From NCBI GenBank assembly GCA_002162695.1, contig MAAM01000011.1, positions 248,001 through 312,000 of the forward strand: a stretch of DNA of 64,000 nucleotides. Direction: 5' to 3'. Below are positions 1-64,000 of the stretch, piece after piece. The stretch comes from Cycloclasticus sp. 46_120_T64 (GTDB taxonomy: Bacteria; Pseudomonadota; Gammaproteobacteria; Methylococcales; Cycloclasticaceae). The notes beneath the pieces are model-generated. The model was not told where the DNA came from. It did no database searches and saw only the letters and a program-made list of their open reading frames with translations. The position numbers and the translations under genes were made by a program. Positions within the stretch are counted from its first letter, which is position 1, and each line of letters starts with the position of its first letter.

Positions 1-1
1 A

Positions 2-991
2 TCATGGAACTTTCCAGCTTCGTTGGCGACCCGTAAAATGGCCGCAGCGATTGCCGTGGGCTGTACCGTTATCGTAAAACCGGCGAAGGAAACCCCCGCG
101 TCGTTCATGGCGGTGGTACACGCTTTAGATGAAGCGGGTTTACCAAACGGTGTGGTTAATTTATTGATGGGTAATTCATCGGAAATTAGCAAGCATTTGA
201 TTGCATCTCCGGTTATTAAGAAGGTTTCGTTCACCGGTTCTACCCCAGTGGGTCAGCAATTAGCGGCCATGGCGGGTGAGCAAGCCAAGCCTTGCGTGAT
301 GGAACTAGGCGGTCACGCACCGGTATTAATATTCAAAGACGCGGCGATTGAGAAAGTGATCGATCTAGCGGTGGCGACAAAAAGCCGCAACTCAGGTCAG
401 GTGTGTATTTCACCGACCCGTTTCTTCATTGAAGACGCGGTTTATGATCAGTTCACCGAAGGATTTGTTAAAGGTTATGGTTCATTACGCGTGGGTGATG
501 GTCTTGAGCCAGAAACACAAATGGGGCCGTTAGCTAATGCACGTCGAGTGGTTGATATTGATGAATTGGTACAAGACGCGATTAAACATGGCGCGCGCTT
601 ATTAGCGGGTGGGCAACGTTTAGACCGTCCTGGCAATTTTTATGCACCTACGGTACTCGCTGATGTGCCAGATTCTGCAAGAATTATGCAAGAAGAACCC
701 TTTGGCCCAGTGGCTATTATGAATCGTTTCAGCAGTTATGACGAAGCCATTGAAAAAGCCAATAATACCGATTTTGCCCTAGCGTCCTATGCGTTTACCG
801 GTTCACAAGACAATGCAGACCGCTTAGCAGATGATTTAGATTCAGGTAAGGTTGGCATCAACGGCTTCCCCGTGGTATTCCTAGATTCACCGTTAGGTGG
901 GCGTAGGTTGTCGGGTTATGGCAGTGAAGGCGGCTATGAGGGCTTGGATGCCTATAGAATTGTTAAATTTGTTAGTCAAAGTGAAATCTAA
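2..991 (+). CDS. Aldehyde dehydrogenase, C-terminal part (truncated by window edge)
   Basis: NAD(P)-dependent aldehyde dehydrogenase oxidising an aldehyde to its acid in the cytoplasm. The reading frame is already open at the first bases and reads SWNFPAS, the family's PWNFPA active-site element with its Asn, so the gene starts upstream of the window and an internal TTG is not its start. Visible further on are the general-base motif MELGGHAP and the catalytic Cys in NSGQVCISPTR, then EEPFGPV and the C-terminal GxGSEGGYEGLD. The overall look is of the succinate-semialdehyde-dehydrogenase-like subgroup, but substrate cannot be read from this. Only 15 bases separate it from a zinc alcohol dehydrogenase, so the two probably work in sequence on an alcohol and its aldehyde. 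Confidence 0.93.
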   Translation, partial: SWNFPASLATRKMAAAIAVGCTVIVKPAKETPASFMAVVHALDEAGLPNGVVNLLMGNSSEISKHLIASPVIKKVSFTGSTPVGQQLAAMAGEQAKPCVMELGGHAPVLIFKDAAIEKVIDLAVATKSRNSGQVCISPTRFFIEDAVYDQFTEGFVKGYGSLRVGDGLEPETQMGPLANARRVVDIDELVQDAIKHGARLLAGGQRLDRPGNFYAPTVLADVPDSARIMQEEPFGPVAIMNRFSSYDEAIEKANNTDFALASYAFTGSQDNADRLADDLDSGKVGINGFPVVFLDSPLGGRRLSGYGSEGGYEGLDAYRIVKFVSQSEI

Positions 992-1006
992 AAAAGGAAT
1001 ATAAAC

Positions 1007-2059
1007 ATGCGTTGTCAAACTTTAAATGAATTTGGTGGGGATGTCGTCGCAGAGGAACGCGCCGACATGACGGTAACGGGGACCGAGGTACTGTTAAAGG
1101 TCACCGCGAATGGTGTTTGCCATAGCGATTTACATATTCGTGAAGGCAGTTATAACCTGGGTGCTGGGAAAACGCTGAGTTTTGCTGACCGTGGAATGAA
1201 ACTGCCCTTAGTGATGGGGCATGAGCCTGCGGGTATGGTCGTTGAAACGGGGCCTGAGTCAGTAGAGCTGGATAGCACTAAAAACTTTGTTATCTTCCCA
1301 TGGCAGGGTTGCATGGAGTGTCATCAGTGCGAAAGTGGCCTAGAAAACTATTGCTCTGCACCGCGTTACACCGGTTTGCAGGTTGATGGGGGTTATGCGG
1401 ATTATATTAAAGTGCCGCACGCGCGTTATTTATTTGATATCGGTGATATGGAGCCGAGTATTGCAGCACCCTTGGCGTGTTCAGGTTTAACCACCTATTC
1501 AGCGCTAAAGAAAGTTGAAGATACCTTAACTAAAGCACCGGTGGTTATTTTAGGGGTAGGCGGCTTAGGCTTGATGTGTGTTGGCTTGGTTAAAGCGATG
1601 GGCGGTTTACCGCCAGTGGTGGTTGATATTGACCCTGCAAAACGCGAAGCAGCCTTAAAAGCCGGTGCTAGCGCAGCGATTGATGGGCTTGCTGATGATG
1701 CGGTTGCGCAAGTGCAAGCGGCCGTAGGTGGGCCAGCGCTAGCGGTGATTGATTTGGTGGGTGCGGAAAGTACCGCAACACTCGGTTTTGACGTCGTTGG
1801 TAAGGGCTGTAAGCTGGTGATCGTCGGTTTGTTTGGCGGTGCTTCTCCGTGGGCATTACCGTTGATTCCGGTTAAAGCAATTACCATCATGGGCAGCTAT
1901 GCGGGTAGCCTAGGTGAGTTTGCCGAGCTGATTGACTTAGCAAGAAAGGGTTTGGTGCCTGCATTACCGACTAAGACCTATCCATTAGAAGCGGTTAATG
2001 GCATTCTGAATGACCTAGAAGCCGGCAAGGTTATTGGCAGAGCGGTGCTAACACCTTAG
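1007..2059 (+). CDS. Zinc-dependent alcohol dehydrogenase (MDR family)
   Basis: Medium-chain NAD(P)-dependent alcohol dehydrogenase, 350 aa, the usual family length. Catalytic zinc ligands are visible as Cys38 (GVCHSD), His72-Glu73 (GHEPAG) and Cys158 (ACSGLT). Structural zinc ligands are Cys102, 105, 108 and 116 (CMECHQC then NYC). The Rossmann glycine motif GVGGLG is at 183-188. It starts 15 bases after an aldehyde dehydrogenase and is followed by a good terminator, so the pair forms the end of an operon converting an alcohol to a carboxylic acid. By context a terpenoid or alicyclic alcohol is plausible (GeoA/GeoB-like logic), but this is inferred from neighbours, not seen in the protein. 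Confidence 0.93.
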   Translation: MRCQTLNEFGGDVVAEERADMTVTGTEVLLKVTANGVCHSDLHIREGSYNLGAGKTLSFADRGMKLPLVMGHEPAGMVVETGPESVELDSTKNFVIFPWQGCMECHQCESGLENYCSAPRYTGLQVDGGYADYIKVPHARYLFDIGDMEPSIAAPLACSGLTTYSALKKVEDTLTKAPVVILGVGGLGLMCVGLVKAMGGLPPVVVDIDPAKREAALKAGASAAIDGLADDAVAQVQAAVGGPALAVIDLVGAESTATLGFDVVGKGCKLVIVGLFGGASPWALPLIPVKAITIMGSYAGSLGEFAELIDLARKGLVPALPTKTYPLEAVNGILNDLEAGKVIGRAVLTP

Positions 2060-2084
2060 TCATAGATTCAAATGCAAGTTATAG

Positions 2085-2118
2085 GCCGGATAGAAGCGAT
2101 TCTATTCGGCTTTTTTTG
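2085..2118 (+). terminator. Rho-independent terminator after alcohol dehydrogenase
   Basis: A ten-base-pair stem (GCCGGATAGA with TCTATTCGGC, one G-T pair) with a short loop is followed directly by a T run. It closes the aldehyde/alcohol dehydrogenase operon. Confidence 0.8.
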
Positions 2119-2143
2119 TTTACAAGCTCCGCTAAGTTTAATT

Positions 2144-2159
2144 AAGCAAGCGTTTGTTT
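2144..2159. promoter_or_regulatory. Dyad operator candidate, AAGCAAGC/GTTTGTTT
   Basis: Imperfect inverted repeat centred on CG (6 of 8 positions symmetric), 16 bp upstream of the -35 box of the thioesterase promoter. Similar CG-centred dyads lie before the ligase at 2888 and before the sigma54 activator at 36853, suggesting one shared regulator. The half-site recalls PsrA-type TetR operators (CAAAC...GTTTG), but the fit is loose. Confidence 0.4.
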
Positions 2160-2175
2160 ATTATTAGCGTACGGC

Positions 2176-2204
2176 TTGATTTACCGACAGATTCGCATTG
2201 TAAT
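2176..2204 (+). promoter_or_regulatory. Sigma70 promoter of the thioesterase gene
   Basis: TTGATT, 17-base spacer, TGTAAT: a good -35/-10 pair. It is the only convincing promoter in the 204-base gap, which also holds the terminator and a dyad upstream. Confidence 0.55.
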
Positions 2205-2263
2205 ATGCGAGCAGATATCACGGTGTTTCGTGGTTTAGACGTATTAATAAGGGAATAACAGAA

Positions 2264-2710
2264 ATGAGTGCTGAAGAACAAGTCGCGGTAAGCGATAAAA
2301 TAAACAAGATTGTCGCTTTATTAGCCGCTGAAGATGCGGTGAGTGGTTTATTGGGAATAAAACGTGAGGTTGTGGGTTTAGGTTATAGTCGTTTATCAAT
2401 GGTGGTGCGGGAGGATATGGCAAACGGGCACGGTACCTGCCATGGTGGAATGACGTTTAGTTTGGCCGATGCGGCCTTTGGTTATGCTTGTAATACGCAT
2501 AATAAACTGACCTTTGGTGCGGCTTGTTCGATCGATTATGTTAATCCAGCGTTTCGTGGTGATGTGTTGACCGCTGAGTGTAAGGAGGTGTTTTTACAAG
2601 GTCGATCAGGTGTTTATGACGTGGTAGTGAAAAACCAAGACGGTTTGGTGATTGTGTTATTTCGCGGTAATAGTCGCAGTCGTAATGAATTGTTGGTCAG
2701 CGAGGAGTAA
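2264..2710 (+). CDS. PaaI-type hotdog acyl-CoA thioesterase
   Basis: Hotdog-fold thioesterase of the PaaI group (148 aa, normal length) that hydrolyses acyl- or aryl-CoA esters in the cytoplasm. The signature NGHGTCHGGMTFSLADAAFGYACN is clear, with the HGG turn and the catalytic Asp in SLADAAFG. It has its own promoter and ends 177 bases before an acyl-CoA ligase. In such catabolic loci these enzymes usually release CoA from dead-end thioesters; the particular substrate is unknown. The RBS is weak-to-moderate (AAGGGAATAACAGAA before ATG). Confidence 0.88.
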   Translation: MSAEEQVAVSDKINKIVALLAAEDAVSGLLGIKREVVGLGYSRLSMVVREDMANGHGTCHGGMTFSLADAAFGYACNTHNKLTFGAACSIDYVNPAFRGDVLTAECKEVFLQGRSGVYDVVVKNQDGLVIVLFRGNSRSRNELLVSEE

Positions 2711-2812
2711 CGTTCTGACGGTTTTCTAATCAGCGATAATAGAGGTAATGCCTACTCAGTAATAATGAAAATTTTCTTTTTAAGTTATTTTTATAATAAA
2801 GCTTCTTTAAGC

Positions 2813-2828
2813 AAACGAACGTATGTTA
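2813..2828. promoter_or_regulatory. Dyad operator candidate before the 2888 ligase
   Basis: AAACGAAC/GTATGTTA is an imperfect CG-centred dyad (5 of 8 symmetric) resembling the site at 2144. It sits about 60 bases before the ligase start in an A/T-rich leader. Confidence 0.3.
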
Positions 2829-2887
2829 TAAAAATAAGAAGATTAGTCCGTTTAAGAGATTATTTTAACTATTAAGGAGAGTAGAGG

Positions 2888-4522
2888 ATGGCACAAAGAG
2901 AGGTAACGGCTGAATTAGATCAATACTATAAGGATATGGGCGTTTGGGGCGATGATACGTTGTATCAATTGTTTGAGGCTGCGGCAAAAAAATACCCGAA
3001 TAAAAATGCCACCAATGATGCGAGGTATTCACGCAGCTATAGTGAATACTTAGACGATGTTCAGCGTTGTGCGTGGTTCCTGCATAAAAAAGGTGTGACC
3101 GCCGGTGATCTTATCGCTATTCAAGTGCCAAACTGGAATGAACTGGCGATGGTTCATTTGGCGTGTAATTTGATTGGTGCGGTGTTCTTACCGATGCACG
3201 CAGATTGGCGTGAAAAAGAAATTTCACACCTCTTATCGGTGACTAAAACCAAGGTGATATTTGTACCCAAGGTTTTTAGAGGCTTTGATTATCCAGCGAT
3301 GGTTAATAGCTTTAAGACGTCGTTAATTGATTTACAAGAGGTGGTGGCGATTGATCGTCAGGGTGAATATAGCCAGGCGATTGATGATCCAGCGGCGTTT
3401 GCTGCGGCTTATCAACAGTGGCAAAAACGTTCGCCGAATGAGCCGACCAATATCATGGTGTCATCGGGTACAACCTCATTACCCAAACCTAGTTTATGGA
3501 GTGATAATAATCAAATTGCACTGCTGCTAAAACAATACCTACCACAAATGCAGGTCACGCCAGAGGATCATGCGGTCACCTTGGCCCCAGCGTCTACCGG
3601 CGCGACGGGTTATGTATTCCCGGTTCTTTTACCGCTACTAATCGGTGCTTCGTGCACCTTATTAGAACGTTGGTCTGGGGCAGAGGAGGCGCTGGAATTG
3701 ATTGAAAAATCGAATGCGACGTATGCGGTTGCGGTCCCTGCACAAATGACGATGCTGGTGGCCTCGGAAAAAGTTAAGCAAACAAGCTTCGATAAACTTA
3801 GTCGTTTTGGTAATGCCGGTGCGCCACTACCGATGGAAACAGCCTTGCAGATTGAGAAATTAATGGGCTGTAAAATTCAGACTATCTATGGTGCAACCGA
3901 TGGTGGGGTACCCGTAGGTACCTTATTGGACGACCCGGATGACAAGAGGTTAGGCACCGCCGGTGTGGTGATGAAAGGTGAGGAGATTAGACTAGTTGAT
4001 GATGACTATAACGATGTGGCAGAAGGTGGGCGTGGAGAGGTGCTGATGCGTGGTGCCAATAAATCATACGGTTATTTGAACTCACCAGCGGATAACGCGG
4101 CCGCGTGGATCGGCGACGGCTGGTATGCTACTGGAGATTTGGGTGAAATTGACCCCGGTAATTATTTACGTATCGTTGGTCGAAAGAAAGATATGATTAT
4201 TCGTGGTGGGCAAAATATTAGCCCACTGGAAGTAGAGGAAATGCTGATTGAGCACAACGCTATCGCGGATATAGCGATAGCGGCGATGCCTGATAAAATC
4301 TTGGGCGAACGTGCCTGCGCTTTTGTGGTGCTGAAAGAAGGGCAGAGTCTATCTTTTGACGAGATGGTGGCATTTTTAAGTTCACGTAAAATGGCTAAAT
4401 ACAAGCTACCCGAACGTTTGGAAATACGCGATTCCTTCCCAACATCAGCGGGGGGGAAGACACAAAAAGGTGTGTTAACCGAAGAAATTAGCAAGCAATT
4501 AGCGCGGGAAGCGAGCGCCTAA
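2888..4522 (+). CDS. AMP-forming acyl-CoA synthetase
   Basis: Class I adenylate-forming ligase, 544 aa, converting a carboxylic acid, ATP and CoA to acyl-CoA. The phosphate-binding loop is SSGTTSLPKPS, a variant of the usual TSGTTGxPK. YGATDGG, the hinge region WYATGDLGEI, GRKKDMIIRGGQNISP and the C-terminal catalytic Lys in GGKTQK are present. It is more distant from the three ligases at 13444, 26778 and 28442 than those are from each other, having no NPLMPIFR motif, so it probably serves a different acid. A strong RBS (AAGGAG) precedes ATG. It ends at a double hairpin terminator facing a convergent aldehyde dehydrogenase. Confidence 0.9.
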   Translation: MAQREVTAELDQYYKDMGVWGDDTLYQLFEAAAKKYPNKNATNDARYSRSYSEYLDDVQRCAWFLHKKGVTAGDLIAIQVPNWNELAMVHLACNLIGAVFLPMHADWREKEISHLLSVTKTKVIFVPKVFRGFDYPAMVNSFKTSLIDLQEVVAIDRQGEYSQAIDDPAAFAAAYQQWQKRSPNEPTNIMVSSGTTSLPKPSLWSDNNQIALLLKQYLPQMQVTPEDHAVTLAPASTGATGYVFPVLLPLLIGASCTLLERWSGAEEALELIEKSNATYAVAVPAQMTMLVASEKVKQTSFDKLSRFGNAGAPLPMETALQIEKLMGCKIQTIYGATDGGVPVGTLLDDPDDKRLGTAGVVMKGEEIRLVDDDYNDVAEGGRGEVLMRGANKSYGYLNSPADNAAAWIGDGWYATGDLGEIDPGNYLRIVGRKKDMIIRGGQNISPLEVEEMLIEHNAIADIAIAAMPDKILGERACAFVVLKEGQSLSFDEMVAFLSSRKMAKYKLPERLEIRDSFPTSAGGKTQKGVLTEEISKQLAREASA

Positions 4523-4535
4523 ATTGTGGTTATTG

Positions 4536-4560
4536 ATCAGGGCTTGATTTAAGCCCTGAT
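4536..4560. terminator. Hairpin after ligase gene (no T run)
   Basis: Perfect ten-base-pair stem ATCAGGGCTT/AAGCCCTGAT with a five-base loop. It lacks a T run and directly precedes the stronger bidirectional terminator. Confidence 0.5.
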
Positions 4561-4562
4561 AC

Positions 4563-4600
4563 AAAAAAGCCGGACGCAATAATTGCGTCCGGCTTTTTTT
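4563..4600. terminator. Bidirectional terminator between convergent genes
   Basis: Palindrome with an A run, a twelve-base-pair GC-rich core (GCCGGACGCAAT/ATTGCGTCCGGC) and a T run. It works on both strands, ending the ligase gene and the convergent aldehyde dehydrogenase gene. Confidence 0.85.
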
Positions 4601-4618
4601 AGTGCGGTATTAAATGAC

Positions 4619-6025
4619 TTATAATTTAGAAATATTAGTCACTTTAATGGTAGTGAATTCTAATAGACCTTCTTGGCCCCATTCAACGCCTAAACCCGAT
4701 TGCTTGGTTGGGCCGAAAGGAATATGTGGGCCAAATACGGTGTGTTGGTTGATCCAAACAGTACCGGTATCGAGTTGGTCGGCTATTTTTTGAGCTTTCT
4801 CAAGATCCTTAGACCAAACTGAACCACCTAAACCAAACTCAGAGCTGTTGGCTGATGCAATGGCTTCTTCAACCGTACCAAATTTAATAATCGGTAGTAC
4901 TGGGCCAAATGGTTCTTCATCAACCAATGGTGAGCCGTCTTTAATGTCTTTCACAACGGTTAATGGAATGAAGTAACCAGGTTTTTCAGGGATGTCACCA
5001 CCGGCAATAATAACGCCATCGCGACGACCGTGTTCGATATAACCTTTCACGATATCAAATTGGGCTTTATTTTGCACAGGGCCAAAGTGTGAAGCGCTAT
5101 CCATGCCGTCACCAACGACTGCTGCATTAGCGAGTTTGGCAACTTCCTCACAAACTTCATCGTATACATTTTCTTGTACATAAAGGCGTTTTAGCGCGAC
5201 ACAAACTTGCCCGCTATTAATGAACGCGGCACCAAAAATTTTCTCAGCAATGGCTTTAGGATCTACGTCATCTAATACGATAGCCGCGTCATTGCCACCA
5301 AGTTCTAAGGTTAGACGCTTCAGGGTTTTAGCTGAGCTTTCCATGATTTTTCTACCGGTCGGTGATGAACCAGTAAATGAAACCTTAGCAATGCCAGGAT
5401 GAGCAGTGATTTTTGCACCTAATTCACCGTCGTCAGCGAGTATGTTGACTAGGCCAGCTGGTACCACATCCTTAATAATGTCGCCTAAGATCGCGCTGCT
5501 AATAGGGGTGGTTTGAGCAGGTTTTAAGATAAGGCTGTTGCCAGTTAATAGTGCAGGGCCGAGTTTGTAAACCGAAATTAAGAATGGGAAGTTCCATGGC
5601 ATGATACCCGCAACAACGCCTAAGGGTACGTGACGTGTTTCTACACGCTGTTCATCATTATCAATAAGTACTTTAGACTCAATGGTCATGCTGGCGAAAT
5701 GGTTGTTGAATGCAAGGGCAAAGTCAACTTCCATATTAGCCGCTTCAAGGGTTTTACCTTGTTCTAAGGTCAGCGCATTGGCGATGATTTCTTTGTTTTC
5801 AACAATAACCTCGGATATTTTCTTTAACAAGTTTTGACGTTCTTCGATGCTAGTGTGTCTGAATGATTCGAATGCTTTTTGCGCTGCACTGATAGCCGTT
5901 TCAAGTTCTTGTTCACCAGCTTTAGTGACAGTGGCGAAGATTTCTTCGTTGGCTGGGTTAATGACACCAACGGTGTTAGCTGTTTCAATGAGTTTGCCAT
6001 CGATAAGTAAAGGGTAATTCTTCAT
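4619..6025 (-). CDS. Aldehyde dehydrogenase
   Basis: NAD(P)+-dependent aldehyde dehydrogenase, complete at 468 aa. It has MPWNFPF with the active-site Asn, the cofactor motif FTGSSPTGRK, the base motif LTLELGGND, the catalytic Cys in NSGQVCVALKR, and EEPFGPVLP. The C-terminal KQSGLGVEWGQEGLLEFT resembles dehydrogenases acting on bulky or terpenoid aldehydes (GeoB-like), which would suit the neighbourhood, but the assignment is by eye. It is transcribed divergently from the TetR gene at 6187, which could control it. Confidence 0.92.
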   Translation of the reverse strand: MKNYPLLIDGKLIETANTVGVINPANEEIFATVTKAGEQELETAISAAQKAFESFRHTSIEERQNLLKKISEVIVENKEIIANALTLEQGKTLEAANMEVDFALAFNNHFASMTIESKVLIDNDEQRVETRHVPLGVVAGIMPWNFPFLISVYKLGPALLTGNSLILKPAQTTPISSAILGDIIKDVVPAGLVNILADDGELGAKITAHPGIAKVSFTGSSPTGRKIMESSAKTLKRLTLELGGNDAAIVLDDVDPKAIAEKIFGAAFINSGQVCVALKRLYVQENVYDEVCEEVAKLANAAVVGDGMDSASHFGPVQNKAQFDIVKGYIEHGRRDGVIIAGGDIPEKPGYFIPLTVVKDIKDGSPLVDEEPFGPVLPIIKFGTVEEAIASANSSEFGLGGSVWSKDLEKAQKIADQLDTGTVWINQHTVFGPHIPFGPTKQSGLGVEWGQEGLLEFTTIKVTNISKL

Positions 6026-6186
6026 GTAATGATTCTCCGAATTATTTTTTTAATAAGTCATGAAATTTAACATATAGGTCTTTGTTTGGAAAGCGTATAA
6101 TACGAGGCATAATTTCTTTGATTGATTATGCGTCGGTCTGCATTCTTGAGCCGCGTTTAAATAACGCCCACAAACTAAAGGTACTC

Positions 6187-6777
6187 ATGGTACAAAACAA
6201 ATCTTCCCGTAAGCCGAGTCGTTCAGATAACCGTAAACCAGAAATTTTAGATACTGCGGCAAAACTATTTAGTGAACGAGGTTATCACGCAGTTTCTATG
6301 CGTGATATTGCTAAAACGACGGGGATGCTACCAGGTTCTTTGTATTACCATTTTTCTTCTAAGGATAATTTACTCTACTCGGTGTACGAGCGTGGGGTTA
6401 GTGTTATTGCGGCTCAGGTTGACGCAGCGGTGCTGTGTCAGGATGATCCTTGGGATAAGTTGGAAGCCGCCTGTGGTACTCACTTAGAAGAATTACTGGG
6501 TAAGAATGCTTATGCGAAGGTGGTGACGCGTATTTTGCCACAAGATGTTGAGAGTATTCAGCCTGAATTGAGCAAGTTAAGAGGCAGTTATGAAGATCGC
6601 TTTAAAGTCCTCATTGCTGACTTGGGTCTCGATGAGGGTGTGGATCAGATGTATATGCGTTTGTTATTATTAGGTGCGTTAAACTCCACCTTGTCTTGGT
6701 ATCATCGCGGGGCGGGTAGCCCGAGTGCTATCGCCGAAGAATTAATTAAAATTGTTGGTCAGCCGATTAAGCGCTAG
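6187..6777 (+). CDS. TetR/AcrR family transcriptional regulator
   Basis: DNA-binding repressor of 196 aa. The N-terminal helix-turn-helix is clear (ILDTAAKLFSERGYHAVSMR, then SLYYHFSSKDNLL), followed by an all-helical ligand-binding domain. The start at ATG 6187 is chosen because AAAGG lies five bases upstream; an in-frame TTG extension to 6082 has no RBS and no homology-like sequence. It is the only TetR in the window and is divergent from an aldehyde dehydrogenase, so it is a candidate reader of one of the two dyad operators described here. Acyl-CoA ligands are usual for such regulators in catabolic clusters, but nothing in the sequence proves that here. Confidence 0.9.
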   Translation: MVQNKSSRKPSRSDNRKPEILDTAAKLFSERGYHAVSMRDIAKTTGMLPGSLYYHFSSKDNLLYSVYERGVSVIAAQVDAAVLCQDDPWDKLEAACGTHLEELLGKNAYAKVVTRILPQDVESIQPELSKLRGSYEDRFKVLIADLGLDEGVDQMYMRLLLLGALNSTLSWYHRGAGSPSAIAEELIKIVGQPIKR

Positions 6778-6794
6778 TCGCTTTTGGCTGATGC

Positions 6795-7271
6795 TTAATA
6801 GTTCCTAGAATATTGCTGGGAACGATTTTCCTGCAATGGATCGGCGAGTAAGGCGCTGCGAACATTGTCTGGAACGCTAACAGAGCAGTGCTGTGTTGGG
6901 TCAAAAAAGACATTGGTGCTGGTTGAGGTAGCAATACAGTCATCACCCAAAAAGGCGCTATAACCGCTGACGATAGACTTATTACCAATACGCACGAGCC
7001 TAGCGCCGACGTCGATAATGCCAGGATAATAAGCCTCTTTAATATAATCAATGGTGACGCTAGCCAGTACAAAATCGATATTTTGGTTGGTTTTGCTGTC
7101 CAATAACCCCCCTAAAAACATCGTTCTTGCGGCCTCGATATAGGCCGCATAAGCAACATTATTAATATGCCCTAATGGATCTTGGTCAGAGAAACGAATG
7201 CTGACGGCGCTCCAAAAGCGGAAACTATCGCGGCTTTTCGGCTCGTAATTAGCTAGTTCATTGTTATCCAT
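6795..7271 (-). CDS. 4HBT-family acyl-CoA thioesterase
   Basis: Hotdog-fold thioesterase, 158 aa, with the 4-hydroxybenzoyl-CoA-thioesterase motif FSDQDPLGHINNVAYAAYIE, including the catalytic Asp in DPLGHxNN. The start at ATG 7271 is favoured by AAAGGAGC about seven bases upstream; the longer frame to 7331 runs into the neighbouring gene. It lies 31 bases downstream of another thioesterase on the same strand, so the two form a small operon divergent from the mutase operon. Likely role: hydrolysis of CoA esters that accumulate in the pathway. Confidence 0.85.
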   Translation of the reverse strand: MDNNELANYEPKSRDSFRFWSAVSIRFSDQDPLGHINNVAYAAYIEAARTMFLGGLLDSKTNQNIDFVLASVTIDYIKEAYYPGIIDVGARLVRIGNKSIVSGYSAFLGDDCIATSTSTNVFFDPTQHCSVSVPDNVRSALLADPLQENRSQQYSRNY

Positions 7272-7302
7272 TAGTTGCTCCTTTATTGACTGCTTATTGT
7301 GC

Positions 7303-8220
7303 CTAAGCCAATAAGAATGTTTGTGTGCCAAATGCCTTTAGTCGCTGACTCTTCTCACCATGAACCTCTATCTTGCTGAACATGAGGCCATTGCTTTTAA
7401 TGATGCAGTGACTGGTGGTTAATAAGGCTTCATCGAAGGTAGGTTCACAAAAACTCATTTTAAAGTCAACTGTAGCCCCGCCTTTGGCTTTGCTTTCCGA
7501 TATCACTGGGCCTAGTACGCCGGCGGTATCGGCCATATGTAAGATCACACCACTTGATATTTGCCCGCGGAAATCCTTGTAGCGTTCAGCGAATGGCATA
7601 CGTAACTGGGTTATATAGGGTTTTAGCTGGGTGATTTCTAGACCACAGCGCTGCATTAGGGTTTTGCCGAAGCGCTCTTCTGTCATCGGGTGTTTATCAG
7701 AGCCGTCGAGTAACAGTGGTGATGGAGCTTGGTAGTGAGCGGGGCTGCTAATCATGGTTTGCTGATCAGGGTTTATCCGAAAACAAAGCTGAGACTTCGC
7801 TATTAAACGATCTTGTTGATCTTTTATTTCGGCGTGAATAAAGGCAAAGCGTCTCGCTTTACGCGAAAAATTAGCCGAAATGGTGATCGTTTGATCGCGT
7901 GTGCTGCCAATATAACTAATTTGTTGATCCAGTAGTTCGGCTTGTAGTGGCTCAATATCATAAGCTTCGCAGGCTAATAATAAAGCCGCGTCTTGCATAC
8001 TGCTGGCTAAAATGCCGCCATGTACTACACCGTTCGGTTGGTTTAACTGAATTTCCTTGTAGGGTAATTCTAAAATGCTCTGCTCTGTAGATAAGGATAG
8101 TGATCGAATACCCCAGTGGCTGGCCCAGTGGTCTTTTTTGTATTGCTCAAGAAGTAAAGAAGGGGCGTGGGTCGGGCTGTTTTTAGCGCTGTCACTGCTA
8201 TGTTGAAGGGTTTCTATCAT
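7303..8220 (-). CDS. Double-hotdog thioesterase-like protein
   Basis: 305 aa with two tandem hotdog domains. The first (about residues 30-150) carries QPNGVVHGGILASSMQDAAL, the PaaI-like HGG motif with an Asp. The second (about 180-300) has RGQISSGVILHMADTAGVLG, where the HGG is replaced by SSG, so only one half may be catalytic. It is first in a two-gene operon with the 4HBT thioesterase. Its leader carries a tandem 13-base direct repeat and a TAACAnnTGTTA dyad, and no convincing RBS precedes ATG. The substrate is unknown. Confidence 0.82.
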   Translation of the reverse strand: MIETLQHSSDSAKNSPTHAPSLLLEQYKKDHWASHWGIRSLSLSTEQSILELPYKEIQLNQPNGVVHGGILASSMQDAALLLACEAYDIEPLQAELLDQQISYIGSTRDQTITISANFSRKARRFAFIHAEIKDQQDRLIAKSQLCFRINPDQQTMISSPAHYQAPSPLLLDGSDKHPMTEERFGKTLMQRCGLEITQLKPYITQLRMPFAERYKDFRGQISSGVILHMADTAGVLGPVISESKAKGGATVDFKMSFCEPTFDEALLTTSHCIIKSNGLMFSKIEVHGEKSQRLKAFGTQTFLLA

Positions 8221-8227
8221 GGTTTCA

Positions 8228-8255
8228 TTGGTTCAAAAAATGTTGGTTCAAAAAA
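8228..8255. repeat. Tandem direct repeat TTGGTTCAAAAAA, 15-base period
   Basis: Two exact copies of a 13-mer separated by two bases, immediately upstream of the start codon of the double-hotdog gene. They could influence leader structure or protein binding; the role is unknown. Confidence 0.6.
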
Positions 8256-8264
8256 CAAGAAAAA

Positions 8265-8276
8265 TAACACTTGTTA
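8265..8276. promoter_or_regulatory. Operator candidate TAACACTTGTTA
   Basis: First of four TAACAnnTGTTA-type dyads in the window. It lies on the side of the divergent thioesterase operon. Confidence 0.65.
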
Positions 8277-8352
8277 GAAAAAATCGCAAGTTACTCTGTG
8301 TTGAATTGGTCCGTGTTGCAAAAAAGCAACGGCTGTGATAGTGTTTATTGAA

Positions 8353-8366
8353 CTAACAGTTGTTAG
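8353..8366. promoter_or_regulatory. Operator CTAACAGTTGTTAG overlapping a promoter
   Basis: Perfect 6+2+6 dyad. TTGTTA within it can serve as -35, and GATAAT fifteen bases further on as -10, so a bound repressor would block transcription of the mutase operon. It matches the sites at 8265, 13408 and 19319. Confidence 0.7.
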
Positions 8367-8438
8367 GTTATCCGCGTGTCGATAATCCGTCGTCGTAGGA
8401 GCCTGTAACAAATAATAAAAATAATGGAGGGAAGCCAG

Positions 8439-9224
8439 TTGTCCGAGCAAAACCAGATAGTCCTCGTTGAAAAAAAAGAGGGTGTACTCTTTATAACGAT
8501 TAATCGGCCAGAAAAGCGTAACGCCTTGGCGCGTGAAGTTTTAAGTTTGATTAAAGATACTTTTAATGCCTATCGCGACGATCAAAGCGTCAAGCTGGCG
8601 GTATTAACCGGTGCTGGTGATAAAAGCTTCGCCGCCGGTGGTGATTTGCATGATTTATACGATGTGAGAACCGATCAACAAACGCGTGAAATGTCGGATG
8701 AGGCATTCCAATGTTTGGAAGCGGTTCGGCAGTTCCCGTTACCGGTTATTGCGGTGCTTAATGGCGATGCCTTAGGTGGCGGCAGTGAATTAGCCATCGC
8801 TTGTGATTTTCGTTTAGCGGCTGCGCACGCACGTATTGGTTTTATTCAAGGTAAATTAAATATTACCAGCGCATGGGGCGGTGGCCCAGATCTGGTTAAT
8901 TTAGTTGGGGCTAGACAAGCGTTACGTTTGTTTACGACCAGCAAAATAGTGCAACCAACAGAAGCACTAGCGCTTTCCTTGTTTGATCAAGTGGCCGAGT
9001 CAGGGCAGTCTAATGAACAATTAATTGAAGGTTTTATTGCGCCGATGATGGGTAAAACCAGCACGGTTTTGCGTGGTTTTAAAGCATTGTCGAAAGCTAA
9101 AAGAGATGGGCTGAGTCGCGAACAGCTACGCGATATTGAAGCCGATTGGTTAGTGAAAAGCTGGACCGAGCAACCCCATTGGGATGCGGTCGATCAGTTT
9201 ATGAATTCAAGGAAAGCAAAATGA
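8439..9224 (+). CDS. Enoyl-CoA hydratase/isomerase superfamily protein, ECHDC1/YgfG-like (putative acyl-malonyl-CoA decarboxylase)
   Basis: Crotonase-fold protein, 261 aa. The oxyanion-hole regions SFAAGGDLHDL and NGDALGGGSELAIACDF are present. At the place where hydratases have QPE (first catalytic Glu) it reads GKLNITSAWGGGPDL, and the second Glu region reads GARQALRL. This pattern resembles mammalian ECHDC1 (ethylmalonyl/methylmalonyl-CoA decarboxylase), so decarboxylation of a malonyl-type CoA ester is more likely than hydration. The TTG start at 8439 is chosen because a perfect GGAGGG lies seven bases upstream; the ATG at 8424 contains that GGAGGG and has no RBS of its own. The stop overlaps the mutase start (ATGA), so the two are translationally coupled. 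Confidence 0.82.
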   Translation: MSEQNQIVLVEKKEGVLFITINRPEKRNALAREVLSLIKDTFNAYRDDQSVKLAVLTGAGDKSFAAGGDLHDLYDVRTDQQTREMSDEAFQCLEAVRQFPLPVIAVLNGDALGGGSELAIACDFRLAAAHARIGFIQGKLNITSAWGGGPDLVNLVGARQALRLFTTSKIVQPTEALALSLFDQVAESGQSNEQLIEGFIAPMMGKTSTVLRGFKALSKAKRDGLSREQLRDIEADWLVKSWTEQPHWDAVDQFMNSRKAK

Positions 9225-10855
9225 GTGAAGAAAAGCAGTTTAAACGTGAAGGTGGCGGTTTTGTTGGTAACCCGTTAATTCCTAAACCAACCACTTCTTC
9301 AGGCTTGGAAGTGCCTAAAGTATTAGAACAACAAGATAATCGCGATGAAGCTCCGTTACCGGGCGAATACCCCTTTACCCGTGGTATTTTTGCCGATGGT
9401 TACCGTGGGCGTTTATGGACTTTTAGGCAGTACTCGGGGTTTGGTTCGGCTGAAGATACCAATAAACGATTTAAGTGGTTATTAGACCAAGGGCAAACCG
9501 GTTTATCGGTCGCCTTGGATTTACCGACCCAGTGTGGTTATGACCCCGTTCACCCAGTAGCCGAACCTGAAGTAGGCAAGGTTGGGGTGTCTATTTCTAA
9601 TTTATCGGAAATGGAAGTGCTGTTCGACGGGATTGATTTAAGTAATATTTCAACCTCGTTTACGATTAACGGCACCGCGGCGATTATTTACGCGATGTAT
9701 TTAGCCTGTGCCGATAAATTGGGGGTGCCGAGGGCTAAATTAACGGGCACGATTCAAAATGATATTTTGAAGGAGTACGTGGCTAGGGGGACGTGGATTT
9801 TTCCAGTCAAACCGTCTATGCGACTGACCTCGGATGTGCTTATTTATGCCGGTGAACAATCGCCGCGTTTTAACGCCATTAGTGTTGCCGGTGCGCACGT
9901 TCGTGATGCCGGTTCTACTGCTGTGGAAGAGCTCGGTTATACGTTAGCGAATGGTTTGGCTTATGTGGAAGAGTTAAAACAGCGTGGTGGCGATATCGAG
10001 AAATTAGCGCAACGTCTGAGTTTCTTTTTCTACGTGCATATGGATTTCTTCGAAGAGATTTGTAAATTCAGAGCGGCGCGCAGATTGTGGGCTAAGTTAT
10101 TAAAAGATCGGTATGGCATCACCAATGAAAAATCATTGCGTTTACGTTTTGGTGTGGTCTGTGGGGGCTCCTCCTTAGTGGCTCCGCAACCGCAAAATAA
10201 TATTGTGCGGGTGGCGGTGGAAACCATGGCCGCGGTATTAGGTGGCGCTCAATCTATTTTCACCTGCGCCTATGATGAGGCCTTCCAGATACCCACCGAG
10301 CGTAGCGCAGAAATTGCCTTGCGTACTCAGCAAATCATTGCTTTTGAAAGTGGGATTAGTAAAACCGTCGACCCACTCGGCGGTAGTCATTATGTTGAAG
10401 ACCTAACCGATAAAATGGAAGCGGAAGCGCTTAAAGTTCTCGATGAAATTGACGAATATGGTGGGGTGATTAAGGCGATTGAAGAAGGTTATATCCAAGG
10501 CAAGATTGCCACGCGTGCACTAGAAAGAAAGAAAAAAATTGATTCTGGAGAAACCGTTGTGGTTGGGCAGAATTGGTTTAGGCGTGAAAATCAAGAAAAC
10601 GAGCACGGTGAAACATTTAGTTTGGATCCTGATACGGCCAGTCGCGTGACCGAAAAATATCACGCGCTTAAATCGAAACGTGATGATGCTTTGGTAACGG
10701 AAAGTTTGCAACGCTTGCAGCAAGCGGCAATCACCGACAGCGAGAATGTTATGCCGTTTCTGGTGGACTGCTGTCATGCCTATGCAACCGTAGGAGAAAT
10801 GGTAGAGACCTTGACTGAGGTTTGGGGTGAATTTGAAGAGCCGTTAGGCTTGTAA
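9221..10855 (+). CDS. B12-dependent acyl-CoA mutase, large (substrate-binding) subunit
   Basis: TIM-barrel subunit of a coenzyme-B12 mutase, 544 aa, lacking a C-terminal cobalamin domain (supplied by the next gene). The start at ATG 9221 overlaps the preceding stop. Residues aligned to methylmalonyl-CoA mutase Tyr89, Arg207 and His244 appear as Tyr71 (RQYSGFG), Arg189 (EYVARGTW) and His226 (AGAHVRDAG). Isobutyryl-CoA mutase would show Phe and Gln, and 2-hydroxyisobutyryl-CoA mutase Ile with a Gln. A carboxylated substrate is therefore favoured. However, the YATMY loop reads FADGY (57-61) and the CoA-contacting LRFHTQTAG segment reads LRFGVVCGG (308-316), and the Tyr beside His226 is Ala. The substrate is thus probably not plain methylmalonyl-CoA. 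Confidence 0.9.
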   Translation: MSEEKQFKREGGGFVGNPLIPKPTTSSGLEVPKVLEQQDNRDEAPLPGEYPFTRGIFADGYRGRLWTFRQYSGFGSAEDTNKRFKWLLDQGQTGLSVALDLPTQCGYDPVHPVAEPEVGKVGVSISNLSEMEVLFDGIDLSNISTSFTINGTAAIIYAMYLACADKLGVPRAKLTGTIQNDILKEYVARGTWIFPVKPSMRLTSDVLIYAGEQSPRFNAISVAGAHVRDAGSTAVEELGYTLANGLAYVEELKQRGGDIEKLAQRLSFFFYVHMDFFEEICKFRAARRLWAKLLKDRYGITNEKSLRLRFGVVCGGSSLVAPQPQNNIVRVAVETMAAVLGGAQSIFTCAYDEAFQIPTERSAEIALRTQQIIAFESGISKTVDPLGGSHYVEDLTDKMEAEALKVLDEIDEYGGVIKAIEEGYIQGKIATRALERKKKIDSGETVVVGQNWFRRENQENEHGETFSLDPDTASRVTEKYHALKSKRDDALVTESLQRLQQAAITDSENVMPFLVDCCHAYATVGEMVETLTEVWGEFEEPLGL

Positions 10856-10865
10856 GGAATAGATC

Positions 10866-11258
10866 ATGTTAAAAAACAAACGAATTTTAGTTGCTAAACC
10901 CGGCCTCGACGGACACGATTCCGGCGCAAAAGTTATCGCTTTGGCTCTCCGCGACGCTGGAGCCGATGTGATTTATACCGGCTTACGAAAAACACCGGAT
11001 TATATTGCGCGTATTGCGATTGATGAAGATGTTGATGCGGTCGGCCTCAGTATTTTGTCCGGTAGTCATGTTGCCTTATTGCAGCAGACCCGCGATTCAT
11101 TACGAGAGATGGGAGCTGAGGATATGGTTGTGTTTGTTGGGGGTACTATTCCACCACAAGACGTTGATACGCTAAAAAAAGGTGGTGCGGCGGCGGTGTT
11201 TACCTCTGATATGACCATTGACGATACCTTGGAAGAAGTTCGCTCCTTACTGGTATGA
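10866..11258 (+). CDS. Acyl-CoA mutase small subunit, cobalamin-binding
   Basis: Flavodoxin-like B12-binding protein, 130 aa, with the base-off/His-on signature Asp15-x-His17-x-x-Gly20 (LDGHDSGAK), Ser62-x-Leu64 (LSILSG) and Gly92-Gly93 (VGGTIPP). It lies ten bases after the large subunit, and AGGAATAG serves as RBS. Split mutases of this type are known for archaeal methylmalonyl-CoA mutase, isobutyryl-CoA mutase and 2-hydroxyisobutyryl-CoA mutase. His17 supplies the lower cobalt ligand in the complex. Confidence 0.94.
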   Translation: MLKNKRILVAKPGLDGHDSGAKVIALALRDAGADVIYTGLRKTPDYIARIAIDEDVDAVGLSILSGSHVALLQQTRDSLREMGAEDMVVFVGGTIPPQDVDTLKKGGAAAVFTSDMTIDDTLEEVRSLLV

Positions 11259-12397
11259 ACGCGGTAATCGACAATAATGCACCCTTAACAGGGATTCGTG
11301 TTATCGAAATTACGCATATGTTGGCGGGGCCTTATAGCGGCATGTTATTGGCCGATATGGGCGCAGACGTTATTAAAATTGAAACCGGAGCGGGGGATTT
11401 AGGGCGGCAAATGGGCTCACGTTATATTGGTGAGCAGAGTGTGTATTTTGCCAGTTTAAATCGCAACAAAAAAAGCATTTGTGTGGATTTGGCGAGTGAA
11501 GAAGGGCAGCAAACCTTGCACGCCTTAGTGAAGGATAGTCATGCGCTCATTTGTAATTTACGCCCAGCAGCGATCAAGAAGCTGGGTTTGACTTACGATG
11601 CACTAAAACAATTTAACGATAAAATTGTTTGCCTTGCGATTACCGGTTACGGCCTAGAAGGCCCGTATGCCGATAAACCGGCTTATGATTATGTTATCCA
11701 GGCCTTGGCAGGGGTGATTGCGCTGACGGGTGAACCCGATGGACCGCCGGTTAAGTGTGGTTATTCGGTGGTTGATAATATCGCCGGTAATATGGGCAGT
11801 TTGGGCTTACTGGCGAAAATTATTCACGGTAAAGGCGGGCAGATTGATTTGTCCTTGTATGACACTTTGTTATCGCAGCTTAATTATGTGGCCGCTGATT
11901 ACCTCAATGGTGGTGATGACCCTAAGCGAAATCGAGGGGGTGGCCACCCTTATTTAGTACCAGCACAATTGTTTTCTACAAAAGACGGTTGTCTGGCATT
12001 ATTCATCAGTCATGATCGGTTTTGGCAGACCTTTGCTAAGACGGTCGAACGTGAGGATTGGTTAGAAGATAAGCGTTTTACCACCGTGCAGGCTAGATTT
12101 GAGAACCGTGATTTAGTGGTGTCTGCGCTTGAGTCACTCTTTATTCAGCAGACGACACAATACTGGGTGTCTTTATTAGACCCTGCGGGTGTTGTTATCG
12201 CCGGTGTGCAGTCATTGGGTGAATCCTTAGACAGTGAGTTGACGCAGAGTCAGGACATGTTGCTGGATGTGGTGTACCCAGAAGGGGTGCTTCGACTGAT
12301 TGCTAACCCTCTGAAAATGAGCGGTAGCCAGTCTCCTACCAAGCCTTCACCCGCATTGGGCGAACATACCGACGAAATTTGTATGGGCTTATTATGA
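11255..12397 (+). CDS. Class III CoA-transferase (CaiB/BaiF family)
   Basis: Transfers CoA between carboxylic acids through an aspartyl-CoA intermediate; 380 aa, normal for the family. The N-terminus LTGIRVIEITHMLAGPYSGM and LADMGADVIKIE are diagnostic. The likely nucleophile is Asp174 in SVVDNIAGNMG. The start overlaps the mutase small-subunit stop (ATGA), and its own stop overlaps the GTPase start. In the functionally parallel E. coli Sbm operon the CoA-transferase (ScpC) is of class I, so this is a non-homologous substitute. A succinate or acyl-CoA donor is likely but not shown. Confidence 0.92.
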   Translation: MNAVIDNNAPLTGIRVIEITHMLAGPYSGMLLADMGADVIKIETGAGDLGRQMGSRYIGEQSVYFASLNRNKKSICVDLASEEGQQTLHALVKDSHALICNLRPAAIKKLGLTYDALKQFNDKIVCLAITGYGLEGPYADKPAYDYVIQALAGVIALTGEPDGPPVKCGYSVVDNIAGNMGSLGLLAKIIHGKGGQIDLSLYDTLLSQLNYVAADYLNGGDDPKRNRGGGHPYLVPAQLFSTKDGCLALFISHDRFWQTFAKTVEREDWLEDKRFTTVQARFENRDLVVSALESLFIQQTTQYWVSLLDPAGVVIAGVQSLGESLDSELTQSQDMLLDVVYPEGVLRLIANPLKMSGSQSPTKPSPALGEHTDEICMGLL

Positions 12398-13266
12398 ATC
12401 GACGAGCGATTGCGCAGGGGCTCACTAAAACCTTAAATGCGAGTGTTAACGAGGTGCTGGCGAGCTCGCAACAATGCACTGACTCTTCAGCGTTAAGGCT
12501 CGGTATAACGGGGGCACCTGGGGTTGGTAAAAGCTCGATGATCGCCCGTTTAGCGGCGTATCGAGCCAATAAAGACAAGCAGTTATCGATATTAGCGATT
12601 GATCCAAGTAGCCCGTTATCGGGCGGTTCTCTGTTGGGTGACAGAATACGCATGGCGGACTTGGTCGATAACCCCGATATTTATATACGTTCCTTACCGA
12701 GTCGTAGCGCGAATGATGGGCTTTGTAATAATGTTCCGGCATTAATTAAGCTGTTAGAGGATGCTGATTTTAGTGAAATCATCCTTGAAACGGTTGGCGT
12801 TGGCCAAGCTGAATATGCGATTCGCAACCAAGTCGATATTGTGATCTTGGTGATGCAGCCGGGTTCTGGCGATACCGTTCAAAGTATGAAGGCCGGGGTG
12901 GTTGAAATGGCTGATATTCTAGTCGTCAATAAGGATGATATGGCCGGCGCCGATATCATTTATGCCGAGCTGGGGGAGATAGCAGCCCGTGGTGGCCGTC
13001 TAGAAGGTTGGTATCCAAAGGTGGTACGGATGTGCGCGCGCGATGGTAAGGGAATTGACAAGCTCAGTGAGGCGATTGATCAGGCGGTAGCTTGGCAGGC
13101 GCAACACCGAGATGTTGAACTGATCAATGCGCAGCGTAAGCGGTATCAATTGCAGAGCTTGCTCGAAAGGCGAGTCGATGAATTACTGAATGCTGCTGAA
13201 CCGCAACTGTTAAGCGATTCGGTGGCCGATTGTTTTAGCCACATCGCGGGCGCGATCAAGGATTGA
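12394..13266 (+). CDS. meaB: MeaB/ArgK-type GTPase chaperone of the B12 mutase
   Basis: G3E P-loop GTPase, 290 aa, that gates cobalamin loading and protects the mutase. P-loop GAPGVGKS is at 40-47, followed by the MeaB hallmark DPSSPLSGGSLLGDRIRM, the switch ETVGVGQAE, and NKDD for guanine. The start at ATG 12394 makes an ATGA overlap with the preceding gene; the ORF extends 15 bases further but without an RBS. It is slightly shorter at the N-terminus than typical MeaB. Placement with both mutase subunits strongly supports the role. Confidence 0.93.
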   Translation: MNRRAIAQGLTKTLNASVNEVLASSQQCTDSSALRLGITGAPGVGKSSMIARLAAYRANKDKQLSILAIDPSSPLSGGSLLGDRIRMADLVDNPDIYIRSLPSRSANDGLCNNVPALIKLLEDADFSEIILETVGVGQAEYAIRNQVDIVILVMQPGSGDTVQSMKAGVVEMADILVVNKDDMAGADIIYAELGEIAARGGRLEGWYPKVVRMCARDGKGIDKLSEAIDQAVAWQAQHRDVELINAQRKRYQLQSLLERRVDELLNAAEPQLLSDSVADCFSHIAGAIKD

Positions 13267-13407
13267 TTGGCGGTCAACCGTTTAGAGCTACCCTAGTGTC
13301 TGGTCTAGCGCGTACCTTACTGGTTTTTTACGAATAAATTCTACGGTGACATTTTGCTGAAAAAAAACATACAGCTCGCAATATTTCTATGGTAAGTTAG
13401 TCCTACC

Positions 13408-13423
13408 TAACGCTTGTTATAAT
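13408..13423 (+). promoter_or_regulatory. Operator TAACGCTTGTTA overlapping a TATAAT box
   Basis: One mismatch from the TAACAnnTGTTA dyad, with a perfect -10 hexamer TATAAT at 13418 overlapping its right half. The start codon of the ligase gene is 20 bases on. This gives the 13444-17540 genes their own regulated promoter. Confidence 0.6.
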
Positions 13424-13443
13424 TCACTTACGGAGAAAAAGTT

Positions 13444-15099
13444 ATGCCTATAAGCCCATTTCTTTCACAAGATCGTATCGATGAAATGACCAATGCTGGA
13501 TATTGGGGGGGTACCACCCTTATTGAGCACTTTAACGAACATGTGCAAAACACACCCGATAAAATAGCGGTGGTTGATTACAGTAGTGAAACGAATGGAA
13601 TACGTTCATTAACGTACAGTGAGCTTGATCGTTACGTAACACGATACTCTGTGGGTTTAATTAAGCTCGGTGTTGAAGCGGGGGATGTTATTTCCTGCCA
13701 GCTAGCGAATAGATGGGAATTTTTAGCGCTGTATTTGGCGTCGATCAGAATCGGTGCGGCGATGAACCCTTTAATGCCTATTTTCAGACACCGTGAACTG
13801 ACCTATATGTTGGGTTTTTCTGAAGCCAAAGTCGTGGTGGTTGCAAAAACCTTCCGAGGTTTTGATCATGAGCAAATGATGCTCGACATTCAACCTGATT
13901 TACCGAGCTTAAAGCATGTATTGGCCATTGGTGGTGAAGATTCACCGGGCTCGTTTGAAGAGAAATTAGCGACGCCTAAATGGGAAGACGAGGCGGGTAT
14001 CGATGCGGTTTTTGCGGAAAGAAAACTTTGTGCAAACAGCGTAACCCAACTGTTATTTACCTCAGGAACAACCGGTGACCCTAAAGGGGTGATGCAAATA
14101 TCCAATACAATTTTGGCTTGTACGCGTAATTTTGTAGAAGGTTATGATCTGACGGATGCTGATAATTTCTTGATGAGTTCTCCTTTAGCGCATCAAACAG
14201 GTTTCTTAGTGGGTATTGCGGTGCCTATTTTCTTGGGTTCAAAAATGGTGTACCAAGACGTTTGGGATGCGGATAAGGCGATTCAAATCGTTCATGATGA
14301 AAAAATTCATTTCACCATGGCATCAACTCCATTCCTATCAGATATGACTAATTCTCCTCTGCTTGATACGGTTAATACCGATCAATTCAGAATATTTGTC
14401 ACGGCTGGTGCGCCTGTGCCACGAGTGGTTGCTGAAGAAGCACGTAATAGAATGCATTGCCAGGTCTATAGCGCTTACGGCATGACTGAGAACTTTGCGG
14501 TCACCCTGTGCAAGCCAGGTGATTCGATCGAGAAGGTTTATGCCACCGATGGTGTTGCGCAAAAAGGTGTGCAAGTACGCCTGGTTGATGCTGAAGGTAA
14601 TGTAGTACCAACGGGTGAAGAAGGGCAAGTGGAAACGCTGGGTTCTTATAATTTCTGCGGTTACTTGAAACGTGAAGATTTAACCAAACAAGCGGTTAAT
14701 GCTGAGGGTTGGTTGAATACCGGTGATTTGGCGCGTATGGATGAAGATGGTTTTATTCGTATCACGGGTCGTTCAAAAGATATTTTGATCCGTGGTGGTG
14801 AGAATGTGCCAGTGGTTGAAGTTGAAAACCTAATTTATAAACACCCTGCGGTACTCGATGCTGCGCTAGTGGGTGTTCCGGATTTACGCTTAGGTGAACG
14901 GGGTTGTTTGTTCGTGACGCTGAAAGACGATGCTGAATTTTCTATGAAGGAAATGGTGCGTTATCTTGAAGAAAATAAAATGGCAAAACAATATTGGCCT
15001 GAATTCCTCGAACTGCCTGAGGACTTGCCTAGAACACTCAGCGGCAAAATCCAAAAATTCAAATTACGCGATATGGCGTTAAAACACGCCGTTAATTAA
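13444..15099 (+). CDS. AMP-forming acyl-CoA synthetase, cyclohexanecarboxylate-CoA-ligase-like
   Basis: Adenylate-forming ligase of 551 aa with LFTSGTTGDPKGVM, SAYGMTENFA, WLNTGDLARMDEDG, GRSKDILIRGGENVPV and the C-terminal catalytic Lys in SGKIQKFKLR. The segment NPLMPIFRHRELTYML and FRGFDHEQM is shared with the ligases at 26778 and 28442 and recalls AliA-type cyclohexanecarboxylate-CoA ligases. It is first in an operon with a thiolase-fold/DUF35 pair and a BadI-like crotonase, behind an operator-promoter overlap. Likely role: activation of the acid entering this branch; the exact acid is unknown. Confidence 0.88.
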   Translation: MPISPFLSQDRIDEMTNAGYWGGTTLIEHFNEHVQNTPDKIAVVDYSSETNGIRSLTYSELDRYVTRYSVGLIKLGVEAGDVISCQLANRWEFLALYLASIRIGAAMNPLMPIFRHRELTYMLGFSEAKVVVVAKTFRGFDHEQMMLDIQPDLPSLKHVLAIGGEDSPGSFEEKLATPKWEDEAGIDAVFAERKLCANSVTQLLFTSGTTGDPKGVMQISNTILACTRNFVEGYDLTDADNFLMSSPLAHQTGFLVGIAVPIFLGSKMVYQDVWDADKAIQIVHDEKIHFTMASTPFLSDMTNSPLLDTVNTDQFRIFVTAGAPVPRVVAEEARNRMHCQVYSAYGMTENFAVTLCKPGDSIEKVYATDGVAQKGVQVRLVDAEGNVVPTGEEGQVETLGSYNFCGYLKREDLTKQAVNAEGWLNTGDLARMDEDGFIRITGRSKDILIRGGENVPVVEVENLIYKHPAVLDAALVGVPDLRLGERGCLFVTLKDDAEFSMKEMVRYLEENKMAKQYWPEFLELPEDLPRTLSGKIQKFKLRDMALKHAVN

Positions 15100-15151
15100 G
15101 TTCGACTAATCACAAAGATTGAAACAGATTAATAATGGAGTTTTTATTTAA

Positions 15152-16327
15152 ATGAGTATTAGAAATAAAGCCTATATTGCAGGCGCGTATGAACACCCTA
15201 CGCGACACGCGATAGACAAGAGTACCGCGCAGTTACACGCGGAAGTGGCTAAGGGAGCGTTGGAAGATGCTGGCCTCACTAAAGATGATGTAGATGCTTA
15301 TTACTGTGCGGGCGATGCCCCAGGTTTAGGTGGTTTATCGATGGTTGAGTACATGGGTTTACAGGTGCAACATATTGATACTACTGAAACGGGTGGTTCA
15401 TCTTATGTGGCGCATATTGGTCACGCCGCAGCTGCTATTGCCGCAGGCAAATGTAATGTAGCGCTGATTACCTTAGCGGGTCGCCCAAAAGCAGAAGGCA
15501 TGGCAACAGGTACAAAACCACGTAACTGGGGCGGAGATGCACCGGATAATAGCTTTGAGTTCCCTTATGGTTCAACCGTAACTAATAACTATGCGATGGC
15601 TGCTATGCGTCATATGCATGAATTTGGTACCACCAGTGAGCAGCTAGCATGGATTAAGGTCGCCGCTTCTCATCACGCACAACATAATGAACGTGCAGCT
15701 ATTCGTAAGGTTTTAACGGTTGAAGATGTGGTTAACTCCCCAATGATTGCCGATCCACTCCATAGAATGGATTGCTGTGTGATTACCGATGGTGGTGGTG
15801 CATTAGTGATTGTTAGCCCTGAAATTGCTAAAAAACTAGAACGTAAATGTGTGCGTATCTTGGGTCATGGCGAAGCGCCAAAAACCCGTATTGGTGGGCA
15901 AATTGATTTGACTTACACTGGCGCTAAATGGTCGGGTCCTAAGGCATTTGAAGAAGCTAAAGTAACGCCGGCAGATATCGATTACGCGTCTATTTATGAC
16001 TCCTTCACTATTACTGTTTTAGAAACCCTTGAAGATCTTGGTTTTTGTGAAAAAGGTCAAGGCGGCAAGTTTGTTGCGGATGGTAATCTAATTTCTGGCG
16101 TGGGTAAGTTGCCGTTTAATACTGATGGTGGTGGTTTATGTAATAACCACCCAGCAAACCGTGGTGGTATGACCAAAGTTTTAGAAGCGGTGCGTCAACT
16201 ACGTGGTGAAGCTCACCCAATGGTACAAGTACCCAACTGTAAACTTGCTGTTGCTCATGGCACCGGTGGTTCACTCGGTACACGCATGGGTAGCGCAACG
16301 GTAATTCTTGAGAGGGACGACGCATGA
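15152..16327 (+). CDS. Thiolase-fold protein (SCP-x/Ltp type) lacking nucleophilic Cys; putative retro-aldolase
   Basis: 391 aa member of the lipid-transfer-protein/thiolase family. The loop normally carrying the nucleophile reads TTETGGSSYV, with Ser83 where thiolases have Cys, and the C-terminal catalytic Cys region reads LAVAHGTGGSLG. His333 (NNHPANRGG) and the family Tyr282 (IYDSFT) are kept. Loss of Cys together with a DUF35 partner is the arrangement described for steroid side-chain aldolases (Ltp2 with ChsH2-DUF35), which cleave tertiary beta-hydroxyacyl-CoA to a ketone plus acyl-CoA. I see no second C-terminal Tyr like that of Ltp2, so the same mechanism is not assured. It could alternatively be a variant thiolase such as BbsB. 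Confidence 0.85.
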   Translation: MSIRNKAYIAGAYEHPTRHAIDKSTAQLHAEVAKGALEDAGLTKDDVDAYYCAGDAPGLGGLSMVEYMGLQVQHIDTTETGGSSYVAHIGHAAAAIAAGKCNVALITLAGRPKAEGMATGTKPRNWGGDAPDNSFEFPYGSTVTNNYAMAAMRHMHEFGTTSEQLAWIKVAASHHAQHNERAAIRKVLTVEDVVNSPMIADPLHRMDCCVITDGGGALVIVSPEIAKKLERKCVRILGHGEAPKTRIGGQIDLTYTGAKWSGPKAFEEAKVTPADIDYASIYDSFTITVLETLEDLGFCEKGQGGKFVADGNLISGVGKLPFNTDGGGLCNNHPANRGGMTKVLEAVRQLRGEAHPMVQVPNCKLAVAHGTGGSLGTRMGSATVILERDDA

Positions 16328-16719
16328 GTCAGTTAGGACCACATAATTCTGCTCCAGAGAGCAATATAGAAATTCAACCTTTTTGGGATGCAACTGCAGA
16401 AGGCAAGTTACTGCTAAAAAAATGTAATGGGTGTGGAAAAATTCACTATTACCCGCGCACCATTTGCCCATTTTGCTTTAGTGATGACACCGTTTGGATT
16501 GAAGCATCCGGCAAAGGTACTATTTATAGTTACAGCGTTATTCGTCGTGTTGAAGTGCCTTATGTGATGGCGTACGTCACCTTAGAAGAAGGGCCAACGA
16601 TGATGACCAATATTATTGACTGTGACATGGACTCGGTGCGTATCGACATGCCAGTGACAGTTTCTTTTGTCGACACGGGTGAAGGCAATGCCTTACCCAT
16701 GTTTACCCCAGCAGCATAA
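16324..16719 (+). CDS. DUF35 OB-fold/zinc-ribbon partner of the thiolase-fold protein
   Basis: 131 aa. The rubredoxin-like zinc ribbon Cys-x2-Cys ... Cys-x2-Cys (KCNGCGKIHYYPRTICPFC) is followed by an OB fold with GKGTIYSYSVIRR and VAYVTLEEG-like strands. Its start overlaps the stop of the thiolase-fold gene (ATGA), as expected for obligate partners. In characterised pairs the DUF35 subunit stabilises the thiolase-fold subunit and helps bind acyl-CoA. Confidence 0.92.
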   Translation: MSQLGPHNSAPESNIEIQPFWDATAEGKLLLKKCNGCGKIHYYPRTICPFCFSDDTVWIEASGKGTIYSYSVIRRVEVPYVMAYVTLEEGPTMMTNIIDCDMDSVRIDMPVTVSFVDTGEGNALPMFTPAA

Positions 16720-16742
16720 TTAAATTAATTACGGAGAACGAA

Positions 16743-17540
16743 ATGAATTACGAAGATATCCTTTATGAGATAAAAGACCGCATTGCAACGATCACCATTA
16801 ACCGCCCTAAAGTATTAAATGCTTTTACTGGCGACACTATTAAAGAAATGGAGCACGCTTTAGCTGCTGCAGAAGCTGATTCAGCCGTTGGTGTTATCGT
16901 GTTAACCGGTGTGGGCGAACGAGCTTTTTGTGTGGGTGGAGACGTTAACTGGGAAAAAGGTCATAGTGAAGGTGAAGATGCTCCTGAAAGTGGCTTGAAA
17001 GACCTAGATTTCCAATTCAATCACCAATTATTGGCGTGTACAAAACCCGTTATTTGTCGAGTGAATGGTTATGCGATTGGTGCCGGTAACCATATTGCTT
17101 ATTTCTGTGATATTACCATTGCGGCTGATCATGCGATCATGGGACAAAATGGCGTACGTGTGGGTTCACCAGCTTGTGGTTACATTGTTTCTCAAGCGGC
17201 TAATATTATTGGCCAAAAACGCGCGCGTGAAATGTGGATGCTTGCGCGTCGTTACCCTGCACAAACCTTCATGGATTGGGGATTAGTGAATGCGGTTGTA
17301 CCCATGGCTGATCTTGATGCTGAAGTTAAAAAGTGGGCAGATGAATTTTTAGCGTTAAGCCCAACGTGTTTGAAACTACTTAAACGCTCATTCTACAATC
17401 AAGCTGGGCCTATTTTAGATAAAGACATGACTGACGTTATTGCAGAATTTGCACCAGACTATTTTGAGACTGGCGAGCAACTTGAAGGCGCTAATGCTTT
17501 CCTTGAAAAAAGAAAGCCTGACTTTAGCGCATTTAGTTAA
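16743..17540 (+). CDS. BadI/MenB-like crotonase (putative ring- or C-C-cleaving acyl-CoA hydrolase)
   Basis: 265 aa crotonase closest by eye to BadI (2-ketocyclohexanecarboxyl-CoA hydrolase) and MenB: NYEDILYEI start, AFCVGGDVNW, GYAIGAGNHIA, GQNGVRVGS, QKRAREMWMLARRY, GLVNAVVP and the C-terminal FLEKRKPDF. In BadI and MenB the segment after GxKxGS is xDxGYG(S/T) with a catalytic Asp; here it is PACGYIV (143-149), so Asp is replaced by Ala144 and the following Ser/Thr by Val149. The reaction may therefore differ from beta-ketoacyl ring hydrolysis. It ends the operon at a strong inverted repeat. Confidence 0.87.
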   Translation: MNYEDILYEIKDRIATITINRPKVLNAFTGDTIKEMEHALAAAEADSAVGVIVLTGVGERAFCVGGDVNWEKGHSEGEDAPESGLKDLDFQFNHQLLACTKPVICRVNGYAIGAGNHIAYFCDITIAADHAIMGQNGVRVGSPACGYIVSQAANIIGQKRAREMWMLARRYPAQTFMDWGLVNAVVPMADLDAEVKKWADEFLALSPTCLKLLKRSFYNQAGPILDKDMTDVIAEFAPDYFETGEQLEGANAFLEKRKPDFSAFS

Positions 17541-17564
17541 GAAATAGTTTTTAGTTTTTTACTT

Positions 17565-17594
17565 CAATACGCCCACTTAATCGTGGGCGTATTG
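17565..17594. terminator. Strong inverted repeat ending the 13444-17540 operon
   Basis: Twelve-base-pair perfect stem (CAATACGCCCAC/GTGGGCGTATTG) with a six-base loop. The T run after it is poor, so it may act as a terminator or as an mRNA 3' stabiliser. The following 270 bases up to the next gene show no other feature apart from A/T-rich promoter-like sequence. Confidence 0.6.
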
Positions 17595-17867
17595 TTATCT
17601 CCGTATGACATCTCCCCTTTCGACACTTCTTATTCGATAACCAGCCTTCCTGGCTGCCTTCTTTTTTTACATATTTTTCTCTAAAGCCCTAGTTTATACG
17701 GATTGGTTTTCAGCTTAAACGCGCTGTTACTCATGAGGGTAAATGAATATAAATAACAGCTGATAATTTTGCATGCGACTATGCTGAATTATAAAAAATA
17801 CCTGCTATATTTTCCTTACTGTGATTTTGAGTCGTTACCCAAACAATTAATTAAATGGAGTTAATGA

Positions 17868-18230
17868 ATGAGTGTACATGATGAAATTGATAAGGCTGTA
17901 TTTGTACTTGGTGTATGGAAACAAAAGCTTAGAACGGCAATGTATTCGGCTGAGAGTGGGTTGACAGCGAAAAAAAGAAGTGCGGGTAATAATTTCTCTT
18001 TTGGCAAGTGGTTGCATGAAAGAATAGAAACGTCAGAAAAAGAGTCGCCTTATTACGTCGAGATTCTTCAATTACATACCGAGTTTCACCTAGCCGCCGG
18101 AGAAATACTAAGCTTAGCATTGCTAGGTGAAAAGGATAAAGTCAATCAATTGATGGGGTTGAGCGAGGAATTTTCGCAAAAATCTTCTTATTTAACGAAG
18201 AAGATGAAAATGTGGCAAGCTTCTTTTTAG
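17868..18230 (+). CDS. Stand-alone CZB-like (chemoreceptor zinc-binding) domain protein
   Basis: 120 aa, entirely one helical domain. VWKQKLRTAM, FSFGKWLHE and LHTEFHLAAGEIL match the three conserved blocks of CZB domains found at the ends of chemoreceptors and cyclases. Two of the four zinc ligands appear lost: the His of the first HxxW block is Leu, and the Cys of CxFGKW is Phe. The HxxxH pair in LHTEFH stays. There is no membrane segment. A good RBS (TGGAG) precedes ATG. It may be a cytoplasmic sensor that no longer binds zinc in the canonical way; there is no evident link to neighbours. Confidence 0.72.
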   Translation: MSVHDEIDKAVFVLGVWKQKLRTAMYSAESGLTAKKRSAGNNFSFGKWLHERIETSEKESPYYVEILQLHTEFHLAAGEILSLALLGEKDKVNQLMGLSEEFSQKSSYLTKKMKMWQASF

Positions 18231-18272
18231 CAAGCTATTAGTTAAGAACAACGAATTTTGAACGCGTTTAAA

Positions 18273-18301
18273 CACAGTATCTATGGGGCATAAATACTGT
18301 G
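18273..18301. terminator. Hairpin after CZB-like gene
   Basis: Eight-base-pair stem CACAGTAT/ATACTGTG without a T run. Confidence 0.35.
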
Positions 18302-18340
18302 CTGATGAACGACTAGTTACTTCAATACCGAGGCATCAAT

Positions 18341-18380
18341 AAACTTAGCTACTTAGCCTCAGAAAAAGCTAAGTTTTATT
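18341..18380. terminator. Hairpin between convergent CZB-like and SDR genes
   Basis: Nine-base-pair stem AAACTTAGC/GCTAAGTTT with an 18-base loop, followed by TTATT. Probable terminator, usable in either direction. Confidence 0.45.
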
Positions 18381-18393
18381 GGCCTTTATATCG

Positions 18394-19260
18394 TTACTTA
18401 CTCGACAAAAACTCAGGTTCCTTGTACAGGTGAAAGCCATTAAAGGCTTTGCAGTTGTCGTGAGAGGGTACCGGCCAGTTTTCTTTTGCTAACGGTAAAC
18501 CGCCATCGACATCCATTGTATGGCCGGTGATATAAGCCGCCCCATCGGATAACAAATAGGCGATAGCGGATGAAATTTCAGCTTCAGTCGCTTGTCGTTT
18601 CATCGGTACTTGATCGCGACGTTTTTTAAGAATTTCTTTGAAATCATCGGGGTATGTTTCCATCCCACTCGAGGCAACTGAACCGGGGGCGATGGCGTTA
18701 ACACGAACGCCTGAATGCACCCATTCCAGTGCTGCCGTTTGAGTTAGGTTCATCATGCCTGCGCGAGCGGCACCGGTGTGTCCCATATGCGGCATGCCAT
18801 AACCGACACTGGCGACTATATTAACGATAGCGCCACCGTGCTCTTTCATATAGAGGTTGTACACTTCACGCATCATATAAAAACCACCGTTTAAATTATT
18901 ACGTATCACCGCGTTCCAGCCGTTATCGCTAATATTATCTAGCGAGGAGGGGAATTGTCCGCCGGCATTATTGACCAAACCATCTATCCGGCCGTGGTTA
19001 TCGATAATGTCGAGTAGGGTTTCTTTGATCGCCGCCGAATCACGTATGTCCGTACTGTAGAAATCGGCTTGGTAACCATCTTTAGCTAGCTCATTGGCAA
19101 CTTTTTCTAATTTATTTATGTCACGGCCGAGAATAATAACCTTCGCACCGAGTGAAGCTAGTTCATGTGCGGTGCAACGGCCGATTCCACTGCCGCCGCC
19201 GGTAATGATGATCACTTTCTGTTGAAAAATGTCTTGTCTGAAAATTGATTGATACACCAT
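18394..19260 (-). CDS. Short-chain dehydrogenase/reductase, AtuB/AtuG or PECR-like
   Basis: 288 aa Rossmann enzyme with the TGGGSGIG cofactor motif, NNAGGQFPS and INxIAPG-like VNAIAPGSV. The classical YxxxK is not present: the equivalent segment is GHTGAARAGMMNLTQ, so Tyr is replaced by Thr and Lys by Arg. The same replacement pattern (HSGAARAG) occurs in peroxisomal trans-2-enoyl-CoA reductases, so NADPH-dependent enoyl-CoA reduction or a related CoA-ester reaction is possible. ATG 19260 is preferred over the upstream TTG because GGGA lies upstream of it. It is divergent from the Atu-like operon across a shared operator. Confidence 0.85.
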   Translation of the reverse strand: MVYQSIFRQDIFQQKVIIITGGGSGIGRCTAHELASLGAKVIILGRDINKLEKVANELAKDGYQADFYSTDIRDSAAIKETLLDIIDNHGRIDGLVNNAGGQFPSSLDNISDNGWNAVIRNNLNGGFYMMREVYNLYMKEHGGAIVNIVASVGYGMPHMGHTGAARAGMMNLTQTAALEWVHSGVRVNAIAPGSVASSGMETYPDDFKEILKKRRDQVPMKRQATEAEISSAIAYLLSDGAAYITGHTMDVDGGLPLAKENWPVPSHDNCKAFNGFHLYKEPEFLSSK

Positions 19261-19318
19261 GTTTTTTCCCAATAAATTTGTTATCCGATAGACCTTAAAT
19301 ATATACCTAATTCAGGGA

Positions 19319-19336
19319 AACTAACAGTTGTTAGTT
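19319..19336. promoter_or_regulatory. Operator AACTAACAGTTGTTAGTT
   Basis: The best copy of the shared dyad: 8+2+8 with perfect symmetry outside the central GT. It lies between divergent SDR and Atu-like genes and contains the probable -35 of the latter. Confidence 0.75.
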
Positions 19337-19357
19337 ATACTTTATTTTGTTTATACT
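19328..19357 (+). promoter_or_regulatory. Sigma70 promoter of the Atu-like operon
   Basis: TTGTTA, 18-base spacer, TATACT, with the -35 embedded in the dyad operator, a layout typical of repression by steric block. Confidence 0.5.
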
Positions 19358-19393
19358 ACAGGCGTATAAATATTAATAAAGGAAGCGTTAGCA

Positions 19394-20557
19394 ATGATAT
19401 TTACCCAAGAGCACAATATGCTTCGTGACACAGTTGCGAAGTTTGTCGATAGAGAAATTAACCCCTATGTAGATGAGTGGGAGGATGCCGGAATATTTCC
19501 CGCGCATGAGTTATTTAAGAAAATGGGCGATGCTGGCTTTTTAGGCATCAACCGATCAGAAGCGCTGGGTGGACAGGCATTGGACTATTCCTATGTCGTC
19601 GTGTTTGCCGAAGAAGTCGGACGCATCAAGTGTTCTGGGGTATCAACGGCGATTGGGGTACAAACGGATATGTGTACACCAGCGTTGGCCAATTTTGGTA
19701 GCGACGAATTAAAACGCAATTACTTGATGCCGGCAATTGCCGGTGATTCGGTGGGTTGTATTGGGGTTAGCGAAGAAGGTGCGGGTTCAGACGTTGCCTC
19801 TATTAAGACCGAAGCTCGCCGTGTAGGTGATGAGTATGTGATCAATGGCAGTAAAATGTGGATTACAACATCTACCCAGGCAGACTGGGTTTGTTTGTTA
19901 TGTAATACCGGTGGTGATGCAGGACCGCATAAAAACAAATCACTGATTATTGTGCCGCTTGATGCTAAAGGGGTGACCCGTGGTAAAAGCCTGAAAAAAT
20001 TAGGTGCACATAGTTCTGATACAGCGCCGTTGTATTTTGATGATGTACGGGTGCCGGTTAGCAATCGAATTGGTGAAGAAGGCCAGGGTTTTATTTATCA
20101 AATGAAGCAATTCCAAGAGGAACGCCTGTTTGTGATGTCCAAGTATCTTAGCCAGGTGCAAGATGCGGTGGATATTACGATTGAGTACACCAAGCAGCGT
20201 AAGGCCTTCGGTAAACCTTTATTGGCTAACCAAGAGGTTTATTTCAAACTCGCTGAAATGCAAACTGAAATACAAGCGGTACGTGCGCTGATTTATTTGG
20301 CCTGTGAAAAATACATTAATGGCGAAGACGTCGATATGTTGACCTCGATGGCTAAGTTTAAGGTGGGCGCCTTGGGGCAAACGATCCCATCGGCTTGTCT
20401 ACAGTATTGGGGTGGCCAAGGCTTTATGTGGGATAACCTGATTAGCCGTATTTTCCGTGATACACGTTTATGTTCTATTGGTGGTGGTGCTAACGAAATC
20501 ATGCTGGAAATTATTTCGAAGAAGATGAACATTCACCCTTCTCAAATAGGGCGTTAA
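19394..20557 (+). CDS. atuD: Acyl-CoA dehydrogenase, AtuD (citronellyl-CoA dehydrogenase)-like
   Basis: FAD-dependent acyl-CoA dehydrogenase, 387 aa. IGVSEEGAGSDVASIKTEA and NGSKMWITTSTQAD form the FAD/substrate site, and KQRKAFGKPL and QYWGGQGFMWDN are family marks. The canonical C-terminal YEG is replaced by SIGGGANEIM, and the alternative helix-G Glu position (as in LCAD) is Gln. The same SIGGGAxEIML pattern is what I recall for AtuD of Pseudomonas, and the N-terminus MIFTQEH also matches that group. The expected reaction is alpha,beta-desaturation of a methyl-branched acyl-CoA. It is first in the operon, with AGGAAG before ATG. Confidence 0.88.
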   Translation: MIFTQEHNMLRDTVAKFVDREINPYVDEWEDAGIFPAHELFKKMGDAGFLGINRSEALGGQALDYSYVVVFAEEVGRIKCSGVSTAIGVQTDMCTPALANFGSDELKRNYLMPAIAGDSVGCIGVSEEGAGSDVASIKTEARRVGDEYVINGSKMWITTSTQADWVCLLCNTGGDAGPHKNKSLIIVPLDAKGVTRGKSLKKLGAHSSDTAPLYFDDVRVPVSNRIGEEGQGFIYQMKQFQEERLFVMSKYLSQVQDAVDITIEYTKQRKAFGKPLLANQEVYFKLAEMQTEIQAVRALIYLACEKYINGEDVDMLTSMAKFKVGALGQTIPSACLQYWGGQGFMWDNLISRIFRDTRLCSIGGGANEIMLEIISKKMNIHPSQIGR

Positions 20558-20562
20558 ACAGA

Positions 20563-22182
20563 ATGAGTATCTTTCAGACTAAAGTTAATCCACAAAGTGA
20601 GTCGTTTAAAAAAAATAGGCAGGATTTATTAGGCCTAAGTGAACATATCAACGAGCTTGAAAGCCGTGTACACGCGGCGTCGAATAAAAAACGTGAGTTA
20701 TTCAAGAAACGTGGCCAATTACTGCCTAGAGATAGACTGGCTTTATTATTAGATCCGGGCTCAAGCTTCATTGAGCTGAGTACTTTGGCGGGGTATGCGC
20801 AGCACGATGACGATGGCGATAAAAATGTTTATGGCGCCGGTATTATCGTCGGTATTGGCTTCGTTGAAGGCACCCGCTGCATGGTTTATATCAATGATGC
20901 GGCGATTAAGGGTGGTACTAATATGCCACAGTCTTATGACAAATTAAGACGCGCACAAGACATTGCTAGCCACTCAAAACTGCCTTTCCTTTGTTTAGTG
21001 CAAAGTGGTGGCGGTAACCTGTTTCTACAGCATTTAGGCTTTAACCGTGCGGGTCACCGTTTTATGACCCAAGCACGTTCATCGGCCGCCGGTATTCCAC
21101 AAATAACCGTGGTACACGGGGCGTCGACGGCGGGTGGTGCTTATATCCCTGGGATGTCTGATTATGTCATTATGGTACGCGGCAAAGCCCGTGCTTATCT
21201 TGCTGGGCCACCATTGCTTAAAGCGGCAACCGGTGAAATTTCAGAAGAAGAAGAGTTGGGTGGCGCAGAAATGCACGCCAGAACGTCGGGTTTAAGTGAT
21301 TTACTGGCCGAAGATGACGCGCATGCGATTGAAATGACCCGAGAAGTGGTCAAAGGCTTGTGTTGGAACGATCGTTTACCTGAGCCAAAAGAAAAAACCT
21401 TTAAGCAACCGCGTTATGACATTGATGATTTATGCGGCATCGTGCCGGTTGATTATAAAAATCCTTATGATTGTCGAGAAGTCATCGCGCGTTTAGTCGA
21501 TGATTCCGATTTCGTAGAGTTTAAAGAAAGCTATGACCCTTTCACCATCTGTGGTTTTGGCGAAATTGAAGGTCAGGCCTGTGGTTTTATCGGCAATAAC
21601 GGGCCGATTACCAATAATGGTGCGGGCAAGGCCTCACAGTTTATTCAACTGTGTTGCCAAGCGGGTAAGCCGATTATCTTCTTACAAAATACCACCGGGT
21701 TTATCGTCGGTGCACAGCACGAACAAGAAGGCATGATTAAAAACGGCGCGAAGCTGATTCAAGCCGTTTCTAACGCAACGGTGCCTAGAATTACTTTAAA
21801 TATTGGTGGTGCATTTGGTGCGGGTAACTACGCGATGTCGGGTCGATCTTTTGAACCTGAGTTTTTATTTGCTTGGCCAACCAATAGGGTATCGGTGATG
21901 GGCGGCGAGCAAGCGGCGACGGTGATGTCGATCGTGTATGAAAACAAACAAAAATCTAAAGACCTCGATATTGATCAACAATTTGTCGATAAGCAGGCGA
22001 AGGAAATTATCGATTATTATGCCGATGTTTCATCGGCCTTGTATTGTACGTCTAGGGTCTGGGATGACGGTATTATCGACCCGCGCAAGAGTCGACGTTT
22101 ACTGGCCGAATTATTAGATATTTGTGTGCGTGGTGATCAAGCCAAGCTTGATTCGAATACCTTCGGCGTAGCGAGGTTTTAA
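20563..22182 (+). CDS. atuC: Acyl-CoA carboxylase beta subunit, AtuC (geranyl-CoA carboxylase)-like
   Basis: Carboxyltransferase subunit, 539 aa, typical of AtuC/LiuB. RGQLLPRDRLALLLDPGSSF starts the N-terminal half. The acyl-CoA-binding GGAYIPGMSDY and the C-terminal half with GAFGAGNYAMSGRSFEP, FAWPTNRVSVMGGEQAA are present. It transfers CO2 from biotin to the gamma methyl carbon of an alpha,beta-unsaturated methyl-branched acyl-CoA. The gap to the preceding gene is five bases, and its stop overlaps the next start (TAATG). The neighbouring AtuA-, AtuD- and AtuE-like genes favour geranyl-type over 3-methylcrotonyl-type carboxylase, but a related cyclic or branched substrate is equally possible. 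Confidence 0.9.
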   Translation: MSIFQTKVNPQSESFKKNRQDLLGLSEHINELESRVHAASNKKRELFKKRGQLLPRDRLALLLDPGSSFIELSTLAGYAQHDDDGDKNVYGAGIIVGIGFVEGTRCMVYINDAAIKGGTNMPQSYDKLRRAQDIASHSKLPFLCLVQSGGGNLFLQHLGFNRAGHRFMTQARSSAAGIPQITVVHGASTAGGAYIPGMSDYVIMVRGKARAYLAGPPLLKAATGEISEEEELGGAEMHARTSGLSDLLAEDDAHAIEMTREVVKGLCWNDRLPEPKEKTFKQPRYDIDDLCGIVPVDYKNPYDCREVIARLVDDSDFVEFKESYDPFTICGFGEIEGQACGFIGNNGPITNNGAGKASQFIQLCCQAGKPIIFLQNTTGFIVGAQHEQEGMIKNGAKLIQAVSNATVPRITLNIGGAFGAGNYAMSGRSFEPEFLFAWPTNRVSVMGGEQAATVMSIVYENKQKSKDLDIDQQFVDKQAKEIIDYYADVSSALYCTSRVWDDGIIDPRKSRRLLAELLDICVRGDQAKLDSNTFGVARF

Positions 22183-23000
22183 TGATGAATAATCTTCCAG
22201 ATTTTGAAACCTTATTATTGAAAGGGATCGATGGCCGTTTATACGTCACCTTGAACCGCCCCGCCCAGCGTAATGCGATGAATAATCAAATGAATAAGGA
22301 GTTACACGAACTTGTTGATTATTTAACCGACAATGATGCCGTTCGGGTATTGATTTTACGCGGTGCAGGCGGGCACTTTTGTGCCGGTGGCGATATCAAA
22401 GAACGTAAATCACAAACTGAGTCATCGATAGAAGGCTACGACCCTGCGCGTGAACGCAATATTCGTTCAGGGCAATTGCTGCATAAGTTTTGGAACCTTT
22501 CACAAACCTTTATTGCGGTAGTTGAAGGAGCGGCCATGGGGGGCGGTTTTGGTTTTGCTTGTTTAGCCGATTTAACGATTATTCAAAAAGATGCACGCCT
22601 AGGCATGCCAGAAACAACCTTAGGCATTGCGCCAGCGCAAATTGCTCCATACGTGGTGAATCGAATTGGTTTAACACGGGCTAAACAAATGGCTTTAACC
22701 GGCGCACGAATCAATGGTGAGGCGGCATTCCATCTTGGCATCGCGCAATACCTCGCGGATGACGAAGAATCATTAAACGCGATTGTTGAGTCGGTTGTTG
22801 ACCAAGTTGAGCGTTGTGCACCGAAGGCTTGTGCGGCGACGAAAAAAATAATGCAGCAAGTTGGGCGTAGTGACGGTGAAAAAATGATCGTCGATGCGGC
22901 GGATATATTTTCTAGTTTAAATAAAAATGATGAAGGAAAGGAAGGTCACGCAGCGTTCGTCGAGAAGAGAAAACCTGTTTGGTTGAAGGAGCAAGTATGA
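22182..23000 (+). CDS. atuE: Enoyl-CoA hydratase, AtuE (isohexenylglutaconyl-CoA hydratase)-like
   Basis: Crotonase of 272 aa. FCAGGDIKERK and EGAAMGGGFGFACLAD form the oxyanion hole, and the catalytic Glu region GMPETTLGIAPAQIAP is intact, so real hydration is expected, unlike the crotonases at 8439 and 16743. It sits between the two carboxylase subunits, as AtuE does in Pseudomonas, and would add water to a 3-substituted glutaconyl-CoA, giving a tertiary 3-hydroxyglutaryl-CoA. No HMG-CoA-lyase-type gene (LiuE) is present in the window to cleave that product. Confidence 0.87.
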   Translation: MMNNLPDFETLLLKGIDGRLYVTLNRPAQRNAMNNQMNKELHELVDYLTDNDAVRVLILRGAGGHFCAGGDIKERKSQTESSIEGYDPARERNIRSGQLLHKFWNLSQTFIAVVEGAAMGGGFGFACLADLTIIQKDARLGMPETTLGIAPAQIAPYVVNRIGLTRAKQMALTGARINGEAAFHLGIAQYLADDEESLNAIVESVVDQVERCAPKACAATKKIMQQVGRSDGEKMIVDAADIFSSLNKNDEGKEGHAAFVEKRKPVWLKEQV

Positions 23001-24964
23001 GAGGTTTTAATACAGTATTAGTCGCCAACCGTGGTGAGATTGCGGTAAGAATCATCAATACGGCGAAAAAAATGGGTTACGAAACGGTCGCTGTTTACAG
23101 TGAGGCCGATGCCAATTCAGTGCACGTGAAACAGGCTGATAAAGCCATTTGCATTGGCGAGTCGCCAGCCAATCAATCTTATTTGGATATTGAAAAGATT
23201 ATTTCGGCCGCTAAAGAAACCGGCGCCGAAGTGATACATCCGGGTTATGGTTTTTTATCAGAATCTACGGATTTTGTAGAAGCTTGCGAGCAAGCGGGGT
23301 TTATTTTTGTTGGCCCACCCGCGAGTGCGGTAGCGCTGATGGCGAGCAAAACGGTGGCACGACATGAGATGGCTAAAGTCGGTGTGCCTTTGGTGCCCGG
23401 TTACGATGGCCCATCGGCTGATGATGCGGTGCTGCAAACCGAAGCGGATCGTATTGGTTACCCATTAATGGTTAAAGCCGCTGCTGGCGGCGGTGGACGC
23501 GGCATTAGAATTGCGAATAATTCAGCGGGTTTATTGGATGCAGTTTCTTCTGCGCGAGCCGAGGCGTTGAGTACTTTCCGTTCAGCCGAATTATTATTAG
23601 AAAAATGCGTGGTCAATGCGCGTCATATTGAAGTTCAAGTATTTGCCGACCAAGCGGGTAATACCGTTTACCTGGGGGACCGGGATTGTTCGATGCAACG
23701 CCGTAACCAGAAGGTTATCGAAGAAGCTCCGGCGGTTAATATCAGCGATGAAGTGCGTAAAAAAATGGGCGAGGTCGCGGTACAAGCGGCGAAAGCTGTT
23801 GCTTATGTTGGCGCGGGTACGGTTGAATTTTTGCTTGAGGAAACGGGTGAATTCTATTTCCTAGAAATGAATACCCGCTTACAAGTTGAGCACCCAGTGA
23901 CCGAAATGGTAACGGGTGAAGACTTGGTCGAGTGGCAATTAAGGGTGGCTGCGGGTGAAAACCTGCCGAAAACTCAACAACAAATTACCCTGCAAGGGCA
24001 CGCCATCGAAGTACGTATTTACGCGGAAGATTTTGAGGCGGGTTTTGTACCGCAAACCGGTACGATATTAAGCTGGCAAGCACCATCCGGTGAAGGCATA
24101 CGGGTAGACAGTGGGATTGCTAGCGGACAAGTGGTGAGCCCTCATTACGACTCGATGGTGGCGAAACTGATCTGTTTTGCTAATAACCGCGATGAGTCTA
24201 TTCGCCGTTTACGCCGTGCGTTGCGAGATAGCCATTTATTAGGTTTATCGAGTAATAAAACCTTCTTATTACAATTGATTGACGAGCCTGTTTATATCGC
24301 GGGTAAGGCGACTACGCGTTTCATTGAAGAGCAGTTCTTACCTGCGCACGCAGAGAACCTTGAAGCGAGTGATACGGTGTGGGCTTTAGCGGCGGTGTTA
24401 TTATCAAGAACCGTGGGTGCGAGTGGTTGGCGCAGCACAGGAACATTGCGTTGGCCGGTACGCCTGAGCATTCAATCTGAAGTTCGTGACTTTTACGTAT
24501 CGCAACAAGCCGAGGTGTATACAGTCGAAAACATGCCAGGGGTGGATGAGCGCCGAGTGGTGACTGAACTACAAATACTCGAAGAAAACGGGGTGAATAT
24601 TGACATATTGTTGAACGGTGTTCGTCAACGACTTGCAGTCGCCTTAGATCAACAAGAAACCGCTTATATCGATACCCGTTTCGAAGCGTTTAGCATCGAG
24701 AAATTATCCTTTTCTGATAAAACAGACAACCTAGAGAGTGAACGTAACTTAGCGGCGCCGATGAGTGGCCGGATATCTGAAATTAGAGCGAAAGCGGGTG
24801 ATACGGTCAACAAGGGTGATGTGTTAGTGGTGCTTGAATCAATGAAAATGTTCCAAGAACTCACCGCGCAGGCGTCAGGTGTTATCGCCGAGGTGTATAT
24901 ATCAGCCGATGATCAAGTAGACGTGGGTGCTGCCTTGATTGATTTAGCCGATGAGGAGGGCTAG
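22997..24964 (+). CDS. atuF: Biotin-dependent acyl-CoA carboxylase alpha subunit, AtuF-like
   Basis: Biotin carboxylase fused to a biotin carrier domain, 655 aa. NRGEIAVRI opens the protein. The ATP-grasp motif KAAAGGGGRGIR, YLGDRDCSMQRRNQK, FLEMNTRLQVEHPVTE and IYAEDF follow. The C-terminal carrier domain has the biotinylated Lys617 in ESMKM (more often EAMKM). ATG 22997 is chosen because it makes an ATGA overlap with AtuE and has GAAGGAG upstream; the longer frame has none. It forms a complex with the beta subunit two genes upstream. Confidence 0.93.
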   Translation: MRGFNTVLVANRGEIAVRIINTAKKMGYETVAVYSEADANSVHVKQADKAICIGESPANQSYLDIEKIISAAKETGAEVIHPGYGFLSESTDFVEACEQAGFIFVGPPASAVALMASKTVARHEMAKVGVPLVPGYDGPSADDAVLQTEADRIGYPLMVKAAAGGGGRGIRIANNSAGLLDAVSSARAEALSTFRSAELLLEKCVVNARHIEVQVFADQAGNTVYLGDRDCSMQRRNQKVIEEAPAVNISDEVRKKMGEVAVQAAKAVAYVGAGTVEFLLEETGEFYFLEMNTRLQVEHPVTEMVTGEDLVEWQLRVAAGENLPKTQQQITLQGHAIEVRIYAEDFEAGFVPQTGTILSWQAPSGEGIRVDSGIASGQVVSPHYDSMVAKLICFANNRDESIRRLRRALRDSHLLGLSSNKTFLLQLIDEPVYIAGKATTRFIEEQFLPAHAENLEASDTVWALAAVLLSRTVGASGWRSTGTLRWPVRLSIQSEVRDFYVSQQAEVYTVENMPGVDERRVVTELQILEENGVNIDILLNGVRQRLAVALDQQETAYIDTRFEAFSIEKLSFSDKTDNLESERNLAAPMSGRISEIRAKAGDTVNKGDVLVVLESMKMFQELTAQASGVIAEVYISADDQVDVGAALIDLADEEG

Positions 24965-24969
24965 TTCAG

Positions 24970-26763
24970 ATGACAAAAAAAACAATTAAAATTGGGGGCG
25001 CTTCGGGTTATTGGGGAGATAGTGCTTTTTCAACCGAACAACTGCTCGATAAGGGACAGGTCGATTACCTAGTTTATGATTATCTCGCGGAAGTGACGAT
25101 GTCATTGCTGGCAAATGCGCGTTCGAAATCGGATCAGCTGGGTTATGCGACAGACTTCGTACAACAAATTCTTAAACCGAATTTAAAAAATATCGCCGAA
25201 CGTGGGGTGAAGGTTGTTGCTAATGCCGGTGGGGTTAATTTAGCAGCCTGCCAACAGGCTATTCAAAACATTTTAGATGAACAAGGTATCCAGCTGAAAG
25301 TGGCAGCGGTGAGCGGCGATAATTTATTATCGCGCGCCGATGAGCTGCGTGATGCCGGAGTGAAAGAAATGCAGACGGGCGAACCGTTACCGGCAAAATT
25401 GGCCAGTATCAATGCCTACTTGGGTGCCTTCCCGATTGCCGCCGCCTTGGATGCCGGAGCAGATATTGTTATTACTGGGCGTGTGGTCGATTCGGCTACC
25501 ACGCTTGGGGTGCTCATTCACGAGTATAAATGGGCGTTAGATGATTACGATAAATTGTCGATGGGGTCATTGGCGGGGCATTTAATTGAATGTGGTTGCC
25601 AAGTGACTGGCGGGAACTTTACTGATTGGCAAGATAGCTGTGATGGCTGGGCTGATATGGGTTACCCGATTATCGAATGTGAAACAAATGGTGAGTTTGT
25701 TGTTACTAAGTCAGCCGGAACAGGCGGCTTGGTATCTAAATTCACCGTCGCTGAACAACTGGTGTATGAAATTGGTGATCCACAGGCTTATTTCTTACCG
25801 GATGTGGTCTGTGATTTTGCCTCGGTTGAGTTAACTCAGTTAGCCGATAATAGAGTGCTGGTTAGCGGTGCGATTGGTTATCCGGCGACGGATCAATATA
25901 AGGTCTCAGCCACTCAGATGACGGGTTATCGAGCAACTTATACCCAGTTACTGACCGGTTTTGATGTGCTGCAAAAAGGCCAAACAACCGGTGAGGCGAT
26001 CATCAAGCGTTGTAATAAACTGTTTAATGAACGCTCTTATGGTGAATTCAAAGCCAGCTCAATTAATTTATTGGGCTCGAATGCCTTGTGGAATAAAGAT
26101 AATTTTTCTGCACCTGAATCACTACAAGAAATTGTTCTGCGTATAGCGGTACTGCATGAAAAGCGGGAAGCGGTTGCCTTATTCTCTAGAGAGATTATGG
26201 GTGTTATCCTCAATATGACCGGTGGACGTTGCGCCGCTGGTGCGGCGGGTCGACCAAAAGTTTCGCCGGTGATTAGCCTGTATTCATTTTTAATGGATAA
26301 GGATAAGACCCGCGCGGTAGTTGAAATGGATGGCGTTGAACTGCCTTACCAACAAACCGCCGGTCAGCCCTTTGATAGTACATCGATCAAACGCCAGACG
26401 TATAGCGGCCAGGCTGAAAGCTCAGTGAATAATAAACAAGTTCGTTTAATTGATTTAGCGATTGCACGCAGCGGCGATAAGGGTAATTTCGCCAATATCG
26501 GGGTGATTGCTAGAAAAGCTGAATATATGCCGTATATCGATCAGGCCATTAACGAGCAGTCCGTTGCCGAGTGGTTTTCGCATATTCTTAATGGTAAGGT
26601 CGAAAAATTCTACCTACCCGGTATTGATGCGTTTAACTTTTTGTTGCACGATGCACTGGGTGGTGGCGGCGTGGGTTCGATGAACGTCGATGTGCAGGGT
26701 AAAACCTATGCGCAGCAAATTTTAAATATGCCTGTAACTGTACCCAGTGATTTAATTAACTAA
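24970..26763 (+). CDS. atuA: AtuA-like acyclic terpene utilisation protein (DUF1446)
   Basis: 597 aa, close to the size of Pseudomonas AtuA. The N-terminal DUF1446 domain (about 1-450) starts with IGGASGYWGDS and contains ANAGGVNLAACQ and ITGRVVDSA. A C-terminal small domain (about 485-590) carries IARSGDKGNFANIGVIARK. The biochemical function of AtuA is not established; it is required for acyclic terpene growth and has been considered for the hydroxyglutaryl-CoA cleavage step. It lies five bases after the biotin subunit, so it is co-transcribed. Confidence 0.9.
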   Translation: MTKKTIKIGGASGYWGDSAFSTEQLLDKGQVDYLVYDYLAEVTMSLLANARSKSDQLGYATDFVQQILKPNLKNIAERGVKVVANAGGVNLAACQQAIQNILDEQGIQLKVAAVSGDNLLSRADELRDAGVKEMQTGEPLPAKLASINAYLGAFPIAAALDAGADIVITGRVVDSATTLGVLIHEYKWALDDYDKLSMGSLAGHLIECGCQVTGGNFTDWQDSCDGWADMGYPIIECETNGEFVVTKSAGTGGLVSKFTVAEQLVYEIGDPQAYFLPDVVCDFASVELTQLADNRVLVSGAIGYPATDQYKVSATQMTGYRATYTQLLTGFDVLQKGQTTGEAIIKRCNKLFNERSYGEFKASSINLLGSNALWNKDNFSAPESLQEIVLRIAVLHEKREAVALFSREIMGVILNMTGGRCAAGAAGRPKVSPVISLYSFLMDKDKTRAVVEMDGVELPYQQTAGQPFDSTSIKRQTYSGQAESSVNNKQVRLIDLAIARSGDKGNFANIGVIARKAEYMPYIDQAINEQSVAEWFSHILNGKVEKFYLPGIDAFNFLLHDALGGGGVGSMNVDVQGKTYAQQILNMPVTVPSDLIN

Positions 26764-26777
26764 TAAAAGGAATTATT

Positions 26778-28403
26778 ATGTCGATTGTTGAGCCTATTTT
26801 ATCTAATGAACGTATTCAAAAGATGTACCACGCCAAACAGTGGAACGATACGACGATGCTTGAATACTTTGATAAAGCGGTGACTCAACACGGCGAGAAA
26901 ACCGCTGTTATTGGCTATTTAAAACAAACGGGGCGACAACAGCCTATCAGTTATCAGCAGTTGGCAGATCTTGCTGATCGCCTGGCGGCGGGTTTGCTGA
27001 AAAAAGGCATAGTTAAAGGTGATATTGTTTCTTTTCAATTACCTAATTGTTGGGAATTTATCGTTGTATACCTTGCCTGTCTGCGCGTTGGGGCGATTAT
27101 TAACCCCTTAATGCCGATTTTTAGGGAACGTGAACTGAGCTTTATGTTGAGTTTCGCGGAGTCTAAACTGGTTTTTTCGCCGGCAGTATTTAGAGGTTTT
27201 GATCATGGTGAGATGATCAACAAGCTTGCCGAGGACATAAGCAGTCTGCAGCACGTCTGTGTCATCGATAATAATGGACTCGAGCAGTTCATGGTCGAGC
27301 AGGTGAGTGATCAGGATCGAGCCACGTTTGCGGCGAATAAAGTATTGCCGAATGAAGTATTTCTGATTATGTACACCTCGGGTACAACGGGGATGCCAAA
27401 AGGTGTGATGCATACGTCGAATACCCACGAATATGCCGCGAGAAAATTCATCGAAAGGGCGCGTTTAACAGCGGATGACAATATCCTAGCGGGTTCACCG
27501 ATGGCGCATATGACGGGTTTGATGTTTGGTGTGTCAGCCCTCTTCATGCTGGGTACCACGAGCATCTTACTCGACCAGTGGAATGTTGATTTAGCCTGGC
27601 AAATTATTCGAGACGAAAATATTGCCTTTACCATGGGCGCCACGCCGTTTATTGCCGATTTAACCGATTCATCCTACGCCGAGTCTTGTAATCACGATAA
27701 TTTCCGTGTGTTCCTTTGTGGTGGCGCGCCAGTTCCGCCGGTTATCGGCCGTACAGCGTCGGAAAAATTGAAATTAAATATCTTAACGGTTTGGGGGATG
27801 ACCGAAATGTCGGCGGTAACCAGCACCTTATTGGGTGATCCGGAAGAAAAACTGTTTGAAAGCGATGGTTGCCCCTATGATGGCACCGAGGTGCGTATAT
27901 TAGACAAACACGATGTTGAGTTAGCTGCGGGGCAGGAAGGGCGTTTACAAACACGTGGGCCTGCAAATTTTGTGGGTTATTTAAAACGTCCCGAGGCTTA
28001 CGAAACAGACGAATTAGGCTGGCACGAAACCGGTGATCTAGCGAAAATTGTTCACCAAAAATATATCCGTATCACGGGGCGTTCAAAAGACATTATCATC
28101 CGCGGTGGCGAGAATATTCCGGTAGCCAGCGTTGAAAACGCTCTTTATCAACACACCGCGATTCAAGACACCGCGATTGTCGCAAAACCTGATCAGCGTT
28201 TAGGCGAGAAGGCGTGTTGCTTTATTACCTTTCGTGACGGCAAAACGGTAAGCTTTGAGCAAATAAAAACATTTCTCGCCGAACAAGGCGTGAGCAAGAA
28301 TTATTGGCCGGAATATATCGAAGTATTAAGTGATATGCCAAGAACCGCGAGCGGTAAAATCCAGAAATTTAAATTACGAGAAATGGCAGAACAATTGTCC
28401 TAG
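26778..28403 (+). CDS. AMP-forming acyl-CoA synthetase, tandem paralogue 1
   Basis: 541 aa adenylate-forming ligase with MYTSGTTGMPKGVMHTSN, VWGMTEMSAV, WHETGDLAKI, GRSKDIIIRGGENIPV and the catalytic Lys in SGKIQKFKLREMAE. NPLMPIFRERELSFML links it to the 13444 ligase. It is obviously related to the next gene over its whole length with the same size, so the two arose by tandem duplication. A different acid for each copy is the simplest reason to keep both. The RBS AAAGGAA precedes ATG. Confidence 0.9.
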   Translation: MSIVEPILSNERIQKMYHAKQWNDTTMLEYFDKAVTQHGEKTAVIGYLKQTGRQQPISYQQLADLADRLAAGLLKKGIVKGDIVSFQLPNCWEFIVVYLACLRVGAIINPLMPIFRERELSFMLSFAESKLVFSPAVFRGFDHGEMINKLAEDISSLQHVCVIDNNGLEQFMVEQVSDQDRATFAANKVLPNEVFLIMYTSGTTGMPKGVMHTSNTHEYAARKFIERARLTADDNILAGSPMAHMTGLMFGVSALFMLGTTSILLDQWNVDLAWQIIRDENIAFTMGATPFIADLTDSSYAESCNHDNFRVFLCGGAPVPPVIGRTASEKLKLNILTVWGMTEMSAVTSTLLGDPEEKLFESDGCPYDGTEVRILDKHDVELAAGQEGRLQTRGPANFVGYLKRPEAYETDELGWHETGDLAKIVHQKYIRITGRSKDIIIRGGENIPVASVENALYQHTAIQDTAIVAKPDQRLGEKACCFITFRDGKTVSFEQIKTFLAEQGVSKNYWPEYIEVLSDMPRTASGKIQKFKLREMAEQLS

Positions 28404-28441
28404 CCAGCAGTATTTAACACATTATTAATAAAGAGGAATAA

Positions 28442-30067
28442 ATGAGTATTTTTGACCCAGTGATACCAGAGCAACGTAATAAATCCATGCACGAATTAGG
28501 GCATTGGGCCGATAAAACCATTTTAGAATATTTTGATAAAGCCGTGGCCGAACACCCTGATAAAACAGCGGTGGTCGGTTACGTCGTTGACAGCAATCAG
28601 CGGCACGCCAAAACGTATCGTGAAATCTCTGACTTAAGCGATCGGCTCGCCGCTGGTTTATTGAAAAAGGGCATTACAAAAGGCGATGTCGTGTCTTACC
28701 AATTACCAAATAGTTGGGAGTTTTTAACCATCTATTTGGCTTGTATGCGTATTGGCGCGGTGACTAACCCGTTGATGCCTATTTTCCGTGAAAGTGAGTT
28801 GACCTATATGCTCAACTTCTGTGAATCTAAAATTATTTTTGCACCGAATAGCTTCAGAGGTTTTGATTATGCGGGTTTAATGCAAACAGTCCAGCAACAA
28901 ACGGCCTGTTTGCAAGACGTCTGTATCATTGATGAACAACAGGGTATTGAAGCGTTTATGGTCGATGAAGTAACGGCTGATGATCGTGCGCAATTCGAGC
29001 AAATGCGCTTAACCGCTGATGATGTGTTCTTGCTGATGTATACCTCGGGTACTACCGGTTCACCCAAAGGAGTGATGCATACTTCTAATACACACGAGTA
29101 TGCGGCAAGGAAATACATCGAAAGAACCGCACTGAAGGGTTCAGAAGTGGTGTTTATGGGTTCACCAACCGCACATATGACCGGTTTGATGTATGGGGTA
29201 ACCGTGCCGATTATGCTAGCGACGACAGGGGTATTACTCGACCAATGGAAAGCGGATATCGCTTGGAAGGTTATTCATGATGAAAACGTTGCTTTCACCA
29301 TGGGTGCTACCCCATTCCTCGCCGATTTAACCGATTCAGAACTGGTTGATAGTTGTAACCACGATGCGTTTCGTTTATTTGTTTGTGGCGGCGCACCGGT
29401 ACCTCCAGCATTGGTTAGGCGCGCATCAAAACGTCTAAAACTAGACTTGATGACCGTTTGGGGAATGACAGAAATGTCGGTGGCGACGACTACTCAACTC
29501 GGTGATTCGGATGAGAAAATTTTTGAAACCGATGGGTGTGGCTTTGAGGGTACCGAGGCGCGTGTTGTTGGACAAAAAGGTGAAGTATTAAACGAAGGCG
29601 AAGAGGGGCACTTACAATTACGTGGTGCTGGCAACTTCGTGGGTTATTTAAAACGCCCAGAAGTCTTCGATACGGATGCCGAAGGTTGGTTTGCCACCGG
29701 TGATTTGGCTAAAATGATCCACGGCGACTATATCCGTATTACCGGTCGCTCGAAAGACATCATCATTCGTGGTGGTGAGAATATTCCGGTGGCGACGGTG
29801 GAAAATGCCTTATATAAAAACAAGGGTATTCAAGATACCGCGATTGTTGCAAAATCTCATGAACGACTCGGTGAAAAAGCGTGTTGCTTTATTACCTTAA
29901 GAGAGGGTGCAACGATGAATTTTGCACAAGTCCAAGAGTTTTTAGCTGATGAAGGTGTCAGTAAAAACTATTGGCCTGAATATATAGAAATACTGGGCGA
30001 GATGCCGAGAACGGCCAGTGGGAAAATTCAGAAATTTAAGTTACGTGAAATGGCTGAAAAGCTTTAA
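28442..30067 (+). CDS. AMP-forming acyl-CoA synthetase, tandem paralogue 2
   Basis: 541 aa, same domain plan as its upstream neighbour: MYTSGTTGSPKGVMHTSN, VWGMTEMSVA, WFATGDLAKM, GRSKDIIIRGGENIPV, and catalytic Lys in SGKIQKFKLREMAE. Differences cluster in the N-terminal acyl-binding region (for example AVTNPLMPIFRESELTYML against AIINPLMPIFRERELSFML), compatible with altered acyl specificity. The 38-base gap carries AGAGGAATAA as RBS. It is followed closely by an acyl-CoA dehydrogenase that would use its product. Confidence 0.9.
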   Translation: MSIFDPVIPEQRNKSMHELGHWADKTILEYFDKAVAEHPDKTAVVGYVVDSNQRHAKTYREISDLSDRLAAGLLKKGITKGDVVSYQLPNSWEFLTIYLACMRIGAVTNPLMPIFRESELTYMLNFCESKIIFAPNSFRGFDYAGLMQTVQQQTACLQDVCIIDEQQGIEAFMVDEVTADDRAQFEQMRLTADDVFLLMYTSGTTGSPKGVMHTSNTHEYAARKYIERTALKGSEVVFMGSPTAHMTGLMYGVTVPIMLATTGVLLDQWKADIAWKVIHDENVAFTMGATPFLADLTDSELVDSCNHDAFRLFVCGGAPVPPALVRRASKRLKLDLMTVWGMTEMSVATTTQLGDSDEKIFETDGCGFEGTEARVVGQKGEVLNEGEEGHLQLRGAGNFVGYLKRPEVFDTDAEGWFATGDLAKMIHGDYIRITGRSKDIIIRGGENIPVATVENALYKNKGIQDTAIVAKSHERLGEKACCFITLREGATMNFAQVQEFLADEGVSKNYWPEYIEILGEMPRTASGKIQKFKLREMAEKL

Positions 30068-30088
30068 TTAAGAGATAAGGAAATAACA

Positions 30089-31252
30089 ATGAATCCAGCA
30101 TTATTAACAGATGAAGAAAAAATGATCAAAGAGATGGCTGATCGTTTTGCCAAAGAAAGACTATACGACGGCTACCGTGAACGCGCCTTAAGCCACGATC
30201 CGCTTGACCGTGGATTGATCAAAGAAATGGGTGAGTTAGGTTTGTTAACGCCGAATGTACCGGAAGAGTATGGCGGTATCGGTGCCTCTAGTTTTGTTAA
30301 TGGTTTAATCTGTGAATCAATTGCTTATGGTGACTTTAACCTAAGTTACTTGAATATGACCAACCCTTTAATGAGCGACGTGATCATGCGTTTTGGCTCA
30401 GAAGAGATGAAACAAGACGTGTTGCCAAAAATGGCAACGGGTGAACTTATTTCAGCGCTAGGTTTAACCGAGCCACGTGGTGGTTCTGATGCGGGTAATT
30501 TAATCCTTAAAGCAGAACGCACTGACACGGGTTATATCTTAAATGGTGAAAAAACCTCGATGACCTATGCGACTCAAGCCGATAACGTGCTGATGTTTGC
30601 ACGTACAGGTACTGTTGAGTCAGGTCCTTATGGCGTTTCAGCGTTCCTCGTTGATTTGAACTTACCGGGCGTTAGCCGTACAGAATTTGAAGACATCGGT
30701 TGTAAGCCAGTGGGTCGTGGTTCTGTATTCTTTGATAATGTTGAAATTCCACATTCTGCATTATTAGGTAAAGAAAACGAAGGTTTCACCAAAATCATGG
30801 TGGGTTTCGATTTAAGCCGTGTATTAATCGCCTTACAGTGTTTAGGTGCAGCGCAAGTTTCAGTTAACGAAACATGGCAGTATGTGCAAGAGCGTGAAGC
30901 CTTTGGTGTGCCGATTGTTAAATTCCAAGGTGTATCGTTTCCATTGGCTGAACATGAAAGTAAGCTTCAAGCGATTAGAGCACTTGCTTATCAAACCTTG
31001 AAACTACGTGATGGCGGTCATGACCATACCAGTGAAGCGGCGATGTTGAAATGGATGGCACCGAAGTACTCTACCGACATCATTCAAAACTGCTTATTAT
31101 TGAATGGTCATTATGGTTACACCACCGACCTGCCGATTCAACAACGTATGTTGGATGTGATGGGTCTACAAATTGGTGATGGTACTGCGCAGATTATGAA
31201 AACCATTATTTCGCGTGAAAAAGTAGGTAAGATTTCCCTACAAAACAAGTAA
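30089..31252 (+). CDS. Acyl-CoA dehydrogenase, AliB (cyclohexanecarboxyl-CoA dehydrogenase)-like
   Basis: 387 aa FAD enzyme. LGLTEPRGGSDAGNLILKA and NGEKTSMTYATQADN form the FAD site, QEREAFGVPIVKFQ is present, and the C-terminal block reads VMGLQIGDGTAQIMKTIIS instead of YEGT, as I recall for AliB/BadJ-type dehydrogenases of alicyclic acyl-CoAs. It is clearly different from the AtuD-like enzyme at the operon start, so the operon encodes two distinct desaturation steps. It ends the operon at a strong terminator. The alicyclic assignment is by pattern memory and context. Confidence 0.85.
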   Translation: MNPALLTDEEKMIKEMADRFAKERLYDGYRERALSHDPLDRGLIKEMGELGLLTPNVPEEYGGIGASSFVNGLICESIAYGDFNLSYLNMTNPLMSDVIMRFGSEEMKQDVLPKMATGELISALGLTEPRGGSDAGNLILKAERTDTGYILNGEKTSMTYATQADNVLMFARTGTVESGPYGVSAFLVDLNLPGVSRTEFEDIGCKPVGRGSVFFDNVEIPHSALLGKENEGFTKIMVGFDLSRVLIALQCLGAAQVSVNETWQYVQEREAFGVPIVKFQGVSFPLAEHESKLQAIRALAYQTLKLRDGGHDHTSEAAMLKWMAPKYSTDIIQNCLLLNGHYGYTTDLPIQQRMLDVMGLQIGDGTAQIMKTIISREKVGKISLQNK

Positions 31253-31257
31253 GACTA

Positions 31258-31292
31258 AGCCCCTGCATCAACCCTGATGCCGGGGCTTTTTT
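31258..31292 (+). terminator. Rho-independent terminator of the Atu-like operon
   Basis: A 6+6 base-pair stem with one mismatch (AGCCCC/GGGGCT outer, GCATCA/TGATGC inner), a four-base loop and a T run. Confidence 0.85.
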
Positions 31293-31351
31293 ATAGACGG
31301 CAATAAAAATATCTAATAATAAATATAAAGTTATAAATATTAGGAGAAGCA

Positions 31352-33292
31352 ATGAGCAAGCCAAACCCACTACAAACATTAATGGACACGCCATTAGACC
31401 CATTACCAGAAAAATGGTTGAATAAAGAACGCCAGGAGCTAGCCGAAATGGCGAGGGCATTAGATGCCGAGTCACCGGATAAATATTGGCAATGGGCGTC
31501 TGAACAGTTCCGCTGGATGACACCCTGGAAAACATTACGTGAAGGCGATTTCCCCGACTTTAAATTTTTTAGTGGTGGTTATATGAATGCCGCTGATAAC
31601 TGTGTTGATCGTCATGCTGAAAACCCAAAACTAGCGAATAAAGCGGCTATTATCTGGGAAGGCGAACCGCTTGATGAGTCTCGTCAATTAACCTATTTAG
31701 AACTCCGTGATGAAGTATCTCGTTGTGCTAACGCACTGAAATCCTTAGGTGTTGAAAAAGGTGACGTGGTTGCCTTGTATATGCAGAACCTACCGGAAGC
31801 TTTTGTGGTAGCACACGCTTGTAACCGTATTGGTGCGATCCATACGATTCTATTTTCTGGTTTCCCAGCCGATGCGATTGTGTCTAGATTAGAAACCGCG
31901 GAACCGAAAGTGATTGTTATCGCGGATAAAAGCTATCGCCGTGGTAAAGATGTCAATTTATTATCCACTTGGCGTGAAGCTAAGGGTGATTGCCCGAGTG
32001 TACAAAATACCTTGGTGTTTGACCGTTCAGGTGAGCAACCCGAGCTTGTAGACGGCGAAGTAGATTACCGAACACTACTCGATGCACAATCTCATGAATG
32101 TGCCTGCGTTCCGATGGAAGCGAATGAAGCTTCGTTCTTAGTATTTACCAGTGGCACAACCTCTAAACCTAAGGGCGTGGTACATAGCGTTGCCGGTTTT
32201 ATGATGGGTGCTTGGGCGAACGTATTTTGGCAATTGGGTGCTGATCCTGGCGATGTTTGCTGGTGTGCGACCGATGTCGGTTGGCTAACCTTTCCTATTC
32301 AATCACTGGTGGGTGGTCTGGCTGCCGGTACCACGCAGGTTTGTTATGAAGGATCACCTGATTATCCAAGTAACGAACGTTTTTACCAAATTGCCGAAAA
32401 GTATAAGGTTAAAAAAATCATTACCGCGCCGACGCTTATCCGTATGTTACGTACCTTTGGTGATGACTTAGCGGCTAAATACCCATTGCCTGAACTAGAA
32501 GTGATGAGTGTGCAGGGTGAACCCTTAGATGCCGGCAGTTACCATTGGGCGCGTGAAAAGCTAGGCCCGGGTGTACCGGTGGTGAACGCCTACGGACAAA
32601 CAGAAACGGGTTCAACTTGGACATACCCGATTGCAGGTGTTGATACCACTAAAGCGGGGTCTTGTGGTAGCCCAGTACCAGGTTACCGAGGCATTATCGT
32701 TGATGATGAAGGCAAGGAAGTTCCAGTGGGTGTTCGCGGCCACTTTGTTTTAACGTATCCGCTACCGTCGATGGCAAGAACGATTTGGAAAGACCATGAT
32801 CGTTATATTGAATCGTATTTTTCACAACTACCAGGAACCTATTGGTGTTCTGATGAAGGGGTAAAAGACGCCGATGGCCATATCTGGGTACTGGGGCGCT
32901 CCGATGACGTGATTAACGTTGCTGGACATCGATTAAGCACGGTTGAAATTGAAACGGCGATTACCTCGCATCCTAAGGTTAACGATGCGGCGGTGATGGG
33001 TGTTACCGATGATATTAAAGGCCTCGTGCCGATCGCGTTTGTTAACTTGGCGGCGGGTTCTGATGAAACATTGATTGCCGGTGAACTGAAGGCGAGGGTG
33101 CAAGAGGCACTTGGCGGCATTGCGCGTTTAGAGGCGGTATACGTGACGACGGCTTTGCCGAAAACTAGAACCGGTAAAACAGTGCGTCGTTTATTGATTG
33201 AGATCGTCGAGCAAGGCGATACCAATAGCGATACCTCTAGCCTTGAAGACTTAAGTACTTTAGAGGCCTGCCGTCAGGCAACGCGGATATAA
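31352..33292 (+). CDS. Short-chain acyl-CoA synthetase (acetyl-CoA synthetase family, enlarged pocket)
   Basis: 646 aa of the Acs/PrpE family with FTSGTTSKPKGVVHS, GRSDDVINVAGHRLST and the C-terminal acetylatable Lys in PKTRTGKTVRR. In acetate-specific enzymes the pocket floor is Trp in WWQTE; here residues 414-416 are Tyr-Gly-Gln, so Gly takes the place of the acetate-limiting Trp. A larger acid (propionate, isobutyrate or another branched short chain) is therefore expected. It follows a terminator and has its own RBS (AGGAGAAGCA). It may recycle a short acid released by the pathway. Confidence 0.88.
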   Translation: MSKPNPLQTLMDTPLDPLPEKWLNKERQELAEMARALDAESPDKYWQWASEQFRWMTPWKTLREGDFPDFKFFSGGYMNAADNCVDRHAENPKLANKAAIIWEGEPLDESRQLTYLELRDEVSRCANALKSLGVEKGDVVALYMQNLPEAFVVAHACNRIGAIHTILFSGFPADAIVSRLETAEPKVIVIADKSYRRGKDVNLLSTWREAKGDCPSVQNTLVFDRSGEQPELVDGEVDYRTLLDAQSHECACVPMEANEASFLVFTSGTTSKPKGVVHSVAGFMMGAWANVFWQLGADPGDVCWCATDVGWLTFPIQSLVGGLAAGTTQVCYEGSPDYPSNERFYQIAEKYKVKKIITAPTLIRMLRTFGDDLAAKYPLPELEVMSVQGEPLDAGSYHWAREKLGPGVPVVNAYGQTETGSTWTYPIAGVDTTKAGSCGSPVPGYRGIIVDDEGKEVPVGVRGHFVLTYPLPSMARTIWKDHDRYIESYFSQLPGTYWCSDEGVKDADGHIWVLGRSDDVINVAGHRLSTVEIETAITSHPKVNDAAVMGVTDDIKGLVPIAFVNLAAGSDETLIAGELKARVQEALGGIARLEAVYVTTALPKTRTGKTVRRLLIEIVEQGDTNSDTSSLEDLSTLEACRQATRI

Positions 33293-33424
33293 CATGTTAA
33301 TACGGCCGCTACGCTGTGGTGGCCGTGTAGGAATCTCTGATTAAGTCGGCTTGATTATTGGCTATTCAGCTAGGGTAAAAGAAGCATGACTTGATCTGCA
33401 GACTCTTAAGCAATAAGCATTTAA

Positions 33425-33450
33425 AACGGGCTCCTTTGGGGCTCGTTTCT
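33425..33450 (+). terminator. Terminator after acyl-CoA synthetase
   Basis: Ten-base-pair stem with two G-T pairs (AACGGGCTCC/GGGGCTCGTT), a three-base loop, then TCTGC. A weaker ACGGCC/GGCCGT hairpin lies at 33303-33327. Confidence 0.5.
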
Positions 33451-33488
33451 GCTATTATCAGCGCTCGCTTTTTTACACGGGAACTTGT

Positions 33489-33725
33489 TTGTACATACTA
33501 GAAGCATTGAGATATTACGGGGAAGAAGGGCCGATTGCCATCGTTAGGTTACAGGGGCGAACCATGGCTTATACCCGGTTAGGCATAGAGGCTTTATTGA
33601 TTAAATATAAGTCTCACCGGTATTACCCTTCCTTATGCCATATAAAGCAAGAGATGAATAAACCGGGTGATTATATGGACATCCAAGGTAATGACTTTTC
33701 AGGCCAAGAGGAATTATTTTCCTAG
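33489..33725 (+). CDS. Hypothetical protein, 78 aa
   Basis: Small ORF starting at TTG with GGGAA six bases upstream. The product is soluble and moderately charged with no recognisable motif. Length, lack of overlap and codon quality make it plausible but unproven. Confidence 0.4.
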   Translation: MYILEALRYYGEEGPIAIVRLQGRTMAYTRLGIEALLIKYKSHRYYPSLCHIKQEMNKPGDYMDIQGNDFSGQEELFS

Positions 33726-33746
33726 TGAGCAATTGTTAAAAGTTGG

Positions 33747-34520
33747 CTAATTAGCAAAAACTTTTTTTAGTAAATCAGTCGTTCTGGCGGCTGGATTGTC
33801 ACGAATATTGCCTTCTTCCAAAGCGATATACTTAAATAAGCCATCAAGGGTCTTATTGGTGACATATTGATCGATATCAAGGGCGTCGTTCGTTACAAAA
33901 CTAGCCAATGGCGAATTATTTAGCATAGGCGTTGTTTGCGCAACGAGTTGTTTATAAGCCAAGGTAACCCCAAACTCATTCGTGGCTTGTTCGATGATGG
34001 GCTTAAAATTTTCAGCCAATTGTGAGCCTGCAACTTTTCTGAAATATTGTGTCGCCGCATCGTCGGGGCCGTTAAGAATATTCGCCGCATCTTCAACAGA
34101 CATTTGTCGAATAGCCATAGCGAGTAATTCGGCGGCCTGAGGAACCGCACTTTCAGCAGCATGGTTCATCGTGCTAATAAACTGATCAGCATACTGTCCT
34201 TGCCCCAGTTTTCTAGTTGCGTCTTCAACCATTTTTAACGAATCCGGAAGAGGGATTTCCACTAAGGTATTACCGCTGAACCCACCTTCCTTTCCAAGGG
34301 TTTTAATGGCGGTGGATACACCGTTTGCCAGTGCTTCTTTTAAGCCATTAGCCAGCTCACTATTATTGAGTAAGGTGCTGGATGCTTGAATCGCCGTCTT
34401 GTTGTTGACAAGTTCAGAGGCTGTTTCAGTTAACAGTTCTTGCCAACCCGCTTGCGCACTACTGTGTACGGTAAAGGCCAGTAAAGCGGCTGAGGAAAAT
34501 AGGCAGGTTTTTTTTAGCAT
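33747..34520 (-). CDS. DUF4197 domain-containing secreted protein
   Basis: 257 aa with a clear signal peptide (MLKKTCLFSSAALLAFTVHSS, then AQA-GW). The mature part is helical, with AIKTLGKEGGF, IPLPDSLK, AIRQMSVEDAANIL, TDLLKKVF and TLDGLF, matching the DUF4197 family of periplasmic proteins of unknown function. ATG 34520 is chosen because it gives the signal peptide and has GGAAGGA upstream; the longer frame to 34625 does not. No functional link with the catabolic genes is visible. Confidence 0.85.
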   Translation of the reverse strand: MLKKTCLFSSAALLAFTVHSSAQAGWQELLTETASELVNNKTAIQASSTLLNNSELANGLKEALANGVSTAIKTLGKEGGFSGNTLVEIPLPDSLKMVEDATRKLGQGQYADQFISTMNHAAESAVPQAAELLAMAIRQMSVEDAANILNGPDDAATQYFRKVAGSQLAENFKPIIEQATNEFGVTLAYKQLVAQTTPMLNNSPLASFVTNDALDIDQYVTNKTLDGLFKYIALEEGNIRDNPAARTTDLLKKVFAN

Positions 34521-34932
34521 AAAGAGTAATCCTTCCAAGTTGGATGCTGTGAGTCTTTTGATTGATGTGTATGGTGATAAATAGTGTTGTGCGAATAGCT
34601 TAATGAATCTTTTAATACCATGCAAAGTTTAATGAGGGGGGAGGAACTAGGCTCTTACGACTCATGTGTGCGATTTTGTTGAGTTAGCGTTGGTCAGGTA
34701 ATTACCATAAACAATACAACAGAAACGAAGGCGAGTAAGTTGCTGAAAGGGGTTTATCATCAGTTCGGCATTAATATATTGTATGCGGCTATTATTAGCG
34801 GTACTAGCGAGCGTCCGTAAAGCTGGTTATGGTTGTTATTCATGCTGACTATACTCGTTTAATTTGAACTATCGGTAAACGCTGATATATGTCTTACGCG
34901 AGTCAAATGCATCTTTCATTTAGGGGCCTATA
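34521..34932. other. Gene-free spacer
   Basis: Leader regions of the divergent DUF4197 and GDCCVxC genes. I see no hairpin, repeat or shared operator motif here. Confidence 0.5.
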
Positions 34933-35148
34933 ATGAACACTGAGATAGTTTTAGAATCATCTATTCGTTGTCCACAGTGTGGGCATACCCAGCTGGAAAC
35001 GATGCCTACAGATGCCTGTCAGTGGTTTTATGAGTGTACGGCGTGTGGGGTGTTGCTCAAGCCATTAAAAGGCGATTGTTGTGTGTATTGTTCCTATGGC
35101 ACGGTGCCCTGCCCACCTATTCAGCAGGGTGACGATTCTTGTTGCTGA
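34933..35148 (+). CDS. GDCCVxC-domain small zinc-ribbon-like protein
   Basis: 71 aa. It has an N-terminal Cys-x2-Cys (CPQCGH), a second CxxC (CTACGV) and the family signature GDCCVYCSYGTVPCPPIQ. The family is annotated as GDCCVxC domain-containing (seleno)protein because some members have selenocysteine; all positions here are Cys. Function unknown, presumed thiol or metal related. Confidence 0.88.
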   Translation: MNTEIVLESSIRCPQCGHTQLETMPTDACQWFYECTACGVLLKPLKGDCCVYCSYGTVPCPPIQQGDDSCC

Positions 35149-35224
35149 ACATTATTGATGGATTTAACTGAATAAATATTGATCTTTTCAAGCCGGACTG
35201 AGTCATACGGTTAAGCATGGAGAA

Positions 35225-35761
35225 ATGATTTTGAATTCAGTGACACTAAATGCTACTCGGGTAGATCTACCGACTAGCTTACAGGTAGCGGGGAAAACTG
35301 AGCGTAATGATTCGGACGATGCGGTTCGGGCAGACAATAAAGCACAAGAAAACGAAACCTTGAGTGCACAACAGCTGAGCGATTTACGTAGGCTGCAAGC
35401 GATAGATAAACGTGTGCGTGCGCATGAACAAGCCCACGTCAATGCGGCGGCTGGCTTGGTTAGAGGGGGCGCGAGTTTTACCACTAAACAAGGTGTTGAT
35501 GGCCAGCAGTACGCGGTGGCCGGCGAGGTGTCTATTGATACCTCATCGATAGCCGGGGATCCGCAAGCAACGATATTGAAGGCACGGCAAATTCAGCGTG
35601 CAGCGCAAGCCCCAGTTGACCCTTCTGCACAGGATAGAGCGGTGGCGGCAAGTGCCTATGCCTTAGAACAACGTGCGACCATTGAGTTGCGAGACTTGAG
35701 GCTGCTTGAAGCTCAGTCCAGTGAGGCAAGCAATCAGCAATCCGTTGATGAGCAGGCCTAA
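35225..35761 (+). CDS. Putative metalloprotease-like protein (SprA/CJM1_0395 family)
   Basis: 178 aa. A low-complexity charged N-terminus is followed by VRAHEQAHVNAAAGLVRGGA, with an HExxH motif at His67-Glu68-His71, then the conserved YAVAGEVSIDTS and a helical tail. This is the SprA-related family of putative metalloproteases, seen in many Proteobacteria. No signal peptide is evident. No link to the catabolic operons. Confidence 0.8.
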   Translation: MILNSVTLNATRVDLPTSLQVAGKTERNDSDDAVRADNKAQENETLSAQQLSDLRRLQAIDKRVRAHEQAHVNAAAGLVRGGASFTTKQGVDGQQYAVAGEVSIDTSSIAGDPQATILKARQIQRAAQAPVDPSAQDRAVAASAYALEQRATIELRDLRLLEAQSSEASNQQSVDEQA

Positions 35762-35873
35762 GCTGTTTGAGCGGTTGTGGTGATGTAGTAAACCTCTGCA
35801 AAGATTTAATCGCTAGGTGTGTCTGATATAATCGAGGCTGATTATTTATCGACCCAGCCAGAGAAACCGCCTT

Positions 35874-36518
35874 ATGTTGCAGTATAAAATTATTCCCGTG
35901 ACTCCCTTTGAACAAAACTGTACCTTGTTTTGGTGTGATGAAACCATGCAGGCGGCGGTGATTGATCCAGGCGGCGACGTCACTCGTATTATTCAGGCAA
36001 TAGAAGAGAATCAACTGAGCTTGCAAAAAGTGTTGATTACCCACGCGCATATTGACCACGCGGGTGCGACACAGGCGATTGTTAACCACTTTTCAGTACC
36101 GATTGAAGGCCCGCATGAAGAGGACCAATTCTGGATCGATCAAATTCCAGAGCAAGTGCTGCGTTTTGGCTTTACCGAGGCGGAAGTTTTTACGCCTGAT
36201 CGTTGGTTGAAGCAAGGTGATACGGTGCATTTTGGCAATATTGAACTCGAAGTGTATTTTTGCCCAGGGCATACCCCAGGGCATGTTGTGTTTTTCCACC
36301 GTGAGTCTAAGTTAGCGCAGGTGGGGGATGTGTTGTTTTGTGGTTCGATTGGGCGCACCGACTTCCCACGGGGTGACCAAGCTACCCTGTTCAAATCGAT
36401 CAAAGAAAACCTATTTCCACTCGGTGACGATGTGCGGTTTATTCCGGGTCATGGTCCGATGGGAACCTTCGGCCAAGAGCGTAAAACAAACCCTTATGTG
36501 GGTGAAGCCAGTTATTAA
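35874..36518 (+). CDS. MBL-fold hydrolase, YcbL/glyoxalase II-like
   Basis: 214 aa metallo-beta-lactamase fold. THAHIDHAG gives the HxHxDH metal site (His57, His59, Asp61, His62). GHTPGHVVF, GDVLFCGSIGRTDFPRG and the final PGHGPMG supply the remaining ligands. Length and motifs match the YcbL type of hydroxyacylglutathione-hydrolase-like enzymes. Probably housekeeping thioester hydrolysis. Confidence 0.9.
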   Translation: MLQYKIIPVTPFEQNCTLFWCDETMQAAVIDPGGDVTRIIQAIEENQLSLQKVLITHAHIDHAGATQAIVNHFSVPIEGPHEEDQFWIDQIPEQVLRFGFTEAEVFTPDRWLKQGDTVHFGNIELEVYFCPGHTPGHVVFFHRESKLAQVGDVLFCGSIGRTDFPRGDQATLFKSIKENLFPLGDDVRFIPGHGPMGTFGQERKTNPYVGEASY

Positions 36519-36620
36519 TCGTTCGATAACCTCGATATAAGGAAGCTATTGCAGGCTTAATGTTTGTCCCAATGTTAAGTTTGTAGGTTGTGCCGGAATG
36601 CTTTGAGCTTTTTTTAAACC

Positions 36621-36637
36621 AAACAAACGTTTTGTTT
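36621..36637. promoter_or_regulatory. Dyad operator candidate AAACAAACGTTTTGTTT
   Basis: CG-centred inverted repeat similar to the sites at 2144 and 2813, placed immediately upstream of a -35-like TTGTGG. Confidence 0.4.
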
Positions 36638-36640
36638 TTC

Positions 36641-36668
36641 TTGTGGATTCTTCGCGTAGTTGTTATAT
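36641..36668 (+). promoter_or_regulatory. Possible sigma70 promoter of the activator gene
   Basis: TTGTGG, 16-base spacer, TTATAT. Moderate match only. Confidence 0.35.
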
Positions 36669-36852
36669 TTTTATAAGCATGAGCGGTTTTAACGGAGATG
36701 GTTGTTGGTTCGGTTTTTTAGCGATGCCTTGAAACGACTCAATACTCCTCGGTCTGTTAAGCATGATCGTAGCTATGGTGTTGTTTTAATAACACTTGCA
36801 TGAGTTGATACTGCGAATGAAATAATAATTATAAAAAAGGTGAGGCAGGGAA

Positions 36853-38793
36853 ATGCAAAAAGTACTTTTTAATCATGATATGGATTACCAGCGGAATTTG
36901 GAAAAAGCGTGGGAGTTATTCAACTCTGACATTGAGTTTGAAATTCCGAGTGTTTCTAAACTAGTGCTCGATTCCTGGGGGCGATCTAGAAATTTCAATG
37001 TCAATGCTAGGCTAAATCAGGCCGGCACAATTGTGAATAACGAAATATTTCAGACCATTCAGGACGATAATGTCAGTTTACGAGAAGCGGCGCGACCGGT
37101 CATTAAGGAAGCCCGTAAGGTATTAGATGATAATAGCTTGTTTATGTTATTGGCCTCTAATGCAGGCATTATTCTTGAACGTGAGGGGAATGCTAAATCA
37201 CTGGGTATGGCTGATTCTCAAAAATTGATTGTGGGTAGTAACTGGTCTGAACAGAATTGCGGAACTAATGCTGTGGGTACGGCCTTATCATTACAGCGGC
37301 CAGTACAACTGGTAGCACGGGAGCACTATTGTCAAATGACCAAGGTTTGGGGCTGCGCAGCAGTGCCTATTAAAGACTTAAGGGATGGTCGTATATTAGG
37401 CGTGTTAGATACGACAGGGCCTGAACACTTTTTCCTGTCGATGAACCTTGGTTGGGTTAAAGCGATGGCTTCATGCATAGAGTTCCAGCTGTCTGAAAAC
37501 AACAGTGCCACTAAATATCGTTTAGTCGAAGAAGCGATTGGAAGAATTTCGAGCTGGAAAAATGATGCGATTATGTTATTCGATGCTGATGGTTTTTTTA
37601 TTTGGAAGAGTAAGCAACTCAGCTCTAGGAGGAGGAAGGAGCTTCCTAAAGTATTGGCTGATGCGAGTATTGGTTCTCGTATTGATTGTATGTCAGTTAA
37701 GCGACTCAACCTTGACGAGCAAGTCGAGGGCCTGGGGCGGGAGTATTTGGAGGGCGTCTTTATTGATGGGAGGCTTGCTGGCCATATTGTTGTTCTTCCA
37801 AACCAAGAAGTCGTTGATCAACCGGCGATAATACAAGCTAGCATGGGCGCTGAGCAGCCGTCCCTGATCAAAGGCATCAGTGATAAGGTGGCTAAGTTAC
37901 GAGTATTAACAAAAAAGTTGGCGAATAATAATCTTATCGTTACCTTTACCGGTGAAACGGGTAGTGGCAAAGAGGTCGTTTCTAAAGATGTTCATTTGCA
38001 AAGTGGAAAGAAAGGCCGCTTTATTGCGGTTAATTGTGGGGCGATTCAAAAAGAGTTATTAGCCAGCGAATTATTTGGTTACGCCGAAGGGAGTTTTTCG
38101 GGTGCTAAAAAGGGTGGTATGTTGGGTAAGTTTGAGGCGGCGCAGGATGGAACCATCTTATTAGACGAGTTTTGTGAACTGCCATTAGATTTACAAGTTT
38201 ACCTGCTGAGGGTGCTCGAAGAACGTGAGGTTGTACGCATAGGCGAGTCAACCGCACGGCCAATTAATGCGAGAATTATTGTCGCGACGAATAAGAATCT
38301 GGAAGAAGAGCTCGCTGCGGGGCGACTGAGAGAAGATTTATATTACCGTGTGAACGCCACGGTCATAGAGTTACCCGCCTTACGTGACCATATCGATGAC
38401 GTTCAGTATTTATTTGATTTTTTCATGGATAAAGTATCAAAAGAAGCGGGGGGTCTCATACCAACACTAAGTAGTGAGTTTCGTGCTGCTTTGCTGCAGC
38501 ATAACTGGCCGGGAAATATTCGAGAATTGCGTAATTTTGCCGAAAATTGTTTTTTGATGAACGCCGGTGAGGAATTAACGCTCGCACATATTCCAGTAAG
38601 AATGAAGAAGCACTTATCTGCGCGTGTCGAATCAAACCCAGTCAGCGGTGGAACTTTAAAGGGTCTTGAGAGGGATGCTATTTTAGAGGCGTTAGAGCTG
38701 TCCGCGGGCAATGTGTCTAAAGCCGCCCGTCACTTGGGTATTGCTAGAAGTACTTTCTATAAAAAATTAGAGTCCTTAAATATAAGCCTTTAA
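36853..38793 (+). CDS. Sigma54-dependent activator, AcoR/AcxR-type
   Basis: 646 aa enhancer-binding protein. The N-terminal GAF-type sensor region includes GSNWSEQNCGTNAVGTAL and WGCAAVPIKD...ILGVLDTTG, as in AcoR. The central AAA+ domain has Walker A GETGSGKE (367-374), the sigma54-contact loop GSFSGA (413-418, usually GAFTGA) and Walker B TILLDEF. A Fis-type helix-turn-helix NVSKAARHLGIARSTFYKKL closes the protein. In known systems such activators (AcxR) switch on acetone carboxylase; here a near-perfect sigma54 promoter precedes that operon 9 kb downstream. The envelope cluster just downstream could also be a target, but I found no -24/-12 element before it. Confidence 0.92.
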   Translation: MQKVLFNHDMDYQRNLEKAWELFNSDIEFEIPSVSKLVLDSWGRSRNFNVNARLNQAGTIVNNEIFQTIQDDNVSLREAARPVIKEARKVLDDNSLFMLLASNAGIILEREGNAKSLGMADSQKLIVGSNWSEQNCGTNAVGTALSLQRPVQLVAREHYCQMTKVWGCAAVPIKDLRDGRILGVLDTTGPEHFFLSMNLGWVKAMASCIEFQLSENNSATKYRLVEEAIGRISSWKNDAIMLFDADGFFIWKSKQLSSRRRKELPKVLADASIGSRIDCMSVKRLNLDEQVEGLGREYLEGVFIDGRLAGHIVVLPNQEVVDQPAIIQASMGAEQPSLIKGISDKVAKLRVLTKKLANNNLIVTFTGETGSGKEVVSKDVHLQSGKKGRFIAVNCGAIQKELLASELFGYAEGSFSGAKKGGMLGKFEAAQDGTILLDEFCELPLDLQVYLLRVLEEREVVRIGESTARPINARIIVATNKNLEEELAAGRLREDLYYRVNATVIELPALRDHIDDVQYLFDFFMDKVSKEAGGLIPTLSSEFRAALLQHNWPGNIRELRNFAENCFLMNAGEELTLAHIPVRMKKHLSARVESNPVSGGTLKGLERDAILEALELSAGNVSKAARHLGIARSTFYKKLESLNISL

Positions 38794-39246
38794 ATACCAC
38801 CAATAAACTACAGCATAGCGGTAGTCGTTATGCTGTGGTCTTCCGTATTAATTTATGCTTAGTAGCCGGGCTACTTATTCTCCCGCTGTTTTGACTAACA
38901 TGAATTTTTTTCATCGACTCCCTAAGCGTTCAATTTATCTACTTCCACATACAGCGGCTGGGTGCTTTCCGCCGATCAATTCTTCTATGGACTCGTTTGA
39001 GTGTTTTTTAACACCTAAGCTTATTTCGATGAAATCTTACCCCCCGGCCGTTTTTACTAAAGTGTCTCCTTGAGTCTTGGGCACTACAACTCTGTCTCCG
39101 AAGGTGGCTTTATTTAGGACATATTAGTTGCTGTTTCCTTCTGTATATACCTTGTTTTATATTATATCTATTTGATATTAAACCATTTGTTGATGTTGGT
39201 ATGGATTGTGCATTTTGTTTGGATCAGTTTATTCATAGGGAGTGTG
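38794..39246. other. Gene-free spacer with weak hairpin
   Basis: An eight-base-pair hairpin ACAGCATA/TATGCTGT (38810-38836) follows the activator gene and may end it. The rest has an ORF of 72 codons that does not look like protein, and no clear sigma54 element. Confidence 0.45.
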
Positions 39247-40470
39247 ATGATGGTATCGAGCAGGTCGTGTTTGTTTTTATTTTTGCTGTTTTATTTGGCT
39301 GTTTGCCAAGCGGTGGGGACTGGGCGTAGTGACAAGGTGGTTGTTGCCGATATTGTTTCTATGGATCTTATTCCAAATGCAAACTCAAAAGAGCTCTTTG
39401 CTGGGGGCTACCGAGGCGTTTTAGGAAAAATAGTTCTGGCGGGTAAGGTGGCTGAGTTCAAGAGGGTTTCAGCCCCCTTAGATATGGATATCTTGGTTAT
39501 TCGCTCCTTATCGGATGACGAGGCGTTGATTGGTACCGCCAAGGGAGAGATTTATCGGCTGCGTAATGATCAACTCGAACGGGTCGCTTTATTGTCTGAA
39601 TTTAATGAACCCATTCTGGACATGGCCGTTAAGGGAGACGACGTATGGGCAGTGGGCCCAAGGGGCTTGGTGGCTAACTCTAAGGATAAGGGAGCTAGTT
39701 GGAATGTCATCGAGATAGATAAGGTGCGGAAAGAACTCGTGCTGGGTGGTACCGAGGCAACGAGTTGGTTTTTTGGTGTGTCGAATGTGGATGCCGATAG
39801 CCTAGTTTTTAATGCGACGGTTAACGGTAAAAAAGCGATAGACGATGAAGACTATTACTTTAATGCGAGCGAAGGAAGCATAGAAATAGTTAACCCTCTT
39901 GACCAAGGCAGTGATCTTCGCATCAGTTTCAATTACCTACCCGGACCACAATTTCAAGCTGGAGATGTGTCGTTTAATACGGTCAGTTTTTATGCTGAGA
40001 AGGTATTGCTGGCAGGGGAGTTCGGCACGGTTATTTCTTTTGATGAGAAGACGGGTTGGAGAAGTATTTATACCGAGTTAACGAATAAAGAAAGCAGTAT
40101 GCCGTATTGGATGGAAAGCAATGTTAAAGGGCAGAACATCATTCTAGTGGGGGCCGGCGGGGTGGCTAGTTTTAGTGCTGATGCCGGTGAAACCTGGGTT
40201 TCGCATAACCTCGATAATGATAATGGGATTTTTGATGCCGTGTTAACGGCGGATTCTAAGCTGATAGTTGCGGGTGCCGTTGGCACGATCGCGCAGCACA
40301 ACAAAAATCAGTGGCAACTTGCTGATCGTTCAGAGCTCGGCTTAATCGCCTGGCTTAAATCAATCGTCAGCCTGGGTGATGGCTCTTATTTAGTGAGTGG
40401 AGGGCGAGGTTCAATGGTTTTATTTAAAAATGACTTATGGCAAAAAATTACATTAACAGGGGCTAACTAA
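39247..40470 (+). CDS. Secreted YCF48/BNR-type beta-propeller protein
   Basis: 407 aa with a signal peptide (MMVSSRSCLFLFLLFYLAVC, cleaved near CQA). The Cys could be a lipobox-like residue. Repeats resembling YCF48/sialidase-type propeller blades are visible: AVGPRGLVANSKDKGASW, AGEFGTVISFDEKTGW, GAGGVASFSADAGETWV, AGAVGTIAQHNKNQW, SGGRGSMVLFKNDLW. The start at 39247 follows TAGGGAGTG; the track-length frame to TTG 39172 would bury the signal peptide. The stop overlaps the RND gene by one base. Such proteins accompany RND/DUF1302/DUF1329 loci; function unknown. Confidence 0.8.
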   Translation: MMVSSRSCLFLFLLFYLAVCQAVGTGRSDKVVVADIVSMDLIPNANSKELFAGGYRGVLGKIVLAGKVAEFKRVSAPLDMDILVIRSLSDDEALIGTAKGEIYRLRNDQLERVALLSEFNEPILDMAVKGDDVWAVGPRGLVANSKDKGASWNVIEIDKVRKELVLGGTEATSWFFGVSNVDADSLVFNATVNGKKAIDDEDYYFNASEGSIEIVNPLDQGSDLRISFNYLPGPQFQAGDVSFNTVSFYAEKVLLAGEFGTVISFDEKTGWRSIYTELTNKESSMPYWMESNVKGQNIILVGAGGVASFSADAGETWVSHNLDNDNGIFDAVLTADSKLIVAGAVGTIAQHNKNQWQLADRSELGLIAWLKSIVSLGDGSYLVSGGRGSMVLFKNDLWQKITLTGAN

Positions 40471-42878
40471 TGACTGAAATGCATACTAAGGCCGGGCGAT
40501 TTTCTGCCAGAATTGCGAATTGGGTGGTTGATCATCGAAAGACGGCCTATTTGCTAGTATTAATCCCCAGTTTGATACTGGCGTATTCGATACCCTCGAT
40601 TGAGGTTTTTTCACGTTTCTCTGACCTGCTTCCACAGCAGCACGAATATGTAAAAAACTATAATCGTATGAAAGAGGTTTTTGGCGGAGCGAATGTCATC
40701 ACGATGTCTCTGGAAACGAAGCAGGGAGATATTTTTAATAAAAAGACCCTTGATAAGGTGAAGTACCTCACCGAGGAAATTGATCTGATTACCGGGGTTA
40801 ACCACTATCAAGTGGCGAGTTTAGCGCACCCTAAAATTAGGGTCGTGAAAACGACCCGAGAGGGGATGGTGATATCCAAACCCGTTTTGCCACGGGAAAT
40901 TCCAATGGATCTTGATGAGCTTAAATTGCTCAAAGAGGAGATACTCAATAACCCTATTGTGTATGGCACCTATATCTCTAAAGATGGTAGCTCAGCCTTA
41001 ATAACCGCAGGTTTTGATGAGAAACGCTTAGACTACTCCTTGATCCATGACCGCCTAACTGAGCTGAAGATTGAAATGGAAAGCGATGGCGAAACGGTGT
41101 TGCATATAGCCGGTGAGCCGATGTTGAAAGGCTGGATATACAGTTACTCTGAGCAGTTGTACCAGATATTTTCGATAACTTTTTTAATTATTATCCTTTT
41201 GTTATATCTGCACTTTAGAGCATTTTCTGGTGTTTTCATCCCGGTGTTCTGCACCTTATTATCAGCGGTATGGGGCTTGGGTTTGGTCGGGTGGATGGAC
41301 TATAACCTAGACCCGCTTATTTTGGTGGTACCGATTCTCATTTCAGCGCGTACAACGAGCCATTGTGTACAATTAATTGAGCGATTCCAAGATGAAATGA
41401 GAAAGGGCGCTACATCGACAGATGCGGTAAGAACGTCTATGGGCGAGCTGATGATTCCCGCCTTCATTGCGGTATTTACCGACGCCGCGGGTTTGTTGGT
41501 GCTCTCTATATCTTCTATTCCGATGATTTCGAAACTGGGTATTTATTGCAGTTTCTGGTCGCTGAGTAATATCGTCACCGTTTCTATTTTAGTGCCTTTG
41601 TTATTGCTCGCGATGCCGGTTCCTTTCCGTCAAAGCAATAAACAGGTGAAACTATCTTTTGTTGCGATCTTGATGAATTCATTGGGCCGTTTCTTGGTGT
41701 CAGGTAAATCGACGATTCCATGTGCGATCTTGGTGTTGGTTATCCTAATGGGTGGATTTTTCTACGGTGATAAGGTGACCGTTGGCGAAAATAAACCGGG
41801 CTCGCCATTATTGTTTGAGGACTCTGATTACAATCAAGCGGCAAAACGTATTTCAGAAAAATTTGCTGGGGCCAACCAGCTGAGTATTTATTTGGAAGGC
41901 GAGGAAGCTCACGTGATCAAAAGGCCGGATGTGGTTAAAACCATGGAAGCTTTCATTGATCATATGAAAGATGCACCAAAATTTGGTGGTACACGAGATG
42001 TACCGACCCTCGTACGTTCGGTCAATCGTTTGTATCACTATGACGATCCACGCTGGTATATCTTGCCGAATAGCCAAAAAAACATAGGTAATACCCTGTT
42101 TATGTACGAGGCAGGTGCCGCTGTACCCGGGGTTATTCAAGAGTATATGGACCTAGAAGGACGACGTGCCAATTTTGTGGTGTATTTCAAGGATGCAACG
42201 GGGCCAACCGTCGATGGGGCTATTGAGAGGGCCAAAGAATTCATAGCAACACACCCTTTGGATGGCGTTCAATATCATATGTCGGGTGGGATTATTGGGG
42301 TAACGGCTGCTTCCAACGAGGAGGTGGAATATTCCGAAATCATGCAAACGGTTCTGATCTTATTGGTTGTGATGGTCTCGGTGGTGGTGACTTACCAATC
42401 CTTTATTGCTGCCTTACTGGTGTTTGTGGTGTTGTTCTTGGCAATCGTGGTTAACAGAGCGTACATGGGATACCGTGAAATTGGTTTGAATATCAATACA
42501 TTGCCGGTCACGGCGGTGGGTATTGGGATTGGGGTGGATTATGTCATTTATGTGATTGATCGAATCAAGGAAGAGTACCAAGCCAATATGTATAAGGCGG
42601 GTAATCAATTGGTCAATGCCAGCAAGGAACTGAATGAGGCCATCGTCACAACATTAAGAACCACCGGTGCGGCGGTGGTTTTTACCGCGGTTACGGTGGT
42701 TGGCGGGATCATTTATTGGATACCAGGCTCGGAGCTGCGCTTTAACAGTGAAATGGCGATCCTACTAATCCTGCTGATGATCAGCAATATGATCGGCGCG
42801 ATCACCATCGTCCCGCTATTGATACGAATCGTAAAACCAAAATTCTTGGGTAAAGGGATGGTTAATAAGGAAGAGTAA
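40470..42878 (+). CDS. RND/MMPL-superfamily inner-membrane transporter
   Basis: 802 aa. Hydrophobic segments occur near residues 28-46 (YLLVLIPSLILAYSIPS), in a block of about five between roughly 230 and 390, one near 415-430, and a second block between 620 and 790. Large periplasmic loops lie after TM1 and TM7, the RND duplication plan. GIGVDYVIYVIDRIKEE near TM10 matches the MMPL/HpnN-like branch, which moves lipids or other hydrophobic compounds, not the tripartite drug pumps, and no MFP/TolC partner is present. It is coupled to the YCF48-like gene and followed by DUF1302 and DUF1329 genes. Confidence 0.9.
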   Translation: MTEMHTKAGRFSARIANWVVDHRKTAYLLVLIPSLILAYSIPSIEVFSRFSDLLPQQHEYVKNYNRMKEVFGGANVITMSLETKQGDIFNKKTLDKVKYLTEEIDLITGVNHYQVASLAHPKIRVVKTTREGMVISKPVLPREIPMDLDELKLLKEEILNNPIVYGTYISKDGSSALITAGFDEKRLDYSLIHDRLTELKIEMESDGETVLHIAGEPMLKGWIYSYSEQLYQIFSITFLIIILLLYLHFRAFSGVFIPVFCTLLSAVWGLGLVGWMDYNLDPLILVVPILISARTTSHCVQLIERFQDEMRKGATSTDAVRTSMGELMIPAFIAVFTDAAGLLVLSISSIPMISKLGIYCSFWSLSNIVTVSILVPLLLLAMPVPFRQSNKQVKLSFVAILMNSLGRFLVSGKSTIPCAILVLVILMGGFFYGDKVTVGENKPGSPLLFEDSDYNQAAKRISEKFAGANQLSIYLEGEEAHVIKRPDVVKTMEAFIDHMKDAPKFGGTRDVPTLVRSVNRLYHYDDPRWYILPNSQKNIGNTLFMYEAGAAVPGVIQEYMDLEGRRANFVVYFKDATGPTVDGAIERAKEFIATHPLDGVQYHMSGGIIGVTAASNEEVEYSEIMQTVLILLVVMVSVVVTYQSFIAALLVFVVLFLAIVVNRAYMGYREIGLNINTLPVTAVGIGIGVDYVIYVIDRIKEEYQANMYKAGNQLVNASKELNEAIVTTLRTTGAAVVFTAVTVVGGIIYWIPGSELRFNSEMAILLILLMISNMIGAITIVPLLIRIVKPKFLGKGMVNKEE

Positions 42879-42909
42879 ACCGCTTTAGGGGGGTGTTCTC
42901 GGCAAAAGA

Positions 42910-42943
42910 TTTAAGTCTTCTGCAGGCTTGCAGAAGACTTAAA
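42910..42943. terminator. Perfect 15-bp hairpin between RND and DUF1302 genes
   Basis: TTTAAGTCTTCTGCA, loop GGCT, then the exact complement. There is no T run after it, so it is more likely a transcript-stabilising or processing hairpin, or a large palindromic protein site, than a classic terminator. Confidence 0.7.
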
Positions 42944-42984
42944 GGCGGTAAAAAAAAACAAATAATGATAAGGGAAGAGGAGCT

Positions 42985-45069
42985 ATGAAAAAAACTGTAG
43001 TCGTTAGTGGCTTACTGGGGGTTATGTTGTACTCCGGGGTGAGTATGGGGCGCCAAGTGGTTGATTTTGCTGGTGGTGAATTAGAATATACGGGGTATCT
43101 TCGTAATGAAACGCGGTATGGAATCGCTGATGAAACGAAGGACGTGACACAAAATATTGTTAGGTTGCAATTAGAAGCAACGTGGTCAATTGAAGAATTT
43201 GGTGTCTTTGATGAATTTAGTATTAGCACTGTTCTGCGGCCGGAATATGATACTCGTTTACATACTCGAGATAGGAAGGTCTCATACCTCGGTGAAGAGT
43301 TCAATTTTGCAAATGATGCCTTGGCTTATGCTGGCTTTGATTACGCGATTACTCCTGGCTTAAGCACAGGGGGTTTATCAAAAAATGTTACGCAAGGTCA
43401 ATGGGCGGCCAGTGAATTGGGAAAATTTGAAGTCATCGCCAACCACGCGGGTAACTTCCCTCTAGTGGTTCCTCTGGGAAACGATGAGCTGGCGTGTAAA
43501 CATTGCCCTAACGTCAATGTTAGTGAAACAGATTTAGCGCTAAACCGTAATGATTCGTCGGGTGATTTATACCCAGTTAAAGAACTATTTATCGATGGAA
43601 TTATCGATGATTGGTGGTTGCGTTTGGGTAAGCAGCAAGTCGTTTGGGGTAAAACAGACTTTTTTAGAATGCAAGATATCGTCAACCCTATGGATTTTGG
43701 ACAGCACTTTTTCTTAGACGCGTTTGAGGATATTCGGATTCCTCAGTGGGCGGCATCACTACAGTATAAGGCGGGTGATATAGGCCCGTTTGGTGAAACC
43801 GCGATTACTGCTGTGTGGAATTTCGACGAATTTGTCCCTACCGGCTTGGGTCATGCTAGCCAGGCTTGGGCGCACCCATTTGGTAAACAAATCGGTACAT
43901 TTGCCCTGTTTAATACCTATTTTTCACCTGAGCCTTGCGTATCGGCGGCCACACAGGTGGCAGCAGGTGCACCGGCTTCTACCGTATGTACTGCGGGTGA
44001 TGGCAGAATGCCGTCGGGTTTTGGTATCGATGTGGGTCTCTCTGAATTTGAAATGCCTGAACATAAGCTTTCAAATACAGAATTGGGGGGCAGGTTTGAA
44101 TTTAAACTCGGTGAGGTACGCTTTGCCTTGTCGCATTATTACCATTGGGGGGATTCTCCAGTATTTAAATTCAATTCGATTAACCTCAATACCACGGCTA
44201 ACGGGCTTGCTGCGAATACCGCGAATGATGCCTTGGTTTTCGGCTTAACCGATGCTGGGGGCGGCTCGTCACTTGAAACGCCGATCACCGTTATGAGCCC
44301 GGAAGAGGGAATCGCTTTTGTTGCAGCCACCAGTACCGTTGCTGCACAACAAGCAGCGGCGCAGGCCGCAATCGACCAAGGTAATGCAAGCTTGTTCTAT
44401 AAAACGGGAACAACGGCGGGTGGCTTGACCTCGGTGATTTTCGACCAAGTGCATACCACGGGCTTGTCATTTGATTATTTTGACGATAATACGGGCATGG
44501 TGTTCAGGGTTGAATCGTCTTATAGCTTCGATGAATTGGTGAATAACACCTATAAAGCAGATTGGGTTGATACCAGTGATGTGTTTAGGTTCTCTTTAGG
44601 CATTGATCGTCCCACTATGATCAGGGCATTGAACCCAACACGTTCATTTTTCTTATCGGCGCAAATGTTTAATACCCACTATCTAGATTATGAGGGTGAT
44701 GAAGACGCAGGTTTTGTCCCGAATGAAAATAACTATATTTGGACCTTCTTTGCACAAACTCAATACATGCGTGATCGTTTGATACCGAATGCTTTTTATG
44801 TGTATGAAGACGGCTCCAACACTCATTTATATGGGGCTTCTATTCAATACTTATTGGATAACCACTTCTCTGTAAAAGGTGGAATACACGTCATATCAGG
44901 TGGTGAAGATAACCAGACATTTGATGTCGGACCATTCTCTTCCTTCACGGGTGCTGCAACCACTCCTACCGCTAACGTACAGCAGGCGGTATTTGGTTTT
45001 GCTAAAGAAGGCATTGGTGCGTTAAGGGATAACGATGAAATTTATTTACAGCTTCAATATCAATTTTAA
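42985..45069 (+). CDS. DUF1302 family outer-membrane protein
   Basis: 694 aa. Signal peptide MKKTVVVSGLLGVMLYSGVS with cleavage near SMG. The mature chain alternates polar and aromatic strands (LEYTGYLRNETRYG, WWLRLGKQQVVWGKTDFFRM, MRDRLIPNAFYVYED) and ends in QLQYQF, a typical beta-barrel terminal Phe. DUF1302 proteins are predicted outer-membrane barrels often encoded with DUF1329 in loci for growth on hydrophobic compounds. The RBS GGGAAGAGGAG is strong. A role as entry channel or lipid conduit is inferred. Confidence 0.9.
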   Translation: MKKTVVVSGLLGVMLYSGVSMGRQVVDFAGGELEYTGYLRNETRYGIADETKDVTQNIVRLQLEATWSIEEFGVFDEFSISTVLRPEYDTRLHTRDRKVSYLGEEFNFANDALAYAGFDYAITPGLSTGGLSKNVTQGQWAASELGKFEVIANHAGNFPLVVPLGNDELACKHCPNVNVSETDLALNRNDSSGDLYPVKELFIDGIIDDWWLRLGKQQVVWGKTDFFRMQDIVNPMDFGQHFFLDAFEDIRIPQWAASLQYKAGDIGPFGETAITAVWNFDEFVPTGLGHASQAWAHPFGKQIGTFALFNTYFSPEPCVSAATQVAAGAPASTVCTAGDGRMPSGFGIDVGLSEFEMPEHKLSNTELGGRFEFKLGEVRFALSHYYHWGDSPVFKFNSINLNTTANGLAANTANDALVFGLTDAGGGSSLETPITVMSPEEGIAFVAATSTVAAQQAAAQAAIDQGNASLFYKTGTTAGGLTSVIFDQVHTTGLSFDYFDDNTGMVFRVESSYSFDELVNNTYKADWVDTSDVFRFSLGIDRPTMIRALNPTRSFFLSAQMFNTHYLDYEGDEDAGFVPNENNYIWTFFAQTQYMRDRLIPNAFYVYEDGSNTHLYGASIQYLLDNHFSVKGGIHVISGGEDNQTFDVGPFSSFTGAATTPTANVQQAVFGFAKEGIGALRDNDEIYLQLQYQF

Positions 45070-45106
45070 GCGCGACTCTATATAAATATTTAACGGGAAT
45101 ATATCA

Positions 45107-46462
45107 ATGAAAATAACAAAATTAACCGGTTTAACCTTAGCCATAAGTCTTGCTTTGCCAGGGGCAGCGATGGCTTACAGTAAGGGCGATGTGACAAAGT
45201 GGCTGGCGGCTAATCAAGCGGCAAGCGTTGGCTTTAAAGATGGCGAGAGTATTAGCTTTAAAGATAGAGAGAAAATTAAGGCCTTTATCCCGCCAGGGTA
45301 CGAAGAGGTGATGAATTTTGAGGGGATGAATGTGGTGGTGAGGGATGCGACGAATTTAAGTCCATCGCAGCAATATAAAGAGGCCACCAATCAGTTTCAA
45401 TCAAAGGTTAGCTTAGCAGCAGATGGCTCTTTACAAGGCTATGTAGCAGGCGAACCCTTTGATAGTTCGAGTCTACAGGTGTCTGACCCTGAGTCTGGCC
45501 TAAAAGCGGCGTGGAACTTCAACTATCGTTGGCAGCGTCAAGGCTTGAGTAGCGATACGGTACATTGGGTTTGGGTACGTAAAGGCGGCAGCCATGAAAA
45601 CCATGAGTTAGCTAAAAATGAAAAGTATGGTCACCTGTTTGGTGGCGGCGGCTCATTTGACCGCGCCTTGTGGGCTGAATATAAGCGCGTTTACTTTAAT
45701 CATCGCGCCGATATGCCGGATCAAGAATATAAGCTGAAGGGCAGTATGGCGAGAGACACCGAATTCAGGGAAATAACCAGTTTTTATAACCCTTTTGATA
45801 TTGCGGGTACTGCTTTTATGGTTTTGCGCCATTTGAATCCAAAAAAGGCGGATGATTCTTGGGCCTATGTACCGAGTACTCGACGGGTTAGGCGTATTTC
45901 TGCGGAGGCCAAAACCGATAGCCTCTTAGGGACCGACCTGACCTTGGAGGATTTTTACGGTTTTTCAGGGCGAATATTGGACCATGACTGGGAATATGTC
46001 GGCACCGCAAGAATTCTCGCGGTAGCGAGGTCACGCAACCCGAATGCGGTTTATACCGGACCGAATGGCTGGGCACTTGATGATGACTGGGAATTACGCT
46101 TAACGGATGTTTTCATCCAAAAACCTAAATCGTCTAGCCACCCTTATTCAGCTAAATACTTGTTTACGGATAGGCAAAACCATACCAGTTATTATTCGGC
46201 AGCATTTGATCAAGCGGGCGAACTATGGAAGGTTTGGCAACAATCGAGAACCTGGTCTGAGGACCCTCAAGGTGCTGGGCGTAAAAATATGCCAGAGCAA
46301 GCTGCGGGCTTAAATGTTCCTATCTATCAGTCTATTCAAGTGATTGACGTGCAGAATGACAGGGGGACTCTGGTCTCGGTACAGGATACCTATTACCCAG
46401 TGGATAAAAAGTCAAAAATAAAACGTGCCTTGGATGTTAATGTGTTAACTGAAGGACGCTAA
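45107..46462 (+). CDS. DUF1329 family periplasmic protein
   Basis: 451 aa. Signal peptide MKITKLTGLTLAISLALPGA with cleavage after AMA. Typical DUF1329 blocks are seen: WAYVPSTRRVRRISAEAKTD, GTDLTLEDFYGFSGRILDHD, and YYSAAFDQAGELWKVW. The fold is related to LolA/LolB-like lipid carriers, so carriage of a hydrophobic molecule between membranes is a reasonable idea. It lies 37 bases after DUF1302, forming the standard pair, and is followed by a terminator. Confidence 0.9.
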   Translation: MKITKLTGLTLAISLALPGAAMAYSKGDVTKWLAANQAASVGFKDGESISFKDREKIKAFIPPGYEEVMNFEGMNVVVRDATNLSPSQQYKEATNQFQSKVSLAADGSLQGYVAGEPFDSSSLQVSDPESGLKAAWNFNYRWQRQGLSSDTVHWVWVRKGGSHENHELAKNEKYGHLFGGGGSFDRALWAEYKRVYFNHRADMPDQEYKLKGSMARDTEFREITSFYNPFDIAGTAFMVLRHLNPKKADDSWAYVPSTRRVRRISAEAKTDSLLGTDLTLEDFYGFSGRILDHDWEYVGTARILAVARSRNPNAVYTGPNGWALDDDWELRLTDVFIQKPKSSSHPYSAKYLFTDRQNHTSYYSAAFDQAGELWKVWQQSRTWSEDPQGAGRKNMPEQAAGLNVPIYQSIQVIDVQNDRGTLVSVQDTYYPVDKKSKIKRALDVNVLTEGR

Positions 46463-46489
46463 GAAAAGCGAGATTTAGGTTAAGTATGG

Positions 46490-46520
46490 GGTGGGCTATG
46501 TTTATAGCCCGCCTTTTTTT
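46490..46520 (+). terminator. Rho-independent terminator after DUF1329
   Basis: Ten-base-pair stem with one G-T pair (GGTGGGCTAT/ATAGCCCGCC), loop GTTT, and seven T. Confidence 0.85.
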
Positions 46521-46541
46521 ATGTTAGGGGAAGGGGGAGTT

Positions 46542-47693
46542 ATGCAGAGCATTGGGGTAAAAAAACTGGTTTACGGTCTGGTGATGTCGAGCGTATTGAT
46601 GTGGCAACTAGCCGAAGCAAGCAGTGATCATTTATGTGCGAAGGCGTTTAGTAATATTGAAAATATCGGGCTGGATGCGGATCCGTATGATCGTCTATTG
46701 GCGATAGAAGCGATGAGTCGGCACGGGCGGCCAGCTGATAAGGAGTATTTATTGGCAAGGGTTGATCCCGATCAGCCCTTTATTGCGAGTTCCGCGATAT
46801 CGACCCTAGCGGGTATGAATGATCCGGTTTTAAATAACCGTTTATACCGGATGGCTGCCGCCGATGCCGATATAGCCGGTTTAGTGATACAGAATTTACA
46901 GTATGTGGTGATGAGTGGTAGTGAGGGGTTTATTAAGACGTATCTAAATAATGAGCTAAGCCCACTGAAGCAAGTATGGAGCATGAAGGCGATTGCCAAA
47001 CAAGCCGACCCTGCAATCGTAGGCTGGTTGCAACAGCGATACTCCTCGTACACTACGACGCCATTATTACAAAGCTACGTCTTATATGCGCTGGTTAAGT
47101 TACAAGCGGAGATGCCGAATCACAGCCAGATGGCGGTGGACTTTGCTAATAATCAAGACCCACTGGTGCGAGAAGTTGCCGCGGTTATTTTAGGGGAGCT
47201 GCCAAGTAGTGAGAGCGTAGAGCAACTACGAACCTTGACCCACGATGTCCATCACCGAGTGAAATTAGCGGCTCTAGTGAGCCTTGCGAAGGTTAAAGAG
47301 GGTGAAGCGAAGTTGAAGATTTTGCAGCAGCTGATGTTAAATAGTGTGCCTAATAGCGAGTTACTGGCGGGGGGGGTAAAACGCCTGCCGGCACCGCTCG
47401 CGATAGATATTATTAATTCATATTTAGCTAGCACGCAGGCCAACGGGGTAAGCTTAAGAGTTTTAGAATCGCTAGCTTCGGTACGCGGTGGTGATGCCGC
47501 TTACGCGCTTAACTGGGGGCTACAAAAAAGTGATGAGGGACATGTTCTACAAGCGATATTTGCGCTGGCGGCGAGGCAGCAAAAAAATGAGCGTCGTTTA
47601 CTCAATGCATTGTTGGACAGTGATGAGCCGAGTATCAAATCCTCCGCGAGTTGGGCGTACCTGCAGTTTCCCTGCGAAGCGGCCAATTATTAA
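46542..47693 (+). CDS. Secreted HEAT-repeat protein
   Basis: 383 aa with a signal peptide (MQSIGVKKLVYGLVMSSVLM, cleavage near AEA). The mature protein is built of HEAT/PBS-lyase-like helical repeats: DPYDRLLAIEAMSRHG, PFIASSAISTLAGM, DPLVREVAAVILGEL, HHRVKLAALVSLAKV, EPSIKSSASWAYLQ. The start at ATG 46542 follows AAGGGGGAG and lies after the terminator; the longer frame starts inside it. It probably acts as a periplasmic scaffold of the neighbouring envelope proteins, though it may be expressed by read-through or its own promoter. Confidence 0.82.
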   Translation: MQSIGVKKLVYGLVMSSVLMWQLAEASSDHLCAKAFSNIENIGLDADPYDRLLAIEAMSRHGRPADKEYLLARVDPDQPFIASSAISTLAGMNDPVLNNRLYRMAAADADIAGLVIQNLQYVVMSGSEGFIKTYLNNELSPLKQVWSMKAIAKQADPAIVGWLQQRYSSYTTTPLLQSYVLYALVKLQAEMPNHSQMAVDFANNQDPLVREVAAVILGELPSSESVEQLRTLTHDVHHRVKLAALVSLAKVKEGEAKLKILQQLMLNSVPNSELLAGGVKRLPAPLAIDIINSYLASTQANGVSLRVLESLASVRGGDAAYALNWGLQKSDEGHVLQAIFALAARQQKNERRLLNALLDSDEPSIKSSASWAYLQFPCEAANY

Positions 47694-47742
47694 GTTATTT
47701 CATTCATCCTATCGCTCAGCTGAGATGTGTAGCGAACTCGGA

Positions 47743-47768
47743 CAGGGTGTTTTAGCCCTGTACACCCT
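47743..47768. promoter_or_regulatory. Nested inverted repeats, candidate activator-binding site
   Basis: AGGGTGT...ACACCCT encloses CAGGG...CCCTG, about 70 bases upstream of the -24 element, a suitable distance for an enhancer-binding protein such as the AcoR-type activator. Confidence 0.45.
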
Positions 47769-47838
47769 CGCTGATACTGTGCCTGTGTTTATCGGTTATA
47801 AAGCACGTAACTTATTGATATTGGTCTATTTGTAATTG

Positions 47839-47855
47839 TTGGCGCGGTTTCTGCT
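47839..47855 (+). promoter_or_regulatory. Sigma54 (-24/-12) promoter of acetone carboxylase operon
   Basis: TTGGCGCGGTTTCTGCT fits the consensus YTGGCACGrNNNTTGCW with two mismatches. The invariant GG and GC are separated by ten bases. The start codon is 45 bases downstream, leaving a short leader with GGAGG. Confidence 0.8.
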
Positions 47856-47899
47856 TTATTGATATCGAGTACCTAATATCAACACGGAGGAAGTGAACG

Positions 47900-50134
47900 A
47901 TGGTTGCATCATTAAAGGAAGCATCAAAGATAGGTAGTTTAGAGCGTAACATCGCTGATAAATCTGTCGCTTATAAAATCAAGCAGCGGGATAACTTAAC
48001 TGAATCGACTGGGCATTATTGGGGAGTGAAAGAATTCACCCTGAAAGAACAAGATCCGATGAAATTTGAGCGGTTTTATTCAAGGTTACAGTCGGCGTGT
48101 ATGTCGGCGAGGGAGATATCCCGTTATGTTGCAGCCAGTCCTGGTGGACGTGAAATGGGCGAAGCGGTCTGGGGTCTGGCCACCGCCGAAGGTGATTCGG
48201 TAGCCCTGTCGGAAGGTTTTGTTTCCCATTCTGCAGCCTTCCCATATGGCATTAAATTCATGGTAGACAATGGCTATGAAGAAAATCCGGGCTTCCATGA
48301 CGCGGATGTGTATGTAGCGGATGATGGTTACACCTGTGGTGCGCCACACCCTGGTGATACCTATACCTATGTCCCAATCGTTCGTGATGGCGAAGTCATT
48401 TCTTGGGCTTGTGCGGTTAACCATATTATGGAAGTGGGTGCGCCACAAGCGGGCAGCTGGGCGATGTTTGCGGTGGATACCTTCATGGATGGGTTTGTCT
48501 GTCCGCCTACTCGGACCGGTGAGAATTTAAAACAATACGCTTGGTGGGATGAGATGTGGAAACGTCGCACCAGAGCCGGCACGATGAATATCTTAGACGA
48601 TAAAATGCGCTTAGCCGGTTGCGCGATGATTCTGCAAAGTGTGCATGAAATTATTGATGAGTTTGGGGTCGATTATTACCTGCAGGCTTCCAAAGAAGTG
48701 ATCGAAGAAAGTCGCCGGGTGGTTAAAGATAATATTAATAATTGGATGGTACCCGGGACTTACGAGCAGTCTTCGTTCAGAACGTCTATGTGTAAAGGTT
48801 TGCAAAAGATCTGGGAGCACGCGGATAAAGATAGCCTGATACATATCTATATGAAGTCAACGGTTGATGCCGAAGGACGTATTCATGCGGATATGGAAGG
48901 TAGCTCAAAGTGGGATTACCACGCGTTTAATGCCTTCCCAGGTGGGCATAAAGTCGCGATGATGATGGGGCTAGCGGGTGCACTTGGACATAATTCAAAA
49001 TTCACCTCCGGCGGTAATTATATGGTTAGCTCGAACCTACCGGAAGGTTCTATTTATAACCCCGGTACGCATGTGGCGGCACACGGCAATGGTTGGGCGC
49101 AGATGTTAATGGTGACCCTGCAAGGCTTTAATATGCTAACCAGAGCGCAGTTTATGCGGGGTTATATGGAAGAGTCTTTTGCCGTTTGTGGGCCTTGGGA
49201 TGCGATTCAAGGTGAAGGTGTGTTAGACGATGGAACACCCTACGGCTATGCGCAATTTGAACTGCTCGGCGCGAGTGCACAGGGCGCTTATGCTTACCGA
49301 GATGGTGAGTCCGCAGTTTGGTTTGTTGCCAGTCAGCTTTGTAATATGGGTAACTCTGAAGAATTTGAGCAGCTGATCCCGCCGTTATTCCATTTGGGGC
49401 GAAAACTAGAACCGGGTTATTGCGGTTATGGCAAGTTCAGGTCGGGCATGGGGTTAACGACGGTGCAGTGGATTAATGAACCGGGGCAACGTTTTACTGC
49501 TTCCAGGGCCGGTAGTTCATGCGCGATGATTCCTGAGCTCGCCGTTGGCATGATGGGGGCTTACCCAACACCGGGCGCAACGGTAGCGGTGGCACAGGGT
49601 ACTAACCTCCAGGAATTATTTAAAGAAGGTATTTCTCCAAGTACTTTGCAAGAAGTTGTGGACCTTCATGAAGAGGGAACGCTGGAAGCTGAAACGCTCA
49701 AAATATGGAAGTCCGACGCACGCGATACCAACTTGAAACAAGACGACCTATGGTGTCAACAAGCGGGTTCGGGTGGTGGCTGGGGTGACCCCTTAGAACG
49801 TGACCCTGCCTTGGTTGTCGCGGACGCTAATTCGGCTATGTTGAATATTGCGTTTGCGGAAGAAATGCACGGTGTGGTGTTAACGGAAATCAGCGATGCG
49901 GAGTATGAGGTGAATATAGCCGCGACAGTGGCGAAACGGAAATCTTTATTGGCGCAGCGTAAGGCCGAATCAGTACCTATTAGCGAGTGGTATGTAAAAC
50001 ACCGTGAAGAGCGTGTTTTGAAAATGGATATGTTGGAACCTATTGTCGAAATGCTACGCAGTGCCACCAGCTTCGATGCCTATAACGAGCACTACCGAGG
50101 GTTTTGGCACCTAGCCGATGATTTCAAAATTTAA
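47900..50134 (+). CDS. acxB: Acetone carboxylase alpha subunit (hydantoinase B family)
   Basis: 744 aa HyuB-type subunit. FKEGISP-like segments, SGGNYMVSSNLPEGSIYNPG and the C-terminal glycine-rich GSGGGWGDPLERDP are family marks. With the beta and gamma subunits it converts acetone, bicarbonate and ATP to acetoacetate in the cytoplasm. It is a little shorter than the Xanthobacter subunit as I remember it. The gene comes first behind a sigma54 promoter, with GGAGG before ATG. The gene order alpha-gamma-beta differs from the beta-alpha-gamma order of the Xanthobacter acxABC operon. Assignment to acetone rather than another ketone rests mainly on the gamma subunit. Confidence 0.88.
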   Translation: MVASLKEASKIGSLERNIADKSVAYKIKQRDNLTESTGHYWGVKEFTLKEQDPMKFERFYSRLQSACMSAREISRYVAASPGGREMGEAVWGLATAEGDSVALSEGFVSHSAAFPYGIKFMVDNGYEENPGFHDADVYVADDGYTCGAPHPGDTYTYVPIVRDGEVISWACAVNHIMEVGAPQAGSWAMFAVDTFMDGFVCPPTRTGENLKQYAWWDEMWKRRTRAGTMNILDDKMRLAGCAMILQSVHEIIDEFGVDYYLQASKEVIEESRRVVKDNINNWMVPGTYEQSSFRTSMCKGLQKIWEHADKDSLIHIYMKSTVDAEGRIHADMEGSSKWDYHAFNAFPGGHKVAMMMGLAGALGHNSKFTSGGNYMVSSNLPEGSIYNPGTHVAAHGNGWAQMLMVTLQGFNMLTRAQFMRGYMEESFAVCGPWDAIQGEGVLDDGTPYGYAQFELLGASAQGAYAYRDGESAVWFVASQLCNMGNSEEFEQLIPPLFHLGRKLEPGYCGYGKFRSGMGLTTVQWINEPGQRFTASRAGSSCAMIPELAVGMMGAYPTPGATVAVAQGTNLQELFKEGISPSTLQEVVDLHEEGTLEAETLKIWKSDARDTNLKQDDLWCQQAGSGGGWGDPLERDPALVVADANSAMLNIAFAEEMHGVVLTEISDAEYEVNIAATVAKRKSLLAQRKAESVPISEWYVKHREERVLKMDMLEPIVEMLRSATSFDAYNEHYRGFWHLADDFKI

Positions 50135-50177
50135 ACTTACTCGTTAACTAAGCAAGACGTGTTTACTGGAGATTAAG

Positions 50178-50735
50178 ATGGAAAAAGTAAAAAAACAGAT
50201 CGTAGAGCAGCTCGTTTCAGGGACCATTAACCGGGATGAGTCGAGAAATTTATTGAAAATGGATCCAAAAGACCCAGAACGGTTTTGGACCTATTTAGAC
50301 GTATTACAAGACAGAGTTTCTTGGACGGATAAAATTTTATTACGCATTTCTGACCACCTCTACGTGGTTAAAAAAGAAGAGACGGGAGAGCGACTCGTTA
50401 AATGTGACTGTGGTCATGAGTTGGGGGATTACCGGGCTAATTGGAAAACCGCAACCAATATTCGCATTCGCGACACCAAGGAACAGATTGATAAGGTGTA
50501 TTACCCAGCAACCGCCGCACCTGAACCCGAATGGAATGAAGTGAGAGAGTTTTTCTGTCCAACTTGTTTTGCCCAATTAGGTGTTGAAGTTGTTCCCCCT
50601 GGGTACCCGCTTATTTTTGAATTTCTGCCGGATTTAGACCGTTATTACAGTGACTTTTTAGGTCGCCCTCTAGATGACGAAAAAGACGATTGGTATGAAA
50701 ACCATACCGATAAAAGAACAGCTCAATGGTTATAG
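50178..50735 (+). CDS. acxC: Acetone carboxylase gamma subunit
   Basis: 185 aa. It is recognised by DPKDPERFWTYLDVLQDRVSW, the zinc site Cys-x-Cys-Gly-His (KCDCGHELGDY), NWKTATNIRIRDT, the second CxxC FFCPTCFAQLG and YPLIFEFLPDLDRYY. This small zinc subunit is specific to acetone-carboxylase-type enzymes and is absent from hydantoinases and oxoprolinases, so it is the best evidence for the function of the operon. It lies 43 bases after the alpha gene with TGGAG as RBS. Confidence 0.93.
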   Translation: MEKVKKQIVEQLVSGTINRDESRNLLKMDPKDPERFWTYLDVLQDRVSWTDKILLRISDHLYVVKKEETGERLVKCDCGHELGDYRANWKTATNIRIRDTKEQIDKVYYPATAAPEPEWNEVREFFCPTCFAQLGVEVVPPGYPLIFEFLPDLDRYYSDFLGRPLDDEKDDWYENHTDKRTAQWL

Positions 50736-50790
50736 CCATTAGCTTGATTACGGAATTTAAATTGATTAATTTGCGAAAGGGTTAAATCAA

Positions 50791-52962
50791 ATGAGTACAG
50801 TGAGCACAGATATTAACAACAGCAATAAAAAATATATCCTAGCCTTAGACGCCGGCGGCACGATGACCGATACGGTGTTGGTGTTAGAGGACGGTAGTTT
50901 TAAGGTTGGGAAATCATTAACCAATAGAGACGATGAACAAGCGAGTTATTTGGAGTCGGTGGATGATGCCGCGAGGGTTATTAACAAACGATCTTCAGAC
51001 ATACACAAGGAGGCGTCCGTTGCCATTTATGCCGGTACGGGTATGTTGAATACCCTATTGACCGGGTCGGGTAGTGATACGGGCTTAATTGTGACCAAGG
51101 GTTTTGAAGATATCGCGGTCATTGAAGGGGGCTTAACTTACTTGGGGCAGCCACAAAATGAAATGTTGCATAACCAGTTGCACGAACATACACCACCGTT
51201 GATGGATAGAAAAAATGTGTATGGCGTGTTAGAGCGTGTTTGCGGTGGCACCCCGTATATGGATAAACACGTGGCTGCTGGTGAGATATTAATTCCGCTC
51301 TATGAGCCGCACGTGGTCGATGCAACCAATAAGTTATTGGATTCAGGCGTCGAAGTCATTGGTATCTTGTTTACCAATTGTTATATCAACCCGGTGCATG
51401 AGCAGCGGGCGAAAAAGGTGGCTGAAAAGGTCATTGCCGATCGGGGAATGGAGGTGCCGGTGGTGTTGTCGTATGACACCGCGCCGGTGATGAAGGAAAA
51501 TAATCGGCTGAAAAGTTTATTATTGCAATGTACTTCTGCTGAACACGCAAGGCGTTCCTTATTATCGGTAGAAGAAGGAGCGCAAAAAGATGGTTATGAT
51601 GGTCAGCTATTAACCTTATTGTCATATGGTGGTGCGGTAAATATTAGTTACCCTCGATTATATGAAACGGTTATATCGGGGCCGATCGGCGGCATGATGG
51701 GCGGACAGATCCTGAGTAAAAAGTTGAATTTAGATAAGGTTCTATGCTGCGACATGGGGGGGACCAGCTTTGACGTGGGGTTAATTCTGGATCAGCAAAT
51801 TCCGATCCGCAAAGATCCTGAGTTCGCCAAACACCGCTTGGCTTTACCGATGGTCGCGTTGGACTCTGTCGGCTCTGGCGCGGGTTCAGATGTGTGGTTA
51901 GATAAATATAATCGCTTACATGTTGGTCCGGGTAGTGCGGGTTCTGATGTTGGTATTTGCTTTCGTTACGATAAATTAACCGTCACCGATGTGAACGTAG
52001 CGATGGGTTATGTCGACCCCGAATACTTCTTGGGCGGTAAGGTCACGCTCGATCGTGATAAGGCCTATAAAGCCCTAGAAGAGGGTATCGCAAAGCCATT
52101 AGGGATTAGCGTATATGAAGCGGGTAAAGGGATTCTTGAGGTCGTCAATACACAAATGAAAGAAGCGGCGTCGACGATGATTCTAGCGAAAGGTTATAAC
52201 CCGGCTGAATTTACCGTGATGGTCTACGGTGGAGCTGGCCCCGTGCATATGTGGGGCTTTACCGAAGGCTTGGATGTGGCTGATATTATAACAGTGCCTT
52301 ATGCGGCGGCTTTTTCTGCCTTTGGTGCGGCTTGCGCAGAATACATGCATCGCTATCACAAGGGCTTTGTCGCCGCAGTACCCTTGGATGAAACGGAGCA
52401 ACGCAAGGAGCTTATTGGTGGGGATATTACTCAATGCTTTAAAGAACTCGAAGAAAAAGCACGTAATGAACTGGCTGAAGAAGGCGCGGATACCTCCGAA
52501 ATATCTTTCAGTTACGGCATGTATGCGCGTTATATTGGGCAGCTTGAGAGTTTTGATACCCCGTTAGATATTAAAACAGCCGATGATGCAAAAGACGTAG
52601 ATTACTTGATTGACTCATTTGAACAGATGTATACCAAGATCTACCCTGAAGGGGCGCGTTTTCCAGATGGCGGGTACGCGATCACCGAATTGTATATTAA
52701 GGCGGTGATTCCGAAGGCCATGCCGGCGCTTAAGGAGCACTCCTTAGCGTCAGCTGAACCTAAAAAATCGGCTTATGTGCATAGTCGTAAGGTCAATCAC
52801 AAAGGTGAATTCCATGATTTCAAGGTATGGCAAATGGCCGAACTAGAAGCCGGTAATATCATTAAAGGGCCTTCTATTATTCGTGACCCGATGACGACCT
52901 TGGTGATCCCGCCTGGGAAACGTATTGAAATCGATAAATATATGGTTTTACACTATCGCTAA
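50791..52962 (+). CDS. acxA: Acetone carboxylase beta subunit (hydantoinase A family)
   Basis: 723 aa HyuA-type, ASKHA-fold ATP-binding subunit. The N-terminal phosphate-binding motif ILALDAGGTMTDTVLV, the central SGPIGGMMGGQ, CCDMGGTSFDVGLI (second phosphate loop), GSGAGSDVW and VYGGAGPVHMWGF are clear. It activates substrate and bicarbonate by ATP hydrolysis for the alpha subunit. It is last of the three subunits, followed by an inverted repeat. Confidence 0.9.
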   Translation: MSTVSTDINNSNKKYILALDAGGTMTDTVLVLEDGSFKVGKSLTNRDDEQASYLESVDDAARVINKRSSDIHKEASVAIYAGTGMLNTLLTGSGSDTGLIVTKGFEDIAVIEGGLTYLGQPQNEMLHNQLHEHTPPLMDRKNVYGVLERVCGGTPYMDKHVAAGEILIPLYEPHVVDATNKLLDSGVEVIGILFTNCYINPVHEQRAKKVAEKVIADRGMEVPVVLSYDTAPVMKENNRLKSLLLQCTSAEHARRSLLSVEEGAQKDGYDGQLLTLLSYGGAVNISYPRLYETVISGPIGGMMGGQILSKKLNLDKVLCCDMGGTSFDVGLILDQQIPIRKDPEFAKHRLALPMVALDSVGSGAGSDVWLDKYNRLHVGPGSAGSDVGICFRYDKLTVTDVNVAMGYVDPEYFLGGKVTLDRDKAYKALEEGIAKPLGISVYEAGKGILEVVNTQMKEAASTMILAKGYNPAEFTVMVYGGAGPVHMWGFTEGLDVADIITVPYAAAFSAFGAACAEYMHRYHKGFVAAVPLDETEQRKELIGGDITQCFKELEEKARNELAEEGADTSEISFSYGMYARYIGQLESFDTPLDIKTADDAKDVDYLIDSFEQMYTKIYPEGARFPDGGYAITELYIKAVIPKAMPALKEHSLASAEPKKSAYVHSRKVNHKGEFHDFKVWQMAELEAGNIIKGPSIIRDPMTTLVIPPGKRIEIDKYMVLHYR

Positions 52963-52973
52963 GACATAACAAT

Positions 52974-53010
52974 AAAGCCGTTACTCGTGGGTTACTCGGG
53001 TAACGGCTTT
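52974..53010 (+). terminator. Inverted repeat after acetone carboxylase genes
   Basis: Eleven-base-pair stem AAAGCCGTTAC/GTAACGGCTTT. The T run is only the stem's own, so it may be a partial terminator allowing read-through to the ligase. Confidence 0.5.
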
Positions 53011-53070
53011 ACAATTAGCTATTGTAAAAGTGATAGCTGTGATTAATAAATTTATCGTATGGGGAAAATA

Positions 53071-55032
53071 ATGGAATATCAACCGTATCCGGACGTCGTC
53101 TGGGAGCCTAATGAGGCGCTAACCTCAAAATCAGAAATGCAACGTTTTATTCATGTTAGTAAAGTTGCTGATTATGATGAATTATTGGCGAAGTCAGACG
53201 CAGATCCAGAATGGTTTTGGCAGTCTGCTATCAAGTTTTTAGACATTAAATTTTATAAGTCTTATGACAAATTAAGAGACCAAACTAAAGGAATAGAGTG
53301 GACTCAGTGGTGCTTAGGTGGGCAAACGAATTTGATACTTAACTGCCTAGATAAACATAAAGGGACCGAGGTCTGGAATAAAACCTTTATTCATCACGAA
53401 ACCGAGGCCGGAGTAAAAAGTTCTTTAAGTTATGCGGAATTAGATGCAAAAGTATGCCAGCTGACAGAAGGCTTACGTTCACTCGGCTTAACTAAAGGGG
53501 ATGCGGTAGGTTTATATATGCCGATGATACCTGAGGTGGCGATTGCCTTTTTAGCCATTATTAAAATGGGTGGAGTGGTGATCCCTCTTTTTTCTGGTTT
53601 TGGCCCAGAGCCTATAGCCGTTCGTTTAAATGATGGACAGGCGAAGGCGGTGATCACCGTTGATGGCACCTCAAGGCGTTCAAATATTATCAATTTAAAA
53701 GAGACGATTGACGAGGCAAAAACGAATATTCCATCAATGGAACACGTTATTGTGTTCAATCATATGGGGCTTGAGCTGGAAACCAAGCCTGGCGATGTGG
53801 ATTGGATAGAGCTAACCCGTGGAATGTCTAATATCAGTGAAACAGAAATTATGCAGGCTGAGGCCCCTTTAATGTTGGCATATACCTCTGGAACCACCGG
53901 TATGCCAAAAGGGACGGTACATACACACGCTAGCTTTATGATTAAAGCGATGTTTGATATGCAAGTGTTATCTGAACTTACTGAGCAAGACCGCCTGCTC
54001 TGGATGAGTGATATGGGCTGGTTAGTCGGTGCCTTGCAAATAATGGGGGTCTCATTTACAGGAGCCACGTTAGTGATGGCCGAGGGAGCGCCTAATTACC
54101 CCGAGCCAGCTAGGATTTGGCGTTTAATTGATGACTATAAAGTCTCTTGGCTAGGATTTGCTCCCACAATTGCACGTATCTTCATGAACCAACCCAGTGA
54201 ACAGCTTAATCAGTATGATTTTTCATCGCTGAAAGTCGTGTTAACGACCGGTGAGCCATGGAACCCAGATGCGTGGTTATGGTTCTTCGACAAAATATGT
54301 GCGAATAAAGTGCCGATCCTTAATTTGACAGGCGGTACTGAGATTGGCTGCGGGATTCTAGGCACAACCGTATTGCGGCCTTTAAAACCGTGTTGTTTTA
54401 ACACCGCAATTCCGGGGATGGGGGCTGATATTGTAGACGACAGCGGCAACACCATGGTCGACGGTAAAGTAGGTGAGTTGGCATTACGTAATCACTCCAT
54501 GGGTTTAACCCGTGGTTTATGGAATAACCCTGAGAAATACCTCGATAGTTATTGGCGAACCGTGCCCAATGTTTGGGTGCACGGCGATTGGGCGGTTAAA
54601 GATGAGATGGGGATGTGGTATGTGCTTGGACGTTCCGATGATACGCTGAAAATTTCAGGGAAACGGACGGGGCCTGCGGAAATAGAAGGCCCTTTATTAG
54701 CCACGGGTAAAATTACCGAAGCGGCGGTTATTGGTGTGCCTGATAAAGTGGGTGGTTCTGCCGTTGTCTGTGTCTGTGTGCCAAAGGACGGGATTATTGA
54801 TAATGAATCACTGAAACAGGAGCTGATCAATCACGTCGTCGATGAAATGGGGAAGAGTTATAAACCTCGGCAGGTTGTTTTAGTGGAAGATCTACCCAAA
54901 ACCAGAACGATGAAAATAATGCGTAGAGTGGTAAAAGCGTTATTACTTGGGGATGAACCGGGGGACCTTTCCTCAATGGTGAACCCGGAGTCTATTCCCT
55001 ACCTCAAACGACAGCAGCTATTGCAGAGTTAA
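53071..55032 (+). CDS. Acyl-CoA synthetase, probable acetoacetate-CoA ligase
   Basis: 653 aa of the acetyl-/acetoacetyl-CoA synthetase branch, with AYTSGTTGMPKGTVHTHA, NLTGGTEIGCG in place of WWQTE, GRSDDTLKISGKRTGPAE and the C-terminal Lys in PKTRTMKIMRR. The ACS-type N-terminal domain (DPEWFWQSAIKFL) is present. Position directly after acetone carboxylase suggests it activates acetoacetate. ATG 53071 is chosen because GGGGAA lies four bases upstream; the in-frame ATG at 53059 lacks an RBS. An alternative is another short-chain acid. Confidence 0.85.
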   Translation: MEYQPYPDVVWEPNEALTSKSEMQRFIHVSKVADYDELLAKSDADPEWFWQSAIKFLDIKFYKSYDKLRDQTKGIEWTQWCLGGQTNLILNCLDKHKGTEVWNKTFIHHETEAGVKSSLSYAELDAKVCQLTEGLRSLGLTKGDAVGLYMPMIPEVAIAFLAIIKMGGVVIPLFSGFGPEPIAVRLNDGQAKAVITVDGTSRRSNIINLKETIDEAKTNIPSMEHVIVFNHMGLELETKPGDVDWIELTRGMSNISETEIMQAEAPLMLAYTSGTTGMPKGTVHTHASFMIKAMFDMQVLSELTEQDRLLWMSDMGWLVGALQIMGVSFTGATLVMAEGAPNYPEPARIWRLIDDYKVSWLGFAPTIARIFMNQPSEQLNQYDFSSLKVVLTTGEPWNPDAWLWFFDKICANKVPILNLTGGTEIGCGILGTTVLRPLKPCCFNTAIPGMGADIVDDSGNTMVDGKVGELALRNHSMGLTRGLWNNPEKYLDSYWRTVPNVWVHGDWAVKDEMGMWYVLGRSDDTLKISGKRTGPAEIEGPLLATGKITEAAVIGVPDKVGGSAVVCVCVPKDGIIDNESLKQELINHVVDEMGKSYKPRQVVLVEDLPKTRTMKIMRRVVKALLLGDEPGDLSSMVNPESIPYLKRQQLLQS

Positions 55033-55140
55033 TGGCTTGAGTTTGATACCTTGGCATCGGCTTAAGAAGCGTTAATGTTCGAGTGAGAGGTATAAGGGCT
55101 TTAAGACTCTTCGTTGTTGTAATGTGGTTAGCCAGTTGTT

Positions 55141-55173
55141 TAAAGTGGGCACGGTTTTTCCGCGCCCACTTTA
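55141..55173 (+). terminator. Hairpin after acetoacetate ligase gene
   Basis: Ten-base-pair stem TAAAGTGGGC/GCCCACTTTA with an inner CGG/CCG pairing, and a weak T tail. Confidence 0.5.
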
Positions 55174-55275
55174 GCCGCGTTTGTTTAGAGGTATATCGTC
55201 AAGCCAGCTTGACCTAGAGGGTGCTGTTCATGGTAATAAAAGCAGCAACAGTCATTTGAGAGTTAAACAAGTTGA

Positions 55276-55899
55276 TTATATATTGTTGATGATATGGCTC
55301 AGTGCTTCCGCCCCAACGGGCGTATGAAGCCAGGCAAAAGCCCCAGCATTGAGGGCGACAGTAAAATAAAAGATGCTGCGGAACGGTTGTTTTTTTGATT
55401 TATGACGAAGTTTTTGTTGAGCTACCATCGCGCCCGGCCAGCCACCCGCTAATGCAAATAAATGCAGGGTACTCTCCGGGGTTCTCCACGCGCCGCGTCT
55501 TGCTGCCGATTTATCCATCGCATAGATGATAAAAGTTAACAGACTGATAGCTAGGTACAGCGTTAAAATAAAAAACGGTGTTCTTTCCAACAATGCAGAA
55601 AACAGCACCATAGCCAGAAATAACAGCGCACTCAGAATATAGCGTGCATTTGTTTTGGAACGTGGTGTGGCTGATAGCTTAACGCTTGTTTTTGTGACAC
55701 CTTGCGCGCAGGGGCGGCCTTGTTTATCGGTCGATACGGAGTAGTTCACGACATGGTTGACTTTAGGCTGATGATGACGATTAGCGAAGCCATTTATATG
55801 TACAAAAATACGTTTTCCGCCGTCATCGGGTGAGATAAAACCATACGCTTTATCCGAGTTCCAGGAGCTTATTTTTCCTTTCATTGGTGAAGGAGTCAT
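55276..55899 (-). CDS. Cold-shock-domain and DUF1294 membrane protein
   Basis: 207 aa fusion. The N-terminal cold-shock-like domain (about 6-70) has KGKISSWNSDKAYGFISP and IFVHINGF. The C-terminal DUF1294 region has hydrophobic segments near 88-105, 110-127 and 178-198, with the conserved YAMDKSAARRGAWRTPE and GGWPGAMVAQQKLRHKS. Such fusions are common in Proteobacteria, and their function is unknown. The gene lies three bases after the upstream ligase gene. Confidence 0.88.
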   Translation of the reverse strand: MTPSPMKGKISSWNSDKAYGFISPDDGGKRIFVHINGFANRHHQPKVNHVVNYSVSTDKQGRPCAQGVTKTSVKLSATPRSKTNARYILSALLFLAMVLFSALLERTPFFILTLYLAISLLTFIIYAMDKSAARRGAWRTPESTLHLFALAGGWPGAMVAQQKLRHKSKKQPFRSIFYFTVALNAGAFAWLHTPVGAEALSHIINNI

Positions 55900-55902
55900 T
55901 TT

Positions 55903-57453
55903 TTAGTCTGTCTTGCGCTCATTATCCTGCCAATAAGGTTTACGAAGCTCGTTTTTCATAATTTTTCCGGCACCGGACACGGGCAAGGCTTGTTCGCGAA
56001 TAACCACACTGCGTGGGCACTTAAACGAGGTCATCTGGCTCTTGCAGTGGCTGATGACCTCAGCCTCGGTGATATGCTGGCCAGGTTTTATAACCACCTC
56101 GGCATGCACCGATTCAATCCAGTCTACGTGGGGAATACCGAACACCGCGCATTCACTGACCGCCTCAAGTTGGTAAATACAGTTTTCGACTTCGACCGAG
56201 GAAATGTTTTCACCGCCGCTAATCACCAAGTCTTTAATGCGGTCGACCATGAAGAAGAACCCGGCGTCATCGCGATAAGCCGCGTCACCTGTGTGCATCC
56301 AGCCATCACGAATGGCCTCAGCCGTTGCTTGTGGGTTTTGCCAATAACCTTGCATCACCATAGGCCCCTTGACCGCGATTTCACCGATTTCACCATCCGC
56401 TAGTGGTTGACCTTGTTCATCGACAATACGGATGTCGGCATTGAAAACAGCTTGCCCACATGAGGCCAAGCGACCCGCATCAGGGCCTTCCAGCACGTGG
56501 TAACGGGCTTCCAGAAAGGTGGCTGCCGGTGATAACTCGGTCATCCCATAGGCCTGACAAAATGCTACCTCGGGTAGTTCCTTCAACGCCTTCTTAAGCA
56601 CGGTCTGTGGCATGGGCGAGGCGCCGTAACCAATATTGATCAGGCTGGATAGGTCATATTTATGCAGGTCTTCGTGGTGTACCAAGCGATTAATCATCGT
56701 CGGTACCAATAATAAGGAAGTGACACGGTGCTGCTCAATGCTCGCCAACAAGGTGGGGACATCGAAGGTGGGAAGAATAATGTTAGTGGTGCCCGCTGCG
56801 ATCATACTATAGACCCGCGAGGCACCGGAGGAGTGGAATAAGGGCGCGGCGTGTAGATAGACGGTGTCTTCATTAAAACCAAAATTTAACGAGGAGCCCA
56901 TCGAGTTGGCGATCAAATTACGGTGGCTCAGTACAGCCCCCTTCGGTCGTCCAGTGGTGCCGCTGGTGTACAAAATACCGGCGATATCTTCGTAACCACG
57001 CTGTTGGTCTTCTAGTGGTTGATGTTGCTCAATCAAGGTTTCGTAATCACTGTCGGTATTGTCAGGATCAAAATAAATGATTTGCTCAAGGCTAGGGAGT
57101 TTCGCTAAAAACCCATCGATGACACCTTTAAAATGACTGTCGGCAATCAACATACGCGCGCCGGAGTCCTCCATAATATAGTGCAGCTCATCGCTACCCA
57201 AGCGGTTATTCAGCGGCACAATGACACCACCAGCCCACGGCACCGCGAAGCTAAACTCGAAATATTCCGCACAGTTGTGAGACAGCATGGCCACCCGATC
57301 ATCCGCTTGCAAGCCCGCAGCAACCAGCCCAGCGGCAAGACGAGAGCAGCGTTGTTCAAACTCACTCCAGTTCAGGCTTTTTTCACCACAGATCAATACG
57401 GTATCGTTCTTTCGCCGCTGAGCAGAGCGGCGTAGTGTTTGCGTTAAATACAT
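55903..57453 (-). CDS. AMP-forming acyl-CoA synthetase (FadD-like)
   Basis: 516 aa adenylate-forming ligase with ILYTSGTTGRPKGAVLSH, QAYGMTELSPA, WMHTGDAAYRDDAGFF, DRIKDLVISGGENISSVEVE and the catalytic Lys in SGAGKIMKNELRK. It resembles medium/long-chain fatty-acid ligases. Transcribed opposite to the acetone operon, it forms a two-gene unit with the CSD-DUF1294 gene. It may be general fatty-acid metabolism, not part of the special pathway. Confidence 0.9.
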   Translation of the reverse strand: MYLTQTLRRSAQRRKNDTVLICGEKSLNWSEFEQRCSRLAAGLVAAGLQADDRVAMLSHNCAEYFEFSFAVPWAGGVIVPLNNRLGSDELHYIMEDSGARMLIADSHFKGVIDGFLAKLPSLEQIIYFDPDNTDSDYETLIEQHQPLEDQQRGYEDIAGILYTSGTTGRPKGAVLSHRNLIANSMGSSLNFGFNEDTVYLHAAPLFHSSGASRVYSMIAAGTTNIILPTFDVPTLLASIEQHRVTSLLLVPTMINRLVHHEDLHKYDLSSLINIGYGASPMPQTVLKKALKELPEVAFCQAYGMTELSPAATFLEARYHVLEGPDAGRLASCGQAVFNADIRIVDEQGQPLADGEIGEIAVKGPMVMQGYWQNPQATAEAIRDGWMHTGDAAYRDDAGFFFMVDRIKDLVISGGENISSVEVENCIYQLEAVSECAVFGIPHVDWIESVHAEVVIKPGQHITEAEVISHCKSQMTSFKCPRSVVIREQALPVSGAGKIMKNELRKPYWQDNERKTD

Positions 57454-57597
57454 AAATCCCTTAAATTTTTCGGCAGGGTTAATTCTAACGTAAACAAAAA
57501 AGGGGAGGGGCTAATTGAGTCTTTCTATGGGCCTTATTGTTTAGCTTAAAGGGAACTGTAAAGCTGAAACGTATTTACCCAGCAACTTTGTCGTGGC

Positions 57598-58014
57598 TTA
57601 GCTGCGGAGGCTGGAGTTGCGATCCAGCACCCAGCAACGTTCATTCTGTGTAAAACCCATATGCTGATAATACGAGTTAGCCGCCGGTGCTGCGATGAGT
57701 ATTAATTTACACTTCGGCCCAAGTTGGTTTCGGGTGATAGCTTGCAGTTCTTTACCGATGCCGTACTGTTGATGGGTTTTACTAACCGCCAAGTCAGATA
57801 GGTAACAGGCATAATGAAAATCAGTCATACAACGAGAAATACCCACAAGGCGAGTACCATCCCATGCGCTGACGATAAGGTTACTATTTGAAATCATACC
57901 TTCCATGCAGGCGCGATCTTCTATCGGTCGACGCTCGCCTAGCGTTGAGCTTTTTAATAGCTCAATGAATTGATCTACGCTGATGGATGCATTGGTTTTA
58001 TATTCTATCTTCAT
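57598..58014 (-). CDS. GNAT family N-acetyltransferase
   Basis: 138 aa. The acetyl-CoA-binding motif A is LAVSKTHQQYGIGKELQAITRN (Q/R-x-x-G-x-G/A), followed by ILIAAPAANSYYQHMGF. Its start overlaps the end of a second GNAT gene by 17 bases, so the two are co-translated. The acceptor is unknown. Confidence 0.88.
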   Translation of the reverse strand: MKIEYKTNASISVDQFIELLKSSTLGERRPIEDRACMEGMISNSNLIVSAWDGTRLVGISRCMTDFHYACYLSDLAVSKTHQQYGIGKELQAITRNQLGPKCKLILIAAPAANSYYQHMGFTQNERCWVLDRNSSLRS

Positions 58015-58465
58015 GCTTCCCTAAGGTCTTGCTTACTAAAAAATGAGGCCCGACATTCTTTATTTCAAATACCTCTGAATCAACGGTATACCCCGCCTTG
58101 CTATAAAATCCAAGCGCAACAGCTCTAGCATTTGCCCAAAGGTAAGCTGAGTTATTTTGTCGAGCATAACGTTCAGCGGCCGCTAATAGCTTGAAACCAA
58201 TACCTTGACCTCGAATACTAGGCATTGTTGCCATCGCCCTCAATTGATAGCCACCATCATTTTTAATGTTTAAATGCGAACGACGATAAATTGAAAGGAT
58301 AGCCAACAAAACATCATTCTCGATCGCTGCAAAATGGGCTGTCGTCTGATCGTCATCACCTGGATAAATACAGTCAGATATGTCACTGTTAGGCCGCAGG
58401 ATCTCATGACGGATAGGTAATGTTTCAATTGGCTTTATTCTTCTTATCAGCATACTGTTCATCAA
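57998..58465 (-). CDS. GNAT family N-acetyltransferase
   Basis: 155 aa. Motif A is LRAMATMPSIRGQGIGFKLL, followed by LWANARAVALGFYSKAGY, the usual GNAT end. It is the first gene of an overlapping pair. The acceptor is unknown. No link with catabolism is visible. Confidence 0.88.
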   Translation of the reverse strand: MMNSMLIRRIKPIETLPIRHEILRPNSDISDCIYPGDDDQTTAHFAAIENDVLLAILSIYRRSHLNIKNDGGYQLRAMATMPSIRGQGIGFKLLAAAERYARQNNSAYLWANARAVALGFYSKAGYTVDSEVFEIKNVGPHFLVSKTLGKHEDRI

Positions 58466-58580
58466 TTAGCGGCTAACGTCTAAAGTGTCCAAGCCACTCA
58501 GCGCTATAACATTATTAGTGTGAGGCTAAAGCGCTTACTTTAGTGAGAAAGCGTGTCCAGCTCTTTGAGGGTTAACAGCG

Positions 58581-58814
58581 TTAGCAATTAAATCGTTCAA
58601 GATCGGTTAGTTGAATATCGACCCAATTTGACCGGTCGCCACTCTCGGTTACCGCCTTAATTTCACATAACTTGCGGTTTATACTATTTAATATATTTTG
58701 TCTGCTACTTACGCAGTCGGTGGCTGCTAATAGGCGTTTTTGAAGCTTAATTTCTTTCTTAACTCTAACGGCAAATTTCTTGGCGTTAGGACTTATCTGT
58801 TCATCCATGTTCAT
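58581..58814 (-). CDS. Hypothetical protein, 77 aa
   Basis: Small charged, helical protein with no recognised domain. It is isolated between the GNAT pair and a 500-base gap. Coding is plausible because the composition looks natural and it is not a shadow of another gene. Confidence 0.5.
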   Translation of the reverse strand: MNMDEQISPNAKKFAVRVKKEIKLQKRLLAATDCVSSRQNILNSINRKLCEIKAVTESGDRSNWVDIQLTDLERFNC

Positions 58815-59313
58815 AATGCGTCCTTCTATCGATACGACTTCCCACTTCTTCAGAAAGGATTCCTTGTATTCGTATAGTCATTGTGAGGGCTTGCCTTGTA
58901 TACCATCAAACCAGTATTGAATAGCCTAGCGTTTATTGTCCGTAATCAAAAGCTAAAATTAACATTAAATTATTGCCGTTTTATGACAGACGGTAAAACA
59001 AGAGTTTTAAGACGTTGCTCATTAAGTAAATAATCTTCGCTGACTACTCCAAGAGTAGGGACTTAATTTAATTATTGAATCTTAGTGGACCCCAACGAGA
59101 TACGGGGTGGGGACGGTTTTTTGTCACCTTATTTAACGGCCGTTTGATCTTCAGGACAAGGTGTGGCGATTGACTTAGGTTCTATATGGCGTGTACATAA
59201 AAAATATCATGCAAAGACTAAATCACTGACTATACTCACCTAAAGAAATGCCCCTTGGCTAGCCATTATGTCGATAGGGAACTAACAACATTAACTTAAT
59301 GAGGCGACATGGA
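58815..59313. other. Gene-free spacer with small hairpins
   Basis: A 500-base gap. CTACTC-CAA-GAGTAG (near 59044) and ACCCC/GGGGT (59089-59108, followed by a T run) are minor hairpins. No ORF of interest was seen. Confidence 0.5.
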
Positions 59314-60297
59314 ATGCATACAGATAAACTGAGCATTAAAACCAAAACCGTACGGAAATTAGCACCCTTATTAGCCTTACTAATACCTGCCACTAGCTTC
59401 GCCGGTCCGCATAGCCTTTATGGTGATTTCAGGTACTCATTTAATAACGTTGACCAAGTGAGTAGTAATGTGCGTGGGGAAAATAATGCCTCACGCCTGG
59501 GTGTTAAAGGTAGTTTCGATGAAATGTGGGGTATTACAGCATTTTACCATTGGGAAACCGGTGTTAACTTTGATGACGATAAAGAAACGCTGAGTCAGCG
59601 TTTTTACTTTGCGGGTATTAAAGGCTCACTGGGTAAGCTGGTTTATGGCCGAATATCGACACCATACAAAATGGCCGGCTTAAAAATTGACCCTTTTTAT
59701 GATACTTCAGCAGGAGCGGGTTTTGGCGGTGCCACCTATGGGCTTTCTGGTTTAACCAACGGTTGGACGGATAAATCCTTAGCTTTTTCCAGTGCTAAGT
59801 ATGGCCACTTTAATTTTAATGCTGCCGTGTTTATAGATGATAGTGATCACGAACATCATGATGCTAACCTAGGTTTTACCTATGCCAATAAAAATTTAAC
59901 GGCAGGAGTGCAATATTTGGATGTTAGTGATACGGGCATCATTGCTAATAGTAGCCCAGACAGCTCCGCGATAAGAGGCCATATGAAATACACCATGGGT
60001 GCTTGGACAATGGGCGCATCACTTGAAAATATTGATATTAGCGGGGGTAGTGATCAGCAATATGCTTACCTATCAACGACCTACCAGCATTCTGCAAAAC
60101 TTAAACTCGCGGGCTCTTTAGGTTCAGTTTCTAAGGTAAGTAGTAGTAAAAACGGTAGTGGTGTTAACGTTGGCGCGTTTTACCAACTATTCGAAAAAAC
60201 GAATGTTTCCTTACTCTACAGTCAGGTGGATTTTGATAAGGGCAGAAACCGAAATACCTTTTCTATCGGGGTTAGTCAAAAGTTTTCTTTTGAATAA
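59314..60297 (+). CDS. Gram-negative porin
   Basis: 327 aa outer-membrane porin. The signal peptide (KLAPLLALLIPATSFA, then GPHSLYG) is followed by amphipathic beta strands: YGDFRYSFNN, NNASRLGVKGSFDEMWG, FYFAGIKGSLGKLVYGR, and a terminal FSIGVSQKFSFE. Loop 3-like sequence and the C-terminal Phe region fit general porins; it is shorter than classical ones. ATG 59314 is preferred (GAGG nine bases upstream); ATG 59299 is possible. It ends at a strong terminator. Confidence 0.88.
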   Translation: MHTDKLSIKTKTVRKLAPLLALLIPATSFAGPHSLYGDFRYSFNNVDQVSSNVRGENNASRLGVKGSFDEMWGITAFYHWETGVNFDDDKETLSQRFYFAGIKGSLGKLVYGRISTPYKMAGLKIDPFYDTSAGAGFGGATYGLSGLTNGWTDKSLAFSSAKYGHFNFNAAVFIDDSDHEHHDANLGFTYANKNLTAGVQYLDVSDTGIIANSSPDSSAIRGHMKYTMGAWTMGASLENIDISGGSDQQYAYLSTTYQHSAKLKLAGSLGSVSKVSSSKNGSGVNVGAFYQLFEKTNVSLLYSQVDFDKGRNRNTFSIGVSQKFSFE

Positions 60298-60333
60298 ATA
60301 GCCAGTTTTTGTCATTAAGGTGACAGTAAGCAG

Positions 60334-60365
60334 AAAGGGAAAAGGCGTAGGCCTTTTCCCTTTTT
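60334..60365 (+). terminator. Rho-independent terminator of porin gene
   Basis: Thirteen-base-pair stem AAAGGGAAAAGGC/GCCTTTTCCCTTT, loop GTAG, and T run. Confidence 0.9.
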
Positions 60366-60385
60366 CGTTATGGCTTTATGTTTTG

Positions 60386-60684
60386 TCACTGAGTCTGATA
60401 TACCCTGACAGCCTTGATAGCTGTTAGAAATAGTTTCATTAGTTCAGGTTTATCGATGGATGACCTCGCTATTTTAAATGCCGCGTCCGAGCTTTTTTCC
60501 CGGGAAGGGAGTAGCCTGGCCAACCGTGCTGCTGAATGATTTTATCTAACTCTTCTGTATTCGATATTCGCAACTCTTCGAACTCTCTAGGAACACCTTC
60601 AAAACGATTGCCGTTCTGTGTCAATGTGTTCCACATACTCAATTCTGTTTCTGCTAATGAAACCAGGGTGTTCTGAAGATCCAT
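60386..60684 (-). pseudogene. DUF6624-like gene with frameshift
   Basis: The first frame gives 71 residues ending HGWPGYSLPGKKARTRHLK; the family's central motif is HGWPG. Continuing in the neighbouring frame from the GGGAAAAAAG run gives EKSSDAAFKIARSSIDKPEL and MKLFLTAIKAV, which matches the expected continuation of such proteins. One base appears to be lost in the homopolymer near 60500. Even the repaired frame stops early, so the gene is probably decayed; a sequencing error for the shift alone is possible. Confidence 0.6.
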
Positions 60685-60796
60685 ATAAAATGGTCCTATG
60701 TCGGTCTAATGCTACATTCTGCGGGAATTGGTGGCATCAGGGAATTAGTTTTCTATTAGCATCTGTTATATCTTATGCCAATGAACACCTTATCGT

Positions 60797-61669
60797 TCAG
60801 TAACTCAACTCCTGCGAAAAGGCCTTTGTTAAATGCTGCATGACCAATTTGATTCTTTCTACATTACGTAAGTCAGGGTGGGTTAACAACCATAGGTGAC
60901 TGGGACCTGCCTCTTTAACGCCAAATAACCTAATGAGTTCAGGCCTAAGCTGATCGTCAGGTAAAAATGCCAAGCCTTGCCCTGATTCTACAAAGTAAGA
61001 CATCGTCGTCAAATCATCGCAGCGTGTTGTAACTTGCTGAGCAAAGTGTTTGTCCAGCCAGGTGAACGCTGGCACACGACTCAAGGCACCTGTAGCGCCA
61101 ATGAGAGAATGATTGTTCAGTTCCTGCATATCGCTAGGTAAACCAAACGCATCTTTATATTTTTTGCTGCCAAAAATACTCCAATTCAGAGTGCCCACTT
61201 GCCTTCCAATCAGGTGATCGGGTGGTGCTGACGAGGTAGCACGTACTGCAATATCGGCTTGACGGTTTGACATGTTGAACTCTTGATTGCTAACCAATAA
61301 TTCAATCTGTATCTCTGGGTATTGTCGGTTAAAGTCGGAGATATAGCGGGGTAAATAACGATAAGCGATATTGTTGGGGGCGGTGATCTTAACAATACCC
61401 TTAGGCTGAACATCTTTACCAACAATGTGGCGATCGATGCCATCAAAAGAGCTTTCGATACTTTCTGCAAGCCCCAGTAGTTCATGGCCCAGTGTAGTCA
61501 ATTCGTAGCGGTTATTGATACGCTCAAATAGTTTCCCGCCTATCTCTTCCTCAAAGGCATGCAAACGCCTGAAAATGGTTGAATGGTTAACAACAAGCTC
61601 ATTGGCCGCTCCAGATAAAGATCCGCGACGAGCAATCGCTAGAAATACCTTCAATGAATTCCAATCCAT
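60797..61669 (-). CDS. LysR family transcriptional regulator
   Basis: 290 aa. The N-terminal winged helix is DWNSLKVFLAIARRGSLSGA, then HSTIFRRLHAFEEEIG. The C-terminal effector domain starts with GIVKITAPNNIAYRYLP and contains QADIAVRATSSAPPDHLIGR. It is divergent from a DoxX gene and upstream of a DODA-type dioxygenase, the usual trio, so it probably controls both. The effector is unknown. Confidence 0.92.
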   Translation of the reverse strand: MDWNSLKVFLAIARRGSLSGAANELVVNHSTIFRRLHAFEEEIGGKLFERINNRYELTTLGHELLGLAESIESSFDGIDRHIVGKDVQPKGIVKITAPNNIAYRYLPRYISDFNRQYPEIQIELLVSNQEFNMSNRQADIAVRATSSAPPDHLIGRQVGTLNWSIFGSKKYKDAFGLPSDMQELNNHSLIGATGALSRVPAFTWLDKHFAQQVTTRCDDLTTMSYFVESGQGLAFLPDDQLRPELIRLFGVKEAGPSHLWLLTHPDLRNVERIKLVMQHLTKAFSQELSY

Positions 61670-61781
61670 ACAGTCCTTTTAGTTGCATTTTTGCAATGTT
61701 GATTTGCATATTTTGCCAATAGATATGCGAATACGCAAGACATATGATATGCAGATACTTACATGAACGGAGATAAGCCCA
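61670..61781. promoter_or_regulatory. LysR/DoxX divergent promoter region
   Basis: Contains TTGCATTTTTGCAA (an inverted TGCA repeat) and further ATTTGCATATTTTGCCAAT and ATATGC elements, fitting T-N11-A-type LysR sites. Confidence 0.4.
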
Positions 61782-62198
61782 ATGAACCAGTTAGTTAATT
61801 CAGATACCAGCGCATTTATATTACGCGTTTCGCTCGGCACGATCCTGTTAGCGCATAGCCTCTATCTGAAACTGTTCGTGTTTACCTTGGCTGGTACGGC
61901 TCAATATTTCGGTTCGATTGGATTACCCGAAGTATTCGCCTATATTGTTTTTACGGTTGAAGTACTCTCTGGTTTGGCACTGTTATTAGGTTTCAATACT
62001 TGCTTGTTTTCAGCGCTGGTTATCCCCGTTTTACTCGGCGCTACTTGGGCGCACTCTAGCAATGGATGGTTGTTTAGTAATACCGGAGGAGGCTGGGAAT
62101 ACCCGTTATTGCTCAGCTTAATGGCGCTCGTACAGGTCGGCCTAGGAGATGGGAAATTCGCTGTCAGCTCTTATCTTCATCAAGACAATCACTTATAA
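61782..62198 (+). CDS. DoxX family membrane protein
   Basis: 138 aa with four hydrophobic segments (about 12-30, 45-64, 68-86, 103-122), the DoxX plan: FILRVSLGTILLAHSLYLKL, FGSIGLPEVFAYIVFTVE, LLLGFNTCLFSALVIPVLLG, WEYPLLLSLMALVQVGLG. Function is uncertain (a membrane partner in thiol or quinone redox for some members). It is divergent from its probable LysR regulator. Confidence 0.88.
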   Translation: MNQLVNSDTSAFILRVSLGTILLAHSLYLKLFVFTLAGTAQYFGSIGLPEVFAYIVFTVEVLSGLALLLGFNTCLFSALVIPVLLGATWAHSSNGWLFSNTGGGWEYPLLLSLMALVQVGLGDGKFAVSSYLHQDNHL

Positions 62199-62424
62199 GG
62201 TCATCGGGGAAGGGCTCCATGGAACACAACATTTAAATTGATAGCTGCTGTGGGCTTGCCGATACGTGGACGTATTTGGCAGCTTCATTGATATATATAC
62301 GTTCGTTAATTGAGTGAAGTGTCAGCAGTGGCGAAGTGTATGAAATGAAGCCAATGTGTTCAACAAGTGGTATCAGAAGATGATCCAAATATTGTGCTCG
62401 AATTGCTGACAAATCAAATCAGAA

Positions 62425-63234
62425 TTACCACAGGAAAGCGCTCGCTTTTTTTCCAATAACGTTACCATCAAATACTAGTTCAGCAGCCGAGTTAGAAAAT
62501 CCATAACAAACATGTAAGGGCAATAAATGCTCTTCTCTAGGGTGACAATATCGGGCAAAAGGGGCATCCGCCCATGTTTCTAATTGTTGATCTCTATCAT
62601 GAGCTGTCATTTGCTCATCGGTGCATGTATCAATAAGCCAGCGTTCGAAGGCTTCATTTTTTTCATCCGGACAACCGCTGGCCTGGAAAAACTCTCGCAT
62701 ATTATGAAATGAAAGCCCTGAGCCAATGACTAATACATTATCATTTCTTAACCCTGCTAATGCTCTACCCATTTGGATGTGCGCTTTTGGCTCAAGGTTA
62801 CTTAAAAGAGATAATTGCACACAAGGAATATTTGCCTCAGGAAACATAATGGTTAACGGAACAAATACTCCATGATCAAAACCACGTTTATCATCCAGCC
62901 TGGCTTCAATTCCACTATCCCGTAGTAAATTATAAATTTTTTCTGCCAATGCTGGGCTGCCTAATGCGGGGTATTGGATGTTATAGCTTTCATCAGGGAA
63001 ACCAGAATAATCATAAATTAACGAAGGCGCTTTCCCACTCGTAATGGTTGCCTTATCTTCTTCCCAATGCGCACTGATAATGAGTATCGCTGATGGTTTT
63101 CCCAAAGTTGGCGTAATCGTTTGTAAGAAAGCGACCATCTCTTGATGACTGTTATCACCCAGCAGCGGTAAAGGCCCACCACCATGTGGAATGAATAACA
63201 CGTTACTGAGTTTATTATTTATTTTTTCATCCAT
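62425..63234 (-). CDS. DODA-type extradiol dioxygenase (YgiD-like)
   Basis: 269 aa class III extradiol/LigB-superfamily protein. Zinc or iron ligands are visible as His17 (IPHGGGP), His56 (SAHWEE) and His121 (GFDHGVF), with YPALGSPALAEKI and SGLSFHNMREF. Family members cleave catechol rings such as DOPA. It is part of the common LysR/DoxX/DODA neighbourhood and separated from the catabolic operons, so a role in the main pathway is not implied. Confidence 0.88.
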   Translation of the reverse strand: MDEKINNKLSNVLFIPHGGGPLPLLGDNSHQEMVAFLQTITPTLGKPSAILIISAHWEEDKATITSGKAPSLIYDYSGFPDESYNIQYPALGSPALAEKIYNLLRDSGIEARLDDKRGFDHGVFVPLTIMFPEANIPCVQLSLLSNLEPKAHIQMGRALAGLRNDNVLVIGSGLSFHNMREFFQASGCPDEKNEAFERWLIDTCTDEQMTAHDRDQQLETWADAPFARYCHPREEHLLPLHVCYGFSNSAAELVFDGNVIGKKASAFLW

Positions 63235-63612
63235 ACTTATCGGTGCGTCGTTAGTTTATTGGTAGTGGTACTAGGGCCGCGCAACAAGCGCCGCTTGGTA
63301 GGGAAGCCGGGAGAGGGGCGTTTAAACCAGCTGTCATACTTTTAATGACTCACTGTTTTTGAGAATACATTGATGACTATGACTCCCGCTAAAATTAACA
63401 GGGTTTGTAATGATAATAACGCATCAGCTGATCCAATAAGCTCTTAGATTTAGGCTGAAAAAAAACCTTCCGAGTTATGTTTGTTTTTAAAATCCATAAG
63501 GCAGCATTGCCCATGTTTGGTATGTTAATATCATAATACATGGAAGTTCCACCCAGCTATATACAATAAATATCAGGGTAATGACTTCCGCTTATTAACA
63601 CTGTTATGTTTA
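63235..63612. other. Gene-free spacer
   Basis: A 378-base stretch with no convincing ORF, repeat, attC-like site or RNA gene. Confidence 0.5.
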
Positions 63613-63819
63613 ATGAGCGCGGCGAATAAGGTGGAGTACATCGTTAAAATGGATCAAGTATTTTACCCAGTGCCTGCATATCTGGATGCAATAGTAGAAA
63701 GGCTGTCGAAGCGGAACTGGTTAGTACATAATTTTAACCTTAGCGAAGACGACGACCTTTATAACCCAGCAAACTATCTACAAAATTTAGAGTTTGATGG
63801 CACTATTAATATGTATTAA
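63613..63819 (+). CDS. Hypothetical protein, 68 aa
   Basis: Acidic small protein, no recognised domain, no clear RBS. It might be the start or remnant of a larger element. The last 180 bases of the window hold nothing recognisable. Confidence 0.4.
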   Translation: MSAANKVEYIVKMDQVFYPVPAYLDAIVERLSKRNWLVHNFNLSEDDDLYNPANYLQNLEFDGTINMY

Positions 63820-64000
63820 TAGTCGATCTAAATATTTATCAATTTCTTTTAAATATAGTTAAAAAACCGAATCCAATTCCAATTTTTAGAGATGCCGCTT
63901 CTCTACTAGTTTTCTGTCAAATTACAAATATCAATATTGACCCTACTTTTTCAGTATAAAAAAAATAAGGGGTCATGTGTATTTTACAATTAAATATTCG

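Follow-up and report, generated by a model that had tools for sequence, protein, structure and literature searches.

A cysteine-less thiolase-fold protein and its DUF35 partner in Cycloclasticus: a probable CoA-dependent retro-aldolase

What reaction may be carried out by a thiolase-fold protein devoid of the thiolase nucleophile and encoded together with a DUF35 protein? The question is raised by a gene pair of Cycloclasticus sp. 46_120_T64, found in a stretch of 64,000 nucleotides (here "the window"; contig MAAM01000011.1, positions 248,001 to 312,000). Positions are those of the window, unless the contig is indicated.

The gene pair and its conservation

The pair is composed of the following features, where THL indicates the thiolase-fold subunit:

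15152-16327, + strand: THL, thiolase-fold subunit, 391 aa, NCBIfam NF006010/PRK08142 family
16324-16719, + strand: DUF35 subunit (zinc ribbon plus OB fold), 131 aa, Pfam zf-ChsH2 and OB_ChsH2_C
16324-16327, + strand: ATGA, shared by the end of THL and the beginning of DUF35; translational coupling

A DUF35 partner overlapping by four bases had been described in the original prediction, and the two reading frames do share the bases ATGA. THL scores 730 bits against the NF006010/PRK08142 model (cut-off 462) and is thus assigned to this family, named "thiolase domain-containing protein" by NCBI; against the BbsB model the score is 149.8, with a cut-off of 750. The adjoining protein, with its zf-ChsH2 and OB_ChsH2_C domains, places THL among the DUF35-partnered thiolase-fold enzymes. 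Its zinc motif is of the C4 type (Cys34-x2-Cys37-x10-Cys48-x2-Cys51) and its nearest solved sequence, among PDB matches, is ChsH2(DUF35) (6ok1_B).

A scan of GTDB species genomes revealed at least 590 places encoding THL relatives. The best 80 of them share 71-82% identity with THL along its full length; their hosts are mostly Alpha-, Beta- and Gammaproteobacteria, joined by Rokuibacteriota. A haloarchaeal plasmid encodes a relative at 64%. The DUF35 partner directly follows THL in 79 of the 80 orthologous loci, the remaining one ending at a contig end, so that the coupling is not due to chance. The overlap is the identical four bases at 31 of the 79 junctions, and 76 lie within 6 bases. In the window's own genus, THL is present in 2 of 18 sampled genomes. 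Most of the annotated records seen name the relatives thiolase or acetyl-CoA acetyltransferase.

Active site, fold and phylogeny

The residues corresponding to the catalytic positions of thiolases and of two retro-aldolases, CtSal and Ltp2, were located by alignment:

15395-15397, + strand: Gly82 codon, position of the thiolase nucleophilic cysteine; invariant in orthologues
15995-15997, + strand: Tyr282 codon (YDSF), equivalent to CtSal Tyr302 and Ltp2 Tyr294, predicted base for the beta-hydroxyl proton; invariant
16001-16003, + strand: Ser284 codon, equivalent to CtSal Cys304 and Ltp2 His296; 81 of 82 sequences
16148-16150, + strand: His333 codon, equivalent to Ltp2 Tyr344, CtSal Gln352 and the thiolase GHP histidine, proposed general acid; 81 of 82 sequences

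Gly82 aligns with Gly89 of CtSal and with Cys83 of 7yvy, a thiolase from Pyrococcus; further equivalents are Tyr147 (CtSal Tyr165) and Gly373 (CtSal Gly391). The published catalytic residue numbers of CtSal and Ltp2 landed on the expected letters of the alignment. The loss of the catalytic cysteine, already noticed in the original prediction, is therefore real, but its position is Gly82 and not Ser83, which is discarded as the nucleophile site. Similarly, "Cys-less" holds for the catalytic positions, while seven other cysteines (Cys52, 101, 208, 209, 299, 330, 363) are found elsewhere in THL. The tyrosine of YDSFT is kept, as had been stated; the retained GHP histidine, His333, had been overlooked.

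Among the 82 orthologue sequences Gly82, Tyr282, Asp283 and Phe285 are invariant, and the one exception for both Ser284 and His333 is a 33-35% paralogue (locus L088). In wider relatives the third letter of the motif varies (YDSF, YDAF, YDCF, YDHF), and the histidine is either kept or lost.

Four characterized or solved relatives serve for comparison. CtSal-CtShy(DUF35), the bile acid retro-aldolase of Comamonas testosteroni (9myr), shares with the THL pair the fold, the glycine at the nucleophile site, the base tyrosine and the DUF35 partner. It differs in its essential Cys304 and in Gln352, which correspond to Ser284 and His333 of THL, and belongs to a separate clade at about 32-34% identity; its DUF35 has a C3H1 zinc site and is fused to MaoC, whereas the partner in the window is a separate protein with an ordinary C4 site. 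TcLtp2-ChsH2(DUF35), a retro-aldolase for C3 steroid side chains (6ok1), has in common the fold, the base tyrosine, the lack of a nucleophile and a C4 DUF35; it carries His296 and the acid Tyr344 in place of Ser284 and His333, and lies in a separate clade (about 31-33% identity). In the substrate of Ltp2 the hydroxyl is borne by a tertiary carbon, and a ketone is released. Both enzymes work on steroids, whereas no steroid genes were recognized around THL. A further relative is 4u4e, a "putative thiolase" from Sphaerobacter thermophilus solved by structural genomics, which shows the GGSS, YDSF and HP motifs, about 46-48% identity, and falls in the THL clade. The literature searched yielded no description of this protein and, to our knowledge, it has never been assayed. 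BbsAB (7pxp), a benzoylsuccinyl-CoA thiolase, shares the thiolase fold and the heteromer with a DUF35 protein, but has the nucleophilic cysteine and HDAF.

THL thus combines the two marks of the Ltp2/Sal mechanism, a base tyrosine within YD-x-(F/Y) and a glycine at the nucleophile site, with neither the Tyr344/His296 pair of Ltp2 nor the acid Cys304 and C3H1 partner of Sal. In CtSal, the glycine found where thiolases carry their cysteine excludes thiolysis, Y302F leaves only trace activity, and Cys304Ser is inactive (PMC12329534). Since the latter change abolishes activity, the YDSF motif cannot act exactly like the YDCY of CtSal, and Ser284 is no simple substitute for Cys304. Judging from the aligned residues, THL is a protein without the covalent catalyst of thiolases, with the base of retro-aldolases, and with a histidine at the acid position of Ltp2; no such Tyr/Ser/His site was found described in the literature searched.

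A structure model of THL was built from 61 sequences (pLDDT 84.8, pTM 0.89); an earlier one, from 26 sequences (pLDDT 75), was weak at the active site. The best matches are CtSal 9myr (Z 47.3, rmsd 2.8, 369 aligned), 4u4e (Z 46.2, rmsd 2.2, 352 aligned), Ltp2 6ok1 (Z 45.2, rmsd 2.5, 359 aligned) and TbSLP (Z 44.5, rmsd 2.5, 361 aligned), where steps in Z below 1 count as ties, the gaps among the four are only about 1-3, and a common fold is no proof of function. Cys thiolases all score lower: 7yvy 42.8, 6esq 42.4, PhlC 41.0, BbsB at most 40.7. The superposition on Ltp2, suggested along with the original prediction, hence ranks above every Cys thiolase.

A maximum-likelihood tree sets 31 Cys-less rows, CtSal and Ltp2 among them, apart from six Cys thiolases (with BbsB and SCP2-thiolase), by a split supported at 100/100. 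The THL clade (22 rows, including 4u4e) is supported at 100/99; its sister position to CtSal plus Ltp2 has moderate support (90/85). A larger first tree features the same main split. A sequence at first taken for the BbsB of EbN1 proved to be Ltp2-like, with YDHF, and is treated as such.

These data bear on the possibility that THL is an ordinary thiolase, BbsAB-like or SCP2-type, that thiolyses 3-oxoacyl-CoA. The thiolase fold, the histidine at the GHP position, the NCBI name and a DUF35 partner like that of BbsA all fit such an enzyme. In essentially every orthologue, however, glycine replaces the nucleophilic cysteine and YDSF replaces HDAF/HDCF; BbsB and SCP2-thiolase fall outside the THL group, and the BbsB score is far below its cut-off. 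A phylogeny within BbsAB-like thiolases, which would have spoken against the original prediction, is not what the tree displays. By motif, tree and order of the model matches, an ordinary thiolase is discarded, with only a very slight chance left to it.

The structural match to TbSLP, likewise Cys-less, together with the retained His333, might also suggest a decarboxylase or condensing enzyme of thiolase fold, active on malonyl-type CoA esters. TbSLP does decarboxylate malonyl-CoA, but slowly (kcat 0.005 per second), and its authors propose that it is an aldolase (PMC12329534); THL, moreover, keeps the aldolase tyrosine. This function is regarded as very unlikely.

The loss of the thiolase cysteine, together with the likeness to two proven steroid aldolases, indicates that THL is probably a non-steroid enzyme cutting C-C bonds. 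We infer that the THL-DUF35 pair is most likely a CoA-dependent retro-aldolase. The central claim of the original prediction, that of a retro-aldolase with a DUF35 partner and not of a thiolase, finds good support in the lost cysteine, the kept tyrosine, the tree and the order of the model matches.

Gene neighbourhoods and the question of the substrate

The genes flanking the pair in the window are:

8424-13266, + strand: crotonase, methylmalonyl-CoA-mutase-type large subunit, B12 subunit, class III CoA transferase and MeaB-type GTPase, upstream
13444-15099, + strand: AMP-forming acyl-CoA ligase resembling cyclohexanecarboxylate-CoA ligase (TIGR03208 score 628 bits, under its cut-off of 792), 52 bases upstream of the pair
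16743-17540, + strand: MenB/BadI-like crotonase, 23 bases downstream of the pair

Ligase, THL, DUF35 and crotonase are kept together in one congener, G314 (67, 94, 84 and 83% identity, respectively), where neither the mutase nor the genes for the CoA transferase and the GTPase adjoin the pair. The mutase has a single relative, at 68%, among 184 other genomes of the class; it belongs to G091, and no THL lies in its vicinity. The mutase set was accordingly rejected as part of the unit; the 8424-13266 genes are probably co-transcribed with the pair, outside the core unit.

The MenB/BadI-like crotonase has Ala for the Asp of the MenB SFDGG loop, by alignment, and, by eye, Gly at the first hydratase Glu. 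Among solved structures, 2-hydroxyisobutyryl-CoA mutase 4r3u is nearest to the mutase-type large subunit with its separate B12 subunit (9221-11258). Yet the Tyr (RQY) and Arg (VARG) of the methylmalonyl type are retained, and Ala stands at the position of MCM Tyr243 (YHMQ to AHVR); given the roles of these residues, the pattern suggests a bulkier dicarboxylic acyl-CoA as substrate.

No steroid genes were recognized among the proteins scanned around the pair, in agreement with the original prediction, nor does any protein of the genome match the HsaC-like TIGR03213 above cut-off; a steroid pathway was therefore rejected.

Further genes of catabolic type are found at a greater distance. An Atu-like cluster (18394-31252) includes an SDR, acyl-CoA dehydrogenases, a biotin carboxylase pair, a crotonase, two ligases and an AtuA with a ferredoxin-like domain, along with cyclohexanecarboxyl-CoA-like genes; its content suggests the use of acyclic or cyclic terpenoid acids. 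At 39172-46462, inspection of the sequence by eye points to a YCF48-like protein, an MMPL transporter and proteins resembling DUF1302 and DUF1329; uptake-type sets of this kind occur in degraders of hydrophobic compounds. Three genes at 47900-52962 resemble acetone carboxylase (alpha-like 323 bits, gamma 149 bits against the solved subunits); in their vicinity lie a sigma-54 activator (36853) and a CoA ligase of the acetate/acetoacetate type (53059). Upstream of the window (contig 221550-248000), a leucine/isovalerate cluster (MCC, HMG-CoA lyase), a Baeyer-Villiger monooxygenase and an esterase are present, and the window therefore belongs to a larger catabolic island.

In other genomes the context of the pair differs widely, some orthologues being located among housekeeping genes. 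A single conserved pathway around it was sought and not found, ligase and MenB-like crotonase being retained only in G314. Some gene types are, nevertheless, over-represented close to the pair (within 3 kb, compared to beyond 6 kb): acyl-CoA dehydrogenases (23 and 4), MaoC hydratases (11 and 0), crotonases (11 and 2) and class III CoA transferases (19 and 3), in contrast to SDRs (17 and 16). As the loci are related, the excess shrinks when distinct protein clusters are counted (MaoC 4 and 0, acyl-CoA dehydrogenase 6 and 4). Neither a Cys thiolase nor a FadB-type dehydrogenase was found in the orthologue neighbourhoods, near or far. The pattern is that expected for dehydrogenation and hydration, followed by a retro-aldol step.

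On a Delftia acidovorans plasmid (L120, 1-13820), the pair is found between IS1071 copies with two acyl-CoA dehydrogenases, a ligase, a MaoC, a crotonase and an SDR, a near-complete acyl-CoA pathway in what appears to be a composite transposon. Distant members also adjoin MaoC hydratases (Azospirillum, Pseudosulfitobacter). In about 20 loci, within the range L033-L075 and many of them Reyranella-type, the pair has a luciferase-like (LLM) oxidoreductase in its vicinity.

As a special case of the CoA retro-aldolase, the original prediction had proposed cleavage of tertiary 3-hydroxyacyl-CoA from branched terpenoid acids to give a ketone; in this genome the ketone could perhaps be acetone, destined for the 47900-52962 enzyme. 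The formation of a ketone from such substrates is plausible. Ltp2 and ipfDE (PMC9195938) act on hydroxyls at tertiary carbons and give a ketone or catechol. For limonene degradation, thiolase-superfamily cleavage at a tertiary carbon has been proposed, with LrcC, a member of the HMG-CoA synthase superfamily, splitting a tertiary alcohol (PMC12583861). The island, with its Atu-like, cyclohexanecarboxyl-CoA-ligase-/dehydrogenase-like and acetone-carboxylase-like genes, points in the same direction. The acetone-carboxylase gene (AcxB) is present in 4 of 18 congeners, including both THL carriers; yet it is also found in 2 of the 16 congeners devoid of THL, and in none of 45 THL genomes searched outside the genus, so that acetone carboxylase was excluded as a general partner of the pair. 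Furthermore, HMG-CoA lyase and MCC-like genes are already available in this genome for 3-methylcrotonyl-CoA, and the neighbourhoods found elsewhere are not terpenoid-like. As the pair occurs in such different neighbourhoods, the tertiary substrate, its terpenoid origin and the acetone product are put forward as hypotheses, and this special case, taken as a whole, is considered rather doubtful.

Proposed mechanism and implications

For the retro-aldolase, the following course may be proposed. THL and the DUF35 protein would form one enzyme, in which DUF35 would give the binding cleft its shape, as it does in CtSal and Ltp2. A 3-hydroxyacyl-CoA would bind, and Tyr282 would take the proton of the beta-hydroxyl; breakage of the C2-C3 bond would then give an aldehyde or ketone and an acyl-CoA enolate. 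The enolate may be held by a putative oxyanion site, formed in part by Gly373; His333 would be the most likely source of its proton, Ser284 serving as an additional hydrogen-bond donor. As there is no nucleophilic cysteine, neither an acyl-enzyme nor a second CoA is needed. In this organism, at a guess, the neighbouring ligase activates a branched or alicyclic acid, from which the substrate would probably be formed.

The prediction had also called the enzyme a candidate new acyl-CoA retro-aldolase, which is right in part. Non-steroid thiolase-type retro-aldolases have already been published: IpfD/IpfE are reported to cleave ibuprofenyl-CoA dihydrodiol at a tertiary carbon (PMC9195938). Compared by published description, both systems join a thiolase-type protein to a partner, but the substrate of IpfDE is an aromatic dihydrodiol. 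The THL family is uncharacterized and widespread: in the literature searched, no measured activity was found for members of its clade, and a search for the family by name returned nothing.

A broader reading may tentatively be advanced, as possible rather than probable: the family would consist of widespread non-steroid CoA retro-aldolases that have solved catalysis in a third way (Tyr282 as base, His333 as acid, Ser284 as helper), cleaving hindered or tertiary 3-hydroxyacyl-CoAs, by which bacteria and haloarchaea would pass beta-branched or alicyclic acids that block ordinary beta-oxidation.

The family is probably misnamed in databases, and 4u4e already provides a crystal structure of its motif class. 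If THL relatives are retro-aldolases, many beta-oxidation annotations would be wrong at the cleavage step, and a single assay could then test for a general way around beta-branched or ring-bearing acids.
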